DNA of 64,000 nt from Mactra quadrangularis (Eukaryota > Mollusca > Bivalvia > Venerida > Mactridae), in the NCBI GenBank assembly GCA_025267735.1, contig CM046294.1, forward strand, positions 40,051,570-40,115,569, written 5' to 3'. Positions 1-64,000 of the stretch are shown here, piece after piece. Below the pieces are notes generated by a model. It did not search any database, was not told where the DNA came from, and saw only the letters and a program-made list of their open reading frames with translations. The position numbers were made by a program, and so were the translations under genes. Each line of letters opens with the position of its first letter. The stretch's first letter is position 1.

Positions 1-148
1 TATTTATTTTGAAATTTAACATGAAAATAAAAATTGCCATTTGCATTCATGAACTCATTAATAGATGAGATTCCCTTTAACCCAATATGTTTGACGCGGG
101 ATGATTTACCCGTAATTCTAAAGTTGAAGTTATGCCATACTGGCATAG
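1..148. other. AT-rich sequence, nothing recognised
   Basis: No open frame or repeat structure that I can name. It probably includes the decayed 3' end of the LINE remnant that follows on the minus strand. Confidence 0.4.
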
Positions 149-712
149 CTAAAAACTCGTACTAAGACTAAACGACATATGTTTGTTGAATAGAATGTAT
201 GCAGACCAAACATCTTTCCAGATTTTGTTTTTAATATTAACTGTGTGTTTCTTAACATAGTCCGAACCATTCTTTCTAAAATCTTTTAAAAATGGACAAA
301 TATGTTCCACTAGATTTGAATACTTATTGCCTAAATTTGAAAGTCTCCTAATCCAAGTAAGTTTCATACATTGTATAAAGTATTTTACATTGATCATTCT
401 GAAGCTGCCATTATCAAGATATTTGGTGGTAACATTTCTGTTTATTTTGTAGGATGACTATTCCAAAGAAAATTAAAGAATGAATCTTGGATTTGCTTAA
501 TGGTGTCATCAGATGGAGATGGGAGTCCCATCATTTAATTAATTAGTTTGGCTAAGGCTAGAGATTTAATAACGACATTTTTACCTATAGGGGTTAAGAT
601 TCTTTTTTTACAAAGAGATAGTCAAGGTTTTATTTCCTTAATTTTAGGATTATAATTTGTAAAAACTATGTCTGACAAAGGAGTAGGTGCGATTCGGCCC
701 TGTAAAATTGAG
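149..712 (-). pseudogene. Tx1/L1-like LINE, C-terminal part of ORF2 (decayed)
   Basis: Minus-strand translation from about 712 down to 149 gives the region after the reverse transcriptase palm. Visible pieces are KKRILTPIGKNVVIKSLALA, then a PSPSDDTIKQ segment and an FFNFLWN tryptophan motif, then MINVKYFIQCMKLTWIRRL and IWKDVW. This order (LTxxGK, VIKSL, FxWN, MxNxxxFIxxxKxTWxRR) is what I know from the C-terminal half of L1/Tx1-type ORF2 proteins. The frame has several stops, so it is dead. It appears to be the downstream half of the same LINE whose polymerase palm lies at about 5,000-5,640 on the same strand; the 4.3 kb between them is a later insertion. Clade assignment is by eye. Confidence 0.7.
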
Positions 713-2132
713 GATTTTTTAAATTACCATGTCGGTCATAATAATTCTCATGTAAAATCTTCTAACTTCAAGAAAATGTAAATTATATATACTTTCGAGT
801 TCACTTTGACTGGTTACGGGGCCCTTGATTAGGGTTAGTTTGGGTGAATTTTGCTAATTTTGACTGCTTTTGACTTCTTCTTCTGTAATATTCAATATGA
901 GTACAGCATTGCGAAGATATGAAATTTTCATGAAATGTGTATTTTATCATATTAAACAGCTGAGCAAAATATAAAATCTTCGTAATTTTGCACTCATATT
1001 TGATTAAAAAAAATCTTAAAAATACTCTACCGAAATCCAAGGGACTCGACTTCGATTTGTTTGTACTGGCGTCCATAACAACTGTTTTGTAACTAAATTT
1101 GTGTGTTTACGAGCCTTAGTTTAGAACAGAAATTTTATACATATACTTTTTTATGTATTTACTATTCATATTCAGAACTATAAGGGGAAATCACTAGTAA
1201 TCAGCCTTAGATTTAATTAAATATCTTGGGCTAAAAATAGCTCATCAACCTGAATGCATGAACCAAGATGGCAACCTCCATGAATATGTCAACAAAGTAA
1301 AATTGCTGTATATTTTGGAAAAAATACGAAGTCAATGGAGCGTACTGGAATTGGAGATTTTATGGAATAGCTGTCTAATATCAAAAGCTTGTTTTAGTCT
1401 GTAGAATTAGTCATGAAGCCGACATAAAAGGAGTGAATGACGTCAATACACAAGTTCAGTACACGGCATCTTTGAACTCAGATCAATATGAAATTATGAC
1501 TACACTGTCTATTTTACATTATGCAGATTGGCTGTATGATTGAATAGTCTCTCTGTATATAAAGTAAATGGTGTTTATCAAATAATCTAAGAACAATTGA
1601 ACAAATGGATCCAGTGATTGTGCATACTTTGTAACTTGATCAAAATTTAACTTCTACTTTCGGTTTCAAATCAGCAGAGACATAACATCCCTGAAATCAG
1701 GTAGATAATTTTAATTGTCACACTATTTGCATCAGTGCTATAATATTGTTATGACTTGCCATTGAAGCTAATTGCTGCTGTTCTGTCATACATGTATATA
1801 CAAGACATATGCGATGCTTGAGTTTGATATAAATTACAAACTTGATCGATCTAATTTCATGTACAGTAAGTGAAGTTTCTTAAAGGATTTTTAGAACATA
1901 TATTAGTAATTACACTACAAAACAGGTCAAATTGTCAGTATAGGCTGCATTTTGCCAAAACGTGCATGCTATCAACTCATGAAATATAGCACAGTTGTAA
2001 CTTGTACGTATATTTGATGTAGTAAATTCAGCAGTGCATATTCACATAAACAACTGCCCAGGACAATTTAACAGAACTTGATTATACCCAACAGGGTTTT
2101 GTGATTCATGATGCGAAATTAATATGCAATAG

Positions 2133-2402
2133 CAGGGGCAGATCCAGGAGTTTTTTCTGGGGTCCGACTTTTTCTAGAGGGGGCGTCCAAACTACAACCG
2201 CATTATACACATTTTGCAGAAAAAATGCAACATATTGATAATAAAAACTACATAACCATTAAATCTATGTTAATCACTGAGACAAATTGCTTCATGCTAC
2301 TAAAAACGTCTTACAGGCAAGAAATACACTACCAAACAGGTACATTTTCGAATTCTGGGGGGTCTTTACCACCCTGTCCCCCCTCCGCTGGATCCGCCTA
2401 TG
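2133..2402. mobile_element. Small foldback/MITE-like element
   Basis: About 270 bp with imperfect inverted ends: AGGGGCAGATCCAGGAG on the left and, complemented on the right, AGGCGGATCCAGCGGAGG, each followed by a G-rich tract (CTGGGGTCC and GGGGTCT). TA flanks both ends. GGATCC-containing ends of this kind recur in invertebrate MITEs as I remember them. No coding capacity. Confidence 0.6.
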
Positions 2403-3879
2403 AATAGAAAGAAAAGTTGCTTGTGAATATACAAACTGTAACACACAAAAACCCTAATACATACTACATGTACAGCTCTGCTTGTCTGCAAATATGTTGC
2501 AATGAATAGCTTGTATTTGAAGCCACTGTGATCTGTCAATTTGTTTCCTTGTGATCAGGTTTCACCAACTTGTACATAATGCTTTTAGACAATGCACTAT
2601 TCATAACTGAATGAGACAAACAAGTTTGTCAAAAACCTTACAAAAATGATAAAATCTGGTACTGAAAATGAGTATTTGTTTACTAATGATGTTATGTACA
2701 CGATTCAGATAAAACTGACTTCGATGGTTAGGAGTAAAACTATAGAAGAATTGTGTTATGATTTGTACATAATGATGTACAGTTTAACTAAATATCGATG
2801 TATACTCAAAATTCTTTCCGTTTGAATATGCATTTGACAGTATGTTATCCCGTATGTAGACACTTTCAATAATATAAATTATAATACAAAATTATAGCTG
2901 ATAGGACTTCTTTGTTTCACACCTATACATGTTTAAAGCTATATGACTGACTGTATGTTGCAGATGCTCCAATGTAAATTTTACCTGGGCTCTCATAAAA
3001 AGTCATATGAAGTTATATATGTCTTAACACATGACTGCAGCTTGATAATTGCATCATGAAAATTTAACTTCTTGCATGGACTTCCTGCATGTGTTGGATA
3101 TTTTTTCATGTCACTTTGTAAAATATAATAATCATTTTCACTTGCTATTTTGTATAACATTGGTGTGACAATTAAAAGGATTAGGCTTCTTTTGGCTCTT
3201 TACCATGAATATTATTATGAATTGTCCAACAGTACTGGCTTCATTCAGTATTTTCATAAAAGATGACATATATGTGAGGATTCTTCATGATGAATCAACT
3301 TTATTTTGTACATGTTTGTATCATAGTTGAGCACAATGTGAGCAAGGTGATTCTAAATGCACATATTTTTTCAACCATTAAAATGAAATCACTCGCTTGA
3401 TTCTATTCCAAACTACCTAGATCATTTCATGCATCACATTCTGAATCTGCTTTAATATGATAACGACAAAAACTAAGAAAAAGTAAAAGAAGTACTGAAA
3501 TCTTTCCTGTTTTATATCATAATTTACTTTATTCCAACATGTTCATATTAGGTCATTCATTTCTTATAAAATGCAATGCAATTTGTAGAAAATATTGTTA
3601 ACACCTTGCTATATTATTAATAAGAGTAAACCTTACATGGTACACACCAGTAGTGTCATCCTATTTGAAAGCTTGGAATCAAAATCTTTTATGCAGTTTT
3701 CCTGAACTGTATTGTATCTTGTTCACCTATTTGGATTGAACATTTTGAACACACATTTTTGAAACATTTTCATTTTAGATATTAATGCAAATTTATTTTT
3801 ATTTTGATCAATGTTTTAAAATTTAAATATGAAAGAATTGGTAAAAAACAGATTTCATAATCGTAATGGTTGTATTTCA

Positions 3880-4905
3880 AATTATTATATTTTCATTTTC
3901 TGTTACCATAGCAACCAAACCTTTCAATAGAGAAGAATAGCATTTGATTATGGTCTTCATACTGTGCACATCTTGCACTCCAAATTTCAATAACTTGGCT
4001 TATGCAGTATTGTAGCAATAACTGAATCTCATTTTTAGGACTGTATTCTGTTGTCATGGCAACCACTCATTAAAAATGGTATAATTAATGTGATGTAATG
4101 TTTGCATACTGATATTTTATAATTATTAAGCACTTTTAAAGTCAATACTATTGTTTATTTTGGCCCATTTGCATAATATCTCCTCCTCAGACAGAATGAA
4201 GTAACATGTATGAATTTCTTAAGAACTGAGATATTTGTTGCCTTAGAAACGAACTAAGCAATGAATAACTAAGTCAGTACCAATGTATTTTTTGCGGTTT
4301 CAATTCCATTAAGTGGTAAATGTGATAAAATTTAGAATCAAAGTAATGTTAAAACTATTTATGTTTGAATATCCTCATTTTAGTAAAAATGATAAGGTTT
4401 CCATGGTAACTAGAACCTATCTACTAATTGTTTTTATCTGATTTTTTTCAATTAAAGATGGGATAACCAGAAAATTAAGATCTAGGCATGCATTTTGAAT
4501 TTAAACTTCAAACATCACAATTCTTAGCAAGAATATGCCATGTATTATATTGTAAACATGTTATATAATGAGTATAGAATACGTTTATTTTGTTTCCATG
4601 GTAATAAATAATACAATAAATGAGTTCAAAGTGTTGTGTTGTTACATTTTATATACGTACAACAACATAATGTTTGAATAAGCTTTCTTTAGAAATGCAA
4701 AAGGACTTTTACCAAAAAAATAAACGATTTTCAATTTCTACAATTGGTTACCATGGCAACCGAATACTAACTACTAAAAAAGAAATTGCTTCCATCATGT
4801 GGCAATGTGTGACTGTAAAACTAACAATTTTGAAAGTCAGTTTGAAGAGAGATCATTTTTTTCAAATTATGCCATTTATTTTGTTATGTTGCCATGGTAA
4901 CAGAC
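3880..4905. repeat. Degenerate tandem array carrying X-box-like palindromes
   Basis: A near-palindrome of the form GTTRCCATGGYAAC recurs at 3,902, 4,050, 4,396, 4,592, 4,747 and 4,888, with a weaker copy near 4,225, at spacings of roughly 140-200 bp. The sequence between copies is loosely similar (AT-rich, with TTTTxATTT and ACTAA words), suggesting an old tandem array. The motif matches the RFX-family X-box consensus (GTnRCC, short spacer, RGYAAC). A further copy lies outside the array at 12,410. Regulatory function is not implied by sequence alone. Confidence 0.55.
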
Positions 4906-4999
4906 TTCACAAAATTGTCTTAAAAATTATAATTCTTGCTAAATTATTAATTTCCCTATCATATGATATAATTTGAGGCATTTTGGCAACAGGGCCAAA

Positions 5000-5640
5000 T
5001 TTTGGGGTAAACGCACCTACTTCTTTGAAGCAAAAGTAACGCCTAAAAGTGTGATATTTCCCTTTTCCCGAGTTAAACCAAGTTAGCGGTTAATTATGTG
5101 ATTACTATTCTTCATTGAACCTATCCATAGAGCTTTTTTTCTATTTAGACATTAAGGCCTGAAATTGATGCATAAACTTATAACACTTTAATTGCGTTAT
5201 CAAGTGACTTTTCCGTACCATCAAGTATTAAGGAAGTATCATCAGCGTACTGAGATATCAGGTATTCATGATTATTTATTTGTATACCCTTGATATTTTC
5301 ATTTTGTTTAATTAGAAATGACAAGATCTCTGCACATAAAATACATAGATATGGCGACAGTGGATCCCCCTCTCTAAATCTACGATGGATATAAAACCAG
5401 TCAGATAAATGTCCATTGACTAAAACACATGATTGAATTTTATTATAAGAAAACATCCAAAAAAAAATTCCATTTTTTTAATCTTTGCCAAAGTTAAAAA
5501 TGTCTAAAACATAAGATTGAACATAAATTCCCATGAGATTGAATCAAAAGTGGTTGCAAATCCAATAAGAAGGATCATTGATGGACAATGAAATTCCTCT
5601 GTATAATTCATAACATCGTACATTAATCTTATATTTGCAC
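5000..5640 (-). pseudogene. Tx1/L1-like LINE reverse transcriptase fragment
   Basis: The minus strand encodes, in order, FATTFDSISW (motif A region), REGDPLSPYLCILCAEIL (motif B region) and ISQYADDTSLILDGTEKSL (motif C, YADD). Decayed words matching KALWIGSMKNS and ITLLGVTF follow. This is a classical non-LTR reverse transcriptase palm. Frames shift at least twice (near 5,460 and 5,178). It joins logically to the fragment at 149-712, making one LINE split by an insertion. Confidence 0.8.
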
Positions 5641-5774
5641 CTAAAAAGCGACCGAGTGTCGCAAGGTTTGCACGCGGTTTTTTTTTGGTACCTGAATGTA
5701 GTTAGTTACTTGTTTAAACACATTTTCCCGATGCCCTACGTAGTTAGCAACCTTTAGACTAATATATAAAAAAC

Positions 5775-6225
5775 ACAGTCCAGAATACGTTTGCAAATCC
5801 AGAAATCTTGCAAACTTACTTTTTTTATTTTTCATCCGATTTATTTCAAATTTTCAATAAATGTAGATCTACACATGGGCATAACACCAGTAAATTTTCA
5901 TCCAGATATCTTTACTAGAAATATGTTTAATTTTAAGTCAAAAGTCAAAATTCCCATGGGAATCGGCAAATTCCCATGGGATAATTGCTCTCCCATGGGA
6001 TTTTTATTGGAGAAAAATGGGAATTTTCTCCCATTTACAAATATGGGAGAAAGTTCCCATTTTTTCAAACTCATCCAAAATAACATTTACAGATAGAATT
6101 GGATAGATCTATATGTACATAACATGATTATAAAGAAAAAATGAATAATTTGTCACTTTTAAAGCATTTAAACACCATTTAAGAGAATGGGAGAATTCTC
6201 CCAGTCTGAAAATGGGATTTCCTAA
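5775..6225 (+). repeat. Dispersed repeat with CCCATGGGA palindromes, copy 1
   Basis: The first 240 bp (from ACACAGTCCAGAATACG, through ACATGGGCATAACACCAGTA and AAGTCAAAAGTCAAAATTC) are repeated in inverted orientation at 17,670-17,910 with high identity. The second half of both copies is a run of palindromic words such as TTCCCATGGGA and TTCTCCCAT. Open frames through it are only by-products of the repeat. Confidence 0.75.
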
Positions 6226-6391
6226 TATATTAGATTAAGCGTATTTTATACGGAATTTCTAAGGGAACTGTTATTTAATGACTAGGTATTGTCGTTTTTT
6301 ACTATTTGACTGTATTTTATGAGTTAATTACGCTGCATAGTTGAAAATAGTGCTATGGGTTTTTTATATACTATAGAATGATTTTATAAAA

Positions 6392-6712
6392 TCAAATATG
6401 GCAAAAAAACATTGTCTCAGATAGTTGAAAATACCCTACATTACTCAAAAGCTGTGTTTGATAGTCTACTTTATTTAAGAAATCAACAAATGGACATGCC
6501 TTTTCTTTTTCATTCAAAGTTGACACTTTCTTAGTAAGAACATGTTTGTATTGTTTTGTGTTAGATAATTGACTGGAAAAATGGTTGGTTGAATCAGCAG
6601 CTAAAACATTTTTCAGCTGTGTTTTACTCATTCCATCTGATTCCCGAATAGGGCATACATACTTTAGCAGAGTTTGTTCAAGGAATATTCTCCCTTGCTG
6701 ATTCTTAGCCAT
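6392..6712 (-). CDS. Unrecognised 106-residue frame
   Basis: An ATG-initiated frame of 106 codons with ordinary amino-acid composition (MAKNQQGRIFLEQ at the start, Lys- and Gln-rich middle). I recognise no domain. It could be a 5' exon of a minus-strand host gene or a chance frame: no splice sites were established and its C-terminus becomes low-complexity. The GC content here is slightly higher than around it. Confidence 0.2.
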   Translation of the reverse strand: MAKNQQGRIFLEQTLLKYVCPIRESDGMSKTQLKNVLAADSTNHFSSQLSNTKQYKHVLTKKVSTLNEKEKACPFVDFLNKVDYQTQLLSNVGYFQLSETMFFCHI

Positions 6713-6939
6713 GTCAGGCAGTTGTCAGTCACTGACTCAGTTACTCAGATAAATCCATACTTTCCAGGAAAAATGAGTACATGGGTTGACTGACAGATAA
6801 GATGCGACTTATACAATGTGTTGCTACGATACAACATCGCCCCCTAAAAACAACGGTCCATCAAAAAGAATAATAATATCGAATATTAAAAGCAGACTTT
6901 ACTAGATGGTACTGTTGCCTAAATTAAATATTCACAGGC

Positions 6940-8470
6940 AGATCTAGCAGGACAGGGCTGGGGATTGAACTAATAGTCTGTATCAACCTGCCTCATGCAT
7001 CAACCCACCCCGTGGAGTTTCTCCTTAATATCATATTTCACGATCGATAGAAAAAGACTTGGCATTAGTTCAATCCCCTTACTATAAAATAATTTAGAAA
7101 AGTAAGCACGAAAATGCCAAAAAAGTTTATTTCAAACTTCATAAGAACAATATGCATAGATTCTACTTAGTGAGTCAGTGCTGAAGTCCTCGATCGCGGC
7201 ACAGGCTCGGACTTATGTAGTGCACCCTGTGCTGCAAGTGCTACACAGTAGCAGACCGACAGCAAACGTCGCGAAAATGCAGCAGTGCTACAAATATTGC
7301 ATTACAACCTGCTATGAAGTCGCGCTAACAGTCCCATAATGCATCAGCACTGCGCTCTATTTCGCACAAGTAAAACGGCAAAAACGGCACATTGAACAAC
7401 AAAATATACTAAAAATACATAAATAAATATTATGATAATATTGTATTGATGATTTCAAATGTTTATATCCTTATAATTAGTGAAATCAGTTTAGTACTAA
7501 AATGTCCGTAGATTAAAAATGTAGATCCGTCAAATAGAATGAGCGTTGTTAATAGCAACGAACCGGAAACAGTAATTAATTAGTGAAATGGACGTTGAAC
7601 GTGTGACATTTCTCGCTTGAAAATCGTTAATATCACTGTAAATAATTGGAATAAATTACTGAAACTTGGCAGAAATGTGAATTAAGATACATTTAACTGA
7701 TTTAAACTAACGGAATTATGTGTGTCGAACTGTCAAAGTTAAAAAATGGATACAAACAGTTGTTTACATGGACAACGTTATGACAAATAAGCTATGTGAA
7801 ATCGTGAATGATCTGAAATATCTTGGTGGAGTTCATAGACCAGACATGATGCATTGTAATGATTATCCTAGTGCACCTGTCGAGATCTATGGGTGAAGCC
7901 AATGTTATCTAGAAACTATAACGGCTAAGAAATAAGCCTTACTCAAGTTACTGTTACAAATACAGGATACAGTAAACATATGATAGAGCGAAACCTGACC
8001 GGACCATAAAGGTAAATTAGTTATTATAGTTAAATAGTTTAATGTCATATTGTTTCAATATATTCTATTCCAGATGTGTTATTTTGTCTAAAAATTGAGG
8101 ATGATTTACATTGAAACTCATTACTGTACTCATTGCATCTATTTCTGCGTTAAGTCCTGTTCCGTGTTATTTTCACTTTTCGGTAATTTCTATTGAAGCC
8201 ACACCTACAAAACTTTTGCTATGATTGAATGCGGACTGAACTCATTTACAATTTTGAACAGTTAATTTTTTATACTATTGGACCTATTATGACAGTGAGG
8301 TACAGACTATTAATACCTCACATCCAGAGTTACTTCCCCTATGTAATGTTGGTTGCCAAGTGACTTGATAAATGCCGGTGAAATGGACAAATGTAAACAT
8401 TTGATGTGGTTTCACTTTGCTACTCTGTATATGAATGATTGGTGGATGTATTGAGCAGAAAAAAAAATGT
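6940..8470. other. Intergenic, no gene seen; one short hairpin
   Basis: Mixed composition. Around 6,960-7,078 GGGGATTGAACTAAT is complemented by ATTAGTTCAATCCCC about 100 bp later, a small foldback. The GC-richer part at 7,180-7,380 has no frame. Nothing else is recognised. Confidence 0.5.
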
Positions 8471-8474
8471 AATG

Positions 8475-9487
8475 CCCAAGTCACACAGGCAAAAAATTTG
8501 ACCGCGAGTTGCGGCGAGTTGAAACTCGCAGCAACATGGCAGGTATCGTGTAGATCTCGTACTGATGTCGATGCATCTCTCCACATATCTCAGCATCTTG
8601 GCTTATGGCGGCGACAATTTTAAACCGTTTAAAATTCTCGCGGTGGATCGCTGAACTTTTTATCTCGTGTAGATGTCAAGAGGATGTCTTATGCATGTTG
8701 TGAAAAATCGTACATGTGTCGTAGTAATGTCGTCACATGTCACCGTTAAATCTACTTTAGCGAGATGTGTGCAAGTTTATGCAACATCTTCACGAGTTTG
8801 CGCGACCTCCTTGAGACAATCACACAACATTATCGTTAAATATACTTCGGAAGAAATCTGTCAACAGTTTTTATTTCAAGCTTGAGCATCAGAGGGTCAT
8901 TATGTCCAAAGTCAACCCTTCTCATAATCCATGGTCTAACCCAATACTTTCGGCGCGCTCTGCCAATACTATCTCTTGTTAAACGATTTTGAATCAATCT
9001 TGCTATTTCAAGTTCGTCATCGGCATCTTCTTCATCAACATGCGCCATCAATGCCACCAGTATGATCATCCTGTATGTATTTCACCTTTAAATGCTCATG
9101 CGCTTTTCTCGCTATTTATACAGCCTTCGCCAGATGTCGTGTCATCTAAAATGTGTGTCGCACTACTCTCTCCACATATCGTAATGATCTTGTAAACATG
9201 TCGCGTTTAAATCCTGATAAATTGTCGAAACTTGTAGAAGCTTGTATGAATGTTGTAAGATGTCGAGAGAATATCGTGTACATGTTGCTCGTATGTCCCT
9301 ATAAATTGTTGCTGACCGTCGATGATCGTGGACATCTCGTGTGAGTGTCGTACAACACTCGGGCAGATGTCGTGCAAGACTCTTTATAACCAAATGTTGT
9401 GACAACTCTTCCATTTTGGCAACGAGATTAAACTCGCCCATTGTTGCGGAAACTCGCAGTACCAACTCGCCAATGTGACACAAGCTT
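8475..9487. mobile_element. Non-autonomous DNA transposon with subterminal motif array
   Basis: About 1.0 kb. The left end (AAGTCACACAGGC, then GCGAGTTGCGGCGAGTTG and AAACTCGCAG) is mirrored on the right (GAAACTCGCAG, CAACTCGCCAATGTGACAC). The interior is packed with variants of TCGTGTAGATGTCG and ACATGTCG on both strands (for example near 8,540, 8,665, 8,720, 9,130, 9,200 and 9,335), the usual look of subterminal transposase-binding repeats. The several overlapping short frames here are by-products of the array. Superfamily unknown. Confidence 0.65.
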
Positions 9488-12400
9488 AAGAGACTTTGTT
9501 TAAATTGTTTTTATTAAAGCGCCAAGTAATGCAGAAATAAATGCAAACACAGTAACAGTCATGAACATGATGAACATACTTTTTGGGATAGAATCTAGTT
9601 TTGCAGACCTAGCTATTGCGCATGCTAGGACATAGCGTTGTTAACAAATTTTGAATCCCATTTTTTACCAATGTAGTTTTTTATTCATTTTTTTAATGAA
9701 TTATTTTCAATAACTATTTTGATATGCTTTTTGTTATCCATTTTTATTATCAGCGGGGTGCTGAGGCAGCAGCCCCTATAATAACAGAAAATAAGCGGCA
9801 TTTATCTTCGTGCGTCTGCTCATAGAAACGGCACGCTTTGCCCGCTTATTTGTACTTACTTCCAGGGTCCGCTAAACTAGATATGTTCCTACTTTTGGTT
9901 TGAACTTCATATTGGACAAGCACAAAGGATTGAGCATGCATAGGTATGCTCCTTCATTTTTGCGACCTGTCTTTACTTGCTAGCATTCTGTGCTTTGCAT
10001 CACTCATATCAATAAATGCCATGAAACAATAAGCTAAGCTAAGTAATTCAAATACTCCATCATTTTTTACTTCATAAAAAGGATGGATTAGGAATATTGG
10101 TCAGTGGGTTCATGTTAAAATCATATTACGTTTTCTGGAATTTATAATGTTTTTGGAAGACCCTGCAATGACTGGAAGCAACAGGTGGGTGGGAAGAATC
10201 TGAATATTTTGTCTGCAGAATCTGATGTAGACTGTGTGCAGGATTGGCCCAATCCTGTTGGCTGAATTTTTTCTGAATGTAAGTCTTTATGAAACAAAAT
10301 CACTTAATTAAACGGTTGCAATGTATGGTCATATATTTTCGGATATCCCAAATGAAAACACGTAAATATTTTGATTATACAATTGATGATTGATTGAAAA
10401 GCTTTGTTAGTTAATTTCCACTGATTGATTATTATTTATTTTTATTTTGAAACCCTAACACTTTCTGTATTTTCACTTTTAGCTTTTATAAAGTTCTTTT
10501 ACATATTTTTAACATGTCCCAAGTATCACATAATTATAACATATAATTTAAACACCACCAAAATTTTGATAGTTTTCTAAATGTAAATTCTCTTTCCCAG
10601 TATTATATCTATATGTTCTCTATAATCAGTATTGTATGACATATTTTATAAGAAATATATTGGGGGTTGGGGTCAATAAAAATTATCCAATGAAGTTAAT
10701 CAACTTAGAAGAATAATACCTTGGGTTATCAATTAATCATGTAGTTAATGTTAATTTGTGACATTTTCAACTAATATTGATAAGATATCTTACATAAACT
10801 TGATAAGGTAATATGTTTAAATATTTAAATTCTTTGAAGAAAGAATAAACAGAAATATAGTTCGTAAAGAAATAAACTAAAGTTTAGATTTTTTATATAT
10901 AAATCCTAAAAGTTAAGACATATGATTTTTCACACGCATATAGAAAACTACATTTTACACAACTGTTGTAATTTTCAAGTTTATTCCACTATTGGTTTGG
11001 GATTTATGGCGTTTGTCTCATTACTTCTGGATCACCCCTCGTATTTACATAGACCCTAATTTAATTCTATCATTTTCCACATGACTGATTTTAACCTTGT
11101 TACATGTATATAACCCTCTTATCAGACTAGATAACATTCACACTAGGGGGCCTGCATCGAAAGGAACAGTTTTGTTAGATATTTTATACACTGTTAGATT
11201 TTACTTGGTGCTGATTGGCTGCTGTCTATAGTTACTCTATGATGTGGTAGGGAGTGATCATATATTTTACTTAAAAGACAAAACTCTGAAAATACAAAAT
11301 GCTTGTACATGTTTTCATAGAGCAGTTTATTATGAAGGCCTATAGATAAAATTATATATCTGAGTCCTAAAAATCTTTATAAATTATGGCTGGGCACTAA
11401 ATATTATTTATTAACATTATTTATGTTTTCAGTCTTTAAATACATTACATATTTGTAAATCAATGCCATTTTTACAATTATATTTATACTATTAACGGCA
11501 TTAAAATGTAGATCTAACATACCTTATTATAAACTCAAAATTTATTACAAGATTTAAAATCAGTGCATTCAAAACCAATATGTACCTAATTATGATAATA
11601 TTTTGTGTATATCTTCTAAATAATCTGGCTTACAACCAAATCAAATGTAAAAGAAAATCTGTAATTAACTTAGCAACCACCCTATGTTATATCAGTGGTT
11701 CCACTTCTCTCCATATTTGTATTTTTATAACTTGGACCAGTGCCAAATAATAGAAAAGTAGGCATCATTTAAACTTTGATATAGACTATATACATGTATA
11801 TATGGCTAGCATAGCAAAGATCTGATAAGAGACATTGTTTTGTAAGAAATTAAGAATGTATTAATACATTTATATTTTGAGGCTGAAAGAAAACCCTATC
11901 AGTCTAATAGGAAAATTATATATTCATGTGTATAATATACATGTTTATTATTTTCAATACATGTATTTGATGAACAAAAACTCAGAGAATGACTTTATAT
12001 ATTTATAGCATTTTATACAAATTACATAGCAGACAACTTGTATCTTGTGATATCTCTGGATGATCATAAACATTATAAATAATCTTAAAATATAATAATG
12101 TATTTTCTTATTTTAATTGATAATTCAGTAATTGCTCATAGATGACTATTATTATAATTTCAGTAGATGTAGAGAATTAATTGAATTTCTTTTTTGCATT
12201 GTTTCATTTTTTCTTTTGATTTTTTTACAACTAATTATATCATTTATATACACATTATTATAAAATAAATAGTATTATGTTTTTGCTTTATTTCTTCAAA
12301 ATAAGTCTGGTGTAAATCACCAATACTGTATATCAAATTGAACAGGGTTGTAAATTACTAATAATAAAATCTGATCAATTTACCAATGAAAGAATAAACA

Positions 12401-13334
12401 GTCAAAATAGTTACTATGGCAACCAGCTGATATCCCAGGTTCAACAGTCTATATATAGCCACAGATCTTAGATGAGATAAGCTGATTAAGGCTAATTGTA
12501 AAATACAATGTAAAGATATACAGACTGTGTAATATAATGTCAGAGAGTAGATCTTATTTAAAGATAAAGCAACAGTTTAGTCTTATTTTAGCTAATATAT
12601 TTATTTAACTTATTGTTAGATAAACCCTATGATGATTAGACTGTTTGCCAATATGTCTTTATGAAAAACAGAACTTACTCTCACAAACTTAGAAGAATAT
12701 TATATTATGTATTATGTATAATTATTTTTTTCTGTTGAAACTAGAATAAAGTAAAATGTATACTTATATGTAAATAGATAAAATTAAATTTGTTCTGTGA
12801 ACTATAGTTATATTAATGTCACCAGAAGAGAGTTAATATTGTCTTCATTGGCCTCTACAAATATACAGTATGCAGTAAAAGCTTTTGTAATTCTTCACTT
12901 GTTTTTTATAACATGAATTCCTGTATGCTTCTCCATTAACAACTGAATAGTAGTTCAATTCCTGAATTGGTACACATGAATCACAGTTAGGGTCAGATTG
13001 CTACTAGCTTAACAATCCACAGCCCTTATCTTTTTGATTACATTTTATAATTGAATCATTTGACTATTTCATTACCTCAACTTAAATTCTGTTGAATATA
13101 TTTTGTCAATTTATCATGATCATGTTTCATAAGGTGTCCACAGTCACAACAGTGAACTGCTGATATAAATTGATGTTTAAGTACATTTAAAGGAGAAATT
13201 TACAAACATTGTCTTAAGTTAATTCAAGCACTAGCCAGAATAGTCATGCTACTACTGGGCTAGATATAGTTAAGGTGAAAACTAATCTTGTTGGGAGGTA
13301 TTATGCAAAATTACCTGAGAAAAAAATATGTATT
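9488..13334. other. Long AT-rich intergenic stretch
   Basis: No coding frame, SINE or LINE is recognised over nearly 4 kb. There is a small GC-rich hairpin near 9,760-9,860 (AATAAGCGG...CCGCTTATT) and one isolated X-box-like motif at 12,410-12,423. Otherwise A/T runs and short microsatellites. Confidence 0.5.
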
Positions 13335-14992
13335 TGGTTTTCAATAATTCCTGTATCCATGTATGCTAGTCCTGGGGTCAGGTTCGTGGGTTAAGTTGAT
13401 GACTGCCATCTTAATTTTTTCAGGCACTAGGTCCATTAATAACGTTATGAAGTTCAAGGCAAAATTATTAGCGGTAGTTAGCTCGATCTTATGAATCAAG
13501 TAGTTTTCACAAGCCTGTATCTATGTATGCTAGTCCTGGGGTCAGGCTGGTGGGTTGAGTTGATGGCTACCATCTTTAATTTTCTCGAGCGGGTCCATTC
13601 ATAATGTTATGAAGTTCAAGGCAAAATTATCAGCTAGCGTGATTGTATGAAACGTGAAGATATAACAAGCCTGTATCTATGTATGCTAGTTCTGGGGCCA
13701 GGCTAGTGGGTTAAGTTGATGACTGCAATCTTAAATTTTCTCATGCAGGTCGATTAATAATGTTATGAAGTTCAAGGCAAAATTCTCAGTTTGCTTGATT
13801 GTTTGAACCAAATAGATTTCCCAAGCCTGTATCTATGTATACTAGTCCTGGGGTCAGGCTAGTGGGTTAAGTTGATGACTGCAATCTTAGATTTTCTCAT
13901 GCCGGTCCAATAATAATGTTACAAAGTCTGAGGCAAAATTATCAGCTAGCATGATTGTATGAATCAAGTAGATTTTCCAAGTCTGTATCTATGTATGCCA
14001 GTCCTGGGGTCAGGCTTGCGGGTAAAGTTGATGACTACCATCCTAATTTTTTTCTAACACTAGGTCTATAAATAGTGTTATGAAGTTCAAGGCAAAATAA
14101 TAAGCAAACCCAATTGTGTATATTAAGTAGATTTCCCAACAATGTATCTATGTATGCTAGTCCTCAGGTCAGGCTAGTGGGTAAAGTTGATGACTACCAT
14201 CTTTAATTTTTCGAGCAGGTCGATTAATAATGTTATGAAGTTCGAGACAAAACTATTAGCTAGCCTGATTGTATGAATAAAGTAGATTTCACAAGCCTGT
14301 ATCTATGTAAGCTAGTCCTGGGGTCAGGCTAGTGGATTAAGTTGATGACTGCCATCTAAATTTTTTTCAGGCACTAGGTCCATTATTAATGTTATGAAGT
14401 TTAACACAAAATTATCAGCTAGCCTGATTGTATGAATATTGTTGATTTTACAAGCATGTATCTTTGTATGCTAGTCCTGGGGTCATGCTAGTTGGTTAAG
14501 TTGTTGACTGCCATCTTTAATTTTCTCGAGCACTCGATCCATTATTAATATTATGAAGTTCAAGGCAAAATTTTAGCCAGCTTGATTGTATGATCTAGAA
14601 GACTTCACAAGCCTTTATCTATGTATGCTTGTCCTGGGGTCAGGCTAGTGGGTTAAGTTGATGCCATCCATCCTAATTTTTTTCTAACACAAGGTCTATT
14701 ATTAATGTTATGAAGTTCAAGGCAAAATTATCAGCAAGCCCAATTGTATTTATCAAGTAGATTTCCCAACAATGTATCTAAGTATGCTAGTCCTCAGGTC
14801 AGGCTAGTGGGTAAAGTTGATGCCTTCCATCCTTACTTTTTTCTAACACTAGGTCCATTTTTAATGTTATGAAGTTCAAGGCAAAATTATCTGCATGCCC
14901 AATTGTATTTATCAAGTAGATTTCCCAACAATGTATCTATGTTTGCTAGTCCTTGGGTCAGGCTTGTTGGTTAAGTTGCCAACTTAAATATT
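13335..14992 (+). repeat. 159-bp satellite, block 1 (about 11 units)
   Basis: The word TATGCTAGTCCTGGGGTCAG or a close variant recurs at about 13,365, 13,527, 13,683, 13,846, 13,993, 14,155, 14,310, 14,468, 14,627, 14,787 and 14,943, a mean period near 159 bp. Each unit continues with GTGGGTTAAGTTGATGACTG, then CCATCTTTAATTTTCTCGAG, AATGTTATGAAGTTCAAGGC and ATTGTATGAATCAAGTAGAT. Units differ from one another by roughly 10-20% by eye. Repeat length resembles the core units of bivalve pearl/Helentron-type elements, but I cannot confirm that. Confidence 0.9.
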
Positions 14993-16234
14993 TTTAGCGC
15001 AAGTTTATATCAGATATATCTACCATTTTTTAGGCCCTCTCCGATTTTGAAATTGCGCCAAATCCAGAAGTAGTCCCTCAGTATATAAATATAGAGGAAT
15101 TCAAAATGATCGTCTGCTATGACAGGCGTAATAATTCCTGAAATATACTAGTTACTCGGTCTATACTGAAGCGTATGTAAAATAGCTTGTGAGTTAAGCC
15201 TCTCAGTAGAGATTTTAACATTGTATTATGTAATATAATGGTATCAACTATCAGTTACTGCCTATCGCAAGTGCCAGTTTTTTTTAAGTAGAGATGTTAC
15301 ATCAGCTTATGTAATAGAACGGTTCTATAGGAAACGTTTAAAGAATGAGTTAATGACTTTGACTTTATCTATTTTACATACAGATTGAGTAGAATAAATG
15401 TGCATTAATGATATAAGGGGTTATTATTGTACTGCTAACACTCCCTTTGCAGCTCAGTGAATACATTACATTCACCAGCTGCCTTAAAACTAGTCGAATC
15501 ATGATATTGACCTTTAATATGAACCTTCGAACGTCCAATGAAAGTTTACCAAATTTCAAATTAGCTGAAAAACTTTATACGCATTGTCATTGGTTGAACG
15601 AGTAAACAACACCTTTTTGGTATGATTATACTAGTGACGAATGCAACCTCGTATGAAGTCATATATAGCGTGGCTACACTTTGTATTTAAGTTCAATAAG
15701 TTGCTCTATGTTTACAGTTAAAAGATCAGAGATGCACATTTAAAAAGATCAATGCTTACTTTCATTTTTTGTAATTTTTCATTATCTAACTGATGCAAAA
15801 CTGTCAAACATCTTTGCATTTTGACATTTTGAAATTACAGGCGTGAGAATTTTTTGCATTTATTTTTAAAAACCACGTCACAGTCATGCAATTTAAATGT
15901 TTATGTGACACTGTCTAAAAATAGAAATATCAGCTTGTACGTAGTATTTTAGCAGAGGTAGAAAGTGAACGAGTGAATCTTTCGAACCGATGTATTGGAG
16001 AGTATGTATTGTTCTAAGAATGGCCTCTTTACTTGTTGTGATTGAACACAAATCAAAAGTGTGTTCACCTGACCGGTTTACCTGCTGTATTTACAGGTCG
16101 ATTGTTTTAAGTGTTTTGAACCATAGCAATGCCATTCTACCTATCACTGAACTGTTCTTTGTGTACAAACATAGTTGGAGCCAGAAATCTTATTTTGATT
16201 TTTAAACCCAAACAAATCCAGTGCCTTCAGCACT
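14993..16234. other. Interruption of the satellite
   Basis: About 1.24 kb of unrelated sequence separates the two satellite blocks. The array stops and resumes in the same orientation, so this is probably an insertion. I see no convincing terminal inverted repeats and no recognisable protein; frames at 15,374-15,559 and 15,990-16,205 match nothing I know. Confidence 0.5.
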
Positions 16235-17010
16235 TTGATTTATAAATGTTTTTAAGTTCAAGACAAAATTATAAGCTAGCCTGATTGTATGATTCAAGTA
16301 GATTTCACAAGCCTGTATCTATGTATGCTAGTCCTGTGGTCAGGCTAGTGGGTTAAGTTGATGACTGCCATTTTTAATTTTCTCAAGCTGTATGTCTTTA
16401 ATTAATGTTTTTGAAGTTCAAGGCAAAGTTTTCAGCTAGCCCGATTGTATTTATGAAGTAGATTTTACAAGCATGTATCTACATTATGTATGCTAGTCCT
16501 GGGGTCAGGCTAGTTGGTTAAGTTGATGACTGCCATCTTTAAATATCTCGAGCACTACGTCCATTATTAATGTTATGAAGTTCAAGGCAAAATTATCAGC
16601 TAGCCCGATTGAATGAATCATGAAGATTTCACAACCCAGTACCTATGTATGCTAGTCCTTGGCTCAGACTAGTTGGTTAAGTTGATGACTGCCATCTTTA
16701 AATATCTCAAGCACTACGTCCATTATTAATGTTATGAAGTTCAAGGCAAAATTATCAGCTAGCCCGATTGAATGAATCATGAAGATTTCACAACCCAGTA
16801 CCTATGTATGCTAGTCCTTGGGTCAGACTAGTTGGTTAAGTTGATGACTGCCATCTTTAAATATCTCGAGCACTACGTCCATTATTAATGTTATAAAGTT
16901 CAAGGCAAAATTATTAGCTAGCCCTATTGTATGAATCAAGTAGACTTTATTAGCCAGTATCTATATATGCTAGTCCTGAAGTCAGGCTTGTGGGTTAAGC
17001 TGATGAGTGG
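16235..17010 (+). repeat. 159-bp satellite, block 2 (about 5 units)
   Basis: Same unit and orientation as block 1, with the marker word at about 16,328, 16,492, 16,650, 16,808 and 16,967. The units starting near 16,556 and 16,714 are almost identical to each other (they differ at only a few bases, for example GGCTCAG/GGGTCAG), showing a recent local duplication on top of older divergence. Confidence 0.9.
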
Positions 17011-17329
17011 TATAAGTAATAGAATAATATAATTATCTACTCCTTTTTTTATGAAACTTTAAACCTAGGGAAGCTTGTATTCAAGTTATTGCATTATGCT
17101 CATCTACAAAATGTATTCATAGAAGCAGGTTAACAAATTTACATTTATGTAATATATTTACAACCAAAAAATCATTATAAGTAAGTATTTTTTAAATGAA
17201 AACTTCATTTAAGAAATAAAAAAGAATCAACTGTAAGCATTTACTATTTTAGACCTTAAAATCATTCAAAAGATTTACAAGCCGTCTTTTAAAACTTCAG
17301 CCCAATATCAAATTTCAACATAAATAAAT

Positions 17330-17910
17330 ACCAAATATTCTACCATTGAAAAAATTGGATTTCTCCCACGGGAGAATTCTCCCATTTTGAAAATGAGATT
17401 TTTCCCACGGGAGAATTCTCCCATATGCGATATGGGATTTCTCCCACGGGAGAATTCTCCCATTATTAAATATGGGATTTCTCCCACGGGAGAATTCTCC
17501 CATTCTAAAATATGGGATTTTTTTATTTTTGGACTTTTTTAATATTTTTTTTCACATTCTTGTTAAGAACATCAGTATGATGCCATATTTGTATTTTTAC
17601 CTTGTTGTGACCTTTATTATTGGAATTAGAAATGGGAGAATTCTCCCATGGGAGAAAATTCCCACATTTTAAATGGGATTCCCATGGGAGAGCCATTCTC
17701 CCATGGGAATTTGCTGATTCCCATTGGAATTTTGACTTTTGACTTGAAATTAAACATATTTCTAGTAAAGATATCTGAATGAAAGTTTACTGGTGTTATG
17801 CCCATATGTAGATCTACATTTATTGAAAATTTGAAATTAATCGGATGAAAAATAAAGAAAGTAAGTTTGCAAGATTTCCGGATTCGCAAACGTATTCCGG
17901 ACTGTGTTAA
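17330..17910 (-). repeat. Dispersed repeat with CCCATGGGA palindromes, copy 2
   Basis: Inverted copy of the element at 5,775-6,225. The unique half is at 17,670-17,910. Its palindromic half is expanded into a short tandem array: ATGGGATTTCTCCCACGGG followed by AGAATTCTCCCAT, about four times at 17,350-17,510, each unit itself palindromic. A 100-bp AT-rich gap separates the array from the unique half. Confidence 0.75.
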
Positions 17911-18515
17911 AATCAATAGAAATTTAGTTGATTGAAAAAAGTGATTCAAGACAAACGTTAAATTTAATATGCTAAACGGTGTACCTTGGTTTTAGAATCA
18001 GGTAATAATGTATCTGTTTGAATACACAATTTGCGACCCTGGTTTGGTCAATTTAGAGACATGAAACAAAATATGCCTCATTCGAACAACAACATTGTCC
18101 TGGTTTTATATGCCTGTTATTATGGCCTTGCTAGCATGGCAAAAACAAAAAAAAAACATGAAACTGTTGCGTTGTTGTCTATAGAAAGTAAATTAACATA
18201 TTCAATAAAAAATGTTGCACACATATGTGTTTTTAGTTATTCCTAACAATCCGACGCCTTTAGCTTAATAAAACCGATGATATTTACATAACCCGGTCCT
18301 TTGCATCGACCTTAAACCGATGTTAAGTGATTTGACGTTTATAAATTTGGATATGCAGCCTTAACATTTTTTTTCCCACATTTAACATAGGGTACCATTT
18401 GTATTTATTGTATTAAATATCTGTACATTATGATATGAAGATAATATTAGCTTACACATAAACATGTTTTTCCACGTTATCATATCGTTAATAATGTAAT
18501 ATAATAATATAATAT

Positions 18516-19074
18516 ACGAAACTTCTAAGTACACCGATTTGAATGTTGTCCGAAATTTTCATTTTTCAACATTTATGTCCGATCGTTAATGGAAATGAGT
18601 ACAGGACTATACTGTCGTCTGCTTGCATGGTTTTCATGCTTCTTAATTGATGCAAAATTGGTTTTGTTGTGCATGTACAGAAAAGCGGAAATGTGCACGT
18701 GCTTATCGTGCAAAAATTGCACGTTGTCAGTTTTAGTGAAATCATTACTTTGTTGATATGCACACCGAAAAATCAAGAAATGGCTCGAATGTCGCTTATA
18801 GAACGAAAAATTGTCGTAGGTCTTTTGCCAAACGGTGCGTCACCTGCAGAATAAGACTTATAATTGCTTATTTTCTGTTCATTAAAAACAATTAAATAAT
18901 ATTCGCATATCAACGCATGAGCGACAAAAATGATTTTGCATTGATAAAGAAGCATGAAAACCATAAAAGCAAAGGCCAGTATGGTCCAAAACACATTTCC
19001 GTCATCGATCGGACATTAATGTTGAAGAATAATACTTTCTACACTACTGACATCGGAGAACTTAGAAGTTTCGT
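18516..19074. mobile_element. Foldback MITE, about 560 bp
   Basis: Left arm words ACGAAACTTCTAAG, ACACCGAT, TCAACATT, ATGTCCGATCG and GGTTTTCATGCTTCTTAAT reappear complemented and in reverse order on the right: AAGAAGCATGAAAACC, CGATCGGACAT, AATGTTGA, ATCGGAGA, CTTAGAAGTTTCGT. The arms are imperfect and about 150 bp long. No coding capacity; target duplication unclear in AT-rich flanks. Confidence 0.65.
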
Positions 19075-20250
19075 TAAGTATATTTTAATCATCCTTCATT
19101 TTTATATTAGTTCTTGTTTAAAAGAGTTTCTTTGAACATCAAAATAAATATGTTTACATTGATAAGGCTGATTTTATTCGTGTGTGTTTCATAGAATACA
19201 CATACAACATTCGAAATAAATTTGCCCCTCTATTCAAATGAAAATTGCATTTACGTAGGCATACTTTAAATGCAGATATCATATTACTGTCCTCTTTCAA
19301 AAGAAATTAGTTTTACATTCAAGTGTAAATCTGCTTTATCTTCTCATTTTAGTGTTAGACTATGATAGCGTCTTTACAAATTATGACGATTCAATAAACA
19401 TGAAAACATATTGACACTATTTTAATATTCGTTTTATTCAACAGTGTTCATATCTTATACTAAAATATCAATAACGTGACAATGTTCCTTGATTGATAAA
19501 TGAAAATAAACATAATAATACAACATTCATGACTTTTTGAACTGCCTCCAAAATAATATTTTCTGATTTTACGATAATTATGTTTGATCTTTATCTCACG
19601 CGCACGAAATAAAAAAACAGAATTATGTAATCTGGTACATGCTATTGTGTATTTAATGCTGCGATTGAACAATATCCAGTAAAATTACACTGTTAGTTGT
19701 CTTCTTCCAGTAAGGCCTAGGAATCTTGACACAAACTCTTAAATAAGCACTAAGCACATACCACTTTGTCGGTCTTGATACAGTGGTAGGCAAAATAATG
19801 ATCATATACTGTTTACTGAATTATGAAAACCGAATTCAAAAATGTAAAGTTTTACCTTTTTAACAGAATAATCCGCAGTTAAACCAACAAATGTGTAGAT
19901 GTCGAGCAATTTTACATTTTGAAACAATATTTTAAAGTGTACGTTGATAGTTAAAGTAAAAAGAACAAAACCCTCACTGTATAGTCTACTTCATGTCAAT
20001 AAGAAGCATTGTAATCAAATAGTTAAACTTTTTGTATATGAGTAAGAATAAACAAATTTTATCTTCCGGTATACAACTGCTATTTACGCATTATTTTAGC
20101 GACGAAGGAGTATGTAGAACGTTTAACTGATTTCAAAAGTATGATTTAACTTCCTGATGTACAAACGATTATGCCCGTTATTTAATACGATTAGACCATG
20201 TCAAGTGACCTAGTGGTTCGATTTTAAGTAAAGATCATTTAAGATTAGAG
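19075..20250. other. Intergenic, nothing recognised
   Basis: AT-rich. The minus-strand frame of 70 codons at 19,460-19,672 has no similarity I know. No repeat structure was seen. Confidence 0.4.
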
Positions 20251-20254
20251 AACC

Positions 20255-20478
20255 GCGGCTGTGGTGTAGTGGTTAGCAAATCAGACATCGAATCCGGAGA
20301 TCGCGGGTTCGAATCATGTCACAGTAGGTCATACCATATACAAGAGTTGTCCGCCTCGTGGTAGGGTAATTTAGTACTGGTGATAGAAAAGTGTCCGGAA
20401 ACCTATTGTAGAAAGAGCTGGCCGTCGTATATACAACCTAAATAGGTGTTGAATACGACGTTAAAAAGATTGAACTAG
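20255..20478 (+). mobile_element. tRNA-derived SINE
   Basis: An internal RNA polymerase III promoter is visible: box A-like TGTGGTGTAGTGGTTAGCA (about 20,268) and box B GCGGGTTCGAATC (about 20,304), at tRNA-like spacing. An unrelated body ends in TACGACGTTAAAAAGATTG. The head lacks a proper tRNA fold and runs straight into the body, so this is a SINE rather than a tRNA gene. The 3' tail ACGTTAAA resembles that of the SINE at 34,237. Confidence 0.8.
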
Positions 20479-20506
20479 TGTCCTAGTTTTTGTCACCAAT
20501 ATGACT

Positions 20507-22773
20507 CATAGTTATGAAAAGCCAGAGTACACCCCCGACGTCGTTGTTATTTTCCCTATATAAATGCATTGGAAAATAACTCCGTCAAATCTGTTAACAT
20601 CGACGTCGATTTTAATATAAGGCGCCGACGTTATTATTCACACGACGTAATTATTTAAACTTCATCGTTACTTAAAAAGACGAAATTATCGTCAATATCA
20701 ACAACTTCGTTTCATAAGACGACCGTATCATTTAATTTCAGCGAAGGCTAATATCAACTTCACCGCCTCAATAAATAACAACTTCGCCAGCACAAATACG
20801 ACGATACTATTAGGTGACGTCGACTGCTCGAGTCGACGTACTTATATCAACAACTTCGTCAGTCCATACGCACATGATACGGTATTATTCAACTGGCGAC
20901 GGAGTTATTGAAGAATCTATTTTTAGCAACTTTCGAGATTATAATTTCGCCCGATATTATTTCACGAAATTAAACAAGAGCTCCGCTGGGCGGGGCATTA
21001 TACGCCCGTGTGCAGTCCATGCTGTGTTCTATCTCATATGAAGTCCCTGTGACCTTGATAAATGACCCCGGGATCTCAGAATAGGTCCCATCCTTAACTG
21101 GAGGGCTATCCAAATCAAAGATTTTGAGAACCTAGGTAGGTACAGCCATGGTTGAGTTATCACCGGCACAAAGTTTTCCCATACAAACTTCCAGTGACCT
21201 TGACCCTGGGGCCACAGAACCAAAAGTTCTCACCCTTGACCAAAAGAGTATTGATATATACAATTTGGTGATCTTAGATAAAGTTGGTTGTTGGACAAGG
21301 TTTTTCCTCATGATTTCCTTGTGACTTTGACCTTTGACCCTGGGGCTTAAAACCAAAGGGGCATATGCTAGACATTTAGGCTACCCTTAAATAAAATTCG
21401 GCGAACCTAGGTACAATCGTTATTGAGTTATTGTCCGGAAAATGTTTCAATATAAATTAAGTCCCAGTGACTTTGACTTTTGATTTGTCTCCAAATCAAA
21501 GGGAACATCCTCTACCAAAGAGCTATCAACACATTACTCCTTGACAAATGGGCTGATCCACATAAAATTTGGTTAACCTAGTTACAAGCATTGTTTAGTT
21601 ATTGTCCTGACAAGGTTTTTCCATATGATGCCCCTGTTATCTTGACCTTTGACCCAGGGGTCTCAAAACCAATAGGGAACATCCTTGACACATGGGCTAC
21701 CCTCACATAAAATTTGGTGAACTTGTTTCATGTTACTTATTAAATATAGCATTATTTCCATTGTTTGCCATTTTGACTTTATTAACATATTGATTGAACA
21801 TTTGAAGTCACTGCTTGGTAATTTGATATCTTCTGGTATATTGTTTAAACTTGACCCAGGGGCCCCAAAACCAATAGGGAACATCCTTGACACATGGGTT
21901 ACTCTAACTTGATGGTGAACCTAGGTGCAGTCATTGTTGAGTTATTACCCGGACAATGTTTTTCAATATGATGCCCCAGTGACCTTGACCTTTGACCCAG
22001 GGGTCTCAAAATCAATAGGGAACCTCCACCACCCAAGGGCTTTCCACACATACAATTTGAGGAACCTAAGTACATCCTTTCTTGAGTTATCATCCAGACA
22101 AGCAATTGCCCACGGACGGACAGACGGCCAGACGGACGGACGGACGGACAGACGGACAACATCATAACATAATACGTCCATTTTTCAAAACGGGCGTATA
22201 AAAACGAACGAGATTTCGCGAGAGTCGGGGTCAAGTTTACTGAGGAAGATTTTACTCCTACACCTAATTCAAACGATTGACAGTTTACACTGTGCAACGG
22301 TAGGTTTCCATACTTACACGAGCGGGGCTATTTCTCCGAATACGACAATAAAATAACTTCGGTTTTAGACCGACGTTATTTCAATAACTTACGCCTGAAA
22401 ACCGACTATAGAAATGACCTATCGAATTTGTTCATCAAAGCGTCGTCAATCTTAATAACTTCGGCGTCGATTGAACGAAATTAATTAAAAAATCGAAATT
22501 GTTTAATCGACGAAGATGTTATAGACTTGTTGAAATTAGTAGCGTCGGTGCGAAGTTGTTGACTTGAGATATGACGAATATAATATAGTGTCGTTGAAAT
22601 AAATACGTCGGTGCTTTAAGACGAAGTTGTTATAAATAGTTTCGTAAATAGTTTCGTCAACATGATAAAAACGACGTCGATGTTAATGGTTCGACGGAGT
22701 TATTTTCCAATGCATTTATATAGGGAAAATAACAACGACGTCGGGGTGTACACTGGCTTTCCATACATAGTTG
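20507..22773. mobile_element. 2.25-kb non-autonomous DNA transposon with CGACGTC-type subterminal repeats
   Basis: Inverted ends of about 65 bp: left 20,519-20,587 and right 22,694-22,764 share AAGCCAG, GTACACCCC, GACGTCGTTGTTATTTTCCC, TATATAAATGCATTGG and AAAATAACTCCGTC. Inside both ends are many copies of AACTTCGTC / CGACGTTATT-type words on either strand (20,600-20,960 and 22,340-22,690). A possible imperfect 8-bp target duplication (CATAGTTA at 20,507, CATAGTTG at 22,766) brackets it. The middle holds a separate tandem repeat. No transposase. Confidence 0.75.
21030..22190. repeat. Bivalve-type GACC tandem repeat nested in the transposon
   Basis: About seven diverged units of roughly 140-170 bp, each with a variant of TGACCTTTGACCCAGGGG, a CAAAACCAATAGGGAACATC word, ACATAAAATTTGGTGAACCT and GTTGAGTTATTGTCCGGACA. 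The array ends in a GGAC/GACA microsatellite (22,113-22,157) followed by an AACGGGCGTATAAAA tail. I remember this architecture from many bivalve genomes. Frames through it are by-products of the repeat. Confidence 0.8.
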
Positions 22774-24400
22774 ATCAATTTCAACAATGTTATGAAATAG
22801 AAGTAAATAGCCGATTAGAGCAAACAGTAAATTATCCAACATAATCGAACTTATTCGAGGCTGATTTTATACAAATGTTCATACTAAGTTTGATAAATAA
22901 AATCGCGACAGGCACTGTGGTATCTTCAGATCCTTGCAAGATGAACTTTTGTTTTGGAATGGGTTAACTGTTATTTAAGAGATCGTGCTCTAAACCTGAC
23001 TTTGTTTTTCTCGTTTTTTTCTTACCTTGATATACTATAATCATCTTGGAGAAAACTGAATTTGTAAACTTAATATTTTTCAACAGACACCAGAAACAAG
23101 GTCATAAAGGCATTTTCCAAACGATGGTTAATAATAATGTGTTTCTCATGTATGAAATGCAAAATCTATACTTTTAAAATATAATTCGTCATTTGATATT
23201 GTACAGACGGTTTATATAAAAAAAACGTATTATAACGGCATTTAATTGTAATTCAGAATATCATTATTAAAACAACAACATAATCACAAGTCATACAATT
23301 GACTATAAGCGATCATAAAATATAACGATGGTTTAATGCTCATATTAGATTAGAAGTGTACTACGTTATATAATATTTAGACAATGTGACCACTTTTCTG
23401 AAATGTGTATGAGGAAGTAAAACGAGACATAAAGGTATTTACAGTGCCTTCTGTCTGCTACATCATGTAAATAATTTCGGATGCATATATACAATTGCAT
23501 TGCCATTAGATATAACAATACAACATTAGTTTTGCACACATTAATAAATACTAGAGCAAAATGGAAACAAACACCAGCATTTTCTATAACGTGTGCTTAA
23601 ATTATCCTCTAAGAGGATCCCTATTAGACCCTGAATACTTCATTATTAAGTCGTTTCCTTTTTCGATTTACACACTTTCACAGTAAATCTTCAATACAAA
23701 TAAATTTAAAAAAATGATAATTAAACAATGTAATAAATGCAATTGGCTCTAAACATTGTTTTGGTCTAAAATACATATTAGTTTTCTATTTCTATAATGT
23801 GTATGTTACACATTAAATTAGCGCTATCTAAGTCAACATAATATGTAGTGAACCTCGAACATGATATTTCCGGGTGGTCATCTGAAACAAACGAAAATGT
23901 TTGTTTCAGTAAACAATATTAATTGTATAAACAAAATCATTTTATATACGAATATCAAATATAGACCAAATATTTTCGTTTTTTTTTTAATTTTTCGATG
24001 TGGCGGCATTCGTTGCCAGCGATTAAATTTTAGTATGTTATTAGTAATAACTATTACTATCATCTGTCAAAATATAAAAACTGGCGCAGATTGCCGCCAA
24101 TGCGAATTTTGGCAAGAACGTGTGAAATTTTATCAAAAAATGCCGTTTTTGACGAAAATGGGCAATATTAAAGATCGTTTTTATACACAATGAGACACAT
24201 TTGACAAAAGACGATGACCAATCTTTGTTTAGCAACTCTTCCTCTTTATTGTAATTGCAAAAATCGATTGTATTCCCATGTTTTAATATTTGCCATTTTT
24301 ACCCTTGAAACGGGGCCGATTTCAGCCTTAGTGAACCTTGTCCTTTACATCTTGAGATAACGTTATTCTACTTGCTCAGCTGTAACAAGTTGAGTTAACT
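22774..24400. other. Intergenic, no gene supported
   Basis: AT-rich. The frame at 23,861-24,193 (110 codons) starts in ordinary sequence and passes through AT-rich, partly palindromic DNA; no domain is seen, and I treat it as non-coding. Confidence 0.4.
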
Positions 24401-24409
24401 CGGATGTGA

Positions 24410-24965
24410 TTAAGGCGAATCTGGCTATCTAATGACTACCAGCTAAATGTTGTAACAATTCAACCGTGCATGCTGAAAGTACTTAAAATTCTGTTTTATA
24501 AACCGTAACATTTATACTCGAGTATATAAAACTAATTTAACATCGCTGAAAAAATACGTCCATACAAGTTATAAAGATGTGTTTATGCCTATTCAATATA
24601 TTGTTAAACATTTATTTCCTTATATGAATGCATAATTTGATATCTTCAGTCAGAAATGTTAACTTCCCCCTCCCCAAATATACAGCTAGTTGATTGTAAA
24701 ATTAGTGTTAACCGTTGTAGGAAGTGTTAAACTGATCCAGACCTGGAATAGAATATTTAGTAAACACTTATCAAATTACATGTAGATATTTATTCGTATT
24801 ATTAAGACTATATTTAAGTATTATAGTTCTCATATCATGCAAACCATTATTGTGTTTCACTAAACGTGTTTCAATATAACTATTTTGGATTTTTGACTAG
24901 ACAAAAAGGTAACTATTAAATTTGTATACATATTTCGTTTCTGTTTAATATTCTCTTCGGGTATA
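24410..24965. repeat. Old duplicated segment, copy 1
   Basis: Diverged direct repeat of 26,740-27,350. Shared words in the same order include CGAGTATATA, TTTATTTCCTTATATGAATGC, GTTAACCGTTGTAGGAAG, TGATCCAGACCTGGAA, ATTCGTATTATTAAGAC, CATGCAAACCATTATT and TTTTGGATTTTTGACTAGA. It starts with a degenerate minus-strand tRNA-like stretch. Confidence 0.65.
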
Positions 24966-25694
24966 AACTAATTACGGGCGAATAATTAGTTGTATAGTTT
25001 CGTTGATTTGAGTGCTTAATACTATAAAACTGATAAAGACGTGCACAGATTTATGTAGAAAAGGTTCATATGAGAAATGATTCTTGTAATGATAAATAAT
25101 ACATTATTTACTTTTTTCTCTTAGATATTTTGCAACAAAAAACACAATTGTATCATACAAATGGATTAAACTAGATTAGTTTAACTTCTTTTTTAACGAT
25201 GAACCAACTTGTTGGGCACTGTTGGGGCAATATTCTAACGTCATTTTTCAAGGGTACAACTTGATTTTTACACGGTAAGGTTTAGGGATTATAGTGCATT
25301 TAAACGACCTTTACATAGACCGGACTGTGTTTACCGCGGACCAACCTTTGTATTAAAAGAATTTGGGGACTGTTTAATGGAACCACCGCATAACTTTCTT
25401 AATGATGAATATATTTTCAAATATGAAGGTTCTGCATGAAAGCTAAGACAATAAGCTTGATAAATTAATAAATACATGTACATGTATATGTTAAATCATA
25501 ATATACGTATAATGACTTTTTCATGCATGTTAGCCCCAAAATGTACCACGAAGATTCATGGACCAACCCCTTAACTTATTTATTCCTAAGCATATTTTTT
25601 ATCAACTATACAACATTTTAAGAATTGTAGAAGGTAGGGTTCGTGTATATGTAACTTTTTCTGATTTATAAACGATTTCTACGAACGTTCAAAG

Positions 25695-26240
25695 TAAGAT
25701 GGATTCTATTTTTGCGCACACATTTTTTGTTGGAGCAAATGAACCTATCTTTATTTTTAATATGTATAAAAGGGTATTGTTAAACAATAAATCATTCGAA
25801 AGCTGTGACAATGCCATTTTCAAACAAGTTAATATGGAGGAAATATGTTAGCTCGTAAATGATGGGCATGCATTTTAACACAACTCCGTATAATGCAAGT
25901 GAACTAACAACAACACGTTGATCCCCCAAAATACCCACCTCTTAACTTTTTATTTTCTACATCATTTGATAGCTAAAATAGTGTAGCATTTTTTGCATGT
26001 TTTACTTTTTAAAATCCGTACATCCTAACGACTATTACCAGCGTTCATATTTAAGTGTATTCTTTCTACTTGCTCATTTTTTGTGCGTGCATATTTTTAT
26101 CGGAGCAAATGGACTTACCTTTGTTTGAATATTGTTGAATGGATATTCATAAATAATGTATCATTTGAAAGTTGTGACAACGCCATTTTCAGAAATATTA
26201 AGTTGAATGAAACCGGATCGCTAGTAAATAATAAGAATGT
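25695..26240 (+). repeat. Local direct duplication of a 175-bp segment
   Basis: 25,695-25,870 and 26,070-26,240 share TTTTTGCGCACACAT / TTTTTGTGCGTGCAT, TGGAGCAAATG / CGGAGCAAATG, ATCATTCGAAAGCTGTGACA / ATCATTTGAAAGTTGTGACA and GCCATTTTCA. The copies are about 75-80% alike by eye, so the event is old. Confidence 0.65.
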
Positions 26241-26739
26241 ATTCGAACCTGTTATTTTCAAAACATAGATAATATCCAGAGACATAGATAATTCCCTGAT
26301 AATGTTGGACAATTTTTCACGTGACTCTGTGGGCGAAGCATAGGCATTCTGGTGTAAGGATAATTATATTACCATTTCGGAAACTCTACTGTTGGCTCAG
26401 TAGCGCGTCGTACTATGAACCAAGTTATCGTTAGTTTGAATCCCAGATAAGACCAACATGTATCACGTAGTAGTGTTTGGTCATGATTAGTGCTGGGAAT
26501 AGGTTCAAAATATTTTAGTTCATTAATCAGCTAAATTATTGCCTGATGGTTAAATGGTTATGTAATACCAATAGTAAAAATTCATTACTTAATGTTCTTA
26601 GTTCTAATTAATATCTGTTTCAATATTGTTGTTTAATAATTTTGTTGTTGCTCTTTGTTAAAAGTTTGTTAAAAAAAATATTTGTTCATAAAAAAGTCAT
26701 ACGCAATTGAAAATATGTATACTTATAAGTTTTGTTAAG

Positions 26740-27350
26740 TGTGTAGCAGATCTGCCTATCCAATGACTATAAACGTCGTAACCACTCGGCTAAACACGCA
26801 GAAATTATTTATGTAGTGATTCTTTATCAAATGATAAAGATAACTTTTCATCTAAGACTCTACATCACATAACATAATAATTATTATAATCGAGTATATA
26901 TGTACATAAAATGAATTCAAATTAGTTGGAAACACAACTTCAGAAAATTTGTATACATGCACGTATATTCTTTAAACCGTTTCAATATTTATTTTCCTTA
27001 TATAAATGCCCAATTTTGAGTTGATATTTAACAAGATATATTCCTTAAGAAATGCAAAATATTTTTGTCTGTAAAACTTTATCGCAAGTTTTTTTTAGGA
27101 CTATTGTTAAACGTTGTTAGAAGTTGTAAAGCGATGCAGACCCGGAACATATAGTTTACAATTATCAATTTGCATATAGACAAGATTCGTATATTATTAA
27201 GACAACGTTATAAGTAAATATTGATCGTAGCGTGCAAACCAATATTTCTTTTACTAAATGTGTTTAAATGATTTTGGATTTTTGATGAGAAGAGGTAATT
27301 ATTTGTTACAAGTATTTTGTTTCTGTTTTAAATTCTTTTCGGATGGTATT
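26740..27350. repeat. Old duplicated segment, copy 2
   Basis: Partner of 24,410-24,965. It opens with a minus-strand tRNA-like head (26,750-26,800: TTAGCCGAGTGGTTACGACG when complemented), less decayed than in copy 1, and continues with the shared words listed for copy 1. Confidence 0.65.
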
Positions 27351-27439
27351 TTATATGGGTATAGTATTTGTCACATAATACTAATTTATTTTAGCTCGAT
27401 TCTGAAACAAGTTCTTTCAACTTAAACAATTCACATTTT

Positions 27440-27600
27440 CAAGTCCGCTTCCTGTTCCCAAGTTCTGGGCTGTTAGGATAAAGTTTCTTGCTCAAGGAAA
27501 TAACGGGGTAGGTTTTGACGGGATTTGAACTATCGCGGAGCAGGTTATCCAGTGATTACTTGTAAAACGTCGTAACCAATCGGCCACGCCTGCTCCTATT
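27440..27600 (-). mobile_element. tRNA-Ser/Leu-like SINE
   Basis: Read on the minus strand, GCGTGGCCGATTGGTTACGA forms box A and GATAGTTCAAATCCC forms box B, followed by a body with CCTTGAGCAAGAAACTTTAT and CCCAGAACTTGGGAACAGG. The head resembles a class II tRNA. The same tRNA-like head occurs in degenerate form at about 26,750 and 24,415, making a small SINE cluster. Confidence 0.7.
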
Positions 27601-27884
27601 ATTATTATTTGTTGTTTATTTAAATTATTTTGAGTCAGGCTAGATTAACCATTCAACTGAAGAATCCGTAAGCAACGTTCAGTCATTGAAATCAGTATTT
27701 TTTGTTTGCATCTACATTTCATGCTATGCCCTCAACATTAAGAAATGCACTCAACAAAATATCATTACTTTGACCTTTTGTATAGTATTTCTATCTTATC
27801 CCAGTTGTCAATTTACCTGTATTCAGCGGTCACAGTTGTACAAATTTTGAAATTAACAGCGTGCCACGAACATTTATCTAAAGT

Positions 27885-28235
27885 TACAGTCCCATAAACA
27901 TAAAAATTGCCGTGAGGGCACCGTACGGGCGCCGTGCGATCAAACTCCGCAAGGACCCGTACGAACTCTTGCGTACTCGTACGGACCGTTACGTTTTTGC
28001 CAGAGTCCGTGAGATGAGCTCAGGATACACGTATCGGTTTCAAATTCAAATCGTGAACAAAATCGTTACCGAGTATGAATAAAACTGGCATATTTTCCAG
28101 CTACAGCTCTGTACCGGTGTGTGGTTTTGTGCCATGTGCGTACCGTCAACTTAATACGCAAGGCTTCCCACGATCTACGGCTGTCTGCACGTACGGGTCC
28201 ACAACAAGCCACGATTTTATGGGACTGAGGCATAA
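27885..28235. mobile_element. Small MITE with CCGTACGG subterminal motifs
   Basis: The ends share AGTTAnnnnnCAGTCCCATAAA: left at 27,884-27,900 and right, complemented, at about 28,212-28,236. The interior has repeated GTACGGG / CCCGTACG words (27,925, 27,956, 27,981, 28,190). Plus-strand frame 28,075-28,287 is a by-product. Confidence 0.55.
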
Positions 28236-28249
28236 CTGCGGAACGTGTG

Positions 28250-28712
28250 AAAAAAACCCAGTGGAGTCTCCAAACATTCACAACTAATTAATAAAGTGTA
28301 ATGATATGACGTAATTAACTTGCTATTTACAAATAAATATAACAATAAAATGATACATTAACATATTTTTATAATAAGATGATGAGAAAATTGTATATAG
28401 CTTGATTACGAAAAATGCGGAAAAAGCTTAACTTTAACAAAAATGGCCGCCTGCTTTCGAAATCGCCTTTATACGAAAGACTGTCATCAAACAATCGTCT
28501 GGCCGTTGTTCACAGACCTAAACTAGCCGTGGGAATGGTTTTGACTGGCCGCTGGTCGCAGTCGGCAGGTGGTCGTTATTCACGGCCTTTTTTAGAGCAT
28601 TTTGGTCGGGGGGAATCGGTATGGCCACTGTCCGCAGGTGCCCGCTATTCGGCGGTGGCTGTAAGCACAAGTTGGACTTGAAATCATCGGTTCATGGGAC
28701 TCCACCAACTCA
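28250..28712. mobile_element. Possible second small MITE with GC-rich interior
   Basis: Ends GTGGAGTCTCCAAAC (28,261) and, complemented, GTGGAGTCCCATGAAC (about 28,704) resemble each other and the CAGTCCCATAAA ends of its neighbour. The interior at 28,490-28,660 holds three diverged direct repeats of a GGCCGxTGxTCGCAG plus GGTCGTTATTC word. This makes the 88-codon frame look gene-like, but it is repeat-derived. Confidence 0.4.
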
Positions 28713-29980
28713 ATTAACAGAATGATACATATTTATCCTTTAAAGATACAGTATGAAACAACAATCACATGTTGATCATAATGTAATGAATGTCAATTAT
28801 ACATTAATCTTTATGTCATGAAGCTATCTGTATGAATCAAGTAATGGTATATGTCTTAAAATCATTTGTTCATTTTGTAACAGAATTTCTATTCTCCTGT
28901 ATCAGAACCAATACATCTGTTGTTGTCATTCTGAAATAAACAAATGTCATTTTATAGCAACATACAACATAATAAATGTTTACTATAGAAAATAAAGCAA
29001 ACTAGAGAAAATAACATTACATATAATATTTAAAGATATCATTGATATTTGTTAGTAGCCTTAGTAAAAAAATCATTTGTGGTAATTGAATTGCGCCAAC
29101 CATTTTTATGGATATTAAGAACATCACTTGACCGACCTGTAAAAATTAAATTTGAAGTATTGTCAGAGTGGTTGCCCAAAAGGGTTACATTTGTATTAGA
29201 TGGGATATAATTTGATAAAATAGTTGCTCATACATCGATAATAATCATTTCCAAAGAACATATTCGGGTCAAGCAAAGTTTCGATAACTTAAACATTATC
29301 ACACATCCTTTAAAGCATGTAGAACATTTAATGTCATTCAATACAGAGTTAAGTTTTAGTTTACCAATGTTTTTGTTTTTTAATAAGCCAATCCTATTAA
29401 ATAAAAGGCATATTTGTACAACGCATTTTTATGCTGGTGATTTTAAGTATGTAATATTAATTTAAATTAACAAATTTTTAAATGATGGATATACACAAGT
29501 TTTATCTCACGGCAGAACACATCAGATGTCATTGTAAATAGTAATTATGCAAAACTGTTTATAACTTCCTGATAAGCAACGCATCTCTTTTTCAACATAC
29601 GTGGATACATACGGTGTATTTCATGACAAACTTACATATTACATTTAATCTCATCTAAGATTGAGTTGGCGAAAGTTAATTTTGTTTAACAAACGCATGC
29701 CGGTCATGTTATTGAACTACTACAAATTGAGTTAAACTGGCAGACACTTTTCTATATTCATTCTAATAAAATCAATGTATGCAAATTGTTTTAAAGAAAA
29801 AGCAAAACATCAGCTATAACAGGTAATGTTACAAAATGTAACGCATGAAAACATCAAATAAATTATCATAAAGGCTAACAAGAAAGCAAAGATCAACTTT
29901 AGAATATGTACTTTGGTGTAAAACTTTTTTACTTGAACTGCAAAATTCAAGGACCTGAATTTTGTGGCACCACTAAATAA
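28713..29980. other. Intergenic, nothing recognised
   Basis: AT-rich. A GAGTTGGCGAAAGTTAATTT word at 29,660 recurs, diverged, at 33,800 (GAGCTGGCGAAAGTTGATTT), suggesting a small dispersed repeat. No gene seen. Confidence 0.4.
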
Positions 29981-29984
29981 GTAA

Positions 29985-30130
29985 AAAACGTTCAGTTACA
30001 GAAGCTTTAGTACAGTTGGCCCCATGCTATTGAACAAGCTTCCATATGATGTCAAATTATCACCTTCTTCGGAAGTGTTAAATAGCGATTTAAAACTAAC
30101 TATTTCCCTACTATTTATGATACGTTCACC
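29985..30130 (+). pseudogene. CR1/L2-like LINE, extreme C-terminus
   Basis: Translation gives FSYRSFSTVGPMLLNKLPYD followed by SSEVLNSDLKLTIS. This matches the C-terminal signature of CR1/L2 ORF2 proteins (RSFxVxxPxxWNxLPxxxR, then FKxxLKTxLF), also present in the full LINE at the window's right end. Only this 3' end is left, as expected for 5'-truncated LINE copies. Confidence 0.6.
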
Positions 30131-30250
30131 ATTTTTAAGGCGCCAACTAGCCAAGTCAATTTTAGAAAAAAATCATAAAAAGCAGAGTTTTCAATCGTTT
30201 TTTGAGCACACCCAAAGTAGAAAATGTATTAAGCTATTGAATATATAATA

Positions 30251-33200
30251 TAGAAATAGGCGTTAAAATCAAATAAAAAAGCATAAGTTTAATAAATATT
30301 ATGTCTATTGATTCGATATTATTGATTAAATCATTTATGACATTTAACGAATTTTTTACATTGAACATTTTTCATTAAATCATTTGAATATCTTCTATCA
30401 ATTGATATGTGTTATTGGAATTGAATTATTCGGATTCTATCTCGCTTACCTCAATGACAAGCAGGGCAGAATTCAGACACTGGCATAGCCATATACAAGT
30501 TTGCATGTTAATCTTTAGATATCTAGTCATTCAAGGGAGCATGCTTATGATAATATTTCAAAACAATTGCCATATTATGGCGTTCACATTATATAACATT
30601 AGTAATGATTTCTTTAAATTGATTACAAGTAGAAGATATAAAAGTTTACTTAGATCGCTTAACATTGGTTTGACTGGTATAAAAATGCTTTACTATTGTA
30701 TCAATTGATGGCATTTTCTTAATTATATTCCTTCAAAAACAAACAAAACCTCAAAAATATATTTAAAAATTATAAGTTGAAATTTAAGTCAATTTCTGAA
30801 GGTTTTTTTTCTCCAAAAATAAACAAATATTACTTCACTTAAAGCTACGTTTGCTGTACATAGTGACTACTTTTTATGTTCTTTAATATTCTTAGTAAAG
30901 AATAAAATCATAAATCAGGAAGTTAATATTTTGCGTTTTTAATAACTCTTACTAAAGTCTTACAAACCAGCAAGTTTTACAATCTTTTCATACATCAATA
31001 CAAATTAATCGCTCCTGACAAAGTCAAAAGAAAATTTGTTGATGGATTTTGAAAAAAATATGCAAATTTAAAATGAGATATGGATACATAATATATACCT
31101 TTTAAATAAAGGTTTTCTTATTCCTATTATATATTTAGCAACGTTTTAGCTCATTAAATATTCTTTATTCTAATTGTAAGGGGCACACATAGTTCACAAT
31201 TACGACCTATCTACATAATCATTTTTTTCTCAACTGTTAATGTCAGTATAAATACTTTAGCGGTAACTGAATACATGCTACCGCAATATCAAGATTGTTA
31301 GAATGCGAAAATTTTCACATGCGAAGTCACCGTGCGAGTATCAATCTGTAGACGGTTGAGAAAAAACTATACCAACGTGTAACCATTTAGTCACTGATTT
31401 GTTTGTACCACATGATTAACTACACGATTACGTCAGTACACTACCATGATCCCCCCCTAGAGATGAGTTAGTGTTTTAACGTCAATCTAGGCCTGATTAT
31501 GATGATCATGGATCGGTTATATAACCGGTTAATGACGATATAAATAAAAACAGTACTACGACAAACTAAACACTCAATTAATTTAAAAATTATTTCCCAC
31601 CTTTTCCTTATCACTAAGACTTATGTAACTTGTAAAACGTTACAAAAAAATGTACATAGCACTTGCACATATTGAATCGACATATTTTGTAATAGAACGT
31701 TACGCGTGAACTGGCGGTGTTTTTCATAAAATTCTTACGAAAAAAATCTTTGTTAGGTAAAAGCAAAAAAAAACATTAATAATACGCTCATTTTTTTGGC
31801 TTATCAATTTTAAATATTACAGAATTGTGTAGAATTGTGTATACCTTTTTAATATCATATCATAGTTATGCTTATTATCCGTCTGGCTTTGAACTACTAA
31901 TTATATGAAACTGACTTACGAAGATTTTTTTCGTAAGACGTTTTGTGAAAAGCATTTGCAGTTGCAAACCAAACCCTCCCATAGCGTTCAACAATGCTAG
32001 GAAAGTTGACTATAAGAGAGTGTGTTTTTTATTTCATTGGTTCGTTTCTAGGCCTCATTGTGTTTAAGTTTGATTCCAAATAATAGTAACAATACTGACA
32101 TATTATGTCTTTTAGAAGATGACGAAATCAATGTGTACAGAAATATTTTATATGTGAGAAGATCCTCAAATTTTAATGAAGAAACATTTGAAACAGTTGG
32201 TGTAAAACGTTGAATAAAGACGACCGTTACATATTATAAATTATTTGCAGTATAATTGATTTAAAAAGCAAACTGTTTAGACAGTTTTAACAGTTTATTA
32301 CACAAAAAGGGATGTTACGTCTGCAATATCGTAACAAGATTTGAAAATCTAATATAAACAAATCAAATTGCCATATCATATCTCACTTTCAATAAGATAG
32401 TTTGTCATTCAATGCCTATAATATCACATTACTTTAGTTCTTTTGAAGTTATTTTCAAAATAAACGGTTTATGCTTTAATTAAATACTGCAAACACGCAC
32501 TTACTATTTCAGCCTAAAACATGTCATACGTGATTGCGTGACTTGAAAAATTGTGTTTTAGTTTTTGTATATACGAAGTTGCTTTTATGATGCCATAACT
32601 ATTTTTAATTTAAATCACGTAATGCCCGTGCTAATTTCATGAACAAAAATATATTTTAGAGCTGTCACATGCGAGGATGAAAACAGCAGTTTTTAATAAC
32701 AATAAAACAAATATAATATCTAAAACATGAACATGTGTCTTATAATATAATATTGTAAACAAAATAAAGGAATAAATGTTTACCCAGAAATATCATTTTA
32801 ACTTTTAGCTTTACTATAAAAACGTATTTGAAAAGCGTAAAAAGGTTGAAGTTGTTTATAGAGTTTAAAAGTACTCAGTTGTGTATTCCCTTTGACGTGC
32901 TATTTGTTTACAAATAACTGTCTTTTTAATAACATGTATATGCATTATATAGAATGTTATAAAAACACTAAACTACTGCATTGATGTAGAGACGAAAATG
33001 ACTGACAGTTGACTTTAAATACCTTTGACCGATTTAGATTATTCAGCATATATTAAATATATAGCAATTTATAATGAATCAGTCGACGACTTTCTCCCAA
33101 AAGTTTTTAACTTTAGGGATTGAAATGGTCGAAACTGGCAATTGGCTGATATCTAATTTCAGGAAAAACACATAAGGGGGTTATGCAAGTAAAATATCAG

Positions 33201-34200
33201 CACAAAAACATTTAGTTTTCTATTAAAGTCATTTTCTTTAATTTCAATCTTAAAAAAAACACATGCAACGTTCAGTTAAAATAGTGATTGAAATATAAAT
33301 AACTGATATTCATAACGTTAGATTGATTGGACTTGACGAGTTTCAAATTAGGGGTGGGTATATAAGTTTTATCATGAAACTTGCATCGGTTTTGTTACAG
33401 TCAGGACAACAATGAATTACAAAGACCCGAAAATACATTTCCAAACAGACACACGATATCACATTCTTAAAATGTGCTCATATGTGATAGGAATAATCAT
33501 ATTTTATATCCACAACCTTTGTCAGAGTGATAAACTAAGCTGAAGTGGTTAAGTCATTTTCAGCAGCTCGTTCTTGATGTAGCCAGTTTAATAACAAAAT
33601 ATAAAATAAAACACATAGAATGACAAAGAGTGATGAGATTGAATATGCCATTTATTAAAATATAAATGACGATGAAAAAGACAGTATATAACATATATAC
33701 AATAAAAAGATAATAATATAAATAACACATGAGAAACATTATATACATCATCAATAATTTTGTTATTAGTCAAATGTTTCTATACTCACCGAAGATTCTG
33801 AGCTGGCGAAAGTTGATTTTGTTTAATATGACTTTGCTGTTAAAATCAGCGTGAATGTTAACCTTCTTAAGCCGAAACCACGGACAGAGTTACAATGAAC
33901 TGTTTCGCCAGAGGAACCAAAAAAGAACCGTTCGGAAAACCTCAACAATCTTTACAAAAACAATGTAGACATTGTTAAAAACAATGAAAACTGGTACTTG
34001 GGATCAATATTTTGTATGAAGTACATGTATAAAATAATCACAAATCAGTAGAACAGTTCTACAACAGAAAAAAAATTGTAAAAGACCCCGATGATCGAAG
34101 GAAGATGATTCCAGAGTTTACAACCATGTAAGAAAAATACTCCAATCAAGCCATGGGATTTGATCTTTGGAACAGAAAAACAACTACCTTTCTGAACCGG
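30251..34200. other. Long AT-rich intergenic stretch
   Basis: Nearly 4 kb without a recognisable gene or element. Short frames (30,409-30,708; 33,560-33,773) are low-complexity Ile/Tyr/Phe-rich translations of AT-rich DNA. Confidence 0.5.
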
Positions 34201-34236
34201 GTGTTGTGAAAGTGAACACTGTCTTGTGACACAAAA

Positions 34237-34520
34237 CCCGGGACGATAGCGCAGTTGTTAGCGCGCCGGGATTCGGAATATCGTGTCCCGAAGGGGGTAA
34301 GGGTTTGAATCCCACCCGGGGAGGTTATACCCTTCCATGAAAATTTGACAATAATGTCAATTTTCCTCCATTGATTAGATAATTTGGAGAAGTTTCCGGC
34401 TTTTTGGAAGGGTATGTGAATACTGGTTATAGACAAGTGTCCAGGAGAGCTAGGTTAGGTGTGCTGGACGCCATAAACGACCTAAATTGCGTTGACGCGG
34501 CGTTAAATCTAATAAAAAAA
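34237..34520 (+). mobile_element. tRNA-derived SINE
   Basis: Box A-like GATAGCGCAGTTGTTAGCGC (about 34,245) and box B GGGTTTGAATCCC (about 34,302) are followed by a 200-bp body and a 3' end GACGCGGCGTTAAATCTAAT with an A-run. A different family from the SINE at 20,255 but with the same CGTTAAA tail, suggesting mobilisation by the same LINE machinery. Confidence 0.8.
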
Positions 34521-34524
34521 CTTG

Positions 34525-35090
34525 TGACACAAAATAATGTCAAGTAATCTGAGGCCAGCCCATGTTAAATTTTAGATATATGATACAGTGTATTTTGATT
34601 AACACTCTTCTGCACATGTAGCCAAATGAGATCTTTGAAATGATTCTTAGAAATGTGTGGTCTTCGTTCAAAGCTCAACACAAACCTTATCATTTGTTTT
34701 GAGTGACTTGAAGCTTGTTTAAAGCTTATTTGTAATACATTGGAACCAAAAAGAACAGGCATAGTCAATAAGTTATATTCAGACATTTATACATACTTAA
34801 TTATTACTCACATATTTTTAACATAAGATTATATATACATGGTGTACACATTGAAACTTTTTTTTAATTTGGTCAAAGTTATCAGTTGACATTTGTTCAT
34901 AAAATTCTAAAAGAGTTGTCCTAGAATAGTACCAAGAAATTCAAAATGTGTTTTTTATGTTAGAATAATTATAACATTGGACAAAAACATTCGTATTCTT
35001 TAAATATATGTTTAATAAAAGAAATTATTCACAATAACGATTGTTTTCAGCTATAACATAACACAAACTTTAAATGTTTACTTTCAGAAA
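34525..35090. other. Upstream region of the Ig gene, nothing specific seen
   Basis: AT-rich. There is a possible 3' splice site (TTTACTTTCAG at about 35,087-35,097) just before the first coding exon, so the 5' UTR may be interrupted by an intron here. No promoter element can be called with confidence. Confidence 0.35.
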
Positions 35091-35101
35091 AGTTTGTCAA
35101 T

Positions 35102-35141
35102 ATGAAGACTTCATTCATATTAGACTTAATACTTATATTTG
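35102..35141 (+). CDS. IgSF receptor gene, exon 1 (signal peptide)
   Basis: ATG followed by MKTSFILDLILIF: a short positively charged start and a hydrophobic core, i.e. a secretory signal peptide. The exon ends with one base of a codon at a strong donor (G|GTAAGT, 35,142), phase 1. The next recognisable exon, at 58,510, starts with two bases of a codon, so the join is in frame. The intron between them is over 23 kb because a Polinton lies in it. Assignment to the same gene as the downstream Ig exons is inferred from strand, phase and the need of those exons for a leader. Confidence 0.65.
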
Positions 35142-35357
35142 GTAAGTAGTGGAGAACATTGTCGTGCTTATAGTTTTGATGTAGGTCTATATAATCACGT
35201 ACATAATTATATACGAATAATCACCGTATTAAAATGTATTTAATGCATAAAAACTTAGGTCATGCGCTTAGTTGAGCTTGTTTTGTCCCTAATATAAAAA
35301 AACCTTAAAAGTAGCAACGGAACGAAAAATACGATCGTTCACTGGCATAATCATGAA

Positions 35358-35363
35358 CACGTA
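35358..35363. repeat. Polinton target-site duplication, left
   Basis: CACGTA, repeated exactly at 57,833-57,838. Six base pairs is the duplication length known for Polintons. Confidence 0.92.
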
Positions 35364-36118
35364 AGTAGTATAATAGTGAGCGTGCCTGGCGCAGAGTCAA
35401 AAAAAAAATTTTTTTACAATTATAACAACAAAAAAATAAATAACATTTTTACTACTTTCAAATTTTTTATATATCCACAATATTTTCTCTTTCTCTATCT
35501 CCTCCTATGCCATAAGTAGTATAATAGGGGGCACGCCCACTATTATACTACTGTACAAACAAGGAGGAACAGTGAGGTGTGAGAAGTAAAAAAGGTACCC
35601 TCAGAAACAATGAACAAAAATTTACCCGGGGGAACTGCGGGGTGTGAGAAGTAGAAAAGGTACCCTCAGAAACTATAAAAAAATTACCCGGGGGAACTGT
35701 GGGGAGTTAGAAGTAAATGATGCTAATGCTAAAACTATAAAAAAACTACCCGGGGGAACTGTTGGGTGTGAGAAGCAGGAAAGGTACCCTCAGAAATAAC
35801 GAAACAATATTTACCCGGGGGAACTGCGGGGTGTGAGAAGCAGGAAAGGTACCCTCAGAAACAATGAAAAAAAAATTACCCGGGGGAACTGTGAGATGTG
35901 AGAAGCAGGAAAGCTACCCTCAGAAATTATAAAAAAATTACCCGGGGTTTGAGAAGTAAATGATGCTAATGCTAAAAATAGAAAAAAATTACCCGGGGGA
36001 ACTGTGAGGTGTGAGAAGTAAAAAAGGTACCCTCAGAAATAACGAAAAAAAATTACTCGGGGGAACTGTGAGGTGTGAGAAGTAAAAAAGGTACCCCTAT
36101 AAATAATAAAAAAAAATG
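35364..36118. repeat. Polinton left terminal inverted repeat
   Basis: The outer 200 bp (35,364-35,565) match the right terminus closely, including TGCCTGGCGCAGAGT, TCTTTCTCTATCTCCTCC and an inner palindrome AGTAGTATAATAGGGGGCACG...CCACTATTATACTAC (35,515-35,557) that repeats the element's own tip. The inner part (35,566-36,117) is a minisatellite of about nine units of 50-66 bp: GGAACTGTGAGGTGTGAGAA, AAAGGTACCCTCAGAAA, A-run, TTACCCGGG. Units three and seven carry a variant GTAAATGATGCTAATGCTAA. Confidence 0.9.
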
Positions 36119-36120
36119 TT

Positions 36121-36900
36121 CTAAAACTCAGTAATCTGTAATTCTTGTTCATAAAAACTACCTTTAATTTCTTCACCTTTTAAATCGTTTATTTCATAAG
36201 TAACAGGATCTGTATTTAAAACCTCTTCAATTACAAATATTTCTCTAGTCCAACGAGTAGTATAACCCTTTTCAAATTTACCTTTCTTTTTTGTTATTCT
36301 TACTCTATCACCAACTTTGAATTTAGGTTTTTTAATTTCCGTTTCTTTTTCTGGATATAAATTTTCATACACTGTTAATCTATTTTCTAATTTACTTGCC
36401 TCAATAGGTGTCATTTTAATAGAAGAATGAACTGTATTGTTATAATCTTTAACTAAGTCATCTAATATATTATAATATTTAGTAGTTTCATGAGCAGTAA
36501 AATGTTTATACATATGTTGTTTCATAGTTCCTATCCATCGTTCTACTACACTAGATTTTTCTTCATTCTCAGTTGAATATAACTTTATGTTATTATCTTT
36601 TAACAATTCTTTTACTTGTCTATTATAAAATTCAGATCCTTTATTCGACCAAATAAACATTGGTTTTCTTTCTTTAAATAATGTTTTAAATGCTTCACTT
36701 ACTGTTACTCCTGTTTTTTTATTTTTTAACGGTATTAACCAACCATATTTACTAAACACATCTATAACTGCTAATAAATATTTATAGTGTTTGTTTTGTT
36801 TTGAGTATTGTTGCATATCTACCAAATCAACTGCCCATGTTTGATCTATTGAATCAACATGTACACGTCTTTTAGGAAAAGATTTTTATAACCCTGTGAT
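36121..36900 (-). pseudogene. Polinton integrase (rve superfamily, c-type)
   Basis: Catalyses DNA strand transfer of Polinton ends. The conserved open part (36,121-36,825) shows the RNase H-like fold: first catalytic Asp in AVDLVDM, YLLAVIDVFSKYGWLIPLKN as core strands, the second block IWSNKGSEFYN, and the third-residue block SSVVERWIGTMK with Glu. A C-terminal SH3-like part follows (KFKVGDRVRITKK, TRWTREIF, VTYEINDLKGE). In the second block Asn replaces the expected catalytic Asp (family form DKGSEF). A frameshift near 36,880 separates the domain from its N-terminus (ELHH, then KRRVHVDSIDQTW). Lies next to the left terminal repeat, as usual for Polintons. Confidence 0.92.
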
Positions 36901-36924
36901 GTAATTCATCTGCTAATTTATTTG

Positions 36925-37062
36925 TTAAACCCCCCAATAAATCTATTTTTAATAGATCCACACTCAGAACATTTGTCTATTATTAGCTGTTTTTACTTGT
37001 TTGACTGATTCATTTTCAGTATGTTTTTTACAACGTAAACAATATATTTTTGGATTATCCAT
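36925..37062 (-). pseudogene. Zinc-ribbon protein remnant, possibly fused to integrase
   Basis: Begins MDNPKIYCLRCKKHTENES, continues VKQVKTANNRQ and, after a frameshift near 36,975, CSECGSIKNRFIGG. Two CxxC pairs about 25 residues apart with a following K/RxRFI motif define a small zinc ribbon that I know as a stand-alone protein in Polintons and related viruses. Here it runs directly into integrase N-terminal sequence, suggesting an internal deletion or a fusion. Starts 17 bp from the divergent gene at 37,079. Confidence 0.6.
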
Positions 37063-37078
37063 TTTCAGTAGTAAAAAA

Positions 37079-37303
37079 ATGAACGAAGGAAAAGTTTGTA
37101 CTACTTGTAATGAATATAAATTATTAAACAAATATTATAAAGCAAAGGATAAACCGATGGGTGTTGAATGTCAATGTAAACAATGTAGAAAAATAGTAAA
37201 ACAAAAATATTATCAAAATCACAAAGAAAAATACAGACAAACGTTTTTAGAGTTTATAGAGAGAAATCCGGATTATTTTAAAAATAGAAAAATGCATAAT
37301 TAA
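37079..37303 (+). CDS. Small cysteine-rich (zinc-binding) protein, 74 aa
   Basis: Starts at MNEGKVCTTCNEYK, chosen because it sits just inside the divergent junction with the zinc-ribbon remnant and begins the conserved part. It has CxxC, then KPMGVECQCKQCRK (CxCxxC), then a basic helix (KQKYYQNHKEKYRQ). The CxxCxxxKxxxxFY...CxxC layout resembles the zinc finger that accompanies phage HNH/endonuclease VII-like proteins, but no nuclease domain follows. The frame is intact. Function unknown; nucleic-acid binding is an inference. Confidence 0.6.
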   Translation: MNEGKVCTTCNEYKLLNKYYKAKDKPMGVECQCKQCRKIVKQKYYQNHKEKYRQTFLEFIERNPDYFKNRKMHN

Positions 37304-40300
37304 AAAAATAAACTAATAAAATGTCACCAAAAAATCCTTCAAAGATCTAATCACTGAAACTGTTATTGATGATATAGAAGAAACTGATATAACTAAATAT
37401 ATAAACTTATTAAAAGATAAAATAGTTATTAATCAATTTCCTTTGAAAATAAAAATAATAATAACAAGTGAATTTTCAACGCCTATGTCATTTGATATAA
37501 TAGAAAGTCATTACTCTCATCCTATTCAAATTATCCTAACACAAAATAATATACAAACATTCTATGAAACTTTAATACATAAATTTGAAGCTTGGATAGA
37601 TAAATTTCAAGAAAGAGGATCTGGTTTTGTTTTCATGAATATTAAGATGGTATTAGTAAAACAGTATAAATATGATTATCAGAAAGCTTCATTTTATATT
37701 CCTCTTCAATTCAAATCAATTAATATAATAAATGTACAAAATAAAGATGATAATAAATGCTTCTTATGGTCTATATTATCAAAGTTATATCCCGCTAATA
37801 AAGACAAACACAGAGTATCTAAATATAAAGCATATGAAAATAAAATTAACATGAAAGGAATTGAATATCCTGTACCAATAAAAGATATCTCAAAAGTAGA
37901 GAAACAAAATAATCTAAGTATAAATGTATTTGCGTTAGAGGACCAAACAAATAAAGAATCTTTATATCCAGTTAATGTTTCAAACGTAGAAAGTGAAAAT
38001 GTAGTTGATCTCTTATATATTGAAAGCAACGAAAATACCCATTACTGTTTAATCAAAGATTTAGATAGTTTTAGATATGATAAGAATAAGCATAAATCAT
38101 TTACATGTAGAAATTGTTTACAAGGATTTCAAAGAGAAGAAACATTAAAAAAAACATAGAGAAATATGTTTTGATAATGAACATTGTAAAATCATAATGC
38201 CTAAACCAGGAAAAAATATTCTTAAATTTGAAAATTATCATTTTAAAAACAAACTACCACTTGTTATCTATTCTGATTTCGAATCAAATAATATTCTGTT
38301 ATCCACCTAACAACCAAATCCAGATACATCATATATAAACCCAATACGTAAACAAAAAGTTAATAGTTATGGTATATACGTTCATTCAGAATATCCAGAC
38401 ATATATAAACCACAATACTTTTCTTATGTTGGTGATGATGCAGTAGAAAAATATATAGAAAAAGTAATAAAGATATTTAAAGAAATAAATTATAAGATAT
38501 ACCTTAATGAAAAGAAAAAAAAATATTAAATAAATATGAATTTCAAGAAGCAACAGAATGTTATATTTGAGGAGAAGAATTTGTGGAAATAGAAAGTGAT
38601 GAAGAAAATGAATCATTTCATTCTGAAAAATATAATAAAGTAAGAGAACATAATCATCTTTCAGGTAAATATAGAGGAGCAGCGTGTCAAACATGTAATA
38701 CAAAAGAAGGCAAAGCAACAAAATTAATACCTGTGTTCTTTCATAATGGATCAAATTATGATTTCCACTTTTTAATTGAAGAACTAATGAAATATGAAGA
38801 CAAATATAATAAAGAAAAACTCCTTTCTAAAAACTCAGAAACATATATTTCTATAGAATATGGTTCAAATCATAAAAAAATTAAGATTCCTAGACTCATA
38901 TAGATTTATGTTAAAAGGCTTATCAGATATTGCTAAATCAATGGATGAGTTTCCTATTTTAGAAAAAGAGTTTGATGGAAATATTACTCTACTAAAACAA
39001 AAAGGATTCTATCCATATGAATATGTAGATTCTATAAAGAAATTAAAAGATAAGAAATTGCCCGATATTAAGGAGTTTTATTCCACATTAACCCAAAAAA
39101 ACTATTACAGATAAAGAGTATGAACATGCTCAGCAAGTTTGGGAACATTATAATTGTAAAACTTTGAAAGATTATCATAATTTATATCTTAAAACAGATG
39201 TTCTTATTTTAGCAAATGCATTTGAAAAATTTAGAAAATTCTTTTTAAAACATCGTAATATTGATCCTGCATATTGCAATTCTGCACCAGGATTGACATG
39301 GCAATGTGGTTTAAAATATACTAAAGTAGAATTAGAATTATTAACCGATGTTGATATGTTGCAAATGTTTGAAAAAGGAATAAGAGGTGGATTCTCTGGT
39401 GTTCTAGGTCCAAGACATGTAAAAGCATTTAATAAATATACTCCTAACTATCATGATAATGGAAATAGAATATTAGATTCACATGAAATGAAAGAATGTT
39501 TAGAAATATTAAAGAATGGAGGAAACTTAAATGATTACTTATTAGAAAAATATTTATTATATCTTGACGCAAATAATTTATATGGTTGGGCAATGTCACA
39601 GAAATTACCAGCTAAAGATTTTAAATGGGAACAGGATCTTGATTATTATAGACATATACCAAAAGGAAGAGGATGTTTAATTGAATGTGACTTAAAGTAT
39701 ACAAACGAATGTAAAAAGAAAACATGTAAATATCCTTTAGCACCAGAGAGGATGAAAACAAATAAAGAAGATTTATCTGATTATCAATTAAATTTATTAG
39801 GAGATAAAACATTAGGTAAAGAAGAAAAACTATTTCTAACTTTATATGATAAAAAGAAATACATTGTTCATCATAGTATTTTAAAATAATACATTAAACT
39901 AGGATTACAGGTAACAAAAGTTCATAGAATAATTTCTTGTAAAGAATCAGATTGGTTAGCAAAGTATATTAATTTTAATACTGAGCAAAGAAAAAAAGCA
40001 AAATCTGATTTTGAAAAAGATCTTTGGAAACTGATGACCAACAGTTTCTATGGAAAGACACTAGAAAATATTAGAGGAAGAAATGAAATTATATTATCTA
40101 TTAATAGGGAAGAAGTAAAGAAATATATAAACAAACCAAACTTTAAAGACTCAATAATATTTAATGATAACTTTGTTGCAATTGAAAATAATGTTACTTC
40201 TATTAAATTTAATAAACATATTTATTTAGGACAAGCTATATTAGATTACTGAAAACAATTAATGTACAGCTTCTATTATAATGTTGTTAATAAACTATGG

Positions 40301-40384
40301 GAAAATAATGAATTAGTTGCTTCCGACTCGGTCTCTGGTGATAATCCAATTATTCTTAAATACAATAATAAAATATATACTAAG

Positions 40385-41040
40385 TGTCAAGATTTTCGGT
40401 GTAGAAACTTTAACAAGCTATTTGTGTGAGTATATTATGACTATCTTTCTGAGGTCTTTGCTAGGTCAGCCTTTTTATAAGGTCTGCCTATAAGAAAGGT
40501 CTGCCAAAGAAGGTCCGCTTCACCGAAGAATGTCCGCTTCACCAAAGAATGTCCTCTTCACCAAAGAAGGTCCTCTTCACCAAAGAAGGTCCTCTTCACC
40601 AAGGAAGGTCCACTTCAACAAAGAAGTTCTGCTTCACCAAAGGTCTGCCTACACCAAAGTCTGCCTCCACCAAAAAGGTCTGCCTACACCAAAGGTCTGC
40701 TTACACCAAAAAGGTCTGCCTACACAAAAGGTCTGCCTACACCAAAGGTCTGCCTACACTAAAGGTCTGCCTACACCAAAAAGGTCTGCCACCTATTATA
40801 TCGGAAGCAAGTCTACTTCGTTAGACTTGCTTCACTTTTGACATCGAGAGATCTATTCTCCGAACTGACTTTTTTTCCACTCCGCTTTATTAACAAAAAA
40901 ACATACATATATATATACAAAGCGCGAACCGGTGAGAAGACACCAGTGTTGACGTCACGTCATAGCAACGTCAAAACATAATAATAAGATGGCGTTAAAA
41001 TTGGTGTTTCTTTTCATACATAAAAATGGTTATTTTGACA
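40385..41040 (-). repeat. 3' LTR of the Gypsy element (656 bp)
   Basis: Matches the other LTR at 45,466-46,334 apart from a shorter internal minisatellite. Words ACTTCACCAAAGAAGGTCC and GTCTGCCTACACCAAA repeat at 40,500-40,795; frames through them are by-products. Point differences are few (for example TTTTCGG/TTATCGG near the edge, CCAGTG/CCATTG, TTGGTG/TTTGTG). Confidence 0.93.
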
Positions 41041-41055
41041 ATTGTCCCCTCCTAA
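41041..41055 (-). promoter_or_regulatory. Polypurine tract
   Basis: Directly abutting the 3' LTR; on the coding strand it reads AGGAGGGGACAAT. Position and purine run fit the plus-strand primer site of LTR retrotransposons. Confidence 0.65.
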
Positions 41056-41098
41056 AGGAAGTATTTATACTTCCAAAAATATAAAAAATAAACATTGT

Positions 41099-44000
41099 CT
41101 ATTCGTCTTGATACTGTCGACTCAAATAATCACCAAACAGATTGTCTGTTCCTTTAATAGCTTCAATTCTGAATTGACATGATTGTAGGAATAACGCCCA
41201 TCTTACTAATCTTCCATTGTCTGGTGTGCTCTTCTGGATATACGATAGTGAACTATGATCTGTTTGTATTACAAATTCTTTCCCGTACAAGTACTTTTGG
41301 AATCGCTTTATTCCAAAGATGATGGCTAAACATTCTCTCTCGCCGACTGAATAATTCTTCTCACGAGGTAGTAACTTCTTACTTGCATAAGCAATAGGAA
41401 ATAAACAGCCATCGAATCTCTGAAGTAAGGCTGCTCCAATTCCACAGTTACTTGCATCCGTCTGCAGAATAAATTCTTTCGTGAAATCTGGCAGATGTAA
41501 TATTGGACTTCTAACTAACTGTTCTTTCAAATGATTAAATGCTTGATCTTGATCATCTCCCCATTGAACATAATTAGAACGACCTTTCTTTGTAAGATCT
41601 GTCAACGGAGCTGCAATTTCAGCGAAGGATGGAATAAATCTTCGGTAATACCCAGCTAGTCATAAAAAAGCTCGGACTTGTCTCTTGGTTCTCGGCACTT
41701 CTGCTTCTTTGATCTTTATCAATTTCTCTTCTTCCATCTGCATAAGTCCATTACCAACTGTATGCCCAGTAAAACCAATATTGTTGAATCCAATATAACA
41801 TTTGGATGGCTTTACCGTGAGCTTTGCTTCTTTAAGTCTTCTAAATAGATCTCTCAACATCAATACATGTAAATACCATGTTTCTGTGTGTCCTATCATG
41901 TCATCAACATAGTTGTCCACATATTTGCACCCTTTAAGTAATTTGCGCATCATCCTATTAAAAGTTGCTCCTGAATTGACCATACCAAAAGGCATTTTCT
42001 TAAATTGATAAGTGCCTCGGTCAGTGGAAAAAGCTGTAAATCTTCTGCCTCGGTCTGCCACAGGAATCTGCCAATAACCTTTACATAAATCGATTTTTGT
42101 AAAGAACTTGTCATTGGTCAACTTTGCCATTATGTCGTCAACACTTGCCATTGGTTCGGTGTCAAACTTGGTGATACCATTTAGTCTTCTGAAATCAATA
42201 CAGAATCGATTACTTCCATCTTTCTTTTTAATGATTACCACTGGTGCGTTGTACTCTGAAATCGAAGGTTCAATCACGCCAGCTTCCAACATATTATGAA
42301 CTTCATTTTCAACATCTTGTCTCTTAGCATAAGGAATTGGATATTGCTTTACTCTTACAGGGGTCTCATCAGTCAACTCTACATGGTGCTCTATTAATGG
42401 AGTTGTACCAGGTTTTTCAGAGAACACTTCACTAAATTCTTTCAGTATGTCTTGGACTTGCTTCTTCTGATCTTTCGTTAGTTTTTCACTAATCTGAACG
42501 TGTCTGTAGGTCTGCTCACTGGAGTACTCTGGAAATTCTAACGGACTTGCATCATCTACTGCTCCATCAATACCATCATTTACTTCATCTATAACTGCTA
42601 CACTTGCTGCAATGGCTTTTGGGCGCTACTCATACTTCTTCAGTAAGTTTATGTGGAATGTCTTCTGCTTATTTCTGACTTGGATCTTGTAATCAAACTG
42701 ATTAATCACTTCAACAACATCAAAGGGTCCTTTCCACTGTAATATCATCTTGTTTCTATCTGTAGGCAGCAGCAGAAGAACTTTATCTCCGACCTTTAAT
42801 ACACGTTTACGTGCTCTCTTGTCGTAATGATGCTTGTATATTCTCTGAGACTTCATGATACTTTCTCTGGCTATTTTGCAAGTTTCTTCTAATCTTTGTT
42901 ACAAATTGAAAACATACATGTATGTATTCTGGAGTTCTGGATCTTCTCTCTTTGTCCAAATATCTTTCAATATTTGCATTGGTCCTTTAACTGTTCTTCC
43001 ATACAACAGTTCGAATAGAGCAAACCCCGTGCTAGCTTGTGGCACTTCTCGATATGCAAATAGTACAGATGGTAAATATCGATCCCAGTCGTTTGGTCGT
43101 TCTTGACACATTTTCTTCAGCATACTTTTAAGCACTCCATTCATCCGCTCACACAGTCCGTTGCATTTTGGATTGTATGGTGTTGTGAATAGTTGTTTGA
43201 CAGATATCAACCGGCAAATTTCTTTCATTACATCGGCAGTAAATTGACTTCCTCTGTCACTCAGCACTTCTGTTGGAAATCCTACTCTGGAATAAATTTC
43301 AAGCAGTGCTTCTGCAATTCTCTCTGTCTCTATCTTTGCTAGAGGAACTGCTTCTGGATAACGTGTAGCAAAATCCACAACAGTTAAGATATATCTATTG
43401 CCCCTGTCAGATATTGGAACTATTGGACCTATTAGGTCAACAGCAACTCTGCGAAACGGCTCGTCGATCACCGGCATGTCACCTAGTTGGACTTTCTTTA
43501 TTCTACCTTTCGGAATAGTTTTCTGGCAAATGTCGCAAGATCGGCAAAACCGTGCGATATCACTTGTGATTCCTGGCCAGTGAAAACTTGTAATAACTCT
43601 GTCTTCCGTCTTCTTTGCAGATAGATGACCTCCTACAATTGATTCATGTGCCAATTCCATCACTCTTTTCCTATGGTCTGCAGGTACAACAATCTGCCTT
43701 ACTTCATCACCATTCTTCTGAGTAAATATTCTCATCAGCACTCCGTTGTCTACTGCATATTTGTACGATGCCCCTGACTTGGTCTTGAACTCATCTTCCT
43801 TGTCTACCAATTCATGTATCTTCACTATAGACTTGTCATTCTTTTGGCACTCCTTTAATTTCTCAATATCCACTTCTTTCTTGCATGAAGGAACGGGAAC
43901 ACAGAGGGCTTTTATAGGCTCTTTGGCCTTCTTGCTTTGAGCTCTGGTCATCGTGGCTGCTGCTACAGTGTTTCCTTGAGATATTTTCCATTCTGGATCA

Positions 44001-45424
44001 GGCTTGTCTCTTACTCATGAAACATTGCCTATCACTAAGTCGCAAATTAATGACTTAGGAACCATGGCCTCTATTTCTCCAGAGAAATATGGTGTATCCA
44101 CTACAATCTTTGCAACTGGCACTACCTTTGCTTCGCCGTCAATAGTTATCATCACTATTTCTTTACCAGTAAATTCTTCATCTTTAACAAACTGTCTCCT
44201 TACTGCCGCTAACTCACATCCCGTGTCTCTCAAGACTTTAACTGAATGTGTTCCTACACACCCTGTATTAACTTCTAAATTTCTATCTTCTCCTAGAATG
44301 TCCACCGTGCATGCTCCAGCTAAAATTGGAACTGATTCCCCATTGGCTAGCTTTAATTTACCTTCCTCCGTATTCTTATCTAAGACACTGAGGTCTGCCT
44401 TTGCACATACAGCAGCTACTTTATGATCATTTGTAGTATTAGCTGACGTTAACTGTCGACAGTCTCTTGCAATATGTCCAGATCTATTGCAAATGAAACA
44501 CGTCTTGACTGGCTTCTGATCGTTCCATCTGCAGTATTTGGCCAAGTGACCTGTCTGTTTACAGTTATAGCATGTCTTTAATCTTGTGTCTCTTGCATCG
44601 TCGTTTCTATCCTTGCTATTCACTAGTGATCCACCATTATTATTTCTTTGTACTGACGGTCCTTTTTGGATCAATGATGCGGTCCCATTGTGTGCTTCGA
44701 TGTACTGTTCTGCAATACGGGTTAATTCCTCTATAGAAGAGGGCACCCTTTCTTTCAGGAATATCGCCAGCTCTGTCGAACATCCTTCAATGAATTGTTC
44801 TTTAATTAGCATCTCAGTTATTCCTTGGTAAGACTTTTCAACTCCAGCAAGGTCTGCCCATCTTGAAAAATATCTTCTAAGTCTTTCAATAAATTGAAAC
44901 ACCGACTCGCCTGGCAAAGGTTTGCTTTGACGGAACTTCATTCTGAAACCTTCCTCCGTCAGTTGATATCTTTTTAGAATGGCATTTTTCAAAGCATCAT
45001 AATCGTTCGCTTCTTCATTGGACATACTTATGAACACATCCAATGCTTTTCCAGATAACAATGAGCTCAAACTCATGGCCCAGCTTTCCTTTTGCCAATT
45101 TTGAGTCTTAGCAAACCTCTCAAACCGCTCTAAGTAAGCGTCAATGCTATCATTCACGTCATCGAACTTTGGAATCTTCGGACGTAGGACATCATTACTC
45201 TCGCCATTGGCCCTTTTGTTGGACTTTATGCGTTCAATTTCTAAGTCCTTCTCCTTCATCTTTAGCTCAAAACTCATCTCCATTTGCCTTCTTTCTTCAT
45301 CTCTTCTTCTAACTCTGTCCTCTCTTGCTATGTATTCGCCTTCTTTTTCTTTCACGAATGCCAGCAGATCTCCCCCTGTCAAGCCTAATATTTCACCCAA
45401 TCTCAACCATTCGTCATAATACAT
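41099..45424 (-). pseudogene. gag-pol polyprotein (SCAN-like gag, PR, INT, RT, RNase H) with four in-frame stops
   Basis: One continuous frame of 1,441 codons. Residues 1-75: charged coiled-coil region. About 80-250: capsid region with GESVFQFIERLRRYFSRW and MLIKEQFIEGCSTELAIFL, resembling SCAN. About 283 and 305: CCHC knuckles CYNCKQTGHLAKYC and CFICNRSGHIARDC. About 397: protease LRDTGCE. Integrase with GGHLSAKKTEDRV...CRSCDICQ zinc site and VDLIGPI, SDRGSQF, NGLCERMNG. Reverse transcriptase KMPFGMVNSGATF and CKYVDNYVDDMIG. RNase H ILQTDASNCGIGAALLQ. Premature stops are TGA (44,015-44,017), TAA (42,899-42,901), TAG (42,626-42,628) and TGA (41,660-41,662). No frameshift separates domains, so decay is by substitutions only. 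Confidence 0.94.
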
Positions 45425-45445
45425 CTTGCTATAGCTTGCTAAAGT

Positions 45446-45463
45446 ATCCCGGACGAGTCCCCA
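45446..45463 (-). promoter_or_regulatory. Primer-binding site, tRNA-Pro-like
   Basis: The coding strand reads TGGGGACTCGTCCGGGAT two bases after the 5' LTR. From memory, the tRNA-Pro primer site of murine leukaemia-type viruses differs from this at one position. Use of tRNA-Pro is therefore likely, pending comparison with the host's tRNA-Pro genes. Confidence 0.7.
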
Positions 45464-45465
45464 AT

Positions 45466-46334
45466 TGTCAAGATTATCGGTGTAGATACTTTAACAAGCT
45501 ATTTGTGTGAGTATATTATGACTATCTTTCTGAGGTCTTTGCTAGGTCAGCCTTTTTATAAGGTCTGCCTATAAGAAAGGTCTGCTTCACCAAAGAAGGT
45601 CCGCTTCACCGAAGAATGTCCGCTTCACCAAAGAATGTCCTCTTCACCAAAGAAGGTCCTCTTCACCAAAGAAGGTCCGCTTCACCAAAGAAGGTCCTCT
45701 TCACCAAAGAAAGTCCACTTCACCAAAGAAGGTCCTCTTCACCAAGAAAGTCCACTTCACCAAAGAAGGTCCGCTTCACCAAAGAAGGTCCTCTTCACCA
45801 AAGAAAGTCCACTTCACCAAAGAAGGTCTGCTTCACCAAAGAAGGTCCTCTTCACCAAAGAAAGTCCACTTCACCAAAGAAGGTCCTCTTCACCAAGGAA
45901 GGTCCACTTCAACAAAGAAGTTCTGCTTCACCAAAGGTCTGCCTACACCAAAGTCTGCCTCCACCAAAAAGGTCTGCCTACACCAAAGGTCTGCTTACAC
46001 CAAAAAGGTCTGCCTACACAAAAGGTCTGCCTGCACCAAAGGTCTGCCTACACTAAAGGTCTGCCTACACCAAAAAGGTCTGCCCCCTATTATATCGGAA
46101 GCAAGTCTACTTCGTTAGACTTGCTTCACTTTTGACATCGAGAGATCTATTCTCCGAACTGACTTTTTTTCCACTCCGCTTTATTAACAAAAAAACATAC
46201 ATATATATATACAAAGCGCGAACCGGTGAGAAGACACCATTGTTGACGTCACGTCATAGCAACGTCAAAACATAATAATAAGATGGCGTTAAAATTTGTG
46301 TTTCTTTTCATACATAAAAATGGTTATTTTGACA
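45466..46334 (-). repeat. 5' LTR of the Gypsy element (869 bp)
   Basis: Longer than its partner by 213 bp, all in the TCACCAAAGAAGGTCC minisatellite (45,580-45,910 here). LTRs are identical at insertion, so unit gain here or loss in the other copy happened afterwards. Both LTRs contain CGAGAGATCTATTCTCCGAA and end in GGTTATTTTGACA. Confidence 0.93.
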
Positions 46335-46620
46335 CTAAGCAAAAGTTATAACGGAAATAGGTACAAAAACGTAAATATTTTCGAAAGTTTTAATGAAAAT
46401 GATGTGAAATTTAATATGATAATAAAACAATAATTTGTCATGAGTATTGAATAGTAAAACAATATGTGTAGGTTTTTGGAAAGAAAATGTTCACAGAATC
46501 AAAAGCCAAGTACGAGAAAAAAAGTCAACAAGATTTGATAATGAGTGTGTGTCTAATTTTAATTCACGTCTGCTAAAATCCTGAGTCTTTAAGACCCAAA
46601 TAGGACGTCGTAAAAACGTA

Positions 46621-46985
46621 GTGGGATGCTTGTCCATTCCTCATGTAAAGCAACGTTTAGTTCCTGTATCGTCACATACTGTTCAAGACGTTGACGCATG
46701 CATCTGTCAAACACGTCCCAAAGACGTTCTATTGGATCTTTTTCAAGTGAAAATGACGACAAATCTAAATTCTCAATGTAATAAGTCCTGCGAAATTGAA
46801 TTGTTGCCCAGGCGGAATGTTGTCTGGCGTTATCTTGTTAGAGAAAAAGACATGGGCGCCCGATAGCGTATTTAACAGCGACGTTATTAGAATTTTCACC
46901 GTCACCTGTAGCGTTGGGCGTTGTGGGTCCCATTTATCACTAAAAAAACCTAGATTGGCAGAATGGACAATATTACTACACAATT
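46621..46985 (-). pseudogene. Tc1-like transposase, C-terminal remnant
   Basis: The minus strand encodes DNARQHSAW, containing the second catalytic Asp, and 34 residues later the catalytic Glu in KDPIERLWDVF, i.e. the DD34E spacing of Tc1 transposases. VTIQELNVALHEEWTSIP follows, the usual C-terminal tail. Upstream, GFFSDKWDP and GAHVFFS are in another frame, so there is at least one frameshift. The N-terminal DNA-binding half is not recognised, so the element is non-autonomous. Confidence 0.8.
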
Positions 46986-47034
46986 AACTGTTTGAATAAA
47001 TTTGCTCCATGATCTGTAGCCTGCTAAATAACCC

Positions 47035-47200
47035 CGAACGATCCGCAACGTTCCGTTACGTCACGGTCGGAACAACTTAACCCAAAGACAACTCAACCCG
47101 AGAAAACTCAACTCCCAACTAACGGACTGAGTTGTCACAACTTTTAGGTGAGTTATCCACGGGTTGAGTTGTCTTCGGGTTGAATTTCCCCGTATCCGAA
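47035..47200. repeat. Palindromic insert inside the Tc1-like element
   Basis: GACAACTCAACCCGAGAAAA and GGGTTGAGTTGTC are complementary across about 90 bp, with further GAGTTGT / ACAACTT words between and a CCGTTACG...CCGAACG edge. This foldback replaces part of the expected transposase N-terminus and may be a small element nested one level deeper. Confidence 0.5.
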
Positions 47201-48869
47201 CGTTAACTAACAGTAGTTACTGAACACGCTGGTGGTAATTGTTAATAGGGAATCTGTCAAACGGCTTATCCTCGGTTTTCAATGCTCAATATTGGCATAT
47301 TTACTGACTTGTTTCCAAGATGACAAGTGCTACAATGTCACGCAGTCTCTAGAGTTCTCAGCAAACTTTATTTGTTTGTGTACACACTAACGTGCTGCGC
47401 AGGAGTCGTGAAACTCGGTAAAAAGGATTTACCGATGCTGTTCACCCAAGCGTGACCGCACAAGAAATTTTAACACACCATCATGTGTAAACATACCGAG
47501 AGACTTAATGATGGCATATATACCAATGTATGATATAAAATAAAAAAGTATGTAAAGAAAATTACCGTTTGCGTTATAACTTTTGCTTAGTATATATTGA
47601 TAAAATAGAAGACATTGCTGATAGATATGAAGAACTTTTTACTACAGACCGGATGATTTAGAAGTTTGGACAAGTAATGGGTTTTCTAAATTAAAATCTG
47701 TAATTAAACATGAAACAGAAAAAGAAATGTTTAGAGTTGTTACTCCACAAGGATTTGTAGATGTTACAGAGGATCATTCTTTACTTAATGAAAATAATGA
47801 ACTTGTTAAACCAAAAGATTTAACATTAAATACTAATCTTCTTTTTAATAATAGTTATAAAGAAGCAGCGGATCCTCCTATGAGAAAAGAATTTCTAAAA
47901 TTAGAACCAACAACAATAGAAGAGAAAAAAAGCTTTTATTGAAGGGTTATTTTTAGCAGATGGAACCAGCGGAGTTTATCAAACAAAATGGGGTATAAAA
48001 TATTCTTGGAATCTAAGTAATCAAGATTTAGATCTTCTAAATAAATGTTTAGAGTATTGTAAGGAAGTGTATCCAACTGATTTTAAAATAATTGATTGTA
48101 TGAAATCATCAGCTATTTATAGAGTAATTCCAAAAGGAAATATTAAAGTAATGGCAACAAAATTTGAAAAGTTTTATACTGACAAAAAAGAAAAATATAT
48201 TCCTATATTAAATTCTTAATAAAGATTACAATTATAGATTATTCTTCTTTAGAGGATTTTATCAAGGAGATGGTTGTAAGAAAGTATTTTCATTTTCAAA
48301 AAAATCAAAGATTACATTTTCATGTTTACACTACCTTATAACAAGTCTAGGATATAATTGTAATATTAATACAAGATTAGATAAAACGAATATATTTTCA
48401 TTAACTATAACATTGAAAGAACAGATTGCGCAAGTAAAAAAGATAACACCTCTAGGTAAAGAAAAAAAAATCGTATATGATTTGTCAACAGAAACTGGAA
48501 ACTTCAATTGTGGATTTCCTTTAATTGTAAAAAACACTGATTCAATATTCTTAAGTATTAAAACTAAAGATATTTATGAAGATATGAACAATTATGAATG
48601 AAATAGTTTTTTTAAGAAGTAAAGCATATTCTTTTACATTGACAGATTTAAGTGAAGAAAAAAATTTAAAAGGAATTGGAAAAACAACGATAAAGAAAAG
48701 TATTAAATTCGAAGATTATAAAGATTGTCTATTTAACAGTAAAACTAAAATGAATAAAATATATACACTAAACTCTAATAAACATGAAATGTTTGTTAAT
48801 GAAATAAATAAAATAAGTATGTCTCCCTTTGATGATAAGAGATATATCTTAGATAATGGAATAGAAACT

Positions 48870-49280
48870 TTACCTTATGGTACTCAACTTCCATGAAACA
48901 AATCCAGTTAATAACATACCACCTATTATAAAGACATATTTATTATTTTTTTGTTCATCTGATGATACATAGAAATCACTTAATGTTGGTTTTGGTTCAT
49001 CAAGATAATAATATTGTTTCATCGCTTTATCAACATCATCATCAGTTTGAACAGCATGATGTTCTTTTTTTAATTGTTTATTCATAAAATCTAATCTTTG
49101 TGTACTCTTTTTATTCCATTCTGCTGTTGCTGCTTGTAATTGTTCCATTGCTTTGTCATGTCTTTTTCTTTCTTCATCACTATTATTTCTACCAAGACGT
49201 GAAAGTAAATAATTACCCCCAGTAAAAGCTAACGCGTTAACTACTGCACCACCCACCATCATCGCTACTGCACTTGCCAT
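48870..49280 (-). CDS. Conserved Polinton protein, 136 aa, membrane-associated
   Basis: Starts MASAVAMMVGGAVVNALAF, a small-residue hydrophobic segment. A charged coiled-coil region follows (SDEERKRHDKAMEQLQAATA, then LDFMNKQLKKEHHAVQ), then a C-terminal hydrophobic segment (YVFIIGGMLLTGF). I recognise this pattern as a conserved but unnamed Polinton protein. The frame is intact. Four bases separate it from the next gene upstream on the same strand, suggesting one transcript; its end overlaps the polymerase gene tail to tail by 27 bp. Confidence 0.75.
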   Translation of the reverse strand: MASAVAMMVGGAVVNALAFTGGNYLLSRLGRNNSDEERKRHDKAMEQLQAATAEWNKKSTQRLDFMNKQLKKEHHAVQTDDDVDKAMKQYYYLDEPKPTLSDFYVSSDEQKNNKYVFIIGGMLLTGFVSWKLSTIR

Positions 49281-49283
49281 TTT

Positions 49284-49514
49284 TTACTTCATAATATCAG
49301 CAGGAATAATTCCATGTTTTACTGATAGGTCTTTAGTTGTCATTGCAAGTAATATATCAATAGATAACATACCAATATCTGCCAAATTAAAATCTATTTT
49401 TGGAGGAGGCTTTCTTAATATTTTTCTTCCTAATTCTGCGCAACCCACAGTTAATATAGTTTCTACTCCAGCATGATATAACAGGTTTACTAATTGTTTT
49501 TCATTTGATCCCAT
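49284..49514 (-). CDS. Small hydrophobic Polinton protein, 76 aa
   Basis: MGSNEKQLVNLLYHAGVET start; one or two hydrophobic helices (TILTVGCAELG; LADIGMLSIDILLAM), ending KHGIIPADIMK. The IIPxxI ending is typical of a small Polinton protein I have seen beside the 136-aa gene. Frame intact. Function unknown. Confidence 0.6.
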   Translation of the reverse strand: MGSNEKQLVNLLYHAGVETILTVGCAELGRKILRKPPPKIDFNLADIGMLSIDILLAMTTKDLSVKHGIIPADIMK

Positions 49515-49544
49515 TTTTATGTATTAAAATTCAAATGGATCAAC

Positions 49545-49892
49545 TTATTTATTTGGTTGTATCACAGGTTGTTGTTGTTGTTGTTGTATCTTTGGTGTAA
49601 CTTGTTTAGACTTATACATATAAAATCCTAATCCAATAATTCCAATTATACATAAAGGTATATAATTTTTGTATATATCTATATTAACCTTTTTAATTAT
49701 ATAAACTTTTTCTAAATTATCATTATCATCTTTTGTTATAGATTTTAATTGTATGTTCTCCATCTTCATTGTTTCAATTTCTTTTTTTTTTAATTCAGCT
49801 TTTTTTTTTGCTTCTGCACCTTTTTTACCTGCAGATACTATTTTTGGGTTTTTAACTTTTTCTACAACTTCTTCAACATTTTCATTCATCAT
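49545..49892 (-). CDS. Lysine-rich protein with one membrane segment, 115 aa
   Basis: N-terminal half is basic and likely helical (KNPKIVSAGKKGAEAKKKAE). A single membrane segment IPLCIIGIIGLGFYMY and a polyglutamine tail follow. The KNPKxVxAGKKGAEA word recurs in Polinton and adintovirus small proteins in my memory. Frame intact; function unknown. Confidence 0.6.
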   Translation of the reverse strand: MMNENVEEVVEKVKNPKIVSAGKKGAEAKKKAELKKKEIETMKMENIQLKSITKDDNDNLEKVYIIKKVNIDIYKNYIPLCIIGIIGLGFYMYKSKQVTPKIQQQQQQPVIQPNK

Positions 49893-50480
49893 TTTTTATA
49901 TCTATATTTTCTGTTTCTTTCTCAAAGGTTATATGTCTTGCGGTTGTTAGCAACGCTGTAACAGGTGCTAAATACATTCCAAATTTATAATATAATTCAC
50001 ATCACGTACTAGTCAAAGCATGATTGATAAATGGGTCTTCTTCTAAGTCTTGTATTAGTTTTGGTTGATTTGGTACTTTAAAATATTTTATACTGTTAAA
50101 ACATATAAATTAATAAAAGGGTTTCCCAATGTCTTAGTCATACCTGCACCTAATCTAGCTTCATATCTACAGTATAGTTTATTTATTTGTTCTGGTGTCA
50201 TTGTATCAATGTCTGACATTTGTAAGTATTTACCAAGATATTGTTTACTTCCTTCACCAGCAACAATGGCTGATAATCTATCACGTTTTGTTTCAACGTG
50301 TTCATTATCTTCTTTTACATCATTTAATAATTCTCCAGCATCCATTTTTAAATATCTGTTTTTTATTTTCAAATAATTAAACACCACATATCCAACTATT
50401 GATGAGACTGCAGTGTTTGATATAATTGTTAATATTTCAAGAAACATTTTTTCAGCATTATTAAAGCATTTTTTAAGCAT
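49893..50480 (-). pseudogene. Conserved Polinton protein (broken)
   Basis: Open part 50,088-50,480: a hydrophobic helix (TIISNTAVSSIVGYVVFNYL), then MDAGELLNDVKEDNEHVETK, IVAGEGSKQYLGKYLQMSDI and MTPEQINKLYCRYEARLGAG. The second start (MDAG, 50,342) may be the true one, with the helix belonging to a separate small frame. After a frameshift near 50,090 the protein resumes (DPFINHALTST, a TGA, then MYLAPVTALLTTARHITFE) down to about 49,900. The segments are strongly conserved in Polintons I recall, but no function is assigned. Confidence 0.7.
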
Positions 50481-50524
50481 TACTAAAGCTTATCTTTAGC
50501 TTTACTTAAAATCTTCTCTAGCAA

Positions 50525-50590
50525 TTATTCAGCTAGTAGTACAATAATACCTATTATAGTAAAGAATTTCGGTAAAATTTCGTCATCCAT
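50525..50590 (-). CDS. Tiny hydrophobic frame (21 aa), possibly truncated
   Basis: MDDEILPKFFTIIGIIVLLA then stop; LLEKILSKAKDKL follows in frame after the stop, so it may be the start of a longer protein cut by a nonsense change. It begins just after the packaging ATPase gene on the same strand. Confidence 0.35.
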   Translation of the reverse strand: MDDEILPKFFTIIGIIVLLAE

Positions 50591-50593
50591 TTA

Positions 50594-51277
50594 TTAATCC
50601 ATAATCCAGTATCCAGTTGGTTGATCAGTTTTTAATATTAATTTACGATGTTTCTTTTTTTTCAATTATTCTTTTATCTTTATTCTTTCTTCCAAAGTTT
50701 CTATTACATCATTTTCTCTTAAACAATTATCAAAACTATCCCTATCTTTTGTATAAAATATACACAACCATTTTGTTTGTTCTCTTAAATCTTTTAAAAC
50801 AGAATTATATCTCTGAGAAATAACCCATACACTTTGTTCTGCGTGTCTACCAGAGAAAGATAACTCTGAAAGCATATCTCTTTTCTTTGTTAATTCTTTT
50901 GTTGCACTACAATCATCAATAATATATAATGTTGGTTGACCAGCATATCTTTTATTAAACAGTCTTAATAATTCTTGTAACTTTTCTTCTTCATTAACAA
51001 TAGGATTAACAATTATTACATTTTTTGATTTTGGTTTTTTAACATCAACAATCCAAGAACGATTTTTATAAGCTTTATTCCAATGAATAGTTGGACACAA
51101 GATAACAATAAATTTAAACACTTTAATATAATGTTTTTCTAAAGTATCAAGTACAAACTCTGTTTTACCACAACCTGTTTGACCGCAAATAATAGCACAA
51201 TGAGGATATTTTGGAAAGTTAACCATTTTAATATGTAACTTCTTTAAATCTTCCATCTTCAAAAATAATCTGTGCAT
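50594..51277 (-). pseudogene. Genome-packaging ATPase (FtsK/HerA-type, A32-like)
   Basis: P-loop ATPase that would pump DNA into capsids. Walker A AIICGQTGCGKTEF (about residue 28), Walker B TLYIIDDCSA (about 117), then LSFSGRHAEQSVWVISQRYN, the conserved sensor region of this family. Likely start is MEDLKKL (51,256), overlapping the end of the capsid gene. The frame meets TAA at 50,666, after which the natural tail continues (KLILKTDQPTGYWIMD) to 50,594; loss of about 24 residues may or may not matter. Of the core genes this one is nearest to intact. Confidence 0.92.
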
Positions 51278-52494
51278 CCTGGATAATAAATATATAAATA
51301 TTTAATGGTTCATCTGCTCCTGCTTCTTTCATTATATGTATTGTAATACCTTCTGAAGCATTTTCAATTCTTCTTCCTGAACCATGTAGTGAATTATCAT
51401 CTGTTGAACGTAAATCTAACCATCATGCGTTACTATCTGTTAAATATTTATCTAATGTTATATTGGATAAATATAAATCTTTTATAATCTTATTTGTTTC
51501 TTTATTTCGTTTTGAATTTAAAGCATAGCATTTATTTATCTCATCCCACTGTTGATATGCTTTCATTCCTTGACTGTACAGTTGATTTGGGACTCCTTCA
51601 ATTGTCATTTCTACTTTTGTTATATTAGGATTGGAAAAAAATTTCAGTTGATGTTCTCTCTGGGTCTTCAAATAACATTAGAATACCTTTCATACTTCTT
51701 GCTGGAACATTTAAATTAATATTCCATAATGTATCAGATTTGTTTTTAGTTATTTTCATGTGTCTAAGTATTCTATCATATAAAACAACCATTTTACCAC
51801 TGACTTGTTGTCTTATTTGTCTTGCTAATTCAACATCAGAAACACTATCAAATTCTAAACAAATATTTTTAATAACATACGAAGCTGAGGCGTCACTTGA
51901 TCTAAATACTTTGTTATACTCATTGAATGTAAGTTCATATTCAAGTCTATCTCCTATACCAGCTTGATAAAATGGCATATGTGTTTCTAATATTTCAAAA
52001 TCAAGTGGAATACAAAATCTATTTCCATATGCTTTTGCGATGGCTTCATCTTCTTTATCTGCGCTAGCATTACCACATTTAACTCTATGTTTTAACATAT
52101 TATTTTGTCCAATACCTTGATATGCCATATTTACACGTTCTGTAGGTGTCTTCCATAAATCAATATAACAATGATAGATATCACTATCATAAATTGATAA
52201 AACTTCATTTCCTGATATTCTTATTGTTGTTTTTTTAATTATTGATATTCCAAGATTTGGATACACTGTTGCGTTTGCGTCATTGTCACTTTTGATTTCA
52301 ATTTCAAACGCTAATTTAACTGATCCAGGAACAATAACATCATTACTACTTAAATTAGAAAATCTCACTAACAATTGTTGATTTTGGTCAATAGTTGAGG
52401 GATTATTAGTTATTACAACGCTCTGTCTAATTCCCCTCACACCTCTTGGTTCTCTTATTTTTCTGTAGGGGTTTAATTTTCACCAAACGCAGAC
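51228..52494 (-). pseudogene. Major capsid protein candidate (double jelly-roll)
   Basis: About 420 codons. It starts MSAFGE at 52,494, shifts frame within 20 codons, then runs 52,440-51,625 with NPSTIDQNQQLLVRFSNL, ISGNEVLSIYDSDIYHCYID, RFCIPLDFEILETHMPFYQA, YELTFNEYNKV and LNVPARSMKGILMLFEDPE. It shifts again near 51,640, continues ITKVEMTIEGVPNQLYSQGM, has a TGA at 51,423 and ends near FIIQDAQIIFEDGRF. The pattern matches the Polinton hexon-like protein family as I remember it; beta-rich composition and position next to the ATPase agree. The assignment as major capsid rather than another structural protein is from memory. Confidence 0.75.
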
Positions 52495-52512
52495 ATTTTT
52501 TAAAGAAATAAA

Positions 52513-53814
52513 ATGGCTGAAGGAGGTTATGATTTTGATATAGATGATAATATAGATGTAGATCATGAATTAGATGAAGAAATTATTCCAGATGATTTTG
52601 ATGAATTTAATAGAACTATACAAGACCAAAGCATTCGTATTGAAGATATTGGTGATGTTGATGAAAGAACACGATTAATTGTAGAACAGAAACAAAGTAT
52701 TGTTAGAGAATTTTACAATTTGATAAGAGAAAAGTATGGGTTAGTCCCTAAACGTATAGATATTACAAACTTTAAACTTGGTCCTGATAATAAAACGTTA
52801 TTTTTAAAGGTTGGAGATAGAGAAATTCAACTTAAAAGCGAAAGATGTGTTGGTTTTATAGGCCTTCGTACATTGGCTAGTAGAATTGGTAGAGGTGGAA
52901 CAAGTGCAATTAGAGACTTGTTGAATTTACCTAATTATAACTCTACAACTAGAGAATTATCAGCACAGGCTGTTGCGAGTTTACAAAATATAGAAAGAAC
53001 TCTCCCTAATGTTGATGCTGTGGAAATGACTGATTTACCTAATACAGCTGAAACTATTGTGAAAGAAATAGCAACATCATTTAACACACAAACAGATATG
53101 AAAAGAGGCACACAAACAGATATTGACAAAAGAGAAATGGATGGTATAAGCAAAGCAATGACTACTGTAAAAGAAGAGATTTCAAATCCATTAGTAAAAT
53201 TGGCTGAAACAAATAAAGACATCGCAAAACAAAAAGATAAATTAGAACAAGCTAAGGCTGACAATGATAAATTCCAAATAGATAGGATAAGTAATCGATT
53301 AGTAGATTTAGAGATTGAAAGGAGTGGAATAATAGAAGAAATTGATATAAATAGAGAAAAAATACGTACTCAAGTAAATAGAATAAAAGAAACTATACAT
53401 AAACTATTAAATGAAGACAAGACATTAGCAGAAAGAATTAGAACGTTATTCAGAGAACAAGGAATTACAATTGTTAGTGTTTTAACTGCTTTTGGAATTG
53501 TTTTTGGTCTTATTGTTGAAACTCTTATTCCCGGTACTAGTACTGGTGGAAGTGTAACACCACTAAAAGATGGAGATGGTGTAAAAGATTGGGTAAAAAA
53601 GCAATTATCAAATCTTGGTAAACTATTAGCTAATCTTGCAGGAAAAGCAGCAGAAGCATTACCTGGTATTATTGGTGCTATTGTATCTTGGTTGTTATCA
53701 ACAGCTAGTAATATTGTTTATTGGTTAGGAAATCATTTATGGGCAATAATTGTTATTGTTGCTGGACTTTTATATACAGCTGCTAGAGAATATATTAAAA
53801 AATCTCGTAAATAA
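52513..53814 (+). CDS. Conserved 433-aa Polinton protein, coiled coil plus membrane C-terminus
   Basis: The only large intact Polinton gene here. Acidic N-terminus (residues 1-60), a small globular part with LGPDNKTLFLKVGDREIQLK (about 90-110) and FIGLRTLASRIGRGG, a long coiled coil (about 215-310), AERIRTLFREQGITIVSVL (about 305), then several hydrophobic helices separated by a Gly/Thr-rich linker (about 325-430), ending in a basic tail. This layout (coiled coil, amphipathic KLLANLAGKAAEALPGIIGA, two terminal hydrophobic helices) is widespread in invertebrate Polintons. It suggests a virion membrane or membrane-disrupting role, but nothing proves it. Divergent from the capsid gene with an 18-bp gap. 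Confidence 0.8.
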   Translation: MAEGGYDFDIDDNIDVDHELDEEIIPDDFDEFNRTIQDQSIRIEDIGDVDERTRLIVEQKQSIVREFYNLIREKYGLVPKRIDITNFKLGPDNKTLFLKVGDREIQLKSERCVGFIGLRTLASRIGRGGTSAIRDLLNLPNYNSTTRELSAQAVASLQNIERTLPNVDAVEMTDLPNTAETIVKEIATSFNTQTDMKRGTQTDIDKREMDGISKAMTTVKEEISNPLVKLAETNKDIAKQKDKLEQAKADNDKFQIDRISNRLVDLEIERSGIIEEIDINREKIRTQVNRIKETIHKLLNEDKTLAERIRTLFREQGITIVSVLTAFGIVFGLIVETLIPGTSTGGSVTPLKDGDGVKDWVKKQLSNLGKLLANLAGKAAEALPGIIGAIVSWLLSTASNIVYWLGNHLWAIIVIVAGLLYTAAREYIKKSRK

Positions 53815-55160
53815 GTAAAGCAGTAAGACCTATTACAATGCTACCAACAATTATTGCTGTTTTGTTGTCTTCATGTTGTATTGCTTCCTTTGAGGATATT
53901 ATAGAGGGTTGTTTTTTAATAGGTTCTGGTATAGATTTCTTTGGTTCTGGTATAGATTTCTTTGGTTCTGGTAAAGATATATTTGTTGGTGTTCCCTTGA
54001 GTTCTACATGTTTCTTTTGTATAATGGGTTGAGTATTTACATCATCATTCAACCCAAGCTTTTGATCATCAGTAGCTACTACAATATAATTATTATATTC
54101 TTGAATTGTTCTAATTCTTAATTCCATATTACTCGGAGACATATACAACCCAATTCCATAAACATAGTCGACTTTACTTCTAGCATATTCTAATGTGTTT
54201 TGATATTTATCAATTTGACTTGGTAAATCTATTGGACTATTGATAGCATCATCAATGTTTGCAAGAAATTGTTTTTGAGCATCAAAAGCTGTTCCTGTTC
54301 CGAGTATATCTGTTCAAGTTTGAGATTGTGATCCAAGGATAGCCCAGCAATATATCCTTATGGATTCGTTTATCCTTTCAACTCCTGCTTTTGTAAAACC
54401 TTTTGAATTATCTAAAATAAATGTAGTCCATGCATCCTCAACATCATCTGTTTGTTGAAGATAATCAATGTGGACTTTCTTAGGTGGTAAATATTCACAT
54501 GATGAAATACCACAGTGTCTACCACCTGAAACCTCAGGCCCAAATGTCATCTTTGATAAATCTAGATTAGATATTATTCTACTAACAATATGTTGTGATG
54601 AATTATCATGTCTAAAATCTGTTCGCCTCCACGCAGAGTGACTGGTTGTGTAGATGACTCCAAGACCATCACCACTTGGATATATTTTTTGCCTCCAGTC
54701 TGCATTATGGTCTACATTAAACTCTTTACATATTCGTTCGTAAGCACCACGGTCATAACTATTGTTGAAGGCATTCCAGCTTTTATCTTGGGGTAATGCA
54801 ATAGAAAGTTCAACAAGAATTCTCCTTGTTTGATAGTAAACATGAAACAAAAATAGTGAACCAGTTAAACCACCTGCTTTTATATGATTTTCATGATCAA
54901 CACCGCAGCCCGTAGTGGCACACCATATTGCAAAATTTAGTTGATTTTGCCAAAATAATAACCAATCTGCATTCCAACGTTGTACAATCTCATTTGATAC
55001 AACATTTGGTAATAAATATTGTTCAAATACATTTGGAAAATCTACGTTGAAGCTTTTCCCATCTAATGAAATGACAATAGATTGTTTTATAATATTAATT
55101 GTTTTATTTTTATAACTTCCACTTTTAAAATAGTTAGCATCGCTATTATATTTAAATTCT
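53795..55160 (-). pseudogene. Conserved Polinton structural-type protein (one stop)
   Basis: Reads from about 55,160 down to 53,795: SLDGKSFNVDFPNVFEQYLL, WNADWLLFWQNQLNFAIWC, HIKAGGLTGSLF, YYQTRRILVELSIALPQD, a TGA at 54,312, then TAFDAQKQFLANIDDA and GIGLYMSPSNMELRIRTIQE. Three tandem KSIPEP units and a C-terminal membrane segment (TAIIVGSIVIGLTALLIYEI) end it. Length (about 450 codons), Trp-rich core and conservation suggest a capsid or internal virion protein; identity unknown. No start is certain, as the 5' end meets a stop near EFKYNSDANYF. The 3' end overlaps the 433-aa gene by 20 bp. Confidence 0.6.
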
Positions 55161-55680
55161 TAATAAAAGCCTTACCCTTAACAATAGAGGGAAAACTTAT
55201 AGGGGGATTTTATAATCTACAAGATGTAATAAATGATTTTAAAAAAGCAAATGTTGATTTGTCAGTAAATATGCAAAATGAAATAGCTACTTTAAAATCT
55301 GACAGAGAAATTAAATTAACTCACGGTCTTTCACAAATGTTAGGTATTGATAATGTAAATTGGATAAAAGGAATACATGATGGTAAAACCTCTGTAGATT
55401 TTGCTCCTTATAAACAGTTATATGTTCATCTAGAACAAATAAATAGTTCTAACAATTTCTTTGATGGAGCACCTAGTAATATTCTTGGAGTTGTTCCTAT
55501 TGAGAATAGATCGTTTGGTGATATTGTTCATATAAATTTTAGTAACCCTGAATATTAACAATTAACACTTGGTAATATCACAGAATTAAATTTAAGCATG
55601 TGTGATGAGAAAGGACAGAAAATAAATAACCATGGATTGCCTATTAGTTGTGTGCTAGAAATTATTACAGAAAAAATGAG
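55160..55680 (+). pseudogene. Minor-capsid-like Polinton protein (C-terminal part)
   Basis: LPLTIEGKLIGGFYNLQDVI, then REIKLTHGLSQMLGIDN, YKQLYVHLEQINSSNNFFDG, NILGVVPIENRSFGDIVHIN, a TAA at 55,556, and MCDEKGQKINNHGLPISCVLEI in the same frame. This tail (IxLTxGLxxMLG; LYxxLxxIN; VxPxxxxFGxIxHI; LxxxDExGxxI) is one I associate with a beta-rich Polinton virion protein, perhaps the single jelly-roll minor capsid. The N-terminal part is missing: sequence upstream of 55,160 is the reverse of the neighbouring gene. Confidence 0.55.
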
Positions 55681-56325
55681 TATATTTGGTGTTAAAAGAA
55701 AAAATAATAAAGGAGAAGAATTAAATAATTTAGAAACTACTATAAATGATTTACAATTAAGTATTATAAAATTAGTGCAAACAGATGATACTATATTTAA
55801 TAACATAACAAATATAGAATCAGATATTATACAATTAAAACGTACAGACAATACTATATCTTCTAGTATAACAAATTTGGAAACAGTTAATGAAAAAAAG
55901 AAAAATTATGTTACAATATTTGGTGAATCAAAAGGTCCTTTAGTTCCTGGTGAAGTGTTTTCAATGGGAAATGGTGGAAAAGTACGTAAAGTTGGTTATA
56001 CAGTAATGAAAAGTTGTTTCTATTGGTGTATCATATACAAAAGGAAAGGATCCTGGTTATGGTGCTATTGCTTTTACTAATAACGGAAAAACAAACTGGG
56101 ATTGTAGATGTAGATTTAAATTTGATGAAGGTTATGCATATCGTGAATTTAAAGAAAATTACATAATCGAAGCTGGAGATGTCATTAATTTCCAGGTATA
56201 TGACGACTTTGACTATATCCCTCATTCAGAAGTAATAGAAGCAGGGAAGATCTATACGGGAAGTCTTCCTACTAGCACTGTAACTAATACAGTTGCTTCA
56301 TTATTATTAGAAGTTTTAGATAATT
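55676..56325 (+). pseudogene. Fibre-like protein 1 (frameshifted)
   Basis: Starts MSIFGVKRKNNKGEELNN, then a heptad-like stalk with repeated TDxTIxxxITNxE units (about residues 25-75), then a head beginning YVTIFGESKGPLVPGEVFSM, GNGGKVRKVGYTVMKSC. A frameshift near 56,020 leads to VSYTKGKDPGYGAIAF, YIIEAGDVINFQVYDDF and a terminal SLLLEVLDN. A stalk plus a beta head fits a trimeric fibre or spike. It overlaps the end of the minor-capsid-like gene and is paralogous to the next gene. Confidence 0.6.
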
Positions 56326-56340
56326 AATTTTATCTTTATA

Positions 56341-57241
56341 AATGAATAAATTTGGTATAAAAAGAAACAATAATTTAGAAAATAAAATAAATGATATAAA
56401 TTCTGATATTAAAAAAAATAAAACAAAAAAAATAAAAATTATATTACAATATATGGTGAATTAAAGGGTCCTTTTTATTCTAATGCTATTTTTTCTATGG
56501 GAAGTGGTGGAAAAGAAAAAAGTGTTGGTTATAGAGTATTAAAACGTTGTAAACTTTTTTCTTTTGGGGTATCATATTCAAAAGGAGATAATCTGGGTTA
56601 TGATACTATTTTAATAACAAAAAATGGAGAAGATTATATAGATTGTAAATGTTTTTTTTTAATAGATAAAAATTTTAAATATCGAAATTTTGAGGAAGAA
56701 TATATAATTAATCCCGGAGAAATACTTAATTTTAAAATAAGTAATATATATTCAAAACTTTTGGAAGAAGTAATAAAAAATGCTGTTATAATTGCTGAAA
56801 CAAATCCATCACTTGTGAATGAAGTGATGGGTTTAATAGAATCAAAAGATTTTGAAGAAGAAGAACAAGCAGAACTTATATTTAAAAAACTTAATATAGA
56901 ATATAAAAAATATAAAAAAATAGCTAATGCTTTTATGTATGTTGACTCTTTTCTTTTTATAGCAGCTGCAACAATGGGAATTCCTGCTGCTTTATCACCA
57001 AATAATACTTCCATTTGCTATTCCAGCTGGATTAGCTTTTCTATTTGGTGGAATTGTTAAAATAGGAAAACATATAGTGGATAAAAAAGCAAAAAAAAAT
57101 AATGATATTAGAGTATTAGCAGATAGTAAATTAAATAGTATAAAAAATTTAGTTTCAAAAGCTTTAGTTGATGGACAAATCTCAGATATAGAATTTAATT
57201 TAAATTTAAATGAGTTAAATAAATGTAATGAAATGAAATAA
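56341..57241 (+). pseudogene. Fibre-like protein 2 head joined to a conserved Polinton C-terminal domain (frameshifted)
   Basis: Starts MNKFGIKRNNNLENKIND (shorter stalk), frameshifts near 56,440, then YITIYGELKGPFYSNAIFSM, GSGGKEKSVGYRVLKRCK, VSYSKGDNLGYDTI and INPGEILNFKI mirror fibre 1. Instead of ending there it continues with LLEEVIKNAVIIAETNPSL, an acidic helix, a hydrophobic segment (SFLFIAAATMGIPAALSP), a frameshift near 57,010, then LADSKLNSIKNLVSKALVDG and ISDIEFNLNLNELNKCNEMK. The last module (LAxxKLNxIxxxVSKALxDGxISDxEF) is a conserved Polinton protein that I know as a separate gene, so this looks like a fusion. Confidence 0.6.
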
Positions 57242-57244
57242 ATA

Positions 57245-57352
57245 ACAAAACAAAAAATACTGGTATAACAGAAGAAGAAAAGAAAAAATTAATTGAAGAA
57301 GGAAAAGTATTGGGTAAAAATGAATTTAAAAAAAAATGGAAAATTCATAATT
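57245..57352 (+). CDS. Short charged C-terminal frame
   Basis: NKTKNTGITEEEKKKLIEEG then KVLGKNEFKKKWKIHN, ending at the TAA near 57,352. It is probably the displaced tail of the preceding protein, since the homologous tail I recall follows the ISDxEF module. No start codon is certain. Confidence 0.35.
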
Positions 57353-57419
57353 AATGTTAATTTAAATTTTAATACTGATAAACCACCTGATTATTTCTCT
57401 GTTAATCATTTTATGCAAT

Positions 57420-57832
57420 AGCATCATTTACTTCTCACACACCACAGATCCCCCGGGTAAATTTTTTTCGTTATTTCTGAGGGTACCTTTCCTGCTTCTC
57501 ACACCCAACAGTTCCCCGGGGTGAATTTTTATAGTTTCTGAGGGTAGCTTTCTTGCTTCTCACACCTCACAGTTCCCCCGGTAATTTTTTTCATTGTTTC
57601 TGAGGGTACCTTTTTTACTTCTCACACCTCACTGTTCCTCCATGTTTGTACAGTAGTATAATAGTGGGCGTGCCCCCTATTATACTACTTATGGCATAGG
57701 AGGAGAAAGAGAACATATTGTGGATATATAAAAAATTTGAAAGTAGTAAAAATGTTATTTATTTTTTTAGTTGTTATAATTGTAAAAATTTTTTTTTTAC
57801 TCTGCGCCAGGCACGCTCACTATTATACTTCT
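57420..57832. repeat. Polinton right terminal inverted repeat
   Basis: Complement of the left terminus. The outer part (57,645-57,832) has CAGTAGTATAATAGTGGGCG...CCCCCTATTATACTACTT (tip palindrome) and ACTCTGCGCCAGGCACGCTC, ending ATTATACTTCT. The inner minisatellite has only about four units against nine on the left. The tip differs from the left by one base (AGAAGT versus AGTAGT). Confidence 0.9.
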
Positions 57833-57838
57833 CACGTA
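57833..57838. repeat. Polinton target-site duplication, right
   Basis: CACGTA, identical to 35,358-35,363. Confidence 0.92.
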
Positions 57839-58509
57839 TGAGTTCATTGCTCATTGTAATACGTACGCATACGTTTCGTGTATGTTGCTTAAATGATTTG
57901 TTCTTTTGGTTGAGTTAAATGACATATAAACACATTATATAGATCATATCTGAGCGATCAGTTAAGCTACACGCCGTCGTGGAAAAGCTAAATCTCTGGG
58001 TGTAGCTGTTAACCAATAACAAGTCACATACTTACGTCAATAATTGGCAATATCCATACACGATAAAGAATCAGTGGTGAAAGTGGAAGTGGTCGTATAA
58101 TTTATGCTGAGACCAATCCCCTCGAGAATCTAACCACTGATTCCTCATTCATTAGACTGTCTTGCTACCTACTGAGATAAACTGACGGCTTCATCGTTAT
58201 TTAAATACAATAATTAACTTATCGTTAAACAGGGAAATATTTTCTTTACTATTGAAGTAATGAAACTTATAACTGGTGGATAATACGATTTATAAAATGC
58301 ACTTAAATAATACGATACGATTAATAAACTGCCGTATCAGTAGTACACTACTGTTTAAAGATATCTAGTTGATCAGTTTTTGGCGTTGCATCTCCTCTTA
58401 ATGAGAATTTAGAGCCTAATAGTGTCTCACTATTTTTTGCAATTCTATGTCTATAATATCGTTATTTTGTTCCATATAGAATAGTAATAGTAATGTTGCC
58501 TGTTTACAG
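57839..58509 (+). other. Remainder of IgSF intron 1
   Basis: No coding. A small hairpin at 57,961-58,013 (GTTAAGCTACACGCC...GGGTGTAGCTGTTAAC). The intron ends with a TTGCCTGTTTACAG acceptor. Confidence 0.5.
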
Positions 58510-58878
58510 TTTGTTGGCGTCCTAGTCACTCATCAATCTTCGTTATTGATGTTGTTGTGGTTCCTACAAACAACAATCACACATTTTCTTGCAATATGTC
58601 ATCATCAACTAGCTTAACAAGATGGACATATAGTATAACATCTACAGAATTAACCAAAACATCATTGATGAGTTATCAGAATGGAAGCTGTACAATGTCA
58701 CCATCTTATTCTTTTCCGGGTGAAAACATTCAAATTTCATATAGCTGTTCTGGCACTACTTTCAATGTCACTTCGCATGCTATTGGTGGAAATAGGAATA
58801 AACACATCTTATCATGTCGAGATGCAAAACAACCCGATATATCTGGTTCAACATGGATGATTATAATCATTGCTGAAG
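58510..58878 (+). CDS. IgSF receptor gene, exon 2 (Ig-like domain 1)
   Basis: Bounded by acceptor TTTACAG and donor GAAG|GTAATT, phase 1 at both ends. Encodes CWRPSHSSIFVIDVVVVPTN, then HTFSCNMSSSTSLTRWTYS, NGSCTMSPSYSFPGENIQIS, YSCSGTTFNVT and HILSCRDAKQPDI. A B-strand Cys, a Trp 10 residues on and a late Cys fit an Ig fold; two further cysteines suggest an extra disulfide. Spacing of NGSC...YSC...TFNVT parallels exon 3, so the two domains are paralogues. Extracellular by inference from the leader in exon 1. Confidence 0.72.
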
Positions 58879-59227
58879 GTAATTTTTTAACAAAAAACAT
58901 TTCTATTAAAATGTTCATAAATTTTCATTCAAATACAAAGCAGCTTTTCATTTGATACAGTAGAGAAAAACATCTTAGTCAAGAGTAACGTTAACCCCTA
59001 CTAGTCAGACAGGTAATAACATTTCGTCAGTCAAAACACAAATGGTAGCAATCATCGATAGTACATGTGTCCAGATATGATTTAAACGGCGGCGATGCCT
59101 TATTCCACGTTGTATTTGGACGCCTTCTTATATTGCAATGGATCGTCTTGATTCGTATTGATTTAGCGTTACATTTGTGATTAAATCGCGATTTAGAGTA
59201 TAAACTGTATACCAATTTTTGTTACAG

Positions 59228-59575
59228 AAGGAGATCAGTGTAATTGTGAACCAACAATACTATTTAATATCAGAGAGATAACAGAAGGAGATAATGTAAC
59301 ATTTATATGTAGAGTATCATCTGATGTACTATATGTCAACTGGAATAGGAATATAGGATCATTCACAGTTGCTATGAGTGGTCAGAATGGACAATGTGCT
59401 ACACAAGGTACAACATTTCTAGACGATACAAGTAAATATACCTACACATGTAACAAAACAGTATATCAAGTAACAATATTAAATGTACAAAGAAGTGAAC
59501 ATAATGACATGTATATGTGTACACCGTTTGTTCAAGAAGAAGAACAAGGTTCAAACTGGATCATTAAAGTAAAAG
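59228..59575 (+). CDS. IgSF receptor gene, exon 3 (Ig-like domain 2)
   Basis: Acceptor TTTTGTTACAG, donor AAAAG|GTACGT, phase 1 both sides. Encodes CNCEPTILFNIREITEGDNV then TFICRVSSDVLYVNWNRNIG, GQNGQCATQG, YTYTCNKTVYQVTILNVQRS and NDMYMCTPFV. TFIC...VNW...HNDMYMC is a textbook Ig B-C-F strand pattern (Cys, Trp, D-x-Y-x-C-like). The extra CATQG/YTC cysteines match domain 1. Confidence 0.8.
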
Positions 59576-60164
59576 GTACGTCGTGGTTATAATAACATTT
59601 GATTCTTTCAGCGTATTAAACATAATTTTGTTGATAATATGTCCACAGTAGATGCTAAAATATTTTGACAATGTCACAGAAAACTTGCGCGGCAAAAAAA
59701 ACACGCATATTGGTAGTCAGGATGGATAGATATAAACACTACTTTTAACTTCACTGATTTTGGTGTGATTCATCTTCATGTATATAGCTATCATAATGTT
59801 AAAATAGATGCTGTTCCAATGTGAATATTAATTAATCTTTAATTACCATCACATTCGCTTACATACAACGACATGAATCGCATGTTAAATGTAAATTTTT
59901 GGTATCCTTAGTAGTGTTTACTATTTTATTAGATGTCTTTAAGTATCAATGTGAAACATGTTTGATCTCTCCTGTTTTTTTGCATGGGCCGGAGACCCTA
60001 AAGCAATAAAGTTTGTTGTTGTTGTTGCTGTTATTATAAATTCTAATAGCTATTTTCTTAATTATTGTTTAATGACTAGCTTGATATTTCCATTAAATGA
60101 TGATATTTATGATAATTATTCAGTGTTATCATACATGCTATAGAAAACAGGTTTTCAATTTCAG
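59576..60164 (+). other. IgSF intron 3
   Basis: No gene. Contains a GGAGACCCTAAAGCAATAAA stretch with a (GTT)n tail at about 59,990-60,030, likely the 3' end of an unidentified retroposon. The intron between exons 2 and 3 (58,879-59,227) shows nothing notable. Confidence 0.4.
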
Positions 60165-60494
60165 CTCCAGTCACTTCAGTTACAATTACACCATCTACCT
60201 ATCTGGTTAATGTCACAGAAAACACAGCTGTGGAATTTACATGTTCAACATCAACAGCTAGACCTGCTGCCTCTGTATATTGGTATAAACGTCCAAATGG
60301 AAACTGGCAGAATGCTACTCAGATAACAAACAACATTACTACAACAACTGACTACAATGATTTAAGTATAACAAGAAGTATTCTACGTTTTGTACCAACA
60401 CGACAGGACAATGATATAAGAATTTATTGTAGAGCAAACAACTCTATCAATACACATTCAGTGTCCAGCAATAGGAAACTACTAAATGTTCTGT
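60165..60494 (+). CDS. IgSF receptor gene, exon 4 (Ig-like domain 3)
   Basis: Acceptor TTCAATTTCAG, donor CTGT|GTAAGG, phase 1 both sides. Encodes APVTSVTITPSTYLVNVTEN, AVEFTCSTSTARPAASVYWY, RSILRFVPTRQDNDIRIYC and SVSSNRKLLNV. A C2/I-set-like Ig domain of the nectin/CD80-type (FTCSTSTARPAASVYWYK; DNDIRIYCRANN), with several N-glycosylation sites. The gene must continue beyond it; the downstream sequence in this window is a LINE. Confidence 0.82.
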
Positions 60495-60644
60495 GTAAGG
60501 GAACAATAATCTAACTTAATCTTACTTATTCAATTATTATGCTGTATGCGGCTTAAATTTTACTTAAAAAAATAAATAAGTTACGGGGATTACGTGAAAC
60601 CAGGGATTTCCCGTAATCCCTAAAATTCAGGGATTTCATGTAAT

Positions 60645-63600
60645 ATCATCAAATCAATCAATCATCAAAGTCCATTTATATAGCGCAAAAATTTATATAG
60701 TCTATATATTCGATTGCGCTTCACAATCACATAGAATACACATTTAATGAAATAAAATCAGTTTAAAAACATATCATGATTATTTATGGAATTTAGAGAA
60801 TAAATAAGTTTTAAGATCTTTTCTGAATTTATCTTCTGTTGATATGGATTTTAGTTCATGTGGGAGAGTGTTCCACCATTTTGGGCCAACAACACGAAAT
60901 GACCTATCAGCTATCTTGGTCCTATATCTTGGAACAGCCAGCTGAGTACTACCAGAGGATCTTAAGTTGTATGTGCTGTTTGAATAACTGAGAAGCTCTG
61001 TTAAGTAAACAGGCGCAGTTTTGTTGATAACTCTGTAGACAAGTACTAAAACTTTAAACATTATTCTTGCTTTAACAGGCAACCAATGAAGACTTTTTAA
61101 GATTTTGAGACTTGTAATGTCAAATGAAGAATTAGTTACTAATCTAGCTGCATGATTTTGAACTTTCTGTAATCTGCCTATTTGATATGATGGAATATCT
61201 GTTAGCAAACCATTGCAGAAATCTAAATGGGAGTGAATTAAACCATGAACTAATGTTTCTGTTGACTTTTGTGAAAGATGTTTGCGAATTCCTCTGAGGT
61301 TACGTAGTTGTACATGAGCAATTTGACATTTCTTTCTGATGTGACTATCAAAACTAAGAGTATTTTCCATCAAAACACCAAGATCTCTTACGTTTTCAAC
61401 ACACTTAACTGTAGTTCCACCAACCACAACACTTGATATGTTTACTTTTGCCAGTTGTTGTTTAGTGCCATAGACAATTATTTCAGTTTTTGAATTATTC
61501 ATTTTTAACTTGTATTTTGTCATCCATGCAATTATATCTGTAAGACAAGAATTCAGATGGTGTAAAACTTGTTCTTCTTCAGCAGAATTTCCTGGGCGAA
61601 ACCTAAATGCCACTTTATGATCATCTGCATAGCCATATAAAACAGTGGGGTATTTTTGTACAACTTTGTTCAAGGCGGCAATATACATAGTAAACAAAAC
61701 AGGCCCAGCACATGAACCTTGAGGAACTCCGAAATTCAAATAACCAGTCTTTGAGGATGTATTGTTGACAATAACTTTCATGGTTCTATTAGTCAAGTAA
61801 GATTTGACCCAATTTAGGGGAATGTCAGTAATTCCAAAATCCTGTTTCAAAATTTGAAGCACAATGGGAATATCCACAGTGTCAAAAGCAGCACTAAGAT
61901 CGATCATTACTACAATGGTAACTTGATTCTTATCAATAGCATCCAGCAGATCACTATGCATTTTGATTAAAGCTGTTTCTACTCCATGATTTTTCCGATA
62001 TGCACTCTGGTATGATGGAAGAAGGCTATTTGATTCTATATATTCAACAATTTGATTCAAAGCAGCTTTTTCTAGAATCTTGGACAAAAATGACAAGTTT
62101 GACACGGGTCGGTAATTTTTGAGTTCCAAGGGGAGACCATGTTTTTTCAACAATGGTTTGATAACTGCATTTTTCCATTTTTGTGGAAACATTCCAGTAA
62201 AAAGAGATTGGTTCACAATTTCAGTAATGAGTGGTGCAAAGTAAGGCAAGTATTCTTTTAGTTTTAGAGTAGATATAAAGTCTACTTCACATGTTGTAGA
62301 TTTAGATTGTTGAATCAATTTACAGATTTTTAATTCAGATAGTGGTTGAAATTTATCAAACTTGGTACTACATTCAGACGATGTTATAGAATCTGAGTTA
62401 TCAAATTGTTGCGTATCAATGTTATCCAGCTCATCTCGTAATTTAGAAATCTTATCTGAGAAGAAACATAAAAAGTCATTAGCAAGAGTCAAGTCACATT
62501 TATTTGATGGCAATGGATTTTGCTTCTTACGACCAAGTAGGCTAGATGTTACCTTATACAGTTTTTTTGAGTCACCATTAGTATCTGTAACTTTGGTTTC
62601 ATAATAATTGTTCTTAGCCATGTTTATAGCTGTTGTGTACTTGTTTCTCACAAGTTTATACACTCTTTCTGTCAAAACTGTTCTGTGTTTAAAATGGATC
62701 TGTTCAATGCTCATTTTGTACTGTTTCAACTGTTTTAAATATCCAGAGTACCAGGGAATGGTTGGTCTACATACACGATGTTTTTCTTTCAAAGGGGCAT
62801 GCCTATTAATTATGTTAGTTACTGACTGTTGAAAACATGACACCAACTCGTCAACATTTGTTGAAATTTCAGATAAACTCATTAGTCCTGTTAAGTCTTT
62901 TTTCAAGTTCTCAACAGACACTGATTTCCAGTTTCTAGTCTGAATTGTTTTAATAACTAGGGGTGGTCTAGGTTGTTGAATAAAGCAAGATGTAAATGCG
63001 TGGTCAGATATGAAATAGTCTATAAATGGCTCTGATATATCAATCTTATCTCCTTTTCTACTGATAATAAGGTCTAAGATATGACCACTGGTATGAGTGG
63101 GATATTTGACATGTTGTACCAACCCAAATGTCTGCAAGCAATTCATAAACTGTTTTGGATAGTAATCAGTTATGTTGTCTACATGAATGTTAAAATCACC
63201 CAATAGGAGAACAGGTTTATTTTTAGACATCACTCTTTCTAGTAGATCTGGTAATTCGGTGATAAACTTTGCAAGTGTGACTGGATGTATCTCTGAGTAA
63301 GGTGGTCTGTATATACCAATGATATAGAAAGTAAAGTTATTACAAGTGACCTGCCATTCGCCACATTCAAAAGATTGGTATGTATTACAATGATATCTAG
63401 TTACTTTTAGATTGTCTCTGTATAACAAGGCAATGCCACCCCCAATCCTATCTAACCTCGGAATATCATCAAATTCATATCCATCCTGCCTGAGCTCCCC
63501 CCTTACAAAGTCATCACCACATGCCTGGAGCCACGTCTCAGTTATTACACAAATATCAATTTTCTGATCAAAAATGTGTTGAATGACTTCTGCTGATTTA

Positions 63601-64000
63601 GACCGTATAGATCTTGTGTTTACAGTCGATATGTTAAGTCTATTTTTATTTGAAAGATGGAAAGTTTTTTGACACTTGATTCTTGTTAAATTCTTCCAGT
63701 GAACACCTTGATTAATATCTCTTATCCTAGCCCTAGGGCGTCCAGCTCTTTTACCACGATATCTGTACTGTAACAACTTATATTGTTGAAGTGTTGACAT
63801 AACCTCTTTGTTAGGTTTCAATAATCTTCTTGGTAGTGAGCGAAAACTCAGTAGCTGTTCCTTGCTATATTGTATAACTGTACATTGATTATTCATCATG
63901 CACATAGGTATATTAAAGCCTTTTGACAAATAAGAGTTTATTGACCCGGAACACTCTCTATTTTCATAATTAAAATCATTAAAACACAAATATCTCCAAA
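60645..64000 (-). mobile_element. CR1/L2-like LINE, runs off the window
   Basis: The 3' end (read on the minus strand) carries AGCGCAATCG...TATATAGTC...TTTGCGCTATATAAATGG and a terminal TGATTGATTGATT-type repeat (about 60,648-60,665), typical of CR1/L2-group LINEs. It lies in an intron of the IgSF gene, antisense to it. The 5' end is outside the window or close to it. Confidence 0.85.
60780..63989 (-). CDS. LINE ORF2-type protein: endonuclease plus reverse transcriptase, 1069 aa
   Basis: Uninterrupted. Endonuclease/exonuclease/phosphatase domain at about residues 115-340: LNISTVNTRSIRSK, DICVITETWL (catalytic Glu), YIIGIYRPPY, LLLGDFNIHVD (about 265) and ISDHAFTSC (about 326, catalytic Asp-His). 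Reverse transcriptase at about 590-860: LKNYRPVSNLSFLSKILEKA, VVMIDLSAAFDTVD (about 692), FGVPQGSCAGPVLFTMYIAA and YGYADDHKVAF (about 786, catalytic YADD). C-terminal HLDFCNGLLTDIP, LHWLPVKARIMFKVL and FRVVGPKWWNTLPHEL are CR1/L2 hallmarks. The first Met is 11 bases from the window end, so the true start may be further out. Possibly a recently active copy. Confidence 0.93.
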   Translation of the reverse strand: MCFNDFNYENRECSGSINSYLSKGFNIPMCMMNNQCTVIQYSKEQLLSFRSLPRRLLKPNKEVMSTLQQYKLLQYRYRGKRAGRPRARIRDINQGVHWKNLTRIKCQKTFHLSNKNRLNISTVNTRSIRSKSAEVIQHIFDQKIDICVITETWLQACGDDFVRGELRQDGYEFDDIPRLDRIGGGIALLYRDNLKVTRYHCNTYQSFECGEWQVTCNNFTFYIIGIYRPPYSEIHPVTLAKFITELPDLLERVMSKNKPVLLLGDFNIHVDNITDYYPKQFMNCLQTFGLVQHVKYPTHTSGHILDLIISRKGDKIDISEPFIDYFISDHAFTSCFIQQPRPPLVIKTIQTRNWKSVSVENLKKDLTGLMSLSEISTNVDELVSCFQQSVTNIINRHAPLKEKHRVCRPTIPWYSGYLKQLKQYKMSIEQIHFKHRTVLTERVYKLVRNKYTTAINMAKNNYYETKVTDTNGDSKKLYKVTSSLLGRKKQNPLPSNKCDLTLANDFLCFFSDKISKLRDELDNIDTQQFDNSDSITSSECSTKFDKFQPLSELKICKLIQQSKSTTCEVDFISTLKLKEYLPYFAPLITEIVNQSLFTGMFPQKWKNAVIKPLLKKHGLPLELKNYRPVSNLSFLSKILEKAALNQIVEYIESNSLLPSYQSAYRKNHGVETALIKMHSDLLDAIDKNQVTIVVMIDLSAAFDTVDIPIVLQILKQDFGITDIPLNWVKSYLTNRTMKVIVNNTSSKTGYLNFGVPQGSCAGPVLFTMYIAALNKVVQKYPTVLYGYADDHKVAFRFRPGNSAEEEQVLHHLNSCLTDIIAWMTKYKLKMNNSKTEIIVYGTKQQLAKVNISSVVVGGTTVKCVENVRDLGVLMENTLSFDSHIRKKCQIAHVQLRNLRGIRKHLSQKSTETLVHGLIHSHLDFCNGLLTDIPSYQIGRLQKVQNHAARLVTNSSFDITSLKILKSLHWLPVKARIMFKVLVLVYRVINKTAPVYLTELLSYSNSTYNLRSSGSTQLAVPRYRTKIADRSFRVVGPKWWNTLPHELKSISTEDKFRKDLKTYLFSKFHK

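Follow-up and report, generated by a model that had tools for sequence, protein, structure and literature searches.

The question raised by this locus, which lies within a 64,000-nucleotide stretch of DNA analysed as a whole (the window), is what interrupts the catalytic motif C of a protein-primed Polinton polymerase (pPolB). The original prediction proposed an intein in the DNA polymerase of an animal Polinton and named a series of sequence motifs, all of which were recovered at their predicted positions: the polymerase residues ..LVASD are followed by SVSGDNPII, VTEDHSLL, EGLFLADG, RGFYQGDG and ..GFPLIVKN, and the polymerase then resumes with TDSIF. The boundaries are exact to the base, with the serine codon at 40328, the end of ..LIVKN at 48535 and TDSIF from 48536. 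The description of 40328-48535 as one unbroken intein, however, did not survive the analysis: a contiguous intein of 8.2 kb was rejected, as the intein amounts to ~1.0 kb and the rest is 7.2 kb of transposable elements, nested in one another, that split it. The first part of the intein (40328..40379, plus strand) extends from block A SVSGDNPII to the TA beside the nested insert, and its boundary is confirmed by the empty copies L104 and L105 described below. The remaining part (47591..48535, plus strand) is distributed over several reading frames and is recognized by intein profiles, by weak TIGR01445 and LAGLIDADG_3 matches, and by PDB matches to NEQ068 and NEQ528; it comprises the pieces with block B VTEDHSLL (47631-47939, plus strand), with the first LAGLIDADG motif (47920-48216, plus strand), and with the second LAGLIDADG motif and the C-terminal block ..LIVKN (48212-48535, plus strand). 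With its frame changes, stops and C-extein deletion, the window copy is a pseudogene. The reading developed below is that one Polinton family, in a genome that is very likely an animal's, very probably carries a homing LAGLIDADG PolB motif-C intein in its pPolB, and that the copy in the window is dead.

The sequence that splits the intein consists of two elements, both of which must be younger than the intein itself. The outer insert (40380..47590, positions counted by hand) resembles a DNA transposon, being bounded by 19-bp terminal inverted repeats (CTAAGCAAAAGTTATAACG) and flanked at either end by TA; a transposase-like frame in this insert (46592-46837, minus strand) has no Pfam match, and a Tc1/mariner label would be given by eye. 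An LTR retrotransposon of 5.95 kb encoding gag, reverse transcriptase and integrase (40385..46334, minus strand; Pfam PF00078, PF00665, PF17921, PF03732) sits within the left inverted repeat of the outer insert and is flanked by the 5-bp target duplication CTAAG. Its LTRs (40385-41040 and 45466-46334) share 99.1% identity across 656 aligned bases. They contain an array of ~19-bp repeats (40434-40840, 45520-46120) that differs in length, giving LTRs of 656 and 869 bases that are otherwise 99% identical.

The interrupted polymerase is encoded by an element with the complement of features of a Polinton/Maverick, namely terminal inverted repeats, an rve integrase, a pPolB and an A32-type ATPase. 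The left terminal inverted repeat (35359..36115) contains internal sub-repeats, and its arms pair with the right terminal inverted repeat (57408..57837; the pairing spans ~57408-57837) at 80-98% complementarity. The retroviral-type integrase is encoded at 36121..36885 on the minus strand (PF00665, E=1.8e-10), and the A32-like packaging ATPase at 50666..51301 on the minus strand (PF04665, E=1.8e-13). The N-extein, for which the analysis covers 39092..40327 (plus strand) and which has more pieces upstream from ~37320, consists of pPolB pieces in broken frames up to ..LVASD that are 44-46% identical to the intein-free pPolB of L001 and match PF03175 at E=8.7e-5, under the gathering score. The C-extein (48536..48896, plus strand), read in the sequence and with relatives in other copies, begins with TDSIFLSIKTKDIYEDM.. 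and continues into the polymerase C-terminus with an internal deletion. Three candidate ORFs for double jelly-roll capsid proteins (51628-52479 and 54317-55159 on the minus strand, 52504-53811 on the plus strand) have no meaningful Pfam match. Two adjacent ORFs at 55559-57060 share a repeated domain (..NYVTIFGESKGP.. and ..NYITIYGELKGP..), likewise with no meaningful Pfam match, and possibly represent a duplicated surface or fibre-like Polinton protein. The right end of the Polinton is flanked by ORFs at 58494-60514, at least two of which have immunoglobulin-domain matches (59197-59589 weak, 60116-60511 strong). Since these immunoglobulin-like exons adjoin the element (C2-set_2, E=2.6e-12) and the genome measures 979 Mb, the host genome is very likely that of an animal; the predicted intein, its site and its Polinton host are supported, and the animal genome is supported as very likely.

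The assignment of the interruption to inteins was examined with profiles. Motif-C PolB inteins were collected with regular-expression patterns from viral contigs and from prokaryote genomes (22 prokaryote loci, of which 20 archaeal ones were used), and profiles were built from 50 motif-C PolB inteins for the N-terminal domain and 23 for the C-terminal domain, with 20 Markov-shuffled windows as a control. The N-terminal profile has one significant match in the window, at 47631-47939 (E=1.3e-17, 60.6 bits; best shuffle 11.4 bits), and the C-terminal profile matches 48212-48598 (E=6.4e-10, 35.4 bits; best shuffle 15.3 bits). Because the profile members had been gathered with motif patterns, the shared motif letters were masked, whereupon the N-terminal profile kept 23.9 bits and the C-terminal profile 17.0 bits, the latter barely exceeding the best shuffle. 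Chance motifs were rejected as the source of the window match on the basis of the scores against shuffled windows and this masked rerun. Block A taken alone is weak (10.0 bits, E=0.071, within the shuffle range) and aligns from S1 in the correct frame. The broken pieces of the window copy fall below the cut-offs of TIGR01445 (E=0.0089) and LAGLIDADG_3 (E=0.0023 and 0.032), and short NCBIfam queries gave no match. Among 177,635 PDB sequences, the best match of the block-B piece is NEQ068, the N-terminal half of the Nanoarchaeum equitans split PolB intein (E=0.012), and the sole match of the C-terminal piece is NEQ528, the C-terminal half of the same intein (E=0.0036). The N. equitans split intein is not known to carry an endonuclease. 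The insertion lies between D and T of xxD|TDS, as in the pol-c allele, and its closest similarity is to inteins at this site, inteins of other sites having been compared through the PDB only. The interruption between ASD and TDS of pPolB motif C is supported by this analysis as a LAGLIDADG intein of the archaeal/giant-virus pol-c type.

Intact copies exist in other Polintons of the same genome (979 Mb, 447 contigs), where the C-terminal intein piece has at least 12 matches at at least 10 places. Four of the first eight copies fetched read through the N-extein, intein and C-extein in frame, while the other four, the window copy included, are broken. The open frames at the four places span 1507, 1514, 1230 and 1114 aa, and the inteins measure 334 aa in L080, 341 aa in L082, and 338 aa in both L084 and L085. 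The L080 intein scores above the cut-offs of TIGR01445 intein_Nterm (37.6 bits; cut-off 24.5) and LAGLIDADG_3 (40.2 bits in two stretches; cut-off 22.5) and below that of PF14890 Intein_splicing (24.4 vs 35.8), and it matches I-DmoI (E=1.8e-4) and NEQ068 (E=0.0011) in the PDB. The N-terminal Ser nucleophile is present as SVSGD[TN]P in all nine filled copies with a readable left junction, window included; the TxxH of block B reads VTEDHSL in the window and in L079-L085 and TEDHS in L088; the two LAGLIDADG motifs retain catalytic acids (GFFLADG and GFYQGDG); and the terminal Asn precedes the Thr of the host (..KN|TDS or ..SN|TDS). At the penultimate position, 8 of 10 copies have Lys and two have Ser, and the usual His is absent; a penultimate His is usual in inteins with known exceptions, and was treated as non-defining. 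A lineage-specific insert that does not splice, or a plain homing-endonuclease gene, would fit the PF14890 score below cut-off, and splicing is predicted here from sequence. Such an insert is nevertheless highly improbable given the presence of both N- and C-terminal splicing blocks, the TIGR01445 score above cut-off, the position within a catalytic motif, where the exteins on either side are unbroken and in frame, and a low dN/dS of 0.19-0.31 in the six pairs of read-through copies, which indicates purifying selection on the intein.

The conserved residues suggest how such an intein would work. Ser1, the TxxH histidine, the terminal Asn and the polymerase Thr+1 would excise the 334-341-aa intein and join ASD to TDS again; since ASD-TDS carries the catalytic aspartates, an unspliced polymerase would presumably be dead. 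The endonuclease is predicted to cut motif C wherever another Polinton copy lacks the intein, and repair templated by a filled copy would then insert it, which constitutes homing. The window copy is dead, and the two nested transposable elements broke it up later.

Empty targets are found in the same genome. The polymerase piece has at least 83 matches, 30 rows of which were examined for the intein by tblastn; it was detected in 10 rows, representing nine places that all belong to the window's family, and was absent from the other 20. Within this family, the intein occupies nine of the 11 places that carry the polymerase piece. The two exceptions, L104 and L105 on contig C14 (with L117 and L124 as second matches at the same places), read VASD-TDS, a scarless and precise empty site. 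Their polymerases are decayed. With 141 kb between them on a single contig and a C-flank difference of only 2%, the two copies may derive from one empty element or one event. Nine rows from two other families (L106-L114, 44-46% identical) have an uninterrupted YTDTDS or FSDTDS, so that none of the nine readable pPolB loci of these families contains the intein; the remaining seven of the 20 intein-negative rows show no readable motif C in the frame searched and were left out of the empty count. The pPolBs L001 and L004 from IMG/VR are also uninterrupted. In another Polinton family of this genome (L120-L123, on contigs C19, C11, C15 and C9), an insert of ~165 bases follows FGK within polymerase motif B; it has GTAAGT..CAG ends and appears to be a spliceosomal intron of the pPolB gene.

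The distribution of filled sites could also be produced by an immobile passenger, present in the Polinton family from before the spread of its copies, handed down vertically and later lost from the two empty copies: the intein occupies the same codon in all nine filled places with a polymerase piece, and precise loss can resemble absence. Vertical descent predicts equal silent divergence in the intein and in host genes, but all six pairs of the four read-through copies disagree with this expectation. Their intein dS ranges over 0.18-0.38, compared with 0.04-0.14 for the N-extein, 0.08-0.23 for the C-extein and 0.013-0.054 for the packaging ATPase of the same elements (140-156 codons; six pairs). 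In its proportion of silent differences, the intein exceeds the N-extein by a factor of 2.3-5.4 and the ATPase by a factor of 5.6-23 in every pair; by Fisher tests, on pairs that are not independent, the excess is significant in all six pairs against the ATPase (p from 5.6e-4 to 6.9e-9), in all six against the N-extein, and in four of six against the C-extein. The reverse case is observed in L079, L080 and L081, whose inteins are near-identical (0.017-0.060 per segment) and whose ATPases, one of which carries three stops, differ mutually at dS 0.12-0.19. The mean divergence across the 21 pairs that seven copies provide goes up at both junctions; in the four exceptional pairs (three among L079-L081, and L083-L084), the intein does not exceed the divergence of its flanks or does so in its first quarter only. 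Divergence also alternates within the intein, as in the comparison of L084 with L085, whose successive quarters differ by 0.032, 0.127, 0.008 and 0.132. A C-flank divergence of ~0.2 from L080 in ungapped comparisons was dismissed as an indel artefact, the value with gaps being 0.015-0.036 (12 gap columns). The purely vertical passenger was rejected on the silent divergence of intein and host, the reverse cases and the mosaics, and, codon-exact loss being unlikely without selection, this explanation as a whole is improbable. A raised mutation rate of the intein is insufficient, since it leaves the reverse cases of L079-L081 unexplained. Because silent divergence and mosaic structure do not match the host element, the inteins have their own histories and recombine, as expected under homing and gene conversion between Polintons.

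The insertion site itself shows an unusual pattern of silent variation in the 11 copies compared (nine filled and two empty, out of 12 inspected; one filled copy differs between the left-hand and right-hand sets). The mean pairwise difference per base is 0.17-0.55 in the six codons ASD|TDS (positions -3 to +3) and 0 to 0.12 in 32 of the 34 neighbouring codons, the exceptions being codon -11 (0.33) and codon +20 (0.18, resulting from the deletion in the window copy). Since copies were selected by the amino acids ASD and TDS, the invariance of these residues is partly by construction. Two were missed: on the left, the pattern went undetected in L087, and on the right, L081 has TDSIV for TDSIF and keeps TDS. 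Serine is encoded by both TCN and AGY codons on either side of the insertion, and the right-hand codon ACA is common to both empty copies and occurs in no filled copy. The six target codons rank within the eight most variable of 40, a chance of ~7e-6 by hand calculation on the assumption of codon independence, which fails. Short co-conversion tracts accompanying diverged inteins would give such a silent island, and selection for cleavage resistance would give it equally. We offer tentatively, as a reading that is less likely than not, that the 18-bp island records an arms race in an animal germline, in which Polintons evade the homing endonuclease through silent recoding of the catalytic motif, serine switches between TCN and AGY included, intein alleles give way to diverged ones able to cut the recoded sites, and intein and target co-diversify while the element otherwise stays near-identical.

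The origin of the intein was addressed with a tree of 39 N-terminal domains over 107 columns, which included 20 archaeal inteins and, out of 24 phage-type split inteins, eight. A single clade (99/97) holds the Polinton inteins and groups with giant-virus-like and phage PolB inteins at a weak node (81/52), and the archaeal inteins stand apart from this group (85/91). By path, the nearest sequences to the Polinton inteins are the giant-virus-like L041 and L012, on long branches. The suggested gene flow from giant viruses is thus compatible with the tree and such a transfer is plausible, whereas the placement of the Polinton clade among its neighbours is ambiguous. An intein acquired from a giant-virus (Nucleocytoviricota) PolB intein sharing a cell with the Polinton would account for L041 (48.7 bits) and L012 (47.8 bits) being the closest to the block-B piece in a set of 3887 ORFs from 55 viral loci, for the junctions ..LKN|TDS and ..VKN|TDS in these two PolBs, and for a penultimate Lys in both giant-virus-like sequences and in none of 21 archaeal ones. 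Weighed against the weak node, the long branches, and a giant-virus label for L012 and L041 that rests on DNA_pol_B matches and on how the sequences were read (a single candidate neighbour gene was compared with Pfam and gave no match), this origin is a possibility that falls somewhat short of an even chance. Many phage-type PolBs from IMG/VR (L024-L040, L042-L050, L052-L055) end within a motif-C intein, reading VGD|SFTGDTPLF...VTEDHSLFN... and then a stop, which looks like a split intein in a group of phages. Searches for related loci with single pieces were unproductive. Of two further ones, the first gave a single locus, L086, whose sequence reads as an intein within a methylase-like phage gene, and the second gave only L002, on the same contig as L001; L003 was discarded as a phage false match. 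Searches against PHROGs gave weak matches only, of ambiguous meaning.

Motif C had been predicted to be a site shared with archaeal and giant-virus PolB inteins, which agrees with a published account of the inteins of Mimivirus and N. equitans (PMC549080). The Mimivirus PolB intein is described there as a "pol-c" allele of 351 aa at YGD|TDS (Ogata et al., 2005). The Polinton intein resembles it in the motif-C site, Ser1...Asn, Thr+1, the LAGLIDADG endonuclease and size (351 vs 334-341 aa), and differs in its host, the protein-primed polymerase of a Polinton on chromosomes that are very likely those of an animal, and in its penultimate Lys or Ser. The N. equitans PolB intein, which occupies the same site and provides the best PDB sequence matches of the window pieces, is split in two genes, NEQ068 and NEQ528 (PMC549080), unlike that of the Polintons. 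Whether inteins had been described in Polintons was a question attached to the original prediction, and the answer is a partial one: homing-endonuclease domains at different positions of polinton pPolBs are already reported as suggesting intein invasions (Krupovic et al., 2024, PMC11071308, citing Jeong 2023 on nematodes), and the literature searched, as far as these sources were accessible, does not describe an animal Polinton with a complete intein. The intein described here is like those inserts in placing an endonuclease domain within a Polinton pPolB, attributed by these authors to intein invasion. The related cryptophyte Polinton-like viruses are likewise reported to have homing endonucleases, either standing alone or as fusions with replication proteins, there of the GIY-YIG and HNH families and in protist hosts (PMC12220804). 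The kind of insertion is thus already known, and what is new, as far as the literature searched, is a complete intein in a multi-copy Polinton family, very likely of an animal genome, together with empty alleles and a silently diversified target.

The coexistence of filled and empty copies in one genome means that homing, loss, target resistance and exchange between elements can be studied together. An intact-frame intein carried by a virus-like element in very likely animal chromosomes is a rare case of a homing parasite, one in which the catalytic site of the polymerase would be held hostage to splicing. As the site is common to archaeal, phage and giant-virus polymerases, the finding bears on how such parasites may move between large DNA viruses and Polintons.
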